From Berberis thunbergii (Eukaryota; Streptophyta; Magnoliopsida; Ranunculales; Berberidaceae), in the NCBI GenBank assembly GCA_003290165.1, contig QNQO01000593.1, forward strand, positions 248,001 to 312,000: a DNA stretch of 64,000 nt, in the 5' to 3' direction. The translations under genes were made by a program, and so were the position numbers. Below, one piece after another: positions 1-64,000 of this stretch. How positions within the stretch are numbered: position 1 is the stretch's first letter; every line of letters begins with the position of its first letter. Under the pieces are notes generated by a model. It worked only from the letters and a program-made list of their open reading frames with translations. It made no database searches and was not told the DNA's origin.

Positions 1-142
1 AGATTCATTTTGCTGGAGCCACTCTTTTTGTGAATAATATTTGACCATGTACGGAAGCTATCTCGAGAGGACTTACTTATCGAGGGAGGACAAGTCCAGA
101 ATATTAATGCTGGAATACTTTTGAGAATCATTGTTGGAAGCG
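1..142 (-). other. 3' flank / likely 3' UTR of the aspartic protease
   Basis: This is the sequence immediately past the TAA stop at 143-145 (read on the minus strand). No other reading frame is convincing, so it is best taken as 3' UTR and flank. The polyadenylation site cannot be placed. Confidence 0.5.
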
Positions 143-3100
143 TTATACTTTGACTTCCAGCGGCTGGAGCTCTTGCTCAGCAGACACTGGCTTGTAGGGA
201 ATTACATCTTGTTGACGCTGTTTCCAAGCATACCATACCCCAAACATCGACAAAGAAAGAGCTAATGCAACAAAAACTGATAAAACAACTGCCATGAAGT
301 GTTGCTCCAACCATGGCCTGCAGGATAAATACAGAATTATGGTACAACGTTGTTGTTCACTAAAACACTAATGCCAATGTTCTACTGCTCGGCTTCAGTA
401 ATAATAATGTCAGCACAAAAGGCAAGTTTTATTATGCCTTTAAACTTGGGGTTTTAAGAAGAGAGGACTGCATAACCTATCCACCAGTTTCAATTTGACA
501 GAAATGAAAAAATGGCTGAAGTCATTAACTAGGACATAATAAACATTTACCGTTTCGAAGGTGGTCCAACTTTCCAGTCATCCAAATGGTAAGTTCCAAA
601 GGCAGCAGGAAGCTTCACATGATGTTCAGCCAGTCGATTATATATGTTCTGCAGACATAACAGAAATATAAAGTATCATACGGTAAGAAAACTCCCCATA
701 TTCACTGCAGATATCACTTGGAAAGTTGGAAATATTACCAATGCTGTGGCGTTCGAGAAATACTGAGCAGGTGATGCTGGATGTATAGACCATCGTATGA
801 TGGATTCATTTCCTTTGCCGGTAAAATTCAAAAGATGAACCTGGAACCACAAATCTATTCGTTAAGAGATTATAAATCAAGAGCCGCAAAGAGACTTTTT
901 AACCAGACACTATATACAGATGCAAGATATCCACACCAGTACACGGTATTCATAACAAATTCAATAGCAGAAATTAAAATTATTTGTTGCAGTACCTGAG
1001 AAATATTGACTTCTAACTCACGGGAAATGACATTCACGAGTTCTGTGATGCGAGGCTTCAGAGTTGTGTAGTTAACTCTTAATGACATGTCAAATGATAT
1101 GAGTCCGACTTGGAAATCACCTGAATATCGTGTAATAATAAATTATCATCAGAAAGAACCTCCATGCAAATTGTTAAAGCAAATAAAATTAAAATCATAT
1201 AGCATCAAAGTAAATCCCCTATAGAACATTATATAATAAAACATATCCGACATAAACTGAGAACCCTGGTGGTTGTGATTAAAATTTAAAACCATGGAGA
1301 TGCCACAAAGTAAACAGAAGAAAGCTACAGGTGTTGTCTTATATTTGAGTGCTTTATATATATGGCAACTATGTGATCCAAAAGGTATTCACAGAAGTGA
1401 GAAGGCTTCCATGGACTATTTACACGTAAAAAGGTGTAGCACTAGATATGATTTGTCTTTGAATTGGCAAGGGAGGAAGAAGTATGTCTCTTGAGAAACT
1501 TTCCTAACTGCCTACCACAGGCCTTTTTATGAAATTCTTTCGGGATAACATGATTTTTTTAAAACTCTCTAGGGTTGACCTCATTCCTTGCGATAGTTCA
1601 ACAATTTGTTCTCATTCTGCATACAAAGTTGAGGATGATATAAAAGCTAGTGACATATTTGCATAGCTTACCTGGTGAAATATAGGCTGGCACTCCACTA
1701 GGAGCAGGAGCTATGGCAGGTGAAACTCCTGAAGTTGAATTGTGGGTAGCATCAGGTTTTGGAGTGGAACTGCTGGGAGTGTTAGCTTCAGGTGTTGGTA
1801 AAGATTGAGGAATATGCAGTGTCTCCCATAATTTAGAACAGTTGGTCTTAAGGAACCCAATCTTTTCATGCTCACGATCATAAGTTACAAGAGTATTTCG
1901 TACGATGATCCCTGGAAGAAAAGAAAAAAAAGATTGAGACCAAATATAATGATATACATGAAAACCATGTAGCAAATAGGGACTTATACATGCCAAGTGT
2001 AACACCCTTAAATTTCATAAAACTAATTTATTTAATTTTGAATGAAATAAAATAGGGTTATATTTAATTAAATTCAGGTTTCAAAATTTTAGGGTTTTAT
2101 GTGGTGAGTTTAGAAAGTGGGTTCTCTCATAATTTTAGTGGGGGCAAATAGCCACCCACACTATACATAAAAAAAAAACCCTTCCTTCTTCTCTTGTGCA
2201 AACCCTCTTTTCTTCTTTCTCCTTCCCTTCTTTGCGTTTTTTCTCCTTCGGTGGTGATGGTGGAGGTGGTGTGTTAATGTTGTCTGAATAGTGGTGATGG
2301 CTTGATGAGCAAGAGGAATGGGATGATGGCGTTGACTATGAAAGGTTGTTGCGTGAATCGTTGCGATTTTGACCTATGAGTTTTCGCCTTCCTCAATCTA
2401 AATTTTTGTGTGTGTTTTCGATGATTGATTCATGATGGGGTTGATTGTTTTGCTATTAGAGTTATTGGTTCACTGTTTTTGTTTGTTTCGTGAATTTTAG
2501 AACTAGTTTGCATTCTGGTATTTTTGGTTTATGATTGCAATGTTGAGAAATGTGACAGTTCATCGTAAATGTTTGAACATGGATAGGGGTGTTCCCTTTG
2601 TACATGGTTCATCTTAGAAAAAAAAATATAGTTCAATATTAAGTATTAACTCATGGCACAGTCTGCCTTAGTGAAAATGTTATAGTTCAGAGCATTGCCT
2701 AAGCTAAAAGGAAGAAAGAATAAAAAAAAACAGGATAGAGAGTGATGATACATCAAATTTTTTTTAGTTTGAATCGTGGATTAAAAATAGCCTTATACTC
2801 GTGATACATCAAAATTGCAAAATAGGATAAAATTTGACTTGACGTTATTATCTACCATATATTACGTTATATTACACATCCATAGGTTCTATTTCTTTTT
2901 TTTTTGGTTGTCAAAATTTGGACTAGTGTTGATTACATTTTGGTGGTTTATACTTGCTCCCCCATATGGAGCATCTGTGTTTAATATCGATGTGCTATTT
3001 TTTTATGAGTTTTCTTTGCTGCATAAAATTTCTCACCTAGTGTTCTTAAGTAGTTTTTTTTATAACTTGCATGCTGTAATTTTTCAATGCATGACCCGAG

Positions 3101-6100
3101 ACCTTCAATAGTGTCATTCACCAAGTAGCTGTTTGATTTTGTCTTCGGTATTCAGAAATTTGGTAGGTTGAGTCCTAGTATATATAAAGATGAACGAGTT
3201 GTTATGCAGTCGCATGTAGAACTTCTGGTTTGAGAGTTATGAAATCGAATGATGGTTCATTGTAGTTTAGGAACAGATTTACTATCAGAAATCTGTAAAT
3301 TTTGAACTGATAGTGATCTTGACATATGTTTGGAAACCATTCTCTTAATTATACTTTGGTCTTACTGGGACTGTGCTGTATTATCCTGTGTAGTACCCAG
3401 TCATGGTGTACTTAAGTGACATGTATGTCTCAGCTGAACTTATGTAAGCAACACTAATTCCATTAGTACAGTACTCCATGGTCAGTTTAGTAAAATCTCT
3501 AATTGCACATATTGTTCATTTTTCTTTTTCAGTTAGATTCTGTGATCATATTTTGCAATATAGATCTTTTTTTTTCAGTCTCCTGATTGGGGTATATTGT
3601 ATGTATATTGCTTGTATGGAAATGACGGGTTTCATTTCAGGTAATCCATTATGAGATTTTAGGCATGTTTGAGAATGAGGTTGCCTTATTTGTGGTGTTT
3701 TATGTCGCAAACGTGTGATCTTTACTATTGTGATCTGTTTGATGTATGAGTTTTCTTATTCCCTGTATTTTGCAAATCTTTGTTTCTTGACTGAATTAGT
3801 GATTTTTTTGAGGATTTGATGATGGGGTTTGTGAGTTTTGTTGTGAGGATGTGTGGTTATGTTGTGATGTTGTTTTTGGCGATTAATGAGTTATTCCATT
3901 ATATTTTGGTGTGTTTGTTTGTGCATACAACAATACTAGATGTTGCTCCTTGAGATGGGTTTTTGTTTTCTCTATCGCTTCATTGGATTGGTTAAGTTGG
4001 GAGTGGTTACTGCATGAGGCAGCAAGTTTCTGTAGAAAAGGCTGCCAATGCCTCCCCAAGTGCTTTGGTTGTTAGCATGGACTTGTTGAATAAATACTAA
4101 TGCTAATAAAACTAAGTTAATAAAAATATTTTTGTTGTTGTTGATGATTGGAATAAGAGCAACCCTTCTGTACTCTCAAGGCGAGGTATCTTAGGGTGGG
4201 TATTTCTATAGTGCTCTGCATAGCTGGGTATAGACAGCATTCTCAGAATGAGCATGATCAGTTCTTACATTTGAGTCCACAAAATGACAGTGCTATTAGG
4301 TTGAGAGCATACTTGTCACCCATTATTTTGAGGTTAAGTAGGAGTTTTTCAACTTCCTTATTGTACGTCTGGATTGCATTTTTTTTGTTAACTCAATTTC
4401 TTCCACAAATTGAAAACTTTCAGTACTTATTCATTTATTTTGTCAGACCTTAATATGACAATTTTGCTCGTGGACTGAATTGTCGTGTTATTATCAAGTG
4501 AATGACAGAGTAGATTATACTATGTAGAGGGTGTATCATGTGCTTTGAATTTGTGGGTGAAGAATCTCATTGTTTACTGCGTGATTTTGGATCAGCTAGT
4601 TGGGTGGCATCATTTGTATTGGAGAAATTATCACTCGCATCTATAGAGTCATAGTGTGGACTTGAAGTAGGAGAAGGCAGTTATAGGAGTTATGGCGTTT
4701 GAGGTTACGAGGTTGATGTCAAAGGTGGTGCACTTGTGGCAATGTTTGAGTGATAAACGGGTTGTATTGATCAGAAAAGAGAATGTGCCACTGATAGACT
4801 GCTGAAATTAATTGTTTTCCAAAGGAAGAAGGGTAGTTGTTGAATTCTATATTTGCTGTTATGTTTAATTAAATAAAAACATAGCTTGTTGCTATGTTGA
4901 TTAAATAGCCCCGAATGTTTGATTGAGAATGTTGAGTTATTTGGTGCTAACTAGGAATTAGTGGATGGTTTTCAAACAACTTTAAGTTATGTGTGCTGTA
5001 CTGGGATTTGGATGGTTGTTTTGGTGTAAGTTAGTGTTCACCCATGTTTGTCATGCACTGTCATGTTTATGTGTTGAAATTGTCTTTTCGGAGATTGCAT
5101 GTAGTGGCTTTGTTGGATTCAGCATTTGAGATACTTTCCATCAAACTAGGATGTATGTGTTTATCCCAAAAATCACATTCATGTGAAGAGTACTATGTGT
5201 AGTAGTGTTTGATATTGCACTATTGTTTGTTTTGTTTTGATGTCTCGTTGATTCAATTGATGTAGGACCATTTAAGATTAATGGTGTTCCTCTGTATGTA
5301 TGCATCTTGAAATGCTTATGTTCTCCCAAAGGAAGGGGTGGATTTCATTATGAATGACATAATGTTACTTGATCACCGTGTTATTATAAAACATGATTTA
5401 TGAATATGCTATGTTTTCCCAAAAAATGTGGGTGGATACGATTGTGAATCGATTTATGTATGACAAAATGTCATTGTGGAGGAATTCTGAATTATCAAAA
5501 ATAAATGATATTGGTAAACCTTGATTTCTGAAAATATAAACCACTTGGACTTGTATCACTTAGAACTACCACACCTCTTTTGTTTATTATTTCCTCTTAC
5601 TAGAGAAATTAAATGACCAGAGGGTCGTCTTGCGGAGTTGGGGCATCCATTTCTTACTAGAGAAACTAAAATAACATTCGGGTTAGTCTTGCGGAAATGA
5701 GGTGAATTGTTATGCCTAAGATAGGTTTTGATATTTATCCGTAAAAAATGTGACGTGAGTTTATGCGCATTGATAGCCCAAGGGTGGCTTTTGGTACTCA
5801 TATAGTTAGGAGTATCCGCGATGCATGCCGGTATGTGATGTCCCCACTTGGGCATGGATGACGGAGTAGTCCTCCTTTATATGAGAGAGGCATACGGGCA
5901 TGTATGTTCGGCATGGAGGTGGTGCGAATGTGGTATCGTCTAAGTGATCAATCCGTTAAAAAGATGAATCAAATTCAAATAAAAATGAATAAACTACGTT
6001 TATACTGTTTCTAATCCTTTTCATGCAGGATGGCAAGTCCACTAATATTTTTGCAGGTCAGATTTGTCATAGTCAACTTTTACAGCGTAAGTACACGTAC

Positions 6101-9100
6101 ATGCATATTTACTTATTAGGATGATGATATGATTGCCTCGTTGAGAAACTACCTGTTGGTGTGTTTGTGTTTAGCTTGATGTTTATCACGTGCGATTTTA
6201 TTGATTTTGGAATGAAGATTTCTCACACCAGCTTTATTGCTGACCCAAGTGAGCTTTTGCTTCTTGGGTACATTCCTTTGGGAATGTAGCCGATTAGCTT
6301 TTCAGGTTTAGAGACTTTTGAACAGCGTTACTGGAGTTTCGCTAGTGGGGCTAGCGACGTCGAAATTTCCGGTTAGAGTTTTATTATAAATTTTAGTTCC
6401 TATTTTTTCCTAAACTATATTTTGTCATTGCTGCTAAATGTTTCTGTTGTTATTGAATTTCACGTCCCGAGTTTTGGGGAAACGGATAATCCTACGTGAA
6501 TTTTGAGATTTTCGTTGTCTTCAAAAATCGGAGCGTGACACTAAGCAACAAAACGACATTACTGATATCAAAACAAGAAATCCATGCGGACAACCATTAG
6601 CAGACAAGCGGTTGCAAAGAAACAATGAAAAAAATAATGAACAAAGGGAGGGCAAAAAAATTGATCGAAGACTTGAAGGTGACAGACTTCAACCAACAAT
6701 GCTCTTCCCCCCTCTCTCCTCCCTCCTCTCTCTACTGCCTCTTCTATTAGTACTTCTATTTCATGGATTTTTTTTAAACACAGCGCCAAGAAATCAGAGT
6801 AAAATCTAAATTTATAAAACATTTGCAATATCACCACAAAAATATAGATTAAGAAAGGTATTAACAACAAATATACCTCCCAACAGAGTAGTGGGATCTT
6901 TTCCGTTTTGAAATATTCCCAGGCAATATGCACCATGAGCCCTTGAGTGCTACAGAAAAGACAAGACAATGTTAGATGTCATGACAGCAGACACAAATGG
7001 CAAAACAGGATATGTTGCTGCCCCAACTATTGCTGATAATGACAAGGCATTATGATATGTAATTACCGGAAAAAAAAAATTCAAGTGATAATTAATAAGC
7101 AAAGTAATCCAACAAAACATGTTAAATCTTCTAATAACCAACCCGGAACAAGTAATTTTCAGGAGATAGTGACAGCTTTTGTTCGTTTCCAAACACCATA
7201 TCAACCACTGGAAAGCTCTTCGAGAGTTCAGACGGATCACTGAGCACATTTCAAATGAAAGTGTTGATTGTTGCCCAAAGATAAGCAAAACAAGTCGGGG
7301 AGAATTTTAAAGATTTGCTTTTGTGACGGAGAAAGTACCTTCCAGCACCAGAAAAGCAAATATCATTGTAGTTCGGGTCAGGACCTCGGATCTGAGTAAG
7401 ATGATTAAGATTCTCCAAAATCTGAAAGATTATAGCAGAAAAGTTACTTGTATAGCTATTATCGTAGGGAATAAATCAGATAGCAATCGCTCAATGTTCT
7501 GAAATCAAAAGGGAAAAAACAACAGCAGAGATGAGGATACAACTGAATTGTGATACAAGAAAACAATTGAACTCGAGACCAATAAATAGGATCACCCCGT
7601 TCATAGTAGCTAATGAAGGTGAGAGGTCCTTTAAAATTTGCATATGATATTGATTATGGAGAAAGATTGTCCACTAAACTCATGTTATGAAAAGCGTGCA
7701 CAACTTTTTTTAGTTATAATAATTATTATCATTTGACAAGTAAGAAAGTGACACAAAGTAAACAAGTTTCACCAGAGAAAATGTGATTCCATGGACACGT
7801 CAAGCTCTGTTTTCATTTGCTAAGAGCAACAAGATGGTCCTACAGTAATTCGTCAAGGCATTATATATATTGAGCTCTCTTCCTTTTCTTTTTGATACTC
7901 CTTGTTCACATGCAGTGAGACAGGTATTCTTTAACTACAATTCTTCAAATGTTATTCTTACCATTCTTTATAGATTTCCTAGGTGATACCTGTGTAGTTA
8001 AAACAATGTTATAACGCCGATATAACTCTTAACATGGGTGAGCCTCTTAACATGGGTGAGCCGTTACATTATGACACTACCACGTTATGGTATCACAACT
8101 CCGATATAACAGCGTTATGTGGTCATTATTGAGATAATTTTTTTTCAATAACGCCATTTTAACGTTTTGTTCTAATACATTAAAAAAAATCACTTATTTC
8201 ATTATCAATCGAACCTGAATCCTAGACTCATAGGAAAAAAGGACCAGAGTTCGCCGTCACCAATTGCCAGAGAACTAAACCTCGTCATTTGACAGAGAAT
8301 GAGAAAAGAAGGAAGAAGACGAAGAGTCGATGCACTCTTTCTTGCGATCTCACTCTCATACTAAGGGAAGATTTTTTTATTAAGATTTTTTGTTTTTGAA
8401 TTTAATGTTATGAACATGATTTACTTTTTTTTTACTATAATACATTAATATTTTGTAGGGTATAAAAATATATTTAAAAAACTATTCCATTATATACTGT
8501 TATATTTCGGTATATCCCATTATAACCTATAATGTTCTTGGACCGTTATGGGTCCGTTATCCGTTTTAACTGCATAGGGTGATACTTGACCCTCTTTAAA
8601 TCTTTACAACAGTTCGAAGGAGTAGAAAAGAGTATCTTAGAAATCAGTTTTTACATTTAACGTTGAGCAGATCACTCGGCGAGTACTCTCCGTTTACTGG
8701 TGACTCAGCCCTAGACCAAGGCAAGTTTCAAATTCCTCGTTTGATGTGCTTGGGTCGAGTTACAAGTACGGGATATCAGACACAACAACCTACAAATTTG
8801 TCGATAACTGGGGCATGCTACATCTATATTTTGCCATTATCCTTACCCAACTTTAGACCTCAAGGTCTAGTAGTTCACACTTGCAAGTTACATCTACATT
8901 ATGCCGACACACCATAATAAAGGAAAAGAGAAAGACAACATTTTTCTTTGGAGGACTTTGGGCTCTTAATGCATAAATTATGTAGTTGTGTCAGTTAAGG
9001 AAGCCCTCAGATTTGAGAGACCCGAAGACAGCTCGTCAAAATGAAATTACAATTATATATAGGATAAGGTAAATAATGAATACATAGAATGAAAAGACGC

Positions 9101-12100
9101 AAGGGGAGGTCAGTCGAAACACAACCAAACAATTTTTATTTTCTTAATTTTGTACCTTTAACAAAGATTCAGAAGAAAAAGGCTGTACGGAGTTTATAAA
9201 CTACATATTGAAACTCAATTAGGCCCTTCTCAAAATTTTGGGCCCCTATGTAGTTTATTTGTTTAGGACCCACTAGTTGCAATTGAAATTGGAGGCTCAA
9301 GGCAAGGCTTTGGATGCTAGCCCCCACAGCCATCCCTGTGACATCAGGTTAATCAAATAATGAAGTCATCTATTTTAGTGCTTAAAATGAGGAACAAGCC
9401 TAGCAAAAATGATAAGTCCTTACGGAAACTGATTCAATAACTAGAAGAAATACAGTTACCTAGCAAGAAAAAATGAGGTGCCTAAGCAAAGAAATCTTAC
9501 AGCGTCTTTAAATGCAACAAAGGCTGCTTCTGGTAGGTAAGCATACGTTGTACCACTATCTAGGACACTCCCATGCTTCCCATCAAAGACCTGAGGGTTT
9601 AACTTCAATGGCTTTCCAGCGACGTGTATTTCCTTCAGCTCAATATTGTAATATGGGCTGTTGCCATCCCGAGACTAGAGTAAATGTGTGAGATTATCAA
9701 GTGTATTTATCTGAAATTTAAAGTTTTGACTTCCTTTGTGAGAAAAAAATTATCAAATCATACCTGCGACCAGAGTCTGAACGAGAAAAGACCATGTCAC
9801 GCAGAGGAGAAATTCCACCAAGAAACATTGCACCTCCACCAATGTCCATCCCACCATAGCACAGAGAAAAAGAATCACTGATAACACCCTTGCCAACAAG
9901 TTGGTCCATAATACTAAGCTTACCACGTCCCAAACCCATTATGCCATCAGCATGTTGACTGTAAAGATCACCAGTTTCCTCATTTTCACAACCAAAAACA
10001 GCGCGCTGGGGCTTAAGTGCACTTGCATTGCCAAAAGAAATAATGTCCTCACCAAGCACACCGCTACTAGAGCTCATCTCCGCGTATTGCCTCTCATAAG
10101 TACATTGTTTATTCTCACTGTCACAAGGGCAATCCATACTGCATTTTACTGGTTTGTAACTGCTTGACAAGTCTGGCTGGAATCTTGGATCCTACAAAAG
10201 AAAAATTATTATTTAACAAGAGACCAAAAAGGAGTATCCCCTGTGCAAAGACAATATAATCAATAAATCAATGATAAAAACTTCAAGGAAGAAAGATATC
10301 AAGCTAAATCAACAAATTGGTCTATCATGCTACTGAGAGTGCTTAGACACGCGAAATAAACTACAGAAGATTGGACTCATCATCTCAAGTATATAAATGA
10401 ATCTAAAGTGATCTGTAGCTACAAAGTATGGTTTTTTCGTTATAACTTTCACGTCAAAGCATTATTTTGACAATACTTTCAAACAAATAGTGCAATTATT
10501 CAACATAGTACCATCATAGTATGAAAACATGTTTTTTTTAGTTTTAATTTCATATATACATTACATTACATAAATTTATAACATCACACGTGTATTGTAA
10601 CACCCCGCTCTAGTACCACTGATACCACAAATGTGAGGTACCAACCGTCACACTCTTTGTCAGTTGAATCAGAAATGTTGCGGTGTTAGAAGAGTGCAAG
10701 TCCATGCTTAAAGATCTTCACTTGGACGGTTGCTTATGAGATGCACAACCATTCTTAGGCTAGGCGCCTTTCCAGCACACCACCACCCTCCTTTTCTTGG
10801 GAGTTCGGGGTGTCACAATGCCCCACCTTAAATGAGTTAATTCTAAGAGTGTGTTAGATTTATATGTTTTACTGAAAACCATAAAATAGGGAAAGAATAG
10901 TGAAGGGACGAGAGAAAAGGGGGGAGCATAGAACTTGTGACCTTCCACTACATATCTTCTCTCAAAGTAGAACTTATAAAAAAATCTCATGGAAAGGCAA
11001 GTCCAATATATCAAAAACTTGCCTTAGTGGAGTGAGACACAGGTTGGACTAAGGAATTAAGATTTAGTTCTGGCACCAAACTTGCTGCGGGGACAGCCGG
11101 ACAGTCAGACGGGCTCCTCAAGTAATCATGCCTTGCATTTATATTATTTGAAGACTAAAGAGTATCAAACCACATATTCAGGAAAAGCAACATCTGGGAA
11201 TATTATGGCAAAGAATATCAGTTGGGAAGAGCTCCACACAGTTGGCAAGTTGATGAGGTTCTATAATCCTACTACATTCTACATCCCAGTAAAGTATGGG
11301 TCTGGTCAAAGCCTAGCAAGTTCTCCACCCGTTCATTTTGTTAGCAGACCCAATCTCGCACTCATAATTAAGGTCTGAGGATTTTCCAAACCCAATCTAA
11401 AAGCAAGTACTCAAAATTAATGTCCAAGGATTTTCCAAAGACTACTCCCATGATCACCAAAATGGCATGTGAGAAGACTGATCTCAATCTAACAGAACCA
11501 CTTTCTAACTTTGATTGACGGTGGAGAGTTTCAAAGGCGTTATTCTGACACACCTCTTAGGGCTTTCAAGAGTAAGATATGGATGAACTCTACTACTTTC
11601 GAACTTGATCCTTTTACCACCAAATTAACCCAGAGTATTTGTAAGTAAATTGCTACTTCTGAATTGATTATGGATCTTACGCTTACTTATAAGAATAATC
11701 TACCATTGGGCTTCACTTGTTGAATTTTTAGATTGACAAAACAACGAAATCTATACCTACAAACAGGAACTTCAGCAAAGCTCTTATTGTTTCTGGAAGA
11801 CTAACAAATGTAAACTACCCAACAAACAGACCAAAGACAGACAAATACCAAAACCAAGTAATTGATATAAAATTTCATCAAACTCAAATTAACAATCACC
11901 TGGTGCCTGCCGCATTGTTCACAAGTCGAACATGGAACATAAGTCACAGTACTTCCTGAATCAACAATAAGCGCAAATTCTTGAGGAGGTGTTCCGATCC
12001 AAATCCTGGTTGTGTAATAACTGCAAAGATTGACAAGCCGAATTAAATTCAAACCAAAAAAACGCAAACCCAATCACCAAATTTCATAAAAAAAAACATA

Positions 12101-12404
12101 ACACCCAAACGAAGAACTGGATAGTTCAGACTCACCCATGGGAGAGAAGATCGTCGAAGAGTCTCATCCCTGCATTGGGGTGGCGTTGCTCTGCCTTCTT
12201 GAGCTGGCGACGGTAACTATCGTTGATTCGGCGAGACGAATTGGGGGTCGAGAGAATCAGAGGCAAAATCATCGATGGTGTTAGTTGACTGAGTACATGT
12301 TCTTGATTTCTGATCGAATTGGATGGAAAAAACTCCAGAAAAGTGAAGAACAGAAGTGCCGAAAGGCGAAGTCTTGACCTTTCGGCCATGCCTGGTTTGG
12401 GCAT
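143..12404 (-). CDS. Membrane-anchored A1 aspartic protease (12 exons)
   Basis: Exons, all minus: 12136-12404, 11900-12020, 9764-10191, 9501-9657, 7339-7421, 7143-7239, 6877-6949, 1672-1911, 996-1120, 739-840, 551-648 and 143-317. All joints are GT-AG and phases agree, giving 655 residues. Two catalytic aspartates are visible: DSGST near residue 110, after the conserved GTPPQ, and DSGTT near residue 306. A flap-region tyrosine and the cysteine-rich CSTCEQCGRHQ stretch are typical of plant atypical (nepenthesin-like) proteases. The N-terminus has a hydrophobic signal-like segment, and the last exon holds a membrane helix (MAVVLSVFVALALSL) followed by a basic tail, so the enzyme is expected to sit at a membrane of the secretory route. 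Two ATGs lie five codons apart (12404, 12389); the second gives the cleaner signal peptide. It resembles Arabidopsis At3g50050-type proteins from memory. The substrate is unknown. The gene is intact despite a large LTR-like insertion in intron 8 of the transcript order. Confidence 0.93.
1998..6540. mobile_element. Large solo-LTR-like insertion in a protease intron
   Basis: The segment starts TGTAACACCC and ends GGAGCGTGACA, the TG...CA form of LTR retrotransposon termini. It is flanked by CCAAG (1993-1997) and CTAAG (6541-6545), a 5-bp duplication with one mismatch. It lies entirely inside the intron between exons 6877-6949 and 1672-1911 of the aspartic protease. I see no gag, protease, integrase or reverse transcriptase frame, no second LTR and no obvious primer-binding site. 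At ~4.5 kb it would be a very long solo LTR of the size reported for some Ty3/Gypsy lineages, or an internally degenerate LARD-like element. Family is not determined. Confidence 0.62.
7996..8571. mobile_element. MITE-like element in a protease intron
   Basis: The segment is bounded by inverted termini AGTTAAAAC and GTTTTAACT and has AT-rich, TATAAC-rich subterminal sequence on both sides. It has no coding capacity and lies in the intron between exons 9501-9657 and 7339-7421. A short duplication (CTTAACATGGGTGAGCC, twice) occurs near 8027-8062. A target-site duplication was not clear. Superfamily unknown. Confidence 0.45.
10596..10817. mobile_element. Short LTR-like repeat (copy 1)
   Basis: The segment starts TGTAACACC and ends GGTGTCACA, giving LTR-like inverted ends over ~222 bp, with no coding capacity. 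A homologous copy sits at 38430-38649 inside the duplicated protease fragment, so it was present before that duplication. It may be a solo TRIM-type LTR. I see no reliable target duplication. Confidence 0.5.
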
Positions 12405-12509
12405 CAGAGAAGGATCTGTGAACAGGGGTTCAAGAGTTGAAAGAAGAAGAATCAAAGGGGGAGATTAGAATCTGAAATTGGAGATTGAAGAGAAAACAAA
12501 TCCCACTCT

Positions 12510-12540
12510 CTTCTTCTTCTTCTTCTTGAAACAGAGAGAA
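12510..12540 (-). repeat. Pyrimidine (CTT) repeat in protease leader
   Basis: A short CTT run lies about 110-130 bases upstream of the protease start, read here on the plus strand (GAA on the gene strand). It is probably in the 5' UTR or core promoter. Shorter in the duplicated copy near 40815. Confidence 0.5.
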
Positions 12541-12849
12541 CAGAAGACGAGAGAGAGAAACAGAGAAAGACCAGGTTGAAAGAAGCCAAATGAATGATTA
12601 TTTAGAACTGAAGCAAAGAGAGGAAATATAATTTTTGAGATTTGAGATTTGAGATTGGTTACGGAGATGGTGATTGATTGGCTTCTTCTTCCTATTCCTA
12701 TTTTTTGATTTGTTTGCTTTTGATTGACTCAAAGGGAGAGAGGGGTTCACGAGGGAAAGGGTCAAAGGGGCAATTTTGTAATTTTGTAATAATTCTTCGA
12801 TATTCTTTTGCAAACATCTCCCATGAGCAAGCTCAAAGTTTAATTAACG

Positions 12850-13549
12850 ATACCTTAAAAAATTTATGACATAAATATTGTGTTTAAAATCATATCGAAT
12901 AATTATTCAAATCTTAGATAATGTTACAATACATTTTCATTACAAGAATATTGAAATATAACTATGTATATTTAAAAAATTATCAAACCAAATTTCTTAC
13001 TAATACTTTGTTTGCAATAAGATCTCATAAATTAATCATATCGGTTTGTTCACGTGATCTAAATACGTGAGACAATTGTGGTTGTTCACTATCAATTTGC
13101 TCAGGTTCCTCGTGCATACATGATAAAAATTTGAAAATATACATGAGAGTGAGAGTTTGAGAGATGAAGAAAAACTTGAACATACAGATAAAGAAACACA
13201 AAGATGAATAAGAAAAATGAGATAAGTTTCTTACCGAGTCATTGTGAATGTAGGTAGAACCACAATACTTGATTAAGAGAATGAAGGTGTGTCGTCAAAA
13301 TTTAGCCGTACTTATTTTTAAGAAGATGAGGACAACAATTGTCATTACAAAATTATGTTAAACTTATTATTGGAATAATTTTTTACTCAACACTCAGTGC
13401 TAAGTGATCGGCACCTCCCTGTTGCTTACTCCAATCAGAAGTAGAACTTCTGATCAAAACTAAAAACTAAAAACAAACACTCTAACACAAGGTGGTCCAC
13501 TTCTTATTAAGACTTCTGACTTCATTTAGAAGCAAAAACAAACACCCTC
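12850..13549. mobile_element. PIF/Harbinger-like non-autonomous element, truncated copy
   Basis: This is homologous to 57574-58349 in inverted orientation. Landmarks in order include a block containing TTTATGACATAAATATTG, a block with AACCAAATTTCTTACTAATA, and the terminus AAAACAAACACCCTC. The 5' end appears truncated because the opposite terminus of the other copy has no match here. No coding capacity. It sits directly upstream of the aspartic protease promoter. Confidence 0.65.
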
Positions 13550-13559
13550 ATAGAAGAGT

Positions 13560-14180
13560 TCTGAATGAGTAGCTCAAATATTTGAAAATGCTATGGTTTG
13601 TTATTAGTACGAAGTTATACAAGACGATGTATAAGTTTCACGACCAAATAAAATTTTCACTAAACATATGCACATAATGAAAAAAAAAAAAAAAAATTGT
13701 GAATGAGATTGTCTTGGAGTGCACCATTAGAAATGCATATAACATCTTGAATCGAAAACCTCAAATCCTCTTGTGAAAAATATTGATTTGAGGTGTAAAA
13801 ATGAGGTACAAAGAACATCAATAATTTTATTTGATTTTTGTTAAAGAGATAAGGATGGTAGCCATTGTTGATGGTTTGAGAATAGGGATGAGCAATTCCA
13901 CGACAATACTCAACATTGCTAACAACAGGAAAACTTGTTCATCAATAATATGCACTCACATTTTCATCTACAATCTACGAAGCTTCCCTTGAAATAAATA
14001 AGGTAGGCTTGGCTCGATAAGCGTGGCTTCAAGCATAGCTCATGTTAATTTATTTATCCATTATTTTTCTATATATGGACACAATCAACATACTTGTGAC
14101 CTAAAAAATTGGACAAATAAACGATAATGCACAACATAAGGGACACTTGGTTTGCATATTTGAAAGCCTTGGTAGTTCTT
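13560..14180. other. Intergenic, no gene seen
   Basis: AT-rich sequence with an A homopolymer near 13679-13696. No coding frame, RNA gene or clear repeat was recognised. Confidence 0.5.
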
Positions 14181-14181
14181 A

Positions 14182-14849
14182 TTAGGGGTGGACATCTCAT
14201 TCCGTGATCTCGTTTCAATTTTTTAGGGTTTTTTTTATAATTGATTAAACTCATCCCTATCTAGAGTAAGATGGGATCGGGATGAAGATTTTTCAATCCC
14301 GCCAATCCAATCCCTTCTCGAAATTAGGTTAGTATGTTATTCTCAAATCATTTGTATTGTTCAATAAAAACATATTCATCTATTCTACTAATTACCATTA
14401 GTGATAACTATATCAATTAACATATTTTACGAATTTAATGGCATGGCATGGCATATAAACACATTGTCAGTCTTTCTACATCTCGCAATTTTCATCTTTT
14501 CTATCAGGTTCATTTCACCATGGATGCATAAAGATGGGAAACCAATTTCCCTAAGAGATAAATCATTTGAACAAATATGTCACTTTCACACGTTGGTTGT
14601 ATTCTCTGTTTGGATAAACACTTGCTCAAGTAGCTAGAACATTCAACATTGCTTTAAAAATTTAATAAAACATGAATCTCGATACAGAATGAGTGGATTG
14701 GATGGAGTGATACTTTAAATTAGGGTTAGAGTATTTTACATGCTCATCCCGTTCTGAACCCGTTTGGGATGGGACGAGGTCGAAATAAAGTCTATCCCAT
14801 CTTAATCTCAAATGAAGTCTATCCCATCCCTTCCCATACCCACCCCTAA
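14182..14849. mobile_element. TIR element with TTAGGGGTGG ends
   Basis: Inverted termini TTAGGGGTGG (left) and CCACCCCTAA (right) bound a 668-bp segment with no coding frame. The inner ends contain repeated ATCCCATCCC-type motifs in opposite orientation. It looks like a MITE; the target duplication is not certain (TTCTTA and TTCTTG flank it), so superfamily is left open. Confidence 0.5.
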
Positions 14850-16150
14850 TTCTTGTTAGTTCGGAGAAGGGGATAGATGTTCCATCTGTTTTGTGTCGAT
14901 CTTTCACAAATCTACATCACAAGTTGATCTAACATCAACCATAACAAATTTTGGCAAATCCCGAAACATCCACATCTCAGAGTACTACTCAATTAGACCT
15001 TGAGGGCACAGTTGAAGCAATTATGGTGGCATTTGGTTGCAGAGAAATGATTTCTCAAGGAAACAAGGTAAGAGAGCAATAGAGAAGGGAAGTTAAAACT
15101 GGTCATCTACTTCCGGTCTATCACAAATTCTTCGGTCCCTCCCCAAATCATTTAAAAACCATATGTAGCAAAAATACAAGAATCCAACTTTCATAAGATT
15201 ACATAGTGCATTATATACAACATCTTACTTTCCAGAAGTTGTAACTAATGACATATCCTATAAAAGGAAAGCTGGAGAGTGATAACTGCATCAAATTTAT
15301 TGAAGAACACATGAAATAATAGAGTATATGCATTAAAGGCAATTTACAATCTACAAACGATATCACGCTTAAGACATTCTGAGCATGAAACAGATTATTG
15401 AGAGGTTAACAAGGATGTTTTCAATTGAACTATCAATTTTCTGACAAAAGTTTCAAATTCAGAGAACTTCCAAAACAACTAGCTAGCAAGTAAAAGTTTC
15501 AGGTATAATCTGTCATGACTAAATGGTAAGAAAGCGTGAAACATCCTGTGCTCGACTGTACCAGTGCCTAGGCATTGGCACGTCATTTACTATGTGTCGC
15601 CATGCATGTTAAAGGAAAAAAACACTAGGCCGTTGATGATAGCACTGATTTCACTGGTTTATTATCCGGAGGAGCCAGTTAAGGATTCACAAGCGTCAAA
15701 AAAGAAAAAGGAAACTAATCATGGCAAATGCCATTTGGTATCTACTTACAGCGCAGAGTAGTACATGCTTATCCACTTCTGAAACGAGAAAATCACGATA
15801 TCTTATATCGAAAGAACAATTGCGTACGAGAAATCACAAGCATTTGATACAAATAACCTTACAAAGACTGGTTAATGGAATTTCCTGGTAAATGGAATTC
15901 CTAAGTTGGAAAGCAATAAAAAACTATGCGTAATGCAGTAGTACTGCCAACAGATTAAGAGAAGTGTTGTTATTCTTCTCTTATCGGAGTTTTCACACGC
16001 TACAATAGAAAATGTATAGGAGCTATATTCAATTATAAAACTTCAAAAAAGGGCTAATGTGCGACTTGAATCGCCAGCACCGGGCGCATTCTCAGCCGTT
16101 GGATGCACTCTGATATCTTCAGCGATTAAGCACCTAGTTTTTATCAGAAA
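14850..16150. other. Intergenic region upstream of the MYB gene
   Basis: No coding frame or RNA gene is supported. The right part is presumably promoter of the MYB gene. Confidence 0.4.
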
Positions 16151-16155
16151 CCACT

Positions 16156-16163
16156 TATATAAA
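16156..16163 (+). promoter_or_regulatory. TATA box of the MYB gene
   Basis: TATATAAA-type motif ~115 bases upstream of the MYB ATG, followed by a pyrimidine-rich leader. Position and sequence fit a plant core promoter. The transcription start is inferred to lie about 25-35 bases downstream. Confidence 0.65.
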
Positions 16164-16276
16164 GCCCCTCTAACCCCATCCCTTCTCACCCCTATTACTT
16201 GTTCTTCTCTGCAACTCAGCCCTCCTGTTTTTACCATCTCCTTCCTCCCTTTCCCCTGAAACCTAGGGGAGAGCAA

Positions 16277-17445
16277 ATGAGTTTGGTTCAGAACAGCTTG
16301 ACTTCTTTGTTGACGGGGAACCAGCCTTTCCCAAATGTGGCTCTTCAGCCAAGGCCTTTCATCAGGGGGCAGTGGACAGTTGAAGAAGATCGGTAAGCCC
16401 ATGAAAAACCCTTTCAATTGACTTGATTTTCTCACTTTGCTTCAATTAGTACTTAACTGTGCATTTGCAACTTTACAGAAAGCTGATGAAACTTGTTGAG
16501 GAACATGGATCAAGAAGTTGGTCAACTATAGCAAATGAGCTCCCTGGTAGGATGGGGAAACAATGCCGGGAGCGCTGGTATAATCACCTTCGTCCAGATA
16601 TAAAGGTTTCCCCTTCCTACTTTGTTTTCTGTGTTGCATGTATCCTGAGATGACTGTATACTAGAATTGCAATTTTAACTTTTGCATGGATTCAAAGTTG
16701 ATGGGATCTCTCTCTTAAGACTTAGAATTGTATCTTCAGACTACAACTAACCTTACCACGAGACATTGATACTAACCTTTTTTACATGAACAAATTGCTT
16801 CCCCTCTAGAAAGATGCATGGACTGCAGATGAAGAGGCCGCTTTGGTCAGGACGCACATGCAAATTGGAAATAGGTGGGCAGACATAGCCAAAAGGATCC
16901 CAGGGCGTACTGAAAATTCAATCAAGAATCACTGGAACGCAACCAAGAGGAGACAACAGTCAAAACGCAAGAATCGGAAGGCAGGAGAACCACAACCAAC
17001 CATTTTGGAGGACTACATGAAGAATTTGGGTGAGGCCAAGGATTATGAAGGCAAAGGGAAGCTGGATTTGGACAATGGAGGAGTCTATCCTCAGAACAAA
17101 CCCCTGAAAGGCCAGGAAAGGCAAATCCAGGGAAGCATTGGAAATGACATGCCGTACATCCCATTCCCAGTGAATCAAATGCAGAACAACCTGTTGCTGG
17201 TGAATCAAATTCAGAACAACATGGTGGCTGAGCAAAGCAAGATGATGCATGGAGATGCTGATCTTTCTGCCTTTCTCACATGGCCTGATCCATCAGCTTT
17301 TCCATCTACAGTTTTTGTTCCTGGGCTAGAGAATCCAAATCCTGTCCTGGGAATCGATGATATCCCCAAGGAGCTTGACATTGTGATGAAGGAACTCGAT
17401 TTCGTTGAGCTGGTCTCCAACTCAGTTGATATAAGTGACTGGTGA
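16277..17445 (+). CDS. R2R3-MYB transcription factor, MYB98/64/119 type
   Basis: Three exons: 16277-16392, 16479-16605 and 16810-17445, with GT-AG junctions and matching phases, giving 292 residues. R2 (about 30-80) reads [10 protein letters not shown]...[20 protein letters not shown] and R3 (about 82-132) DAWTADEE...[13 protein letters not shown] followed by [10 protein letters not shown]. Regularly spaced tryptophans mark two DNA-binding helix-turn-helix repeats. The FIRGQWT start and the basic run QSKRKNRK after R3 resemble Arabidopsis MYB98, MYB64 and MYB119, which act in the female gametophyte and endosperm. The short N-terminal arm and the Asn/Gln- and acid-rich C-terminus (ending [12 protein letters not shown]) suggest a small member with a C-terminal activation region. 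The start is the first ATG after the TATA box. Family is near certain; the exact orthologue is not. Confidence 0.93.
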
Positions 17446-17489
17446 AGTAGATATAAGAGTAAATCGTGGGGGTATGTTTTAGTTAGTTT

Positions 17490-17592
17490 GCTTCTATTTT
17501 GTGTGCTTGTGTTTTCGATGGAACTTCTGTGTGTCCTTGTGTTTTCGATGGAACTTCTTTGTGTGCTTGTGTTTTAGATGGAACTTCAGATA
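17490..17592 (+). repeat. Three-unit tandem repeat in the MYB 3' region
   Basis: A ~33-bp unit containing CTTGTGTTTTCGATGGAACT is repeated three times starting about 45 bases after the stop codon, with small substitutions. It lies in the probable 3' UTR. No function is evident. Confidence 0.75.
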
Positions 17593-17599
17593 ACTGCAG

Positions 17600-18783
17600 T
17601 GCTTGAATAAGGAACTTTGGGCCATTGGTCCTTTAATCGATATTTGCTTCTATGTTTAGTGTAGTATCTCTTTATGGTTGTATGTCTCGGGTAAAGTTCC
17701 ATTGTTTGGGGATATTTACCACGACTTTCAGATCAAACTTTCTTCTGATCTTGGACCTTGGAGCCTCCGAAAAGAGTGTGATAGCTAGTGTGTTATTATT
17801 ATTTTATCTTTTTATAATTTATTTATTGAGATTTAAAGTAAAAATTTCACAAATTGTAAGTTTGTTGTTAATAGCTTATCTTTAGGCTTTCGATATCATC
17901 TAAAGCCTAAGAAATCTCTTTGATTTTTCTAGTTTCGAAGGGTGGGTTTTTCTAGTTTCGAAGGGTATGACAACAACTTAGAAAAAGACTTTTAATTAGC
18001 CGTTTCGAAGTTCAAGTACTAGAAAGTACGAAGCTCCTAGGTTTTTATTCATTGTGAGGAACAGGAATGTAGGTTTCTTTCATTCCTAATTAGAAAGTAT
18101 AATGTAGGCTAGTTTAGAAAAGCTAAAGACCTGTAGATTGCTGCCTCACTACGCTCTTTCAAAGAGAGGTGATTCTTAAGGGATTATTAGTCACCGCCGT
18201 ACGGGTTTGTGGTTTATGATGCTTATTCATTAACAGTAACTTACATAATGCCTAATATAGCTTTTTATCTAAAGAAACAATGAAGAAAATAAATTATGAA
18301 CAAAAAAAGAGAAAAATCAAACATTGAAGTATCAAACACAGCATGAATAAGCCACTTCACCAAAGACAAAGCCTCTCATATCATAAGCAAGAAAATAAGC
18401 AACAAGGGAGAAAATGGGCAAACCATGAAAAGCTTGTGTAACACAAATAACTTTATGATTAGCAACAGTTGAAAGATCTCAATGTACATTATCTTTGAGC
18501 ACAGTCATACATGGTTCCAAAAGGCTTTTGTATATACTTAAAGAAAACTACGACAGACCTACACTATCATAACACACACACCCTTCCCATTTCCAGTTCC
18601 AAGAGAAACCAATTCCACCCCTTTGTATTCACAATTCCGCATAAACCGACAAACAGAGGACCAAACTACACACACTGACACAACTGACATGATCAACATT
18701 GACTCGACCTACGAACAACATAACCATCTCACAAAGTAACAACACTGAATTGATCCCCAGGTGTATGCCAAGAGTTTCAGAAA
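17600..18783. other. Convergent intergenic region (MYB / PUF)
   Basis: This lies between the MYB gene (plus) and the PUF gene (minus). The right portion is probably the PUF 3' UTR. I see no coding frame. Confidence 0.45.
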
Positions 18784-21700
18784 CTACCTCTGATGATTGT
18801 ACACAAGTATACATGTCTGTTTCTTTTTCAACTCATCGATCTTTTCTATAATCCTCTTTCCGTAAGGATGGCTGCGCAGCGAGGAATAATGAATCTTGAT
18901 GCACTCAACAACAGAATTGAACATAGGGGTCTGCATTTGAAAACAGAAGGTAAGGGCTAAAAGTAATAATACTAGGAAAACAGCATAAGAACCATACATG
19001 GCTCACTTAAAAGTCAACTCTGGGGGACATAGAGTTTGGGATCTGATGTGAAAACTAGCCAGATAAATTGCAGTAAGCAAAGTGATATTGCGTTCTAGTG
19101 GCAAATGATCTCAGTAAGCCTAAGATTAGATGGTTATAATGAATATGTGGGGTTAGATCTCGGTGAAGGGGGTTTAATATGACACCCCACTGGTCCTCCC
19201 TCCTAGATGCTCATTTTAAGGGTAGGATTGTAAATTTTATGAACAAACTAACCTTCGAAGCTACTGCCAACACAGTCTGAATAACATAATTGCCAAAAGC
19301 GTCTTGAAGAAGTTGCAGCATATCTTTAATATTGACCAACTCCTCCATAATCTGCATGGACTGTTCCATGCTTGATTCTTTCAGACACTTCTCAACCACG
19401 TTGCTACTGAACTTTTGAGTGGAAAGTGTGACAAACTGTCCATGAAACATCCTCAGTAGCTTTGCTGTGGCTAGTGGTATCTTCAATTCTAGGATATGCT
19501 GCACAACATAGTTTCTGAAGCCAAGAAAATTAGAGCAACGCAATTATCAACTAAGTCTGGAATTACTATCCAAAAAAAATGCAGTCAAATGTAAGAGAGA
19601 CAAACCCATAAGGATCGTTTGCCAAAACAACCGCATTTCTTATAATCTCATCAACAAAGTGCTCCTTCAGCTGTCCTTGTGCATGGTCCACACAGGACTG
19701 TAATACACAACATCCATAACGATCCATGGCAATAGTTACACAGTTTGCTGCTACAGCTTCTAAAAGAGCCTGCCAAGATCAATCATTATCAAAAACTGAT
19801 GGGTTGGAAATGGTACTTAACTAATAACAAATAATTATAAACAGGGAAAGATTTTTTTTCCAATTTTCTTTCCCAATCAATCTAATTGGGGATTAACTAG
19901 AAGTATGAATGCCAAATAAATGACCTAACCGGGGTAAGTATTTAGAAAATACGGGAAAGGTGTGTGGAAGTCCAGGTCTAATTACATTTGTATATATCCC
20001 TTACTTATTAAGTCTAATGATATATACAAAACTTACACGGACTAGTTTGTGTCGGCCTTCCAACATTCAGAGACCCTCGAAAGACAAGAAGACATAGCTT
20101 CAACTAACGATCTATCACGGAATAGTGCAATTGATATGAAAATTTGACTCCAACTGAAAAATACTGACCAATTGGTGCCTCAAGAAATAATCTATAGGCA
20201 GTAAAAGAATATTGAGAAAAACTCATTCTCGATAAATCCAAAAAAAAAAAAAAAAACCTCATTATGCATTGTAAGCATAACTTTTATCAGAAGTAGGGTA
20301 GCAACTTGGGTTGGGCTATGGCTGAGCACTCATCCAATGCAACCAGCCTGAGTTTCAATGATGTTGGGAATGGGATGAGAGTTGACACTGTAGGTTTAAA
20401 ATAAGGATTGTCATTTGACTAGGTCAAACCAATTTAGACTACATTGATAAACAAGCACCTCAAGTTGTGGAAATCATTTATTAGTGATGATGAAGACAAG
20501 AGGTCTGATTTTGAGGTTTGATTAAAACAAGAACAAAGAAGATATGGTGAGTTGGTGGCCAAGCGAAAAACCATGAAACAGATTTCCTCAAACTTCACAA
20601 GAATATTGAGCTAGTTAAATAACAGACATTCAGATATGAAATATGTTCTTCAAGACAGTCCTACAAGCATGGTCTGATATGTCCAACCATAACCACCATC
20701 GATGCACTGACTTTGTCCATAGAATAAGATGGCACAGCTTTTTACTTAGACGTATGAGAGACTAATTTCCATGTGAAGGATAGCTCCCTAGCCTTGCATT
20801 ACCCAATGCATCCTAAACTAGAAAGGGAAGTCCATACATGGTAGGTGAAAGAGCAACCAAACAATAACTGGTTCACTGATGCCAATTATGAGCTAGTGAA
20901 GAACACAATCAAACTTGAAAAATGTTAAATACAAGGAAATTTCAATCCAAGGAGGTAACAACTTCCAATTCACATATATACTAATTCTCTAATTTTTCAA
21001 CGGTTACCTACTTTCGAATAATAAAAACAAATAAATGAGATCCTACATGACCAGACCAGAAACCTACCTAAAATATGGCATTTACTTCTACCCCACATGT
21101 ATCATGTACAGTTTCAAAATTCCTTTGGGCCCTCCATGATACCCATCTACTAGAGCTGCAACAGTGTGGATTTGGGCCGATACCCATCCACCTGTATATC
21201 ATGTCCGATAAACTAGAGCTGCAACAGTATCATGTCCAATTTCACTAATTCTTCTTCTTCTTCTTCCTTTCCCTACACTCTCCCTTTCCCTAAATTCGAT
21301 AGGTCCTCAGTTGTATCCATTTCTTCCATGTGCTACAATTAAGTGCTATAGTGGTTTCAGCGCGTAGTGGTTTCAGCGTAGTGGTTTCAGCGCGTAGTGG
21401 TTTCAGCGAAGTGGTTTCAGCGTTGGAGATCTATGCGTAGTGGTTTCAGCGAAGTGGTTTCAGCGTTGGAGATCTTATGGTGTTGGAGATCTATGCGTAG
21501 TGGTTTCAGCGAAGTGGTTTCAGCGTTGGAGATCTATGCGTAGTGGTTTCAGCGAAGAGTGCCATTGAAGAGTGGGTGGTTTCAGCGAAGAGTGGGTGGT
21601 TTCAGCGAGAGTGGTTTCAGCGAGAGAGGGTGGTTTCAGCGAGAGAGAGGGTGGTCTCAGCGAGGGTGGTTTCAGCGAGGGTGGTTTCAAACCGAAGGAG

Positions 21701-24700
21701 TAGTTCCAGCGAGGGTGGTTTCAGCGAGGGTGGTTTCAAACTGAAGGAGTAGTTTCAGCGAGGGTGGTTTCAGCGAGAGAGAGGGTGGTTTCAGTCAGAG
21801 AGAGTGGTTTCAGTGTGGTTTTCCTGTTGAAGGGTGGTTTGTGCTGAAAGTGGTTTTTTGACATTGAGATCTCAAGTGTGGTTTTGTTGAAGGGTGGTTT
21901 GTGCAGTGAGAGTGGTTTTTGTGCAGTGGTTTTGCACAGTGGATACTCAGATCTCGCAAGGTACATTACGGACTTGAGTAATTGCAGAAGACACTCAGAT
22001 CTCGCAGGGAGGAGGAGGATCTCGCAGGGAGGATGATCTCGCAGGAAGGAGGGATCTCGCAGTCGACAACATCTCACAGTGAAGATCTCGCAGTAAGATC
22101 CTACAGTTTTTCCTAATCTTTTTATTGCTCTGATGTCAGTATGCTTGTGGAATAGTATTTGTATGTTTGTTAATTTGTACTAATTCTTGGGAGAGATGGA
22201 GTTCAAAGAAGAAAATTTTCGTTTGTTGAAAATTGATGGGAAAGAATTTGGGATTCGAAAGTCAAGAGGAGGTTTGTTGTTACTTGAATCAAGCTCGAGG
22301 GTTAGAATCAAAGTTTTTGTCGAATTGCAGATGGGAAAATGGATTGAGTTTCAACTCAAGAAAGCCTTAGAATCAGGCTCTAATGGCTTCTCAGCCAGCT
22401 GGAAAATCAACAATAGATGGGTTATGATGGTGAAAGAGGCCAATATAGGAGGAATCTTCCTTTCTATTTTGGTGGGTTGGGGATCAGGGTCCAAAACTCT
22501 CAGGTTGCCAGCTGGCGCGGAAGGAACAGGCTGGAAACAATTCGCCCAAGCTTTGAATGCGATGACTCTAAATAAGGTGCCTAAGCCTTATCCTAAACAG
22601 CAAGTTAGCAGAGATGGGGTTTCAAATCTGCCAGGTTTTACTGTTGTCCCACCTTCGCGCAACAGATCATTTGTGGAGGTAGTGGCCACTAATCCCTCCC
22701 GTGTGAGCCCTACCCCGATTGCTGGTAAGGTTCCCATTGCAGCACCTTCCATTCATCGCGATTCTCCTATTGATTTCTTGTCCCAAGTATGGGGCAATCA
22801 GCTTCCTCCAGATTCCGTGGCAAGAAAGAATCTTGCAAGGTCACTGATAGAGTTGCCTGAGTCAGAGATTCAGTGGACACCTGTTGCTCTTCCGTTTGGA
22901 CGCACAGCTTTCTTGGTCTTCGCCAACTCTCCACACGTGTCCTCATGCGCAGCTTTCGACCCACCTCCTAGTATGCCGACAATGAAGGATCAGTCTCCCC
23001 CGCACTATTCAATGCTTCCCAATTCCCCGGCCTCTCGTGCCGCTTCAGCGGGTAAAGTTGGAAAACCTTTGTCTGAGTCAGTTCGCCCATCTGAGCAGAA
23101 TAAAGGCAAAGGTATTGTTGGGCCTTCACCCAACAAAGGACCTAAGTCTTTTTCGGCACAAAGCTTGGCTAATTCTAATAATCAACAGTCAGCTGGCAAT
23201 TATTGGAAGGTGTTAGAAGCGGTGGAAGAAGATGTCTTCAACCTGGATCCTCTTTTATCCAAAATGTCTAAGCAGGCCCACAGGGATCGAAACCTAGCAA
23301 AAAAGCACAGCGTGACAGAACCGCTGAATGGGCCAACTTTTCAGTCTTTCCTACCAGATCAAGGTTTATGCTTAAAAAGCGATCCAACAAATCAATCTCA
23401 ACCCACCAGGCAGGGCAGGGAGAACTTAAAGGTGGTAGTGCCCTTGCTGGACTAACAAGGGGAGAGCCTTCTAACCAGACCCAGGATGTTTCGGTTTCTT
23501 TACCTTACCCCCCCGGGTTCGAGCCACTAGCAGCTCTTTGTGTTGAAGCACATGATTTGTCTACAAATCCATGTGTTCCTCACGCGGAGAGTTTCTCATC
23601 TACCCCAGACCACGTTGGTGCCACTCCAGGTTTTGAGGTCCCACAGGATTCTGGCAAGTCTCCAATTTTTGTTTCTAGGGTCCATGACAGGGCGGAACCT
23701 TCTGTCTCTAACTGTCATGCGACTCATGAAGCAGCATCAGATCGTTCGGCTTTCAAAGACATTGGCTTCACAGTGGGAGTGGACCTCAATCAAAATGAAA
23801 ACAGGGCTTTAGATATGGTTCAAGCTGCAGCACAGGGTAGAATATCTGGCACAGCACTGGACCAATGCAACATATTCGGGTCTGAAGGTTTTACATGAAT
23901 CTTAAAATTCTTTCGTGGAACTGTAGGGGGCTCGGAAATCCTGAGCGGCAAAGGGGCTGTCGTAGATTAATTACAGAGAATCGTCCAGATCTTGTTTTCA
24001 TTCAGGAAACGAAATTGGAGAGATGCTCTAGAGAATTTATCAGAAAATTGTGGGGTGATAGTTCTTTTGACTGGGCTATGGTGGAATCCATTGGCAGCTC
24101 GGGCGGCATTTTAGCTATTTGGGACAATGATCTTTTGCAGATGAGGGAAATATTGAAAGGGATTTTTTCCCTTTCTATTCAATTCCAAATGATCTCGGAT
24201 AACTCAATTTGGTCAGGGACTAACATTTATGGTCCATGTGATCCTTCACTTAGAGACCACTTCTGGGAAGAACTTTATGACATTGCTGGTTGGGTGCAAT
24301 CTCCATGGGTGTTAGCCGGTGACTTCAATGTTGTCCGTCATATGAATGAAAAAAAGGATGCAGGAGGAGGTCCACGAGCATGCAGAAATTCAATCAATTC
24401 ATTAATGAGGTGGAACTCGCTGATTTCAGTCTTAAAGGGGGGAAATTCACATGGTCAAATCATAGAGATCTCCCTATCCTTTGTCGACTTGATCGATTTC
24501 TAGCCTCGGTGGATTGGATTGACAAATTTGGTGATAAAGTCGAATGGCTCAAAGGTGCAGCTGGTTCAGACCATCACGCGATTTTGCTTGCGAACTCATC
24601 TATTGCTGGTGGTACTCGCCTTTTTTCCTTTGATAACGGTTGGTTTGATCACCCTACCCTGGCAGAGGATATGAAAACTTGGTGGAACAACTCAGTAGTC

Positions 24701-27605
24701 TCTGGCCACCCTGGATACTGTTTATGGTGGAAGCTTAAGGCTCTCAGATGCAATCTCAAAAGCTGGCGGACTAAAGTTTGGGGTAAGACAAATCTATGTA
24801 TTCAAAATATCTCTGACTTAATTGCTATCATTGATGCGGATGAAGAGATTAGGGATTTGACTGTTGAAGAGAGGTCTTGTAGAGTGCAACTACAACAAGA
24901 GTGGGCAATATTAACCAAGAGAGATGATGAGTTTTGGAGAATCAGATCAGGAGTCAACTGGGTTCGTAATATGGATCAGGGGACTAAATTCTTTCATACA
25001 CTGGCTAACAGACGTAGACTGTTTAACTCCATTGAAGCTCTCAGCACGGGTCAGGAATTGGTAGTGGATGAAATCAGTATTAGAACACTCTTGATTTCTC
25101 ACTTCAAGAAGTTGTTCCATGAAAAGGAGGAGTGGCGACCTTTCTTCTCGGGGATTACCTTCAAGTCTATCTCTCAGTCTACAGCTACTGCCTTGGTAGA
25201 AAACTTTTCGGAGATGGAAATTAGAGCGGCAATGGAAGATCTAAAATCTGAAGTTTCCCCAGGTCTTGATGGTTTCTCAATGGTGTTCTATTTGAATATG
25301 TGGGAGGTAATCAAAAATGATTTTCTGAAAGTTGTTGCAGATTTTAACTCGAGAAACTTTCTCGATTGGCGGTTGAACACCACTATCATATCACTCATTC
25401 CTAAGTGTGCGGGAATGCGGACGGTAAATGATTTTAGACCTATCAGTATTTTGAATGGGGCCTATAAGATCATTGCCAAGGTGTTGGCTAACAGATTGAA
25501 AATAGTTCTTCATTCAGTCATTTCTCCTTTTCAAAGTGCAGCAGTCAGTGGAAGACAGGTGGTTGATAGCCCCTTGATTGCCAATGAAATTATTGATTCC
25601 AGAAAAAAACAGGGTGTTCCAGGGCTTGTTATCAAATTAGATTTCTCCAAAGCCTTTGACAATGTCTCTTGGAGATACTTGGATTTGGTAATGGCTCGCA
25701 TGGGGTTTGACTGCAAATGGATTCATTGGCTTCACACTTGCAGATCTACAGCAAATTTCTCTCTGAAAATTAATGGTCAACTGCACGGGTTTTTCAATAG
25801 CTCGAAAGGCCTTCGACAAGGCGATCCTCTATCTCCTCTTCTTTTACTATAGCAGCAGAAGGTTTAACCCAAATGATTCTTAAAGCGGTTGATGCTGGCC
25901 TAGTAAGAGGGTTTTCTGTCGCGGAGGGTAGTCCACCCGTCTCTATTCTCCAGTATGCGGATGATACTATCCTCTTTTGCGATGCGTCCGCTTCTCAGGT
26001 TCTGGCTCTTAAGAGAATTTTGCTTTGGTTCGAAGTTATTTCAGGACTGAAAATCAACTTCCACAAATCAAGGGTGTTGCCCATTGGAGATGTCCCTCAT
26101 TTGCACCAGTTGGCGGGTTTATTGGGTTGTTCAGCAGGTCACCTTCCAGTTAAGTACCTGGGCATGCCATTGGGGGCTAGTTTCAAAAGTAAAGCTGTGT
26201 GGGATGAGACGATCGAAAGGATGGAATCGAAACTAGCGTCTTGGAAACGCAAATTTCTCTCCAAAGCAGGCAGACTAGCTCTTGTCAAATCCACATTAGC
26301 ATCTATCCCGGTCTTCATGCTGTCTCTTATCAAGGTTCCCTGTTCCATAGCTGCCAAGATGGAACGGATCATGCGCGATTTTCTTTGGGGTTCTTCTCAT
26401 AACTCTAGAAAGATGCATTTAGTGGGCTGGGAGAAAATTTGTTGCCCTAAATCCCGAGGTGGTTTAGGCATTCGTCAGGTCCTCACTTTCAATATTGCAT
26501 TACTTTCTAAGTGGCTTTGGCGATTTGCAGATGAGAATGATAACTTATGGAGATCTCTCATCATGGACAAATATGGGCGCAATAGATGGGTTTGGGAAAA
26601 GAAAACTAAGTACACTTCCTTCGGCTGCTCTTTGTGGAAGTCTATCTCCCGGTGCGCAAGTGGCTTCTACCCTCACACCTCTCTCCAATGTGGAAATGGT
26701 GATCTCATCTCTTTCTGGCATGATGTTTGGTGTAGTAACCAATCTTTGAAGGATCTGTTTCCAAGGTTGTTTATCTTTAACAACAATCAATTTGGGAGTG
26801 TTAGCAGTTTTTGGTCTAACGACAACTCTTGGGACCTTTCCTTTCGCAGACACCTTAATACTGAGGAATTAGAGGAGTTCGCTAATCTTATGCATTTGTT
26901 GGGTAGACAAATACTCTCAGAGGGACCAGATAGTTTGGTGTGGAAGGGTAAAGGTGTGGGCTTCTCGGTTAAAGAATTTTCGGATATGTTGGCTACATCT
27001 CATTATGAGACCCACTCTAACCCCTTCATTACCTCCCACAAAAATCTGGTATGGGTGAAAAACCTTTTTCCTCGGATTAATTTCTTTAGTTGGTCAGTTT
27101 TGCACGAGAAGATATTGACTAAAGATAGGTTAAGGAAAATGGGAATCCTCACTGGGAGTCTTTGTGTGCTTTGCAATGAACTTGAAGAAACACTGGACCA
27201 TTTGATGCTTCATTGCAGTTTCTCCAAATCCATTTGGAGCAGTTTTTTGGTGGAATTCGGTTTGAGTTTGATGTTTGAAGGCTCCATTTTAGATTGGCTC
27301 AGTTGGTGGTCTCAAGCTAATCCTTCCCGTCGGGGGGAGTGGTTATGGCGTAGGGTCCCTCACGTTCTCATGTGGTCTGTGTGGAAAGAAAGAAATAAAA
27401 GGGTTTTTGAAGGACTACACAGATCGGAGCACTCTATCTTTATCGAGATTAGAGAATTGCTGTGGAGGATGGGTTCGGCATGTAATTTATTTAAGGATTT
27501 GGGGTTTGACACTTTTATAGTGTCTTGGCATTCCTTGATATAGGAATGTTTCTCGTTGTAATTTATTTCTCTTTCTTTCATTAATAAACAATTTCATGTT
27601 TGACC

Positions 27606-27667
<62 letters not shown>

Positions 27668-30491
27668 CGGATAATTGAGAAACTTAATAGGATAATCATG
27701 AATGTAGTGCAAATAACTGAGGAAATTGAGTAACAAGTCTGCTTGCAGGTCAATGTACTCGAGGGAATCTCTAAGAATTTAATCAATGTCTAAATTACAA
27801 TAACAAAAAAGATACATTAGAGATAAATGACGAGAAGGAAGAACAAATAAGAAGGAAGTGAAAAAGAAGTGTGCTAATTGATTCATTAGTTCAGAATGCA
27901 TATTGATTTATGGAGTCAATTCAGAGAGCTTCGTGAATATGAAAGTGATAATCCAACTATAATAGATAACAAAATAGCCGCTATAACAACAGGATAAAAT
28001 ATTAGCAAGCATTAGAATCTTTTCACTCATAGAGCCATATAAAAATAACCAAAAGGGAATTAGTCTCTGTGATGTATTGTACCTCAGTGTATTCTCTAGA
28101 GAAATACTTGACACAGAGTTGAATAATATGGTGTCCATTTAAATCCTTCGTCAAAGAAACTAACACTTTGATTAAAGCCTCAATGATTCGCGAAATCTGC
28201 TGGGGGGTAGTGAGATGCTCCAACAGATTCTGCATGGCTCGAGTTCTGCAAAGAAAAATAACAGTTTCCATACAATCATAGAGACCCAAATTCAGACATT
28301 CCTTTATTAAAACAAGAATAGCTCCTATAAGTTGAAACTATGTGTCATGTGGAGACAAACAATCAATCTCCTTGAAGGGTCACAATATGCAAGGAAAAAA
28401 AGAAATCAACAAAAATAAATAGCCCTCTCACAACACGCTGATATCTGTGGAACAAAACCCGAAACTGGAAAAAATACCAACCAAAGAAAGTATCCACTGA
28501 AACCATGAAGAGTTACACACCATGGCACCAGCCAAGTTCCAATAAATATACAACCTATATATCAACCATCACACCAATAAAAATTTTCTTTTAAATAATA
28601 CATGAAATAAACCCCAAAGAACCAGTAAAGACTTTCATTGGAGAAACCCCACTCTAGCATGAGAGAAACCTTTGTCAACCAAGAAGTCCTTCGTCAAATT
28701 GATGCTTCTCCACGGGGTGAATCTCTCTCCTTTTTCAAAAGTGTTAGTTCCAACACTCTCCACAACTTCTCTCATGTCCTTGATAATAAGGAAAAAATCA
28801 AAATAACCAAAAAAAAGAAAAAAAGAGTTGAAACACGACTTGAGCAATTAAGCAACCGTGTGTACTGTTAATGAAGCACGGTTCAAGGAACTATAGCTGG
28901 AGCAATTGGGAAAATTTTGCTAACTACTTTGGTAATTTCGACTCCATTAAAATCCTCTTTTCCTTTTTCCACCTAGAACCCTTATCTCAAGTTACAGACC
29001 AATAAAACATGACAAATACTCATGGGTGAAAATCAAGTAAGTTGGATCCTTGGCATGGATCCTAGTACAAGATATCCAACTATGAAGGTATTGCCCAAAA
29101 GGGATCTTTGGGATTAGTCATTCGGGTTCCTTAGAAAAGTTTCTAGAATTACTAAAAAAATCCATGAAATCGAGATTCAAGCCTTTTTTTTCTACGTGCA
29201 GTTATGCGAATTAGGGTTTTAATGAATTCGTTCTACCTCCTCAATCAGAAAAGCACATTGCGAAAAATGACAAGCGCATTGTCGGAACACGACAAGCGGG
29301 GTTTTCGTTATAATTGAACACGAGGAATTACACAATGCAGACATTCTAAGCAATCCAATTGGTAATGTCAAGGAAAATTACGCAATGCAGATGCTCTAAA
29401 CAATCAAATTGGTTAGTTCTAGACATTCGATTACATATACTTGTATTAATCAATAAGCCCACGTAGTGATCACATTTAAAATTAGGGAAAAGAACACGTC
29501 GAAGTTAATTAGTTAAAGAAACCATACCCATGAGTGTTTTGACATATTTTAACAAGGACATAATCGCTCCTGGTGACCGAAACAGTGATCTCGCTCCTCT
29601 GTTCCTCATTGAGAAGATCCAATAGCTTCTGAACAAGATAATTCCCAAATTTGTCCACCATCAACTCAGCCATACAGTCCTTGACATCCAAGAAGATCAA
29701 TTCAATGTCCTCAACCCTACCTTCCTCAATCTTCTTCTGCAACACCCTAGACCCATTTTGGTCTTTCGCCAATAACGCCATCACCCCCTCAAATCCTCCA
29801 CCCTCACATTCTCCAGATACTGCAACTGGTCAAGCTGATTTGACATCTCCAAACTCGGCTCCCGAAGAGGTAATCGAATCCCACCCTCACCAAGAACCCC
29901 ATTGTTCAAAGGGGCAATTCCATTCACATTCACTAAATCACTGTTGTATCGGGCAATTCCATCCAAACTCCCTCTGTTTCCCCCATTGTTAAAGCTCTGG
30001 GCAAGATCAAAATTAGGACTTTGGGCAATCACCATCTTTTGAATAAGCGCGTCTCGGAGACTAATCTGATGAAGGAGAGCTGCCTCATAAGCCGCAGCAC
30101 TCGTCTGATAGTCATTGATTTCAATGGAAGGGTTTGGTCTCTGGAGTTGAAAAAACCTCCTTGTTGGAATTGTGTGGGTCTGGGGAGGCGTATGAAGAGA
30201 AAGCAAAGAGTGGGTATTGTTGTAAGCAAGATTCTGAGTAGTAGGGTAAGTCTGGGTATTGAGATTAAACCGATTGAAAACCGATTCAAGATCAAAAACT
30301 GAAGGGTTTGATGAAACAGAGGAGTTGAAAGAGTTTGAACGAGACAAGTAATGTTGGGGATCGTACTGATGATTCGCCGAAGAAGGAGACATTGAACCAA
30401 ATTGTTGCAAAGAAGGAGTAGTGGCCGTAAAGAAACGATGACTGAAGTAGTCGTCTTTTTCTCTTCCGTTGGTGTTCCTCTGCCTTTCCAT
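18784..30491 (-). CDS. Pumilio/PUF RNA-binding protein, one apparent frameshift
   Basis: Exons, minus: 29528-30491, 28083-28245, 19606-19769, 19253-19514 and 18784-18930; about 566 residues once one frame break is allowed for. Residues 1 to ~237 are Ser/Asn-rich and probably disordered. Eight Puf repeats follow, with base-contact motifs in order SRVLQ, NYLVQ, TRAMQ, HHIIQ, CCVLQ, NYVVQ, SNVVE, NYVIQ, then a C-terminal cap (HPYGKRII) and stop. PUF proteins bind 3' UTRs and repress or destabilise mRNA; the repeats match an eight-base UGUA-type site. Exon 1 reads EDLRG and then a stop in a run of five G (complement of 29785-29789), while the next frame continues MALLAKDQ without interruption; six G would restore frame. 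This is either a lesion or an assembly error. The intron 19770-28082 contains an antisense LINE. Resembles Arabidopsis APUM9-12-type proteins from memory. Confidence 0.88.
19770..21230. other. PUF intron, left part
   Basis: Non-coding intronic sequence. A short local duplication (AACTAGAGCTGCAACAGT-like) occurs near 21150 and 21212, close to the LINE 5' edge. No other feature recognised. Confidence 0.45.
21345..21830 (+). repeat. Tandem GTGGTTTCAGCG monomers in LINE 5' leader
   Basis: A 12-15 bp unit (GTGGTTTCAGCG plus a short variable tail) recurs about two dozen times. At the left it forms higher-order units of ~45 bp that end in GTTGGAGATCTATGC. Short open frames here are by-products of the repeat. 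Placement in the 5' leader is comparable to promoter monomers of mouse L1, but any promoter role is inference. Confidence 0.85.
21945..22110 (+). repeat. GATCTCGCAG repeats in LINE leader
   Basis: GATCTCGCAG and close variants occur at least six times between the monomer array and ORF1, some spaced by GGAGGA-type linkers. This is a second tandem family within the same leader. Confidence 0.75.
22196..23898 (+). pseudogene. LINE ORF1, broken by one frameshift
   Basis: The first frame starts at the ATG at 22196 (MEFKEENFRLLKIDGKEFG) and stops at 23455. From about 23430 the next frame continues smoothly (GGSALAGLTRGEPS...PYPPGFEPL) to a stop at 23898, so one base appears missing within about 23370-23455. 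Restored length would be ~567 residues. The N-terminal ~120 residues end in GTGWKQFAQALNAM, a pattern I associate with a plant LINE ORF1 domain; the middle is Pro/Ser-rich. I see no CCHC zinc knuckle, unlike many plant LINE ORF1 proteins. It is expected to bind element RNA. The stop overlaps the ORF2 start as ATGA. Confidence 0.75.
23895..27543 (+). pseudogene. LINE ORF2 (endonuclease-RT), two frameshifts
   Basis: Three consecutive frames join into one protein: 23895-~24365, ~24365-~25845 and ~25845-27543, with each break explained by one missing base (near the GGAGGAGG stretch at ~24362 and near the T run at ~25845). The first part is an AP-like endonuclease (LSWNCRGLGNPERQ, IQETKLE, AGDFNV, later SDHHAIL). 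The second is reverse transcriptase fingers and palm (FRPISI, LDFSKAFDNVSW, GLRQGDPLSP), with the catalytic YADD encoded near 25954. The C-terminal part has a cysteine/histidine region (CVLCN...HLMLHC) of the zf-RVT type. Such proteins nick target DNA and prime reverse transcription. As read, it cannot be made full length. Confidence 0.88.
27608..27663 (+). repeat. LINE poly(A) tail (56 A)
   Basis: An uninterrupted run of 56 A directly follows the LINE 3' UTR. It marks the 3' end of target-primed reverse transcription. Confidence 0.95.
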
Positions 30492-30559
30492 TAATGGCGA
30501 AAGCAAGAAAAGCAAGTCTTTTTAGCCAAAATAGGGAATATTTTGTGGGATTTGAAAAC

Positions 30560-30660
30560 AGGGTTTTATAAAGAGAGAGAGAGAAGAGAAGAGAAGAGAG
30601 ATTGTTTGCATGCAATAAGGAGAGTTGAGAGAGAGATTATATATATAGAGAGAGAAAATC
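30560..30660 (-). repeat. GA-rich leader of the PUF gene
   Basis: GAGA and TATATATA runs lie ~75-170 bases upstream of the PUF start codon. They probably belong to its promoter or 5' UTR; the TATATATA at ~30636-30645 is a candidate TATA element. Confidence 0.5.
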
Positions 30661-30749
30661 CATGCGTTTTCGGTCTTCTCAGTCTCTTCTCTCTCTTCAT
30701 GCAAATTAAAATCTTCGATTTTGAAATTGGAAATCTAGAGATCTAGTGC

Positions 30750-31100
30750 TACTGAGAGTGGGTTAAGGGAATACGTAAGGCCAGAATGAGACCAGAAATG
30801 TTGTGACACGTGGGTTTAGTTGGATGAATAGAAGGTTTTGATTAGCGGAAAAACTTAGCAAGAGGTGACGTGGCAGGCGGAAGGAAGGTTTGAGAGGGGC
30901 CTACTAGAGTCTCTTAAGTCTTAATTAAGAAAATGCTTCAATTAGATTTGACCACTTTTTTTTTTTTTGGTAAATAAATTTATTAAGGGTCATATTATTT
31001 GGACCTAAAGTATTAGGTCAATAATGTTGGATTAACCTTGGTGCTTTCTACCTTAGTGACCATTTTGATGGGGGGTATTGACTAGAGGTTTGATTTCTAC
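30750..31100. other. Intergenic, PUF upstream region
   Basis: No coding frame; includes a T run near 30957-30968. Presumed PUF promoter sequence. Confidence 0.4.
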
Positions 31101-31112
31101 ACATTAACCAAA

Positions 31113-31288
31113 GGGGAATTCTAAATGTCGAGGAAACCAGCGAGGACAGCGACGTGGCGGGGTGGGAGCCGTCCACCCCACTCGGGATGCGTGCACAAAA
31201 AATGCGGCACGTATCTCGAGCGGGGTGGACGGCTCCCACCCCGCCACATCGCTATCCTCGCCCGTTTCCTCGACAGCTAGCATTGTTG
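31113..31288. mobile_element. Foldback MULE-MITE with 9-bp target duplication
   Basis: A 176-bp GC-rich segment folds into a near-complete hairpin with arms of about 75 bp around ACAAAAAATGCG. It is flanked by exact TTAACCAAA copies (31104-31112 and 31289-31297), the 9-bp duplication expected of Mutator-type insertion. The left end GGGGAATTCTAAATGTCGAG resembles the terminus of the large inverted element at 47554. It has no coding frame. Confidence 0.85.
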
Positions 31289-31299
31289 TTAACCAAATA

Positions 31300-32383
31300 A
31301 AAGATACATTCATGCTAGTAGAAAAATCACCATAAAATAAAACAAAAATGTTAGGAAATCAAGTTTCTGCAACCGTGTTTTGCAATCAGAGTGATATAGT
31401 GTGATCTTGAAATAATGATGAAATCTTTAAAATGTTTGTGTATCTCAAGGTTTTAAAAAACATTATTTGATGATGCTACATCATCCTAATTACAGAACTT
31501 GATTGCAAAACCTAGTTCCCTAACCTCGCTCAAAATAAAATACTAGTTAGCTTATCACCCACGAATATTTAACCTTGGTGGTTCATGCTTCTCTAGGGTG
31601 CGATACTCCACCACTTCACCTTTAGGTGACATTTGGACGCCTGTATTCGCCATCTAGGCTGCGATACTCTTTACCTATTAAGACGTTTCAGGTGGCTATC
31701 TGTATTGTAGTCCCTTGTCTAAAAATTTGTTAGAAAATTATAGCAGCATAAATTCACAACGATCAAAAACCAAAACTTAGATTTACATCATTACATGTTA
31801 TCTACATGACAAAATTTACAGAATAAATTTCTTATGATAATATTGGACATGATATTTTTGGGTTTTTTAGGGGAGTGATGGAAAACCTTGTTCATGCAAA
31901 AGAGACCAAAGAACATACTTCTTGTTAGCTACTTTATGAAGGCATTTGTATATTTTACTAGTGGTTTGTAAGTTCTTGCTTCCTAATATAAAGTAAGCAC
32001 ATTTCGCGAATACTTGATTATTGTAGCTATCAGATGTGTACCATGCCATAGTAGCAATTGCATAGCATTGTTCAACCAATCTAGCTATCTACGTTCCTTA
32101 TATATCTCAAAAAGATAAAGTGGTTAGGTTAAAGAAAAAACAAGATGATTTAGAGTTTTCATCCTAAAGACCCGATAGTGTACAAGGTACAGTTTGAAGT
32201 TCAAGCACTAGGACAAAAGTTAAGAGCATTCTGGATTAGATGTTCCTGTGAAAAATAGGGCTTCAAAACCTTTGCTAGGCTCAAGGCAAAATAAGTTGCC
32301 CGACTTCTCAAGAAAATTCATTGGCAAGTAATTCCTAGCGCTCACACTTGTTAGAAAATTCACTACATTTAATGAACTCGGTA
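31300..32383. other. Intergenic region, no gene seen
   Basis: AT-rich sequence downstream of the FRIGIDA-like pseudogene. No coding frame or RNA gene recognised; the right edge may include 3' UTR remnants. Confidence 0.4.
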
Positions 32384-34457
32384 TCACATGTAGGGTTGAC
32401 GAGAAGGCAGCAGTGTGCTACTGGTATATGTTCCATAATTAGATGGAGCCACATTATACGAGGCTGCAGTAACCCTCTCATCTGGGGGATAATAGTATGA
32501 CTTCTGTGTGATGTCTTGCTGGCCGTACACACCTTGGCTAGGTCCTGGATAAGTACCCGTCGCCCCAACTTGAGGATACCTTTCTTTGGGGCCTGCATAA
32601 CCTCCCATCTGACCATAAACTGGCTGTGGAGGCTGCCTATCTGCAGCAACATATGACATGCGTGAACCATAATAACCTCCATTTGCTCGCAGTTTCTTTG
32701 GTTGTTGATGTTTCACCACTTCTCCCATTCTCTTCTTGTCAGATTTTGACTTCTCCAGTTGGGAGTGTCGTTTTTGAAGGGGATCCAGCGGGTACTTAGC
32801 CTCAAGCATGTAGTCTTTAACGCATTTAATGAGAGTCTTCAACGCAGCAAGCTCCTGTGCATTTGCATCATTCTACATGCAAAAACTCTCTGATAAGTAC
32901 TAGAGAAGAGTTTTTTAAAATAAAATAAAATAAAAAATAAAAACATTAAAAAAAATGTCACATTTCTAGGCATCCAATACATAGAAAATGCAAGATGCGT
33001 TATTCAAAAGGTGCAGTAGTTGACACCTCTCCAGAGTTTGCTCCTTTTCCTTGTTTCTCCTCAAGTCCTTCAAGTATGTCTTTAACAGGGGCACAGGAGG
33101 GAAGCTCTCAGTGAGTTCAAAAGCTTGCGCAAAATGTACTGCATCTATCTGCCTCCCATGGTTGATTAAACTTTCAACAACACCTGCAAATAGAATGAAG
33201 GTTCAGCAAAACCAAACACCAGCAAGCAGAAGGCAACTATTAATCTATAATAGCAACAGTCTATAGGGGTCTCTAATCTGCTTGATCTCTGACATACTCC
33301 TCAAATAACTCAGTGTCTTACCAATGCCTATGGGCATATAGCGAGCAAGACAGAGAGTTAGACCACTGTGGTCAACTAATTAATGAAACACCAACCTGGT
33401 ATTTTATGTGTTAGTCCAAGAGAACGGCAATGCCTCCTGCAATGAGCGACAGCAAGAACAAGCCTGCATAATTCTTCTTCATCAAACTCGGAAGCAATCC
33501 TAAATGTTGAAAGGAGCTGTACAAATGTCTCTGCTTCAAAAGAATTTCGATTGGCGGTAATAATGTTCGCCTCAACCAACTTAGACTTCCACTAATCAGC
33601 AATAGCCTTAGCTTGCTGCTTAATTTCAGGACTTATAGGATCATCAACACCTGGCTCGGCGGCCACCAAAAAAGGGGGCACAGATTCCATCAGCACGACA
33701 CATGATCTGGCATGCCCGTGAGGGTAGTATCACTCTTGTTACCTTCAAGGGTAGTTTGGTCATACATTCATCAGTATTTTGATCAGGAGAGTGAACCCCT
33801 CCAATGAATCCAGCACTAAACGGGCTGGTTCACTTGCAACTTTCAAGGCTACAAGGATTTCCTGATGTATGGCAGTAAGATTTTTTGGTTCTCCATTATG
33901 AAATTCATAAGCCCCTTTGCATCCATCTGCTCGCAAAATTGTGTCAGCTCAGGATGGGGCTGAACTTCAACAGTCATTGAATGTTCACCCGATCTAAGAG
34001 GGGAGCTGTCTTCTGGAGCAGGGTTGGCTGCATCCAGATCATCATTGAATGAGCTATTTACCTTGTTTTTTGTGGTGTCATCAACAACAGGCTCTGGTGA
34101 CAGAGGCTTGTATTTTTCTCTAGCTTCCGAAATGACAGCAACAGCAGCTTCTTTTAGCTCCTGAACCCGATCCAGTGAAGCTTGCTCTTTAGCGGCAATA
34201 GCAGCTTCCCTCTCTGCAATTGCTGTGCGAGTTTCAGATTCCTTCTCCATAAATGCGTTCTCCTTCTCTTCCAACTCGTCAAACTTCTTCTTCAATGATT
34301 TCTCAAGATTATTAAAATATTCTTCGATCTCCTTCCAAGGAATCTTGTTCTCAGAAGCATCTTCATGAGATTTCAATTCAGTGAAAGCCTTGCCAAGCTG
34401 TTCTACCATGGAGGTTGGAGATTCCGCCTCCAAAGCTACTGGTTTGTCATCACTCAT
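32384..34457 (-). pseudogene. FRIGIDA-like (FRL) pseudogene
   Basis: Former exons, minus: 33396-34457, 33027-33183 and 32384-32872. The N-terminus (MSDDKPVALEAES) runs into a coiled coil (about residues 45-110), then the Frigida domain (LTQFCEQMDAKGLMNFIMENQ, ARLVLDSLEGF, SPEIKQQAKAIAD, ASEFDEEELCRL, GRQIDAVHFAQAFELTE, LLKTYLKDLRRN) and a Pro/Gly/Tyr-rich tail with LEKSKSDKKRMGE. FRL proteins are nuclear scaffolds related to flowering-time chromatin control. Lesions: a missing base in an A run (33881-33886), frame breaks near 33790 and 33708, an in-frame TAG where the family has GAG (33592-33594), loss of a few residues at the HCRRHCRSLG stretch, and a missing base near 33045. Splice sites are still intact. 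The number of lesions favours a decayed gene, although several are single-base indels that assembly error could mimic. Confidence 0.85.
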
Positions 34458-35680
34458 GACTCCGTGCAGGTGTACTCAACTTATCCGCAAAAAGAAATAA
34501 TACCATAGAGTACAAGAAGCATTTGCGAAAATATGGTTAATCATCTCCATTTTAAGCGTAGCATGAAAATAGTGATTACTTTTAGCATATTTTATCTGAA
34601 TATAGTATACCCTTTTGAGCCAACTCACCATGAAAATGTGCACATAACCAACAGTATGATCCCTTGAAGGGATAACTGACATAGCATAATGCAGCAAATA
34701 CTCAGATACTGAAATTTTACATGTAAATTATTGTGAACCTACTTGGCACAACCCTGAATTGAGTTTTTACCGCATACAAACAACAGCAGAGTTGAGGTCA
34801 AGGTTGATGTGAACTCTTACGTTAAAGCAAAACTATACACAAATCTCTAACGCCATAGTAAAAAAATAGAACCGAAGTGAAAACTAAATACTCAAAAGCA
34901 AACAATTACCTAGGGCAGCTTTTTCCTCTCTTTTTTTTTTATTAAAAACCAATTACACTCAATAACTGAATAACATATTGTTTTGTTGGTGGGTCAGCCT
35001 TTTTCTTTGACTAGCCTTCCTTTTTCTTAATACATTTGGTTTGCTGATCAAAAAAAAAAAAAAACTGAATAACATAATGCTTGGATACGATGTCAGCAGG
35101 TTGGTGTTTTCCAGTTGGTGGTCAAACAAACTCATTTTTCTTCTCTCCATCCCTCTCATTAAAGGCACTAATACCGTTGCTACCTTTCTCTATTCGAATC
35201 AATAGGAACAACCAACCCCATCAATTGTGCCTGCATATTATCCACCAATCATGCAAGCTAATCATAGTCAATAACAAATAACCCCATCAACTGTGCTGGC
35301 AGATTGGCACAGATTACTCACCAACCTTGCAAGTTAATCACAGTGACATGTGACCTTAACTTAATTTTAGCTTTTAAATAAAGTTGTGGGAAAGGATGGC
35401 TCCCAGTTACACCAATTTTACATGGGCGCAGCATTCTTAATTCTTAAGTTGTCCTTAACTTGATTTTATTCTATATATCAAATTTTCTGGTCAGCAACCT
35501 CCCTTGAAAAAGTAGCATGAAATATATATAGAGAGAGGGATTGACGTGCATTATCTTCTTCTACTGAAAAACAATGACGTGGAATCAACTTGATTTCGGC
35601 ATAAGACACTTCTATTGTTACAACATCATATTGCCATTGAAGTTACATATATGTACTCTACACCAAATACTTAATTTGGA
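34458..35680. other. Upstream region of the FRL pseudogene
   Basis: Contains A and T runs (34928-34940, 35050-35063) and an approximate repeat of AACCCCATCAA...GTGCTGCATATT-type sequence near 35213 and 35281. No coding frame is supported. Confidence 0.4.
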
Positions 35681-35689
35681 TAGTTAAAT

Positions 35690-38340
35690 GGCAGAAAAAT
35701 AGGGTTTACGCTAAAATATATAAATATCTATAAATTTTATTGTTACATGTGAAATATACATTTTTCAATAAATTTCCTAGTGAACTTAAAAGAAGAACAA
35801 TTTTCCCACTTTAATACATAATCCTATATGGAATAATACCCACAGAGATACTACACCTATTAAAAAGGAAGCTCTCAATCTAAAAAATCGCCTGCTCAAC
35901 CAACCAACTGGACTGTTCGTTGGGCTGAATCCTCAAAGATCCTCCTGTCTCTCTCTGAGGTGCTCCTCAGACATGCCACATATTTCTCTCCAACAAAAAG
36001 TCAAGGTTCCTCATCTTAACATAACATAATCCAAAAATATCACTGATTCGATTGAAAAGGAAGCCCAAACCTGAACCATGTAAGGACAATAGAGAAGGGT
36101 GTCTACGACCTCCTGCTGAGACACCCTTGAGACAGACACAAGGGACATGCATTGACAATAATTCTCTCTTTAAGGTTAACTTCTGTAAATTTACTAATAA
36201 AGATCCACATATCCATGTGGGTTGCGCACAAGTGGCGCAATACTTATAAACTCAAAATTGGAAGGTAATGGCCTTAGACTGTCAGGTCTCTCCCTATAAA
36301 AGCATTGGAGGTCGTCATCACATATGATTTAACCAAATATTTACCCAGCTCTCTGTCAACCCAGGTGTGAGAATAAATAATTATAAAATGTTGAGGAGGG
36401 TCCTAATCAACCCCAAAAGTAGAATAATCGAACTAAACTCCAGCTTACTAAAACTTAGACCAACTAACGATACATTATTTTCGTTTAATCAATCAAACCC
36501 AAGTAAAAGGATTTTCCATTAAAAGTAGATGCAAAATGGATTGGAAGCTCAAGCCCACTCAGAAATGGAAACAAATGTTGAAACTACCAACATGGCCTGT
36601 CAAATGGCCTAAGCATAGGTGTTGAATTGATGATCTTTGATTGGAAAAACCCTTAACTCCCCACTAAAAATAATACCTAGACCAACAGTGAATAAAGTGA
36701 CTCGTGCCTGACCGCAGAGATCATACTTATAGGCTAACTCAATCGCAAATCCGGATCCATTCAACTTATAAGAGCCGGCCCATGCCACAGGTAGTTGTTA
36801 GGTTACGTTATGTTATACTGTTAGTTAGCTTGGTAAACCCACCCATTATAAAGTTTGTCATCGTCCATCCCAAGGTGCAAGAAAGGACAGTACTGATGAA
36901 AAGATTCTCTCTTTTGCAGCAGTGACATGAAGAAGGCTGTTGAGATACTCTTCAGATTAAAAAAATCATGTAGCTGAGTTCATTGTCCTAAAGAGGGCAA
37001 TGGCGACTGCAATTAGGAAACCCTGAACGAATACGAGTCAACTCGTACAAACAGTTATCATGGATGATCCACGATTTTATTAGATATCATGGTCCAAAAA
37101 GAAAAACACCTTTGCGGAGCATGAGGCCCCCCCAAATAAATTTAGGGTCGTAACGGAAGGCAAGGAGTAACATTGAGAGGTGTAACTCTTTTCTTATGAA
37201 TTTTCGATTCACAAGATTTTTTTATTAATACAAGAAAATATATATAATAGCTAATCAAGAATTTACCAGATTTTTATCAATCTGGATAAGAGCATCTTCA
37301 TTTAATGGTGTGTGAGGTGGGGTTCTAATCATGTCCAAAGCGAGACAAAACCATCAAACTCCTAATCATTGAGTTTCCTTCTCAAACCCAAGTTCCACAA
37401 ATATCCATTTGCATATTGAGTGATGACATGGGGGTTGAGATGGCTTTTGTGATCCAAAAAAAATGCCAGAGATGACACAAAAAGCTTGGTACCACACTAG
37501 AGTCCTCCCAAAATCTGATCCTATCCCTTTTCCCCACCCTGTTCTTATAAAATGAATAAATAAATAAAACCCTCAATCCCTTCGATTTTCCAATAGACAT
37601 GTCCATTAGGACCCTCATTATCCCACTATCTAATCATCCCACTTCATACCCATACCTAGCCCCCACAAACACTTACCTGAGTGAGCTTCATTCATGATAA
37701 ACAGGTTCTTCATACCCCAACCTGCATCCCTCTTATTTGCACACACCCTATGCCATTTGACCAGGTGATATTCATGATATGTTATTCGTTATTCCATAGA
37801 AAATTTCTTGAAATCTTATGCATCTCCTAAATGATAGAGTTGGAAGTTTTCTACAAGAAAATGTAATAGTGCACTGCAAAATTATCTTAAGAGTGCCCTC
37901 CCACTTTTAGAAAGGTACTTATCTTTTCAACTACCAAACCACTTTTTTTAGTCTCTCCACAACCAGATCCTAAATAGTCATATAGACCTACTAGACCCAC
38001 AGCCGGAAGCTTCATATGCCTAGACAAAAACACATTAGCCCGACACTCCAATATACTAGCCAAACTTTGTCTACGAGGAATTATACCCACAACAAAATGA
38101 GCCAATTTTTTTAAGGACTCGTTCTGGAAACAGCATAAAAGCGAATTAACTAATCCTTGAGCATGACAACAATAAACCTATCTCCTCCGAGAAACAACAA
38201 ACTGTCATCAACAAATTGGAGATGTGGACCCCACACAAAATTCGCAGTATCAGAGCCTCCAAAAAAATGTAACTCACTCAAACTACAAGACCATCCACCA
38301 CAAGAATAAACAAGAAAGGAGAGAGATGATTGCCAACTAC
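35690..38340 (-). mobile_element. Decayed LINE fragment (RT and zf-RVT regions)
   Basis: The minus strand carries pieces matching the plus-strand remnant at 62990-63980: an RT-derived part (about 37880-38330, with GRQSLASILECRANVFLSRH) and a C-terminal part (about 35890-36170, with VCLKGVSAGGRRHPSLLSLH). Between them, minus-strand text such as WHRVCANKRDAGWGMKNL is also LINE-like, so this copy is longer than the other. Frames are short and full of stops. Edges are approximate. Confidence 0.65.
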
Positions 38341-38429
38341 TCTAGGAAAAACAAAGGTCAAATAAACATGTTTTTTTAAGCTTTAATTTCATATATACAT
38401 TATATAAACTTATAACATCACACATATAT

Positions 38430-38649
38430 TGTAACACCCTGCTCTAGTACCACCAATACCACAAATGTGTGGTACCATCCATCACATTGTGTCAGTTGAA
38501 TTGGAAATGTTGTGTTGTTAGAAGAGTGCAAGTCCATGCTTATAGATCTTCACTTGGACGGTTGCTTCTAAGACGCACAACCATTCTTAAGCTAGGCACC
38601 TTTCCAACACACCACAACCCTCCTTTCCTTGAGAATTCGAGGTGTCACA
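38430..38649. mobile_element. Short LTR-like repeat (copy 2)
   Basis: Duplicate of 10596-10817 with the same TGTAAC start and GTGTCACA end. It shares flanks with copy 1, so it was copied as part of the segmental duplication. Confidence 0.5.
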
Positions 38650-38838
38650 ATGCCCCACCTTAAATGAGTTAGTTTTAAGAGTGTTAGATTTCTATTTTTT
38701 ACAAAAAACTTGTGCCTTCCACTACATATCTTCTCTCAGTAGAACTTATGGAAAATCTCATCAAGAGGCAAGTCCAATATATAAAGAACTTGCCTTAGTG
38801 GAGTGAGACAGATTGGCACCAAACTTGCTGCAGGACAG

Positions 38839-39435
38839 TCGTGTTACGTGCGGAAGCATTACAAATGCCGAAAGCCTGAAATGCGAAGTTAACAAACAAA
38901 TATCGGAGACAAACAATTTACGTGGTTCGACAAACTCGCCTACATCCACAACAAATAACAACTTTTATTGCTTCAGATTCAGATTACAAACACTCCGTAC
39001 AAATTTGTTTCCCGAAAGAAACCCAAACACAAAACCCGAACAATACCCCGACAAATAAGCAAATGAAAATCTAACACAAACTAATCCGATGTCGGATTTT
39101 CCAGAACTATTCCAAATACAAATGAGGTATCTCTCACAAACTGGAACTCACTGGGTGATAAACAAAGGGCTAATGGGGCTTCATTACTAAGGCCCCTCAA
39201 GGGTCCTTATATAAGCCCCTTGAGGAGGTGCAAGAGGCGACAAGAGCTTGATTCACAAGCTCATTGTTAGTTGTCCCAATGGCTGCAAAAAGGGCGGCAA
39301 ACAAACACTTCATACTTAATTTATGGATTGAGGAGGTGGAACCTTCCACCACCTCCTCCATTTTGCTTCATCACTAAACAAGTGAGGTGGCGGTGGAAGC
39401 TTCCACCAACTCACTACTTTCAACAAGTTGGACAG
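38839..39435. mobile_element. ~0.6 kb insertion private to duplicate copy 2
   Basis: Relative to copy 1 (near 11090-11120), this segment is extra. GGACAG flanks it on both sides (38833-38838 and 39430-39435). It begins near TGTTACGTGCGGAAGC and carries TTTACGTGGTTCGACAAACT, which I associate with widespread plant LTR-type repeats. It includes a probable TATA (TTATATAAG near 39209). It has no coding frame; solo LTR or TRIM is the best reading. Confidence 0.6.
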
Positions 39436-40220
39436 GCCCCTCAAGTAATCATGCCTTGCATTTATATTCTTTGAAGACTAAAGAGTATCAAACCATATAT
39501 TCAGGAAAAGCAACATCTGGGAATATTATGGCAAAGAATATCACTTGGGAAGAGCTCCACACAGCTGGCAAGTTGATGAGGTTCTACAATCCTACTACAT
39601 TCAACATCCAATAAAGTATGGGTCTGGTCAAAGCCTAGCAAGTTCTCCACCCATTCACTTTGTTAGCATATGACCCAATCTAGCACTCATAATTAAGGTC
39701 TGAGTATTTTTCAAACCCAATCTAGAAGCAATTATTCAAAATTAAGGTCCAAGGATTTTTCCAAAGTGTAGTCCCATGATCACCAAAATGGCGTGGAGAA
39801 GATTGATCTAAATCTTATAGAACCACTTTCTAACTTTGGTTGATGGTGGAGAGTTTCAAGGTGTTGTTCTGACTCAACGCTTAGGGCTTTCAAGAGTAAG
39901 ATACGGATGAACTCTACTACTTTCGAACTTGGTCCTTTTACCACCAAATGAACCCAGAGTATCTGTAGGTAAACGGCTACTTCTGGATTGATTATGAATA
40001 TTGCTTATAAGAATTAATCTACCATTGGGCTACGCTTGTTGAATTTTTAGATTGACAAAACGACGAAATGTATACCTACAGACAGTTACTACAGCAAAGC
40101 TCTAATTGTTTCTGCAAGAATAACAAACGTAAACTACCCAACAAGCAAACCAAAGACAGAGGCAACTACTAATACCAAGTAATTCACATAAAAATTCATC
40201 AAATTCAAATTAACCATCAC

Positions 40221-40705
40221 CTGGTGCCTGCCGCATTGTTCACAAATCGAACATGGAACATAAGTCACAGTACTTCCTGAATCAACAATATGGGCAAATT
40301 CTTGAGGAGGTGTTCCAATCCAAATCCGGGTTGTGTAATAACTGCAAAGATTGACAAACCGAATCAAATTCAAACCAAAAAAAAACGCAAACCCAATAAC
40401 CAAATTTCATAAAAAATAACACCCAAACGAAGAACTGGATAGTTCAGACTCGCCCATGGGAAAGGAGATCGTCGAAGAGTCTCATCTCTGCATTGGGGTG
40501 GCGTTGCTCTGACTTCTTGAGCTGGCGACGATAACTATCGTCTATTCGGCGAGACGAAATGGGGGTCGAGAGAATCAGAGGCAAAACCATCGATGGGGTT
40601 AGTTGACTGAGTACATGTTCTTGATTTCTGATCGAATTGGATGGAAGTGAATAGAAGTGCCGAAAGGCCAAGTCTTGACCTTTCGGCCATGCCTGGTTTG
40701 GGCAT
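40221..40705 (-). pseudogene. Duplicated aspartic protease fragment (exons 1-2)
   Basis: Exon-1 relic 40454-40705 and exon-2 relic 40221-40341 match exons 1 and 2 of the protease at 11900-12404. The relic keeps IWIGTPPQEFA and the first catalytic DSGST, but a 17-nt deletion near 40645 shifts exon 1 out of frame, and the exon 1 donor reads GC where copy 1 has GT. Downstream exons, including the second catalytic aspartate, are absent. It cannot encode a protease. Confidence 0.88.
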
Positions 40706-40869
40706 CAGAGAAGGATCTGTGAAGATGGGTTCAAGAGTTGAAGAAGAAGGATCAAAGGGGGAGATTAGAATCTGAAATTGGAGATTGGAGAGAAAACAAA
40801 TCCCACTCTCTTCTCCTTCTTCTTGAGACGGAGAGAACAGAGGACGAGATAGAGAATGAGAATGGGAAT

Positions 40870-41552
40870 GGGAATGGAATATCTTTGGCTGGAAAAAAGT
40901 AGAGGGTCCTATTTGAGTGCTTATTACCCTTTTTCTTTTTTGCTTTGGAAATAATGTCTTAGCTGTTTGTGTAGTCTCCGGAGCCAAAATATAAATTTTT
41001 GTCTAACATATTATAAGAAGTTCAAGTCTCAGATTTCTTATTTGTTTGATAAACAAATGAAAACACTTTACTTGGGGCTTAATCTACTACGAATGAATAC
41101 CTCTCACGAACAAAAAAACATTAACTAGAATAACATAACACACAAGTTTTCGATCTCTTTCACACCCTTTTGTTCATTTTTCCCAAAGTGTGCGTGGGAT
41201 AATTTAACTACATTGTGGTCTGAGTGAACCATGGTAGCTGTATTGAAGAAATTACTTATGCTTCAGTAATCACAGCATGGCACTTGTACAATTACCTAAT
41301 AAAGTTACTTAATACCTATTGTTGCCCCTTGTAAAAAAATTAATGGTCTAATAAATACATGATCCCAATATATGAACGAAAACAATCCCAACACATTAAC
41401 TATAAATCTTGATTCTTTACAAAGGAGTCAACAATAGAAGACTTTTGATACTAGTTTAATCTCTAAAAAATAATTAGTATTCTAAAGGCACGCAACATTT
41501 CATGCCATATACAATCTATTAACAACTTCTTTAATCAATATGGAGCACAAAC
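40870..41552. other. Intergenic region
   Basis: AT-rich, no coding frame. The right part is presumably the 3' UTR of the DUF674 gene. Confidence 0.4.
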
Positions 41553-44500
41553 TCAGCCCTCTCTCTTCCTTTTCCCTCGTCTATCACAGAACACATTGGT
41601 AAGAACCTTTCCCGATGTCATTGCAGCCTGGAGAATAGCCAAAGCCTGCATGAAAGTTCAACAAACAGACATGATTAGAAGTAGGATACAACTTTTTTAT
41701 TTATCAAAAAATACTGGTTAACTCATGCACAAACATGTTTACTTTCGCGCAAGTATATATATATATAACAAATCAAGTTGTATTTCATACACATTAACTT
41801 CCCCTTCATAACTACATAAATATCTCATTACTAGGCACATAGTATTAAGATGATTTTTTTTTTCTTTACATTTATTTTTCACTATAACATTTAGGCATGA
41901 CCAACAAAAGTGAATGTCTTGAAAATTTGCCATGTGTCAGAGAAACCATCTGCAAACTTAATCTCTTTCTAACATGAAATAAAACAGAAATAAACTTTGA
42001 GATTCGGTTAACTACATTAATTTAACTTACATTTATTTAACATAATTAGTATAAACATCTAACAAAACCACAAAAAGTTAAAGAGAGTTGTTAACTTACT
42101 TCATATCCCCCAACACTGACAACCTCTTCTTTCAAATCGCTTTGAGGCACACCCAAATGAAAAATGTCATCTTCTGTCAACCTATCGACAAGCATGGTAG
42201 TACGACTGACAATGGAAATGCTACATCTTGGTTTTACCAACAATTCATCTGTCACTACGTAAGTAAATGCATCCTTCACATATCCACTTCCAGTTTCTGC
42301 AAATCTACGTGCATACCTAAAATTCTTGATCGAGCCCCTTTCAGGGGTTATAGTTGCAGCCTCTTTATGAACCTGTAACAACTGATTCTTGATTCCCCAT
42401 AGAAAGGAAAGCTTTGGGTTGAGCAGAAGATCCAAATAGTGTTCTTCCATGTTGCTGTTGTCTATAAACAAACATTGCACGGACTCGTAGAAATTATCTA
42501 AACTTCCTATAGAAGTACTTCCACCAAAGAGTTTTATTATGGATCCTAAAGGAAAGGTTAGGAAACTGAACAAGAGGTTCACAAAGTCTGCATTAGCTAA
42601 TGCATATACAACCTTGTTCTTGGATTTCTTTACAAAAAGCTTCAACCTCAAATTCTTTGAATGATCTAAAGATGTTTGAGACTTAATCATTTTCTTCACC
42701 TGATCCAACTGCTCAGATGTCTCCATCAAGTCCTCATTTCGTAAAAACACATCAGTCATCGGTGTCTTAGAGAGAAACAAACGATTGAGTAACTGTAACA
42801 ACTGTTTGAATCAAAAATGTAATGAAGATCAGGTGATGCTTATAATAATAAAAAATACATAAATAAATATGATGGATTTCAGAGAAGTTATTAAAAAAAA
42901 AAAAAAGTTCTATCGATCACATTTACTGTGTTTGATTATGCAAAAAATGCAGTTCAGGAATTAATGAGTGGTTACTTGTACTAATTATTCACAGTCAGAG
43001 TCTGTGTTGCAGTGCCAACACTGAAAACAGTATGCCAATTATACATGACAACAAAAATCGGTTTTCAAATAAATAAATAAACATGAGTCCAATGGCACTT
43101 GCTCCTTTTCTGTGTAACCAAACATGCCCTAATAGAAACAACAAACAAAGTGAAAAGGTGATATAGCAACTAACAATAAGACCAACTCGGTTAGAAAAAA
43201 AGAGAATAATAAAGAAAACCATGGATGTTCTTATATCTTATTATCCCCATTCATAATGATGAGTGAACCTAGTTGAGTGTAACTTCTGAGAATTGTGCCC
43301 TAATTCTATCTAACAACAACATGTGCATGGTTCTTGGTGTCAGAAATACAATATACTGATATAGGATTTATCACTTTTTTCATAATAAATTTAATATTAT
43401 GTCACATTCTTTCAAAAATCAATATTGTTACATATGTACTACTAACTTACCAGTTACCATAATACATTTGCAACATTTTAAAATTTGGAAAGATATGTAA
43501 AAGTGTTGATGATCTATGCAAGGAGTGTCAAGGTGTTTGGGTGTTGGACTGTCCAAATATCTGTCCAATACATGAAAGTTGGAAATTTTTTGAAAATAAA
43601 GTGTCGTGGTTACATAGATCATATCCTTGTTGATATGAAGTACACGAGAATCATATCAAATGTAACAAAATCGCAACTGTTTGGTGTCAATAATTTGCAA
43701 GAGCAAGGCCATATAATGTACACCATTTTGAGCTGCTTCCCATCCTTCGAAATACAAAGCTTCAATGATGAGTCCCAAGCTAAAAGCGGATATGGAGATT
43801 GGAGAACATAACACAAACTATGAAGAAAAGGATGTTTTCCATTCTACAACGGATGACCTGAATATCACGGGGGATCAATCGAAATGTAGTTTCATGTAGA
43901 AACAGAAAGTCACCCAAAGTTTGATACTATAGCTTGGTAAGGAACGTTGCTGGTTGTGGGCTTGAAGTGTGTCGAGTTTTTGGCTGAGTAAGAATCTTAA
44001 TGGCGAGGAAGGCGGGTTCAATCACCACTTGGATGTTTGGACTATGCTGAATGGGTCATTGTAGGTCACTCCTTTTAAGCTCACTGGATCTTAGTTGTCT
44101 TGTTGTTGGTCTAGGCTGGATGTATAAGAAAGTTTAAGTTTCCGGTGAAGGCTCATCCTCTTCATGCATTAACTCGAGATACCTGTTTGGGGACTCCACA
44201 CCTTTGGGTGCGCACTCTAGGAGGATTTCCTTCAATCAGGGGATCCATAGGGCTAAGATCGTGATGTTAAACCTGAAGTTGGTGAAGAATGGTGTTATTT
44301 AGAGCGCGAATTTGGCATGTCAACAGCTGAGTCTGATTCTAAGAAAGCAATTATTGGTGAGGAAAAGGATACAAAGTCCAAGCAATATAGTTGTTCAACA
44401 AACCTAGACTTCTAGGATTGAAGACAAAAGGGAATACGGGTAAATTGCTTGCTTCTCCTATAGAGAGTTTTTGGCAGGAAAGCAGACAAAAGGAGATTGG

Positions 44501-45540
44501 TCGCAATGTCGTTTCTTAAACGTAAGTTGTCTCCTTAAGAAGCACCTGCGCTTCCTTCCAATCGGTCACATTTTCAATAAAATCTGGACCAAAAAAATAT
44601 CTTGGGTAGGGTTGTAACAACAGGCCAATTTGAAACACAGAAAAAGAACACAAAACAAAAGTTTATTTTTTGGTACTTACCTACAAAAATCACTGTCCTA
44701 TTCAAGGGTTATGATTCTCCTAAGCTGAGAGAGTGTGTGACCTAAAAATGTCTGAATTGAATGAACAAATAAAAAACAAGAGCTTGAAAACCTTCCTTGA
44801 CTGTTTTGATCATATGGTAGCGCTACAAAGCAAGGGAATAGAAACTTAAATAAAAATTGAAGTTACGAGAGAGAGAACAAAAGTAATGGTGACTTACAAT
44901 ATCCCTATCAACCGTGAAAGTCCTATATTCAGTAACTTCGGAGTCATTGCCAAGCTGTGAAGAATCATCTGTATTTAACATTGTCACCTTCAAATCATCA
45001 GTGATCACAAACCTTGTCATTCCTTTTACAAACTCTCCAGGAGAGCTAACAGACTTCATGTCAGTATACCTCTGCATACTCCTTCCGCAATAACAGCATA
45101 ATGTCCGAGAGACCACCGCAATGTAAACACACTCTTTTTTTACAAGAGGGACATACATAATACTCTCCAGCCTCGTGTTCAATTCTGTGGGGATGATTAA
45201 TCAATTTCAATTCAGCAAGCAGTTCCTTCTTGGGTTTGAGCAACATAGACTTCCATGCCTCATGGTAAAAAAACTTTTCGCTGAGATTCTGTACACTCTG
45301 ATACAATGTGTCCATGCAACCAATATCTGATTGCTTCTCCGATTCGCTTATGATAGTGCCCATAGGCAACAAGAGAAAGCTCAGGATAGCATCAACAAAA
45401 TCTGAACCCGCCTGGCAGTGGATGACTCGATTTTTCTCCTTGTCAACTACAACCTTCACTTTGATGCACTTGTCTTCCGATGTGTTCATTGTGACATGAT
45501 TATCATCAATTGAATTACTTATATTGGTATCATCCATCAT
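41553..45540 (-). CDS. DUF674 family protein, one apparent frameshift
   Basis: Exons, minus: 44898-45540, 42100-42801 and 41553-41645, with GT-AG splice sites in phase 0; ~478 residues when one extra base is discounted. The protein has the duplicated DUF674 layout: an N-terminal half (IKVKVVVDKEKNRVIHCQAG, FVDAILSFLLLPMGTI, then a Cys-pair region and GEFVKGMTRFVITDDLKV) and a C-terminal half repeating it (LRLKLFVKKSKNKVVYALAN, FVNLLFSFLTFPLGSI, GYVKDAFTYVVTDELLV). The start is the first of two adjacent ATGs. In exon 1 the frame breaks at a run of seven A (complement of ~45138-45144); with six, CKKECVYIAVVSRTLCCYC reads on into the next frame and matches the family. DUF674 is plant-specific and of unknown function. 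Intron 1 is 2.1 kb. Confidence 0.85.
42802..44897. other. DUF674 intron 1 with unexplained insert
   Basis: The left third is ordinary AT-rich intron. From roughly 43840 to 44580 base composition becomes more balanced, with scattered broken frames on both strands, suggesting an old insertion. I could not assign a family. Confidence 0.4.
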
Positions 45541-47544
45541 CACGAGGTTCAAAAAAGGGGTTTAAATTAAGATTGTTCACTGTAAGTGGTAACAAGAGAA
45601 ATCATTAAAAATGAGAAAACCCTTTGATCTAAACTCTCACTTAACGGAACCCAAACAATCAAAATCAATGATTTCATACATATAAACATAAAGTTGGGGT
45701 TTTTATACTCTTATCTCAAAAAAAAAAAAAAAAAAAAGGTAGAAGAAGCACAAGCAGAGACAATTGTTACCTGATAAGTTAGACACAGAAAGACACGTTT
45801 GGAATTCTTGAAGATGATCCAAGCTGGTAGGAGATGTTGCCAATAGAAGAAGAAGAAGAAGCGCCCAAGCAGCAATCTTTGCGGGAAAAAACCTAAAAAA
45901 CGCAATTTTTATAAGAGTGCTCCCCGGATATGGGTCGGGTTTTAGGTGCCGCCGATAAAAACACCCACAATATAGTATTATAGGCACCACCATTCTTCCA
46001 TTAATCCAAGCCCATTGGCGGTCCAAAATATTTGTGACTCAATCGTCTTACAACAATTCTAGGTAGTCAAGCCAGCTAGCCATTTTTTATCTGAACTGTG
46101 CCATTTTTATAAAAATGCTTTTTCACAATCCTGACCAAAAAATGATCGGCTAGCCTGGCTACTTAGCAAAATTGATCATCTTAACATGATCCAACTACTC
46201 AAATGACACCATCGAATCCAAAAATACCATAAAATTCATGGATTTCTTTATTTTTATTTAAGGTTGGTTGAGAGGATATTTGGTCGGAAAAATAAAATTT
46301 TGTCTAGCAACTATTTTTCGAGAGAAATTTTGTTGAGCTCACCCCTAGAAAATATTGCTTGAGGGTGAGTTAAGCAAAATTTTCACAAAATCAGTGGGAA
46401 ATACGCACACTAGAAAAAATTTCAGGTACAAATTTTCAACCAAACATCGAAAAAAAATTTCTTTTTCAATCAACCAAACACTTCAAAATTAAATTTTCCA
46501 TGCAACCAACACAGAAAAAAAAAAAATTTGATATTGATGCACATATTCATTCCAAAAATATTATTAATCATCTTGATACAAAATCACCACTTCCACCGCA
46601 AACACGTATTTAGACATGGTTATGGGGATTTCGTTCTGCGAGGAGCAGACAGTCTGGACTTATGTTCAAAACATACTTCCCAAATTTAGGTGCCAAATTT
46701 CTAAATGCTCCCACTAACCCACCTCTAAGCATCTACATACTTACTATTTTTTTTAGCAATAATATTATGTTATGATTATCTTTATATGTCATCTTTATTT
46801 TATTGAGTCAATGAGAAAAAGTTTTTTGCTTCTTTGCTATTTTTCCATCTTTAGAGTTTGTTTAGGCAGCCAGGCTTTAAAGTCATTTTTTTTCAGACTT
46901 CGACTTTTTTTATAGTTTTACTCATTCTCTTTAAAACACAACCACAGACATTATATATATAGAAAGAATAGAAGTGTAAAAAGTTCAAAATCTGACCAAA
47001 AGTTGTTATAAAGCCTGATTGCCTAGAATTATGGTCATCTTTAACATTTTACAAAATGTTAACATGTTATCTCCTAAAATACATGTGATTAGTTTGTTCC
47101 AATTGACTTGACGGTTTCAGTCAAATTGGGGATCATAGTGAAACGACCAACACCCAAAGTTATATTATTTGTTGTCATTTGGCTTGATTTTCATTAATAC
47201 AAAATAGTCACAAGACACATGTAAAAGCGTAATATGGAAAATATATATAATAATAATAATTAATTAATTAATTAATTAATAATAATGAACATGTACAAAA
47301 CGAATAACATGAGGGTTTTTTTTTCTTCGTGTGTGTACAAATTTGATTGTGCATTATCTTTCCACAATGTGAGATATTTGATTCTTTTTATGGAGACTAT
47401 GGGTGAATGCACTCTATGAACACGTATATTAAGTACTTTATTTTATTTTAACAACTCGATAAGTGCACGATTATCTATTGAGTTAGATAACAACAAGTAT
47501 GAGTCGAATTTTGTATTATACACAAAGTACACGTAATGAGGGCA
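45541..47544. other. Intergenic region left of the inverted element
   Basis: Includes a 20-A run (45719-45738) in the DUF674 leader region. No gene recognised. The sequence up to ~46050 is probable DUF674 promoter. Confidence 0.4.
47254..47283. repeat. TAA/TTAA microsatellite
   Basis: TAATAATAATAATTAATTAA-type simple repeat of about 40 bases. Confidence 0.8.
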
Positions 47545-47553
47545 TTCTATTTA

Positions 47554-50041
47554 GAGCAATTCTAGATGTCGAGGGTTTGGGCGAGGTTTTGGGCGAGGGA
47601 TGGTGGGGCGCGCGTGTAGGAGGTGACGTGGTCAAAAAAAAAAAGGGGGGGGGGGTGGAAATCGAAATTTTGGGGGAGAAGAAGGAGGGAATCACAGAGC
47701 TTAAGCCTTCTTCTCCCCATTCCATTTCAATCCTCCCCATTTTCTTCCTCTCCTCTCCCCATTTTCCATCTCTCGACAGGTCTCCTCCTCCCCTCTCCCC
47801 CAAACGGCGAAGCTCTCCCTCTCCACCTTCTCCCCATCATCGTCATCGACTCAAACGAAGGAGAAGAGAAGAAGGTCAAACGAAGCCAAAGAAGAAGAAG
47901 GAGAAGAGAAGAAGCTCCCTCGCAAAAGGTAAACCCTGACTTAATTTTCCCTCTCATTTTAGGTTTTTTGGTTTTAGGTTTTTTGATTTTTGATTTTCCC
48001 TTTACTTGCCTGTTTTAGGTTTTTGGTTTTGGACAAGAAGTTGGTGGGCAATCTGGTTTTCATCGCTCGGACGCAGAGGTAAGATTTCGGGCTCCATTTG
48101 TTCTTCTTTCGTTTCGTCTTCAGATCAGAGCTTCAATTTTTTGGGTTTGGGTTGGGTTTCAAATGTGATGAGCTTCTGTTTGGATTATTTCATGTATAGG
48201 GATGGAGAGGTTACCTTTCAGATCAGAGGGCTACAAATTTTGGACATGGCGAGGCCATAAGATTCACTACGTCGAACAAGGATAAGGAGTTCCAATTGTT
48301 CTTATTCATGGGTTTGGAGCTTCTGCATTTCATTGGAGGTTTGTATGTTCTTGTCCATTTTGGTTGTGTCATCAAGTTCATCAATATGTTACAAGACTTT
48401 GGAGTAGAATAATTTTACTCCAATAATTTGTTTTTCTTCATTTTGGTTCCTGATTCCTCATGATGGAATAAGTAATGAACCTTACTTGTATATCAATTTC
48501 TTTTGTTTATTTACTTTTATATATAATACTTATGGAAAATGTTGGGTTGGGTGTTATGTGATTAGACGACAGAAGTCTGAATATGACAAATGAATCTGAA
48601 ATTAACAAGATTCATACAAACGGTGTTGAAATAGCATGAGGAAAAAGCTTTGGACCTTTGGCAAGCTCCCAAATATTTTGAATTGAGATGGAAACAAAAA
48701 TTTGAGATAATGTTCTAAGAGGATACCTATAAAGTCGATGTTGGTTATGTTTGGGTCTCTCCTGTATCCCAAAGTTATTTGCATAACCCGTTGGTAAAAA
48801 CATAAGCTTATTTTTACTGTGAAGTTCAAAGTTCCACTGGAATTTGGTTCATATATTTTTTTGGATGATTTGACACAGTTAGGACAGAATTATTGTAGCA
48901 AATTTGATTTGGATATTCAATTGAAATAACTCAGGCTGAGGCGGAGAGTGTTGTGGTTTTCATTAATCCTAAGAGCATCCACAGTAAGCTCATGGATGTG
49001 GCAAAACATGTTATCATTGAATAAACCAATTCATGGATTCTTATGACAAATTTAAAAGCTCTTATTCTTTGAGCACTAACTCTATCTTTCTTATTGCATT
49101 CTTGAAACATGGCAACACAGATGAAAAATATACTCGGGAAATTATCGGTCAGGCTAGTTTTCTTTGGCTTTTATTCTTTTTGAAATGGATTTTGTCAAAT
49201 GAACAGATACAACACACCAGAGTTGGCTAAAAGTTACAAAGTTTATGCTGTGGATTTGTTGGGGTTCGGCTGGAGTGAGAAAGCACTAATCGACTATGAT
49301 GCCATGGATACTATGTGGGGTTGATGGATGATAAGAGGAATAGTGATTTGGTTTTCGAATAGATGTTTGGAGAGGAGAATAGAATGGGTTGTGATGTTAT
49401 TGCCATTAGTGGATTCAACGAGCTTATTGATCTTCATTTGTTCTCTCATTGCAAGGTGAGCTTTCTTTAGATTTCATAATCTTTTCATTAGTTGGTCATA
49501 TTACATGCACATAAAACATATATATACACTTTAGTTAATATTATACTAAATGACCTCACCCTCAATGAGTATATTTAGTACAGATATCTATATCCATTCG
49601 ACAAATTTAATAGGCTCACAAATGACCTCTAGATCACCACATGTACAGTTTGGTCCCCATTGAGTTCAACATAAATGTTAATTTGCCCATACTTTCTCTT
49701 TTCTATACTAAATATGCTTTACTTGCCATTTTTGGTCCAGGAGATTTATATGGTGAGCAGAACTGACAAGAGGAGCTGGAGCTACCTACCAAAAGAGAGA
49801 TACCCAAAGCCATTAATCTTCCATGATGGAAGATTGACCATCAAACCAACCCCACTTACCACTTTGGCCATCTTCATTTGGGTGCCTTTTGGTTTCTTTC
49901 TTGCCATTATCAGAGCCATTGTTGCCTTAACATTTCCTTACAAGATTGCTTGTCCTCTCTTGACTTTGCTGGGGTTGAGACTTAGAGGAACAAAACACAT
50001 TTCTCCAACTTCAAACACAAATGGCACAAAGTGCACAAAAG
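47554..50041 (+). repeat. Left arm of the large inverted repeat
   Basis: Arm of 2,488 bp. Order: terminus and A/G runs, pyrimidine-rich leader exon (to donor at 47928), hydrolase fragment, acyltransferase fragment. The reverse complement recurs as the right arm. Confidence 0.93.
48200..49300 (+). pseudogene. Captured CLD1-like alpha/beta hydrolase fragment (left arm)
   Basis: Exon 48200-48338 starts at ATG 48202 and reads MERLPFRSEGYKFWTWRGHK and then VPIVLIHGFGASAFHWR, the oxyanion-hole region of an alpha/beta hydrolase. After an intron of ~870 bp, exon 49207-~49300 continues YNTPELAKSYKVYAVDLLGFGWSEK in two steps. This resembles chlorophyll dephytylase 1 (At5g38520) from memory. An in-frame TAA (48283-48285) interrupts it, and the catalytic serine and histidine regions are absent. 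A leader exon ending at 47928 probably comes from the same donor. Introns are retained, so capture was from DNA. Confidence 0.8.
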
Positions 50042-50136
50042 GAGTCCTCTATGTGTGCAACCATAGAACCCTTTTAGACCCATTATACCTCTCTGCCATA
50101 CTTGGCGGCACACCCATCACTGCAGTGACTTATAGT
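49362..50136 (+). pseudogene. Captured GPAT2/3-like acyltransferase fragment (left arm plus loop)
   Basis: Exon ~49362-49455 reads AISGFNELIDLHLFSHCK, then an intron to 49740, then EIYMVSRTDKRSW, YPKPLIFHDGRLTIKPTPLT, hydrophobic segments (IFIWVPFGFFLAIIRAIVAL) and VLYVCNHRTLLDPLY. The last contains acyltransferase block I (H-x4-D). This is the middle of a plant sn-glycerol-3-phosphate acyltransferase, closest from memory to the GPAT2/3 group. The fragment runs 95 bp beyond the left arm into the loop, so block I is present once only. The N-terminal phosphatase-like region and blocks II-IV are missing, so it is not a functional enzyme gene. Confidence 0.85.
50042..50136 (+). other. 95-bp loop of the inverted repeat
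   Basis: The only single-copy part of the element. It encodes the continuation of the GPAT fragment (VLYVCNHRTLLDPLYLSAIL) and ends at AVTYSL, where the inverted arm begins. Confidence 0.85.
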
Positions 50137-50816
50137 CTTTTGTGCACTTTGTGCCATTTGTGTTTGAAGTTGGAGAAATGTGTTTTGTTCCTCTAAGTCT
50201 CAACCCCAGCAAAGTCAAGAGAGGACAAGCAATCTTGTAAGGAAATGTTAAGGCAACAATGGCTCTGATAATGGCAAGAAAGAAACCAAAAGGCACCCAA
50301 ATGAAGATGGCCAAAGTGGTAAGTGGGGTTGGTTTGATGGTCAATCTTCCATCATGGAAGATTAATGGCTTTGGGTATCTCTCTTTTGGTAGGTAGCTCC
50401 AGCTCCTCTTGTCAGTTCTGCTCACCATATAAATCTCCTGGACCAAAAATGGCAAGTAAAGCATATTTAGTATAGAAAAGAGAAAGTATGGGCAAATTAA
50501 CATTTATGTTGAACTCAATGGGGACCAAACTGTACATGTGGTGATCTAGAGGTCATTTGTGAGCCTATTAAATTTGTCGAATGGATATAGATATCTGTAC
50601 TAAATATACTCATTGAGGGTGAGGTCATTTAGTATAATATTAACTAAAGTGTATATATATGTTTTATGTGCATGTAATATGACCAACTAATGAAAAGATT
50701 ATGAAATCTAAAGAAAGCTCACCTTGCAATGAGAGAACAAATGAAGATCAATAAGCTCGTTGAATCCACTAATGGCAATAACATCACAACCCATTCTATT
50801 CTCCTCTCCAAACATC
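50137..50816 (-). pseudogene. Captured GPAT-like fragment (right arm mirror)
   Basis: Mirror of the left-arm fragment: exon 50137-50437 and exon ~50723-50816 on the minus strand. It ends at NTNGTKCTK, before block I, because the loop sequence follows instead. Confidence 0.82.
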
Positions 50817-50877
50817 TATTCGAAAACCAAATCACTATTCCTCTTATCATCCATCAACCCCACATAGTATCCATGGC

Positions 50878-51979
50878 ATCATAGTCGATTAGTGCTTTCT
50901 CACTCCAGCCGAACCCCAACAAATCCACAGCATAAACTTTGTAACTTTTAGCCAACTCTGGTGTGTTGTATCTGTTCATTTGACAAAATCCATTTCAAAA
51001 AGAATAAAAGCCAAAGAAAACTAGCCTGACCGATAATTTCCCGAGTATATTTTCATCTGTGTTGCCATGTTTCAAGAATGCAATAAGAAAGATAGAGTTA
51101 GTGCTCAAAGAATAAGAGCTTTTAAATTTGTCATAAGAATCCATGAATTGGTTTATTCAATGATAACATGTTTTGCCACATCCATGAGCTTACTGTGGAT
51201 GCTCTTAGGATTAATGAAAACCACAACACTCTCCGCCTCAGCCTGAGTTATTTCAATTGAATATCCAAATCAAATTTGCTACAATAATTCTGTCCTAACT
51301 GTGTCAAATCATCCAAAAAAATATATGAACCAAATTCCAGTGGAACTTTGAACTTCACAGTAAAAATAAGCTTATGTTTTTACCAACGGGTTATGCAAAT
51401 AACTTTGGGATACAGGAGAGACCCAAACATAACCAACATCGACTTTATAGGTATCCTCTTAGAACATTATCTCAAATTTTTGTTTCCATCTCAATTCAAA
51501 ATATTTGGGAGCTTGCCAAAGGTCCAAAGCTTTTTCCTCATGCTATTTCAACACCGTTTGTATGAATCTTGTTAATTTCAGATTCATTTGTCATATTCAG
51601 ACTTCTGTCGTCTAATCACATAACACCCAACCCAACATTTTCCATAAGTATTATATATAAAAGTAAATAAACAAAAGAAATTGATATACAAGTAAGGTTC
51701 ATTACTTATTCCATCATGAGGAATCAGGAACCAAAATGAAGAAAAACAAATTATTGGAGTAAAATTATTCTACTCCAAAGTCTTGTAACATATTGATGAA
51801 CTTGATGACACAACCAAAATGGACAAGAACATACAAACCTCCAATGAAATGCAGAAGCTCCAAACCCATGAATAAGAACAATTGGAACTCCTTATCCTTG
51901 TTCGACGTAGTGAATCTTATGGCCTCGCCATGTCCAAAATTTGTAGCCCTCTGATCTGAAAGGTAACCTCTCCATCCCT
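50878..51979 (-). pseudogene. Captured CLD1-like hydrolase fragment (right arm mirror)
   Basis: Mirror of 48200-49300 on the minus strand, with the same in-frame stop (near 51894). Sharing the stop shows that it predates the inverted duplication or that the arms have been homogenised. Confidence 0.78.
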
Positions 51980-52635
51980 ATACATGAAATAATCCAAACA
52001 GAAGCTCATCACATTTGAAACCCAACCCAAACCCAAAAAATTGAAGCTCTGATCTGAAGACGAAACGAAAGAAGAACAAATGGAGCCCGAAATCTTACCT
52101 CTGCGTCCGAGCGATGAAAACCAGATTGCCCACCAACTTCTTGTCCAAAACCAAAAACCTAAAACAGGCAAGTAAAGGGAAAATCAAAAATCAAAAAACC
52201 TAAAACCAAAAAACCTAAAATGAGAGGGAAAATTAAGTCAGGGTTTACCTTTTGCGAGGGAGCTTCTTCTCTTCTCCTTCTTCTTCTTTGGCTTCGTTTG
52301 ACCTTCTTCTCTTCTCCTTCGTTTGAGTCGATGACGATGATGGGGAGAAGGTGGAGAGGGAGAGCTTCGCCGTTTGGGGGAGAGGGGAGGAGGAGACCTG
52401 TCGAGATATGGAAAATGGGGAGAGGGAGAGGAAGAAAATGGGGAGGATTGAAAATGGAATGGGGAGAAGAAGGCTTAAGCTCTGTGATTCCCTCCTTCTT
52501 CTCCCCCAAAATTTCGATTTCCCCCCCCCCCCTTTTTTTTTTTTTTGACCACGTCACCTCCTACACGCGCGCCCCACCATCCCTCGCCCAAAACCTCGCC
52601 CAAACCCTCGACATCTAGAATTGCTCTTCTATTTA

Positions 52636-53198
52636 TTAAGTAGACACAATGAATATAGAGTAAGGGGTTTTAAATGTACCATTTACAAACCTATCACAGC
52701 ATCCTTTTAAGGAGTTAGCAAATTTACAAAAAACGCTCACTTAAACCTTTTGTCCTACTCAACTTTTGAACATGACTTGTTCGATAATTTGAAATTTGGG
52801 AAGGGCATTTTTGAAAATATAAAGTTGTGCATGACGGTCGCGTCACTGTTCATCGAGCCAATTTTCGTTATAGTGGCATGTGTGAACACACTCGACATGC
52901 ACGTATATTCAACAGGGCTTTTCTTAACTCATTATAACTTAATTGATTCTGGTATAGTTTTACATTTTGAGGAATAGTAGTTTCGTAATATCGCAGGTTA
53001 GAATTGATTCTAATATAATAGTTTTACATTTTGAGTGAGAGTAGTTTCATAATATTGTAGCTAAATAATCAAAATACTAAATGAAGGTTCATTTGAAAAT
53101 TGATATTTTTGACATCAATATTTTTTTAACAATAAATTGTAATAAATATGATTAGTTATTAAAAGTCTTTTTAAATTTCTAAATCTATGTTTTATATA
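52636..53198. other. Intergenic, no gene seen
   Basis: AT-rich sequence with a partial internal duplication (GATTCTRRTATAGTTTTACATTTTGAG near 52945 and 53008). No coding frame supported. Confidence 0.4.
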
Positions 53199-53201
53199 TT
53201 A

Positions 53202-54594
53202 GGGGGTAGTATTCAATTACGAATTTTAATGGATTGTGTTGGTTTTTAAAATCTAAGGGTATTCAATTAAGGATTTAAAATGATACATGTAAATCTAGGG
53301 GTATTCAAATACCGATTTTAAATGATTGTTTTAAAATCCATCAAAATCATGGGGTATTAAAAAAATAGTGGATTTGAATGAATTTGTTAATGTTGTGGAT
53401 TTTGAAGGATTTGTGAGTGAAAGGTATATATACCACAAGTTATTCCAAACCCAACATTCCCCCCTCATATTTCAACGGATTTGTTTTGACTATTGTTAAA
53501 TAACACCACCATTTTTGCTAAGGATGCCACCATCCCATTTTTTTGTGATCTGCTCAAAGACACCACCACATTCTCTTCTCTTTTCTCTTCACAAGAGCAG
53601 CACCACCTCGCTCCACAACTTTCATCCACACAACCATGCCCTACCACCGCTGGCTGCACCACCATCTGCACTTCCTCTTCTCTTTTGTTCTTGTTTTTTT
53701 TGCTATTATTATTCTTCTTATTCTCATTTTCTTCCTCTTATTTTTTATTTTTCTTGTCCTCTCTTCATCTTTTTTTCCTTATGATTTCTTCTTCTTCTTA
53801 TACTTTTATATTTGTTTTTCTTCTTTTTCTATTTTTTTCTCCTATCTTCTTATTTTCCCATTGTTTTTCTCCTTCGCTCTTGCGAAGGTTTATGCGAGTG
53901 GAGGTTCCCCACTTACCAAAACCTTCGCGAGGGCAAAAAAAAAAGATAGGAGAAAAATAAAAAGAAAAGGAAAGAGAGAAAAAGTGGAGGATGAAGAAAA
54001 TAACAGATAAGAAGAAAATGTGAGGGGCAGGAGGTTGAGAATGAGAAGATGAAAATGGGTGGAGGTGGGATGAGAGGTGGCGATGGTGATTGATGGAGAA
54101 GAAGAAGAAGAAGAATAACAAGAAAAAGAAAAAGAAAAAGAAAAATAATAAGAAGAAGAAAAAAAGGAGGATAAGAAGGGGGGCGAGAGGTAGCGGCTGC
54201 GGGAATAACAATTTGAAGTAAAATAGTTATTTGTATTACTTTCGGACCATCTTCAATGTATTTGATTTTTTTTTAATTTGAAATAAAATTCTCGTAACAT
54301 ACAAATAATTGTTTAATTGATGTTTTGAGACATGATTTATGATTTGCATTGGCATGAATAACAATGTAGGTGATTTTTTTATTATTTCCTATGACTAATA
54401 ACACATTTACAAAAATCCATTGAATTTATAAGAATCCGTAGAAATCCATAACAAACTTGTATAAAATCTACAAAATCCAATCATTTAAAACTCATCAAAA
54501 TCCAGTGGATTTTGTAAAATCATTTGAAACCTTTTAAAATCCACGAGATTTAAAATTCTTCAGAGTCCATTCAAATCCCGAATTGAATACCCCC
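53202..54594. mobile_element. PIF/Harbinger-like TIR element with foldback core
   Basis: The left end GGGGGTAGTATTCAATTACG follows TTA (53199-53201); the right end ...GAATTGAATACCCCC is its inverted counterpart, with TTA three bases further on. Subterminal AAAATCC/GGATTTT motifs recur in both halves. The middle has a pyrimidine-rich block (53690-53870) and a purine-rich block (53930-54180) around a palindrome at ~53880-53932 (GCGAAGGTTTATGCGAGTGG and its near-inverse). Long frames here are low-complexity artefacts. No transposase. Confidence 0.6.
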
Positions 54595-54599
54595 ACTTT

Positions 54600-55875
54600 A
54601 ATATATGGATGGTATGATGTGCATGTTTTGATTTCCTTGTGACATGTGTGTAAATGTTCAATAACAAATGAAATAATGTGGTATCATATATTGAGGTTCA
54701 ATAATATTTTTCCCCAGACTTTGTTGAATGACATATTTGCCATAAATTTTATGTACACTTTTATTTGATATAAGGATGCATTTGTCTGTTCAAATGTCAA
54801 AGGTAACGACTTTTGTAATTTCACATTTTTCATAAGGGACATTTTTTGGAAAAATTAATTTGTGCATGACGGATGCCCATCACTTTTACAGAAGCCAATT
54901 ATCGTTATAAACGTTAGAGACATTTTTTTCTTGATATGGTGCTTTTTAAATTGTGTGTTCGTCTTTGAAACAAATTTCTCCAATAAGCTAATTTCCCATG
55001 TTTCGTATTTCTTCCACTAATTTTTATTAGGAACCAACAATTTGGTTGTTTAGATTTTTCTTGTTATTTTTTTCTTATACAACGATTACATGGTGCCTTT
55101 TATTGATGTTATTTAAATTCCACGCGAATAGCTTGGAAAATGTCTTCCCAATACCAAAGTGTGCCCCTAACTAAAAATGAGTCTGAAGATACTGACCAAT
55201 TGCTATTCAATATACCAACACAGCAACCAATCAATCATTCATTATCCATTTAGACTGGTACGATGGATCGTGTAGGTTCTAGGTGTGGTCTGCAATCGTA
55301 ATAGTACATTGATATTATTGTAGGGATTGTTATTGGGTCAGGTTTTGCGGCTGATTACTATTGGATTGCCATAAAAATTATAGCGATGACCTTATAGGTA
55401 GTTATAGTTCGAGTAAAACTTCAAGCCAACTTGGATTAGGCTTGGTTTGACCAATTCCCTAATTCCAAATCATATTATATTTTTGTCATTAGATTATAAA
55501 TAAATGGATAATGTTAATCACAAATTTTTTGATGTACTATATTTCTGAAAATTATTAACGCAACTTCCTATTTTTTTGCTTGTGATTAGCGAAAATCTTA
55601 TAAGCATGACACCTCGTTTGGTACCAAATTTTACTGTTAATTGTTAGACCCGACCAAACCGTCTACATTTTTTGCCCATGTTTCGCATATACACATCGAC
55701 AACTAACATCTCGAGATGCATCTATCCATTGAGAAAGAGAATAAAAACTCTTGACCTCAACCATCAGAAGTTGCTTGATGTAATCATTGAGTGTTTGTAG
55801 ATCGGTTTCAAATGGTCCAGTGTATACCCTATTCACCTACAATAGTTTTCAACCCTTAATTTTTTTCTTAGTAAC
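54600..55875. other. Intergenic, no gene seen
   Basis: AT-rich sequence between two TIR elements. No coding frame, RNA gene or structured repeat recognised. Confidence 0.4.
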
Positions 55876-56099
55876 TAAGGGGGGTGTATTCAATTATGGA
55901 TTTTGAAGGATTTGAAATCTCTTGGATTTTAATGAATTTCAAAGGATTTTAACGGATTTTGTATGATTTTTTTTTATGGATTTTAAAGGATTGGATTTTG
56001 ATAAATTTTAAATGATTCTTACGGATTTCTATGAATTATTATGAATTTATTATTAATCATAGGAAGCCATGAAAGAACATCGTCTGCTGAAATCATTGC

Positions 56100-56230
56100 T
56101 TGGACACACGCTCTACTGAAATCAATTCTTCACCATTTTCATCCAATTTTCAATAGATCTCAGCGACTTTTTGATGGGATTCCAGAGAGAAAAAGCATGG
56201 ACTTTTACATCAACCTCTACCTAACTACAC
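56100..56230 (+). pseudogene. PPR-like gene fragment (plus)
   Basis: Short frame with SQRLFDGIPERKSMDFY, similar to the A(Q/R)xLFDEIPERxxxSW pattern of plant pentatricopeptide-repeat proteins. It is a short relic inside a TIR element. PPR proteins act on organelle RNA; this fragment does not encode one. Confidence 0.5.
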
Positions 56231-56569
56231 CCAAGTTTTATTTTTATACATTTATAAGACATTATTGCCCTAACCTTATCAACATCTTCCCACCTCCCTT
56301 TGGCAGCCCTTTTTCCAATTTTCATCTTCCCACAATATTGGATAGCAATATACATGTCGATTCCATTTGGGGTTCAAGCTCGAATGGTTCCCTTGCAACC
56401 CTTTTTCCAATTTTCACATGTTTGCAGCTCATCCAACCCTGTCCCAATTTTGATTACAAGATAAGGAATATATATATATATTTTTATTTCTAATAGGAAT
56501 ATAAGCAATCCGATGGATTTGTAGCAAAAACGATATGGAAATTTCTCAAAAAGTTTTATTATTATTCTC

Positions 56570-56764
56570 ATACTTCATTATTACAGTAATGCTTAGGATG
56601 TTAGAGTTTGAGAATTCCTTATTATCGAAACTAAAAACATGATAAGCTAATTGAAAACAGTGACATTTACAGTAAGAATCAACCAAAGTGTTGTATATGG
56701 CAAGTGTTGATCCATTACTCAATTTAACAATATGGGCATGAATCTGAATAACAATATTCTTCAT
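56570..56764 (-). pseudogene. PPR-like gene fragment (minus)
   Basis: The minus frame reads VIQIHAHIVKLSNGSTLAIY followed by NTLVDSYCKCHCFQLAYHVF, matching the QIHAHIVKxG...NALVDMYxKC pattern of PPR proteins. It lies ~340 bases from, and opposite to, the plus-strand fragment. Confidence 0.62.
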
Positions 56765-57158
56765 AGTGGTATTTACCTCATAAACAAAAATTAATGTGTT
56801 GATAGAAACAACATTTTTTAAAACACTTCATCAAACAAATAGCGTGCTTTAACTACACCATAGCAAATAACGCGGTCAAAAGAAGAACACAAACATTTCG
56901 TCATAAATAACAAAAACCCTAAAATAAGAGAGAGAAATAAAGATAAAGGAAAAAGGGAAAATAGAGAAAATACAAATCCGTTGAAAAATGAGGGGAAACG
57001 TTGGATTTGAAATGACTTTTGTTATTTATACTTGTAATTCACTAATCTTTCAAAATTCACAACTTTAATAAATCCGTCAAAATCCACTATTTTTTTAATA
57101 CCTCTGATTTTGATGGACTTTTTGAAAAACATGAATTGAATATCTCTGATTTTGATTA

Positions 57159-59015
57159 GGGATGGCAATGGGGCGGATTTGGGCAAATCCATCCCGCCCA
57201 TTAAAATTGCGAATCCCCGAACCCGCCTTGAATATTCGTTAATACAAATTTTAAAAAATCATCCCCATTCCGGTCGGGTTGGCGTATATCTGCCTCGCCC
57301 CAAATATCAATTAAAAATTTTTAAAATAAAAAAAAAACATTTTTTCTTTTCCCAAATTCGATGGTTGATTCGAACCAGCACACGAACGAACCAGGGTTTA
57401 TTGTCTTTCGAAAATCTATTGTTAGATGGAAAGGGATAATCTGTTCATCTTGGTTGAATTTACCGCCAAAACCGAACAATTTGGGATGGTGATCCAAAAA
57501 CTTTCAAGGCACGACACCTCTCCTGTCCGTAATCAACTTCCAATCTTACTGTTGCTGCTTGGTCGGTGAGTTAGAGGGTGTTTGTTTTTTGCTTCTAAGT
57601 GAAGTCATAAGTTTTTAATAAAAAATGGACCACATTGTTTGGAGTGTTTGTTTTTAGTTATGTTCTTCTGATCGAGTAAGCAACAGGAGGTGATAGTGCT
57701 GAGTAAAAAATATTCCAATAATAACCTTAATATAATTTCGTAATCACAATTGCTATCCCCATTTTCTTAAAAATAAGTAGGGCTAAACTTTGACGACACA
57801 CATTCACTATCTTCACCAAGCATTGTGGTTCTACCCGCATTCACAAGGACTTGGTAAGAAACATTTTTTTTTTTTTTCATTCATCTATGTTTTTTTTCTG
57901 CATTTTTAAGTTTTTCTCCATCCCTCTAAATCTCCCGAGCAAATTGATAGTGAACAACCACAACTGTCTCAAGTATTTGGACCATGTGAACAAACCGATA
58001 TGGTTAATTTACGAGATCGTATTGCAAACGAAATATTAGTAAGAAATTTGGTTTGATAATTTTTTTTAAATGTACTTGGTCATATTTTGATATTTCTGTA
58101 ACGAAAGGTATTGTAACATTCTCTAAGATTTTAATATTTATTAGGTGTGATTTTAAGTACAATATTTATGTCATAAAATTTTTCAGCTCAATGGGGGGAA
58201 ATTGTCAAACATTTTACATTCAACACATAAAAACAAACACCTTTTTTATTTTACAGCTTCTAATCAACAACACATTCATAAGCAAAACAAATTGTTCATT
58301 CAGAAGCTCGTTCAAAACTTTTAAGCACTTAAAAAAAATAAATGCCCTCTTAGTCTGTCTTGTCTTTAATACGTAGTGAGCGAAAAAGGTTTTAAAGATA
58401 CAAACCCAATTTACTCATCTCTCACTCCACTCACCCAGATTATTGACCCATTAAACCAACTACTTATCTCATCTTCTCTTAGAGCTATATTGCTACTCAT
58501 TTCAAACTCAATGTTTATTCACCTATCTGCAACTTCTTATTCTTCATTGGGTTTTTCTCTATCTCATTTTTAGGCATAACATTATTTTGGTTGCAATTTG
58601 TGGTCAAAGAGAGGGTCGATTCATTGATGGGGTCGAAAATCGATCAGGATCCAAAGCAAAAACAACAATAGCAGTAGCAGAATCAAGACTATCATTTGTC
58701 GAGTTCAGCGGAATCGACGATCAAGAAGAGAGATAGATTTATTTCTTTCCTTCTATCATGCATTTATCCGTCTTAACAGTTTGATATTTCCATAAGTGAA
58801 ATCAAATAAGATAAGTGAGAGGCATAGACAATAGTGGGGGCATTTTTCTTTTCAAAGTTTAAGGGTGTTTTAATAATTTGATATTTAAACGGATTTTCAT
58901 GGGACAAATTTGTCCAAATCCGTATTCACCCCGGAATATGTTTATGCACATTCAAAATTGCCCCAAACGAAATGAGTGGGACAAATATCATTAAAAATTC
59001 GCTCCACTGCCATTA
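57159..59015. mobile_element. Nested TIR element (GGGATGGCAATGGGG ends)
   Basis: The left end GGGATGGCAATGGGGCGG is answered at the right by CGCTCCACTGCCAT, and inner CAAATCC/GGATTT motifs mirror each other. It interrupts the GGGGGG..TATTCAATT element and is itself interrupted at 57574-58349. It also contains a short frame near 58629 (MGSKIDQDPKQKQ) of unknown origin. Confidence 0.5.
57574..58349. mobile_element. PIF/Harbinger-like non-autonomous element, full copy
   Basis: Starts GAGGGTGTTTGTTTTTTGC and ends in the imperfect inverse (...AAATAAATGCCCTC), flanked by TTA on both sides (57571-57573, 58350-58352), the 3-bp duplication typical of PIF/Harbinger. The inverted homologue is at 12850-13549. 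No coding capacity. Confidence 0.65.
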
Positions 59016-59214
59016 TTAATTTTGATGAATTTTAAAATAATCATTTTAAATTCATATCAAATTCCCCCTGAATTTAATTGAATTCAAATTCGAATACCAC
59101 CGAATTTTAAAATCATTCACAATCATTATATATATATATATAATTTTTTAATAAAAAATCATTATTATTAAATTTTTTTTATAAAAAATCCTGCACAATC
59201 CTTAATTCTCTCAA

Positions 59215-59368
59215 AAACCACCGATACAAAAACACTTCGCGGCAACACAGACGCGCGCACACGCACACAAGACACTCGCGGTCTTCACTGTCGAAGCAAC
59301 GCAGCAAATTTTAGGGTTTCAAATCTCTTGTAATCCAACGTCGCAAATTTAGGGTTTGTTACAAGAAG
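59215..59368 (+). other. Orphan gene leader with telo-box motifs (candidate)
   Basis: Two TTAGGGTTT telo-box motifs (near 59311 and 59350) and a splice-donor-like AAG|GTACGC at 59368 look like the 5' leader of a ribosomal-protein or translation-factor gene with a leader intron. I find no matching coding exon downstream, so it may be a truncated gene or a captured promoter. Confidence 0.35.
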
Positions 59369-59369
59369 G

Positions 59370-60140
59370 TACGCAGTCTCTCCTCCTCTGTCGTTTTAAT
59401 TGAGTTTCTGTTCTCTCCGCGTTTATTCGTTTTGTTTCGTATTTAATAGACTCTTTCAAGCGTGTACTTAGATTCTCAATGTTTCTTTTGCTCAAATGTT
59501 AGAGCTTTACGTGTAAAACTGTTGGGAATTTTGTGTTTTATGAGAAAAGGGTAAATTTAGGGTTTCGTTGAGTTCTGAGACTCCGAGAGGAGTTTCTTTG
59601 AAACTAATGGTGTAAAGAATTGAAATGAAAGGGGTATGGCGAGACAAAGTCCCCTTAAGATGCTAAAGAAACCCATTTGTGTAAAAAAAGAATCTTGCGC
59701 CATTTTCGTGGGTTTAATAATGTCGATGAAACTAAAAATAAGGCAATCAGAGGTCTTGATGAAATAGAGTCTACGCGCATTTAATTCGTTGAATGGATAA
59801 TCTTTAATTGGCTATAACTCACGCTCCGATGATCCGCTTCCCGTATAGGCGTAAACTAATAATGTTATATATTTGATTTTGCAAACCTAACATAGAACAC
59901 TTATAGGTCGGAAACCCCAAAATGCTATCACCTTGAAATTAGAGAGATGAAAGAGGCAGTAAGACACCAATATTACAAGTTGAGGATAAAATCTCTGGTC
60001 ACCGCTGAAACGTCAGATTGAAAGGTCTCCCAACTCTTCAAATATAGCTTACGCATCTGGATCTGAAGATAAACCGCGAGTATACCCGACTTTTATTGAG
60101 GTTACTAATTGAAAACTGTCAACCAAGATTGAATTAATTA
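59370..60140. other. Region downstream of the candidate leader, no gene seen
   Basis: No convincing coding frame on either strand. Confidence 0.35.
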
Positions 60141-60142
<2 letters not shown>

Positions 60143-60238
<96 letters not shown>

Positions 60239-60251
60239 CACACACACACAA
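60143..60251. repeat. Poly-C plus CA microsatellite
   Basis: About 29 C followed by roughly 40 CA units with one CG interruption near 60231. Frames across it are artefacts. Confidence 0.95.
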
Positions 60252-61330
60252 AATAAAAAAAATAAAGGCTTACGCCTCATCACACCTCACATGAGTGAGG
60301 CTAGCCTCGTCCACACCCATGCCTCAGTTCTTGATTTGGCTGCCTTGTACTAAGGAGGGGATGCATAGGGAGTCACTGAAAAGCCTGATTTTTTTTTTTT
60401 TTTTTTGTCAAAGTTGGAGGAAACTGATTCGAAGGGTCTAGTTGTCAGGAGAAACAATTTTGAGTGGGTTTTTTTTTTTGCCAATCTAGCTAATATTTCC
60501 ATGCTGGCTAAAGCTTTGGGTAGAAGGATCAAGGAATGACAGCTCAGAAGCTTTTCTGAAAGCCTTAATGGCTAAAGGTTGAGCCAATAGTGGGGAGGAT
60601 GATATGCCAAGAGGTTTTGGGCTGACATTTTGAAGAAATTGAGGAAGATAGTTAGGATATTCCTATGGCCTGTGTCTCGGGGCCGCTACTGAGGCTTCAT
60701 CTGCCATAGAGGGGGTACAATTCTTGCTATTAACTCTTCTATGTTTATTTCCAACTCCCCTCCCAATTTCATAAAATCCTTTGTGCTTTCTTTGTGTAAT
60801 GAATGTAATGATATGGTTGGCTATCCAGATAAGAAGAAAAAGTTTTTGTTTGGAGGAGAGAGATCTAGGTTCTTCTTAGTGATCCAAATAAAAAGGCAAT
60901 CAACAAACATTCCCTATAGTACTTCTAACCTTCAAGCTCTTTAGGTAGTCATGTGAGGCTCGAGTGAACAATGTAAGGAGGTGGGAGGGTTAGATGATGG
61001 AGATAAAATTGGATGAGGGAATGGTCACTGTCAAGAAGATGGGGAGTTGAGCAGATTGAGAGAGAATAGAGGTGACTTTAGAAGATTTAATTGATCCTTT
61101 GAGGGTGGAATTTCTTAATTAGTTCTATGGGGTCAGCCTGTTGGGTGGATGTAATGGTTAAAAAAATGGTTAATATTGGGGCAATAACGATGGTTGTTGG
61201 ACTCATCTTTATCCATTTTCTAATGAGGAAAAGGATACCATCTCTTGTAGATATCGGCATACCTATGAGAGATCGTGAGGGGTACTAGAAAGGGGAGGGG
61301 GTAATAAAAGGCCATAGAACAGGAAAGACG
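60252..61330. other. Low-coding region, possible LINE leader remnants
   Basis: T runs at 60389-60406 and 60470-60479, scattered short frames. Possibly the 5' part of the decayed LINE to the right, but I cannot show homology. Confidence 0.3.
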
Positions 61331-61339
61331 CAAAGTTAA

Positions 61340-63980
61340 GGAAAGGTGGTTGGTGGTAGTGCTCTGTCATCTCCTAAAGATGATAGGTATTTTCTGAGAT
61401 TGGTTTCAAATGTGAAATTTGAAATTTTGCTAAGAAGGAGAATAGGAGAAAGGAGGAGTAAAAGGTCCATCATGGTGTGTCGTATCTTGGCTTGGAATGT
61501 TAAAGGGTTAGGGAATGTTGATGAGAGGAGTCTAGTAAAAAAATTCGGTGAAAAGGGCAATACTGACTACTGAGTATCACGATCTTGATTGAAACAAATG
61601 TTCAATCTTAGATTAGTTACAAATATTCGGGGTTTGATACATGGTTTGATAGTAAGTTTGATTGCAACTTCCATTAAATGGGCGTATGGTGGGATTTGCA
61701 TTTTCTAGGATGATGCAACCTTAATACCTTATCATTTGATGATGTGTTTGTTGGGGATGTTTTGCTGTTGTTTAGCTGTGTGGGGAGCTTGGTGGTGCCT
61801 AGGTTTGGAGGTTTTTTGGAAGTTACGGGCTATGTGTCGATGATTTAGACTTGCAAGACTAGAGGATGTTGCAAGGTATGTGGGAGACTTCTGTTGTGTA
61901 TTACTGGGAATTTTAATTCATGAACTTCTGTTTTGAGAAATTAGAAGGTAGCAGTGGCTAGTAGGGTTACCACTAACATGAGGTCTTTTGATGAGTTCAT
62001 GCAAAAGAATGTATTTAGGGTGTGAAATTTTCATGGACCAATAAACATGATCCTCAAGTGTGCCCTATCTGTAATATATAACAATGGTTCCTCTTATGAA
62101 TAGTAACAATTTATGTCTTTATCTTAATTTTTGGAATGCCCAAAATGCCTTCCAAACTATATCATATTTACAAGAAAAACCAAAAATTAGGTGAAGAGTG
62201 GCCAAGGGTATTTTTGTCATTTTAAATTACACATGTACCATTTTACCCTTCCAAATTCAGATGATTTACGATAAAAAACCTGCCATTCTCAAATATTGTT
62301 AATTATATCTAAGCCCCTAACATCATTTATTCAAAGCCCTTAATTATTTGTAAATTATACATAGACCCTTAAAATTATAAATAATTATTTTGTTTAGAAT
62401 TTCAATAATAATTTTTACTTATTGTTGAAAGGTTGTAATAATAAATAAAAATACTGAATATTCGCGCACGTAGAGCTCGTCGACACCCTAGTTTAAGTAA
62501 TTTATTTTAGTTTCGTTGGAGCATCACCTTGCCTATGGAAGTATCCACAGACCCGCCTCTTTTAGATTCAAAATTATGTAGTTTTAATTTCAAACTTCGA
62601 GAAAGTTGAGGAGGCTGTGGAGCTCTTGTAAGGTGGTGGTTAGACCGAATTTGTAGTTTAATGTTAGCTTGGAAAGGTTGAAATCTAGGGTAAACCTTCT
62701 GAAGCAACAATTTTAGCCAGTCATGTTTGTTGGTTTTAAATTTTCTTTTTTTAATATCTTTTTTGGGTTTTTTGCACTTCTATCTCTTCTATAGATAGTG
62801 TTTGTGGTTGTGTTTTAAAAAGAAGTGCTAAAAAGTGTAAAAACACCAAAAAAGGCTAACAAACATGGCTGGCTAGACTTACTCCCTTCTGAGGACACTC
62901 GAGCGCCAGAGGAGGACTTTATTTCTTACCCCAAAATTGCATGGTCGAGCGAGCGAGGTTTAAACGTTACTTGAAGGTATATCAAAATTCGGAGGAATCT
63001 GTATTTATTTGAACTTTGTTTTTCCTAGAGTCGTTGGCAATCCTTTCTTTTCTTGTTTATTCTTGTAGTGGATGGTCTTGTAGTTTGAGTGAATTGTGTT
63101 TTTTTGGAGGCTCTGATTTTGCAAATTGTGTGCGGGGTCCACATCTCCAGTTTATTGACGACAGTTTGTTGTTTCTCAAATTCTCAAAGGAGATAGGTTT
63201 ATTATTCTCATGCTCAAGGATCAGTTGCATCATTTTTATTCTGTTTCCAGAATTGAGTCCTTTGAAAAATTGGCTCCTTTTTGTATGATTCCTGGTAGAC
63301 AAAGTTTGGCTAGTATTTTGGAGTGTCGGGTTGATGTGTTTTTGTCTAGGCATATGAAGCTTTCGGCCATGGGTCTAGTAGGTCTATATGACTATTTAGG
63401 ATCTGGTTGTGGACCTTGTGGAGAGAGTTTGGTAGTTGAAAAAGTAAATGCCTTTCTTAAAGTGGGAGGGGCACTCTGAAGATAATTTTGCAGTGTACTA
63501 TTACTTAATCTTTACAAAGAAAGAATTATTGTCAATGCATGTCCCTTGTGCCTGTCTCAAGGGTGTCTCAGCAGGAGGTCGCAGAGACCCTTCTCTATTG
63601 TCCTTACATGGTTCAGGTTTGGGCTTCCTTTTCAATCGAATCAGTGGTTTTAGGATTATGTCATGTTAAGACGAGGAACCTCGACTTTCCTGGGAATTTG
63701 ACATTCATTTCGGCTAAAGTGGAAATATGTGGCTTGTCTGAGGAGCACCTTGGAGAGAAACGGTAGGATCTTTGAGGACTCAGCCCAACCAACAGTCCAA
63801 TTGGTTGGTTGAGCAGGCGATTTTTGAGATTTAGTATCTCTGTGGGCATTATTCCTTGTAGTATTATGTATTAAAGTGGGAAAATTGTTCTTTTAATGTT
63901 CACAAGGGAAATTTATTGAAAAATGTATATTTCACATATAATAATTTTTTTTATATATTTATATATTTTAGTGTAAACCG
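61340..63980 (+). mobile_element. Decayed LINE (endonuclease and RT fragments)
   Basis: Near 61471 the plus strand reads MVCRILAWNVKGLGNVDERS, the start of a LINE endonuclease. After a degenerate stretch (62060-62990, AT-rich and apparently unrelated), 63010-63480 carries RT remnants (LQFIDDSLLF, probably the former xADD site; GRQSLASILECRVDVFLSRH) and 63520-63980 a C-terminal part. The last part is homologous to the minus-strand remnant at 35690-38340. All frames are broken. Confidence 0.65.
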
Positions 63981-64000
63981 TATTTTTCTGCCATTTAAGT

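Follow-up and report, generated by a model that had tools for sequence, protein, structure and literature searches.

Architecture of the palindromic element

The window, that is, the whole 64,000-bp stretch of Berberis thunbergii DNA that was analysed, contains a palindromic element of 5,073 bp at positions 47554-52626; with its flanking duplications it lies at about 295,545-300,635 of contig C593. The structure proposed in the first-pass annotation, namely exact 9-bp flanking duplications, inverted ends, arms of 2,488 and 2,490 bp and a 95-bp loop, was reproduced base for base. The two copies of the flanking duplication (TSD), at 47545-47553 and 52627-52635, are identical (TTCTATTTA). The arms carry pieces of an alpha/beta-hydrolase gene and of a glycerol-3-phosphate acyltransferase (GPAT) gene next to sequence shared with the terminal inverted repeats (TIRs) of related elements. 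The following features were distinguished:

47545..47553, unstranded: left TSD copy (TTCTATTTA), same nine bases as on the right; one copy in the empty site
52627..52635, unstranded: right TSD copy, identical to the left copy
47554..50041, plus: left arm, 2,488 bp (arm alignment)
50042..50136, plus: loop, 95 bp of single-copy GPAT sequence, colinear with relatives
50137..52626, minus: right arm, 2,490 bp, repeating the left arm in inverted orientation (arm alignment)
50136..50137, unstranded: fold-back junction with 2-bp CT inverted microhomology (comparison with relatives)
47554..49436, plus: counterpart of the ~1.88-kb TIR in 8-kb relatives (arm positions 1-1883)
48200..48338, plus: captured alpha/beta-hydrolase (pheophytinase/CLD1-like) exon with nonsense TAA at 48283-48285 (protein matches)
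49207..49307, plus: captured alpha/beta-hydrolase exon ending at the GPAT junction (protein matches)
49305..49455, plus: captured GPAT exon piece with TAG at 49360-49362, a stop codon shared by 7/7 relatives compared
49741..50138, plus: captured GPAT exon piece that spans the loop and reaches the junction (protein matches, relatives)
50137..50437, minus: inverted copy of GPAT exon piece 49741-50041 (C593:298137-298437 minus)
50723..50873, minus: inverted copy of GPAT exon piece 49305-49455 (mirrored by hand from the arm alignment)
50871..50971, minus: inverted copy of hydrolase exon 49207-49307 (mirrored by hand from the arm alignment)
51839..51977, minus: inverted copy of hydrolase exon 48200-48338 (mirrored by hand from the arm alignment)

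The alignment of the two arms revealed 99.68% identity with two mismatches and five gap openings. Exact inverted matches between the arms included stretches of 1,376 and 917 bp; when the window was resampled 20 times under a Markov-1 model, the longest such match was 15-20 bases. The seven differences, six of them within the outer 217 bp, were mostly changes of run length, which could be sequencing errors. Their clustering first suggested an older right TIR in the outermost 217 bp of the right arm. This was rejected: in a comparison with relatives by eye, three of the differences (a T, a C and the C/A at 47770) were each private to one arm of the window, and the remaining outer-arm differences fell in an A/G run. 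Likeness between the 500-bp flanks was rejected as well, their direct and inverted comparisons scoring no higher than shuffled controls. No Rfam family was detected at gathering score in the window. The nearest proteins to a neighbouring MYB exon came from Coptis, Macleaya, Olea and Papaver (38-55% identity).

Captured gene pieces and the likely GPAT donor

The alpha/beta-hydrolase piece comprises two exons (79 codons) and yielded 371 plant-type protein matches. The best 120 of the 371 showed 80-90% identity, and many of them were proteins of ~370 aa annotated as 'pheophytinase, chloroplastic'; the family would be CLD1, the name used in the first-pass annotation. For the GPAT piece, 188 matches to glycerol-3-phosphate acyltransferases were obtained (120 of the 188 listed), and no PDB relatives were found at E 0.001. 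The protein matches agree with the earlier claim that each arm joins pieces of two genes, so the element contains captured host-gene fragments, as Pack-MULEs do. The captured reading frames are broken. A genome search for the GPAT donor, asked for beforehand, pointed to locus L037, ~94% identical to the captured piece, as the likely donor; the GPAT gene was placed at C71:189001 and C5590:187963.

The insertion site and the parent Pack-MULE family

Comparisons were made in the plant's own 2.24-Gb assembly. The site is clean and empty on contig C8462, which has a single TTCTATTTA and agrees with the joined flanks at 796 of 801 columns. This contig probably corresponds to the other haplotype, the palindrome apparently being heterozygous, on only one of the two chromosome copies. 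With a clean empty site that holds a single TSD copy, the palindrome locus is a precise Mutator-type insertion; the 9-bp TSD typical of MULEs is seen in the window and at the empty site.

The palindrome evidently derives from a multicopy Pack-MULE family with members of ~6.8 and 8.0-8.2 kb. The copy number is a lower bound, with 40 of 3,655 candidates scored, and C5590, C10396, C5510, C65:1454853, C10584, C5505 and C1590 were counted as element copies by identity alone. Inspection by eye revealed 9-bp TSDs at five sites among the relatives (L010, L009/L013, L015/L016, L017/L018 and L020/L021); the TSD was indistinct at L011/L012, L014 and L019, and the remaining loci lack a view of both ends. 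Taken together, the TSD, the empty site and a multicopy family with 9-bp TSDs bear out the original assignment of the locus to the Mutator-type elements.

Like other MULEs, the element has long terminal inverted repeats. TIR identity extends to arm position ~1754 in the 6.8-kb members, ~1883 in the 8-kb members and 2488 in the window, and the inverted ends of six 8-kb elements are 96.7-98.9% identical versus 99.68% for the window arms. In all two-ended elements seen (6/6 of the 8-kb and 5/5 of the 6.8-kb type), just one of the two sides has GPAT sequence past the TIR. The GPAT exon piece occurs at an identity of at least 98% in 21 places, with a close inverted second copy only in the window. 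On these comparisons, the palindrome arose from a Pack-MULE family that was already present, and it occurs once in this assembly. Of the 28 ORFs listed for the element, whose arms are mirror images, 10 were scanned and none showed a Pfam transposase domain; nor did a transposase domain appear in 10 of the 18 ORFs listed for the interior of relative L013. The scan was of limited sensitivity and also missed a GPAT stretch of L013. Within the ORFs scanned, the element is thus devoid of a transposase gene, as expected of a Pack-MULE.

The fold-back junction and formation of the palindrome

The junction was compared at 14 loci, 13 of which were informative (L010 gave no pattern match). At the loop edge, the 13 relatives read TATAGT/CTAAGT, whereas the window reads TATAGT/CTTTTG, with a 2-bp microhomology. 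Relative to seven relatives, nine substitutions private to the window are common to both arms, one is confined to the left and one to the right arm; the outer 476 bp of the arms bear no shared private mark. Bases private to the window include 48283 and 49837. Since the private marks are common to both arms and almost none is arm-specific, folding was probably recent, in line with the recent formation suggested earlier from the near-identity of the arms. Private substitutions common to both arms would likewise arise through gene conversion between them. The arm identity, together with these substitutions, indicates that the inverted duplication is central and that the two ends stem from the same side, as in Mu killer-like elements.

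The full best explanation, to which a probability of about 0.7 is assigned, is a nonautonomous Pack-MULE made palindromic by fold-back copying. As a broken copy of the 8-kb type was being repaired, a strand end lying within the GPAT portion would have folded on itself, primed at the CT/AG match and copied the arm outward to the TIR, with the other interior being lost. Such an event would leave the 95-bp single-copy spacer between the arms. Human fold-back inverted duplications are described as having single-copy spacers and inverted microhomology of 2-8 bp (PMC3907307). Their reported spacers of 766-70,466 bp are longer than the 95-bp loop, and 134 of 1,000 simulated human junctions had at least 2 bp of microhomology by chance (PMC3907307). 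The proposed origin and structure of the palindrome are regarded as highly probable.

It is conceivable, at slightly less than even odds, that an 8-kb-type element landed and later folded in place, never having moved as a palindrome. The single-copy state of the palindrome in the assembly fits this scenario, and folding in place would leave the TSD intact. However, two events would have to fit into the time since the contigs split (5 of 801 columns differ): barring a precise excision at the empty site, the element inserted after that split. An assembly or library artefact, in which TIR homology caused a fold-back read to be assembled onto the right end of what is really an 8-kb insertion, seems improbable. 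All arm differences but one do lie in the outermost 217 bp and the palindrome is unique among the 21 places with the GPAT exon, as such an artefact would have it, but a chance read artefact would need to carry the assembly consensus. The arms also differ at seven sites, although sequencing errors could partly account for these, and the unlike flanks, the TSD and the empty site suit a precise insertion, though they would suit an inserted 8-kb element too.

Potential for hairpin RNA and silencing

A transcript of the fold-back product starting from either end would read sense-first and fold into a long stem; in one spliced model, 1,027 of 1,028 sense-exon bases were paired. Any siRNAs produced would correspond most closely to members of the element's own family and in part to the GPAT donor. 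The arms share 59-85% of exact 21-mers with each of eight family loci, and 90 of 412 (22%) exon 21-mers of the GPAT arm are common to the presumptive donor exons. Because most arm 21-mers occur in the family and few in the donor exons, the Pack-MULE family itself is a better first guess for the silencing target than the GPAT donor. Two features count against a full hairpin transcript: the outermost 647 bp of the left arm lack a TATA-like word (TATAWA), and the element contains internal AATAAA words, one of them at 49020 in the left arm. Real production of hairpin siRNA from the palindrome is considered possible but doubtful. It is unlikely, though worth stating, that stepwise TIR growth into a palindrome, with more captured gene sequence copied into the second arm at each step, marks the birth of a hairpin silencer. 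The end product would be a new element, still heterozygous, that silences its own Pack-MULE family in trans and also hits the donor of the GPAT piece and perhaps that of the hydrolase piece.

The palindrome may equally well, or nearly so, be an inert transposon, with the fold-back real and the locus silent or self-methylating via 24-nt RNAs, other loci being unaffected. The lack of a TATA-like word in the outer arm, the AATAAA at 49020, the broken captured frames and the low sharing of GPAT-exon 21-mers with the presumptive donor (90/412) all fit an inert locus. The long-hairpin model for Mu killer itself is described as disputed, silencing maize plants having expressed two short antisense transcripts (PMC3440606). 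On the other hand, Pack-MULE interiors are reportedly driven by TIR promoters (PMC3310237), and siRNA crosstalk of gene-capturing Helitrons with donor genes has been proposed in Brassica napus (PMC11986588). Arms of 2.49 kb with a 95-nt loop would also be a strong source of dsRNA if transcribed.

To our knowledge, few cases are known of the origins of new hairpin RNA loci and first transposon-silencing triggers. Parent-type elements, the likely GPAT donor, the empty counterpart and the folded copy are all found here in one assembly; therefore, a comparison of carrier and non-carrier siblings could directly test a freshly folded Pack-MULE for silencing of its family or its donor genes.

Comparison with known systems

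Mu killer of maize is described as an internally deleted Mutator element with both TIRs from the same end and a proposed hairpin of ~4 kb, and its central inverted duplication is shared by the palindrome (PMC3440606). Mu killer duplicates the mudrA transposase, whereas the palindrome arms hold TIR and captured host-gene pieces, with no Pfam transposase found in the ORFs scanned. Silencing by Mu killer was reported in maize (PMC3440606), while silencing by the palindrome is a prediction.

The palindrome resembles Pack-MULEs in its long TIRs, 9-bp TSD, gene fragments with introns and two donor genes; among rice MULE-derived putative genes, 5-10% are reported to come from two parents (PMC4858842). 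Unlike ordinary Pack-MULEs, such as the 8-kb and 6.8-kb relatives, it is a near-complete palindrome with hardly any unique interior. No palindromic Pack-MULE was seen among the titles and abstract openings listed in searches of the open-access literature. Long inverted repeats and a 9-bp TSD are also described for Tm1, foldback-type Mutator elements of root-knot nematodes whose inverted repeats vary in length (PMC3169594). The TIRs of Tm1 are reported to be composites of several motifs, in contrast to the palindrome arms, which are mostly a gene-derived single sequence (PMC3169594).

The arrangement is also like that in the inverted-duplication model for new small-RNA loci, as outlined in PMC10004981, with inverted host-gene fragments and the gene remaining elsewhere, and like the inverted ARR17 fragments of Populus euphratica, for which the host gene is described as persisting elsewhere in the genome (PMC9636151). 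It differs from both in combining two genes on a DNA transposon carrier, in being apparently heterozygous, and in having its parent family present.

Structure of the palindrome and its gene pieces

The two arms of the element, 2,488 bp and 2,490 bp long, enclose a loop of 95 bp and are 99.68% identical; their alignment contains 2 mismatches and 5 gap openings. Exact inverted matches reached at most 20 bases when the window was resampled 20 times under a Markov model. The target site duplication (TSD), arms and loop proposed by the first-pass annotation were confirmed, as was the capture of an alpha/beta-hydrolase and a GPAT piece. Comparison of the element flanks with each other revealed no likeness.

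Features of the element
47545-47553 and 52627-52635: target site duplication TTCTATTTA, two flanking copies
47554-52626: element
48200-48338 and 49207-49307: alpha/beta hydrolase exons, left arm; 79 codons; Pfam PF00561, PF12697
49305-49455 and 49741-50138: GPAT exon pieces, left arm; 188 protein matches; Pfam PF01553 below its cut-off

The hydrolase piece had 371 protein matches, with 80-90% identity in the 120 listed, many of which are annotated as pheophytinase, chloroplastic. Its mean identity to these 120 proteins was 0.853, compared with 0.858 among the proteins themselves; it deviated at 1 of 46 near-invariant columns (own stop not counted) and single orthologs at a mean of 0.27 (maximum 2). 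The GPAT piece deviated at 1 of 25 such columns and its orthologs at a mean of 0.34 (119 of 120 listed rows). Since the exon borders agreed with splice sites, the captured DNA was genomic. No transposase domain was detected in any of the 10 ORFs scanned in the element.

When the assembly was searched with the GPAT exon, 31 rows of matches were obtained (30 of 30 candidates scored). Two of these rows were the window itself. Full copies at 98-99% numbered 19, with a further, split copy at this identity on contig C400; some of the copies are allelic pairs. Two rows at 94% were located on contigs C5590 and C71, and the remainder comprised three rows with 70% identity and three matches 50 bases long. 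Among the 31 rows, closely spaced copies in opposite orientation occurred only in the window; contig C65 has two copies about 147 kb apart. The presumptive GPAT donor is L037 (2,001 bases of C71), which resembles the arm (93.6% identity across 454 bp, 91% across 177 bp). Its exon frames were open down to the stop across the stretch taken, the upstream end lying outside it.

The Pack-MULE family

The outer arm had at least 42 matches in the assembly, two being the window itself (40 of 3,655 candidates scored), and 27 stretches were taken for comparison. Six 8-kb elements with both ends visible (L009, L010, L013-L016) had inverted ends to arm position ~1883 and the GPAT continuation on one side only; in five 6.8-kb elements (L017-L021) the inverted ends reached ~1754, also with GPAT on one side. 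On the non-GPAT side, the hydrolase gene continued in L017 and L020 (two of five looked at), and L009, L010 and L013 (three of six looked at) showed the hydrolase-GPAT junction and ~130 bp of GPAT, followed by other sequence. The family TIR appears to have grown stepwise, copied from the GPAT side; we infer the direction of growth itself.

Family 9-bp duplications (none clear at L011/L012, L014 and L019)
L010: ATTGTATTT
L009/L013: CTTATGTAT
L015/L016: TTGATTCAT
L017/L018: TATGCAAAA
L020/L021: AAGAAACAA

The L014 inverted repeat (374-8850) extends past its TIR into flanks that are 89% alike when inverted, across 200 bases, as if this copy lay within another inverted element. A more distant element (L035, 1123-7442) had inverted ends of ~1.4 kb at 92.6% and partial arm likeness; no TSD was seen at the ends found.

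Probable fold-back junction, timing and empty site

The junction read TATAGT|CTAAGT in 13 of 14 loci and TATAGT|CTTTTG in the window; in L010, among the 14 searched, the pattern was not matched. The CT common to both readings constitutes an inverted microhomology. Relative to seven GPAT sides (L009-L011, L013-L016), in gap-free columns where all seven agree (82 polymorphic columns set aside), nine window-private substitutions were present in both arms, including the TAA at 48283, one in the left arm only, one in the right only and one in the loop. The GPAT TAG was present in all seven sides. Nine shared against two single-arm substitutions therefore suggest that most private change preceded the folding, unless conversion spread the substitutions.

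The left flank had a single further full-length match (C8462:248192-249244, 98%), all others being short pieces (40 of 3,312 candidates scored). The corresponding stretch, L036, is an empty site: the left flank is followed by a single copy of TTCTATTTA and then by the right flank, with 796 of 801 columns matching the joined window flanks. In seven pairs of relatives the two members have the same flanks, and therefore two haplotypes are present in the assembly at many loci; C8462 is probably an allele of the window locus and not a duplicate.

Transcription and possible targets

In a modelled spliced RNA with guessed splice sites and ends, the antisense arm would pair with 1,027 of 1,028 sense-exon bases. 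TATA-like words are absent from the outer 647 bp and plus-strand AATAAA words lie at 49020, 51003 and 51666; both observations would speak against read-through transcription of the whole element. Across the loci of eight relatives, 1,466 to 2,100 of the 2,468 arm 21-mers matched exactly per locus and 2,212 matched in at least one locus, compared with 90 of 412 GPAT-exon 21-mers in L037; because of this sharing, the family would be a better target than the GPAT donor if siRNAs are made.

Other features of the window

Direct repeats at 10525-12559 and 38364-40856, ~28 kb apart, share stretches of 88-91% identity, and a similar open frame is present in both. Inverted repeat pairs with 78-87% identity (35684-38366/63004-63998 and 12857-13549/57574-58183) are perhaps older transposons. 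Open frames at 22184-27543 resemble a LINE-type retrotransposon, one with a reverse transcriptase domain, and three minus-strand frames with DUF674 domains (42091-45561) lie directly left of the element.

Comparison with known systems

Nearest to the palindrome in shape is maize Mu killer, whose long hairpin is disputed (PMC3440606). In human, fold-back duplication leaving a single-copy spacer is documented (PMC3907307).
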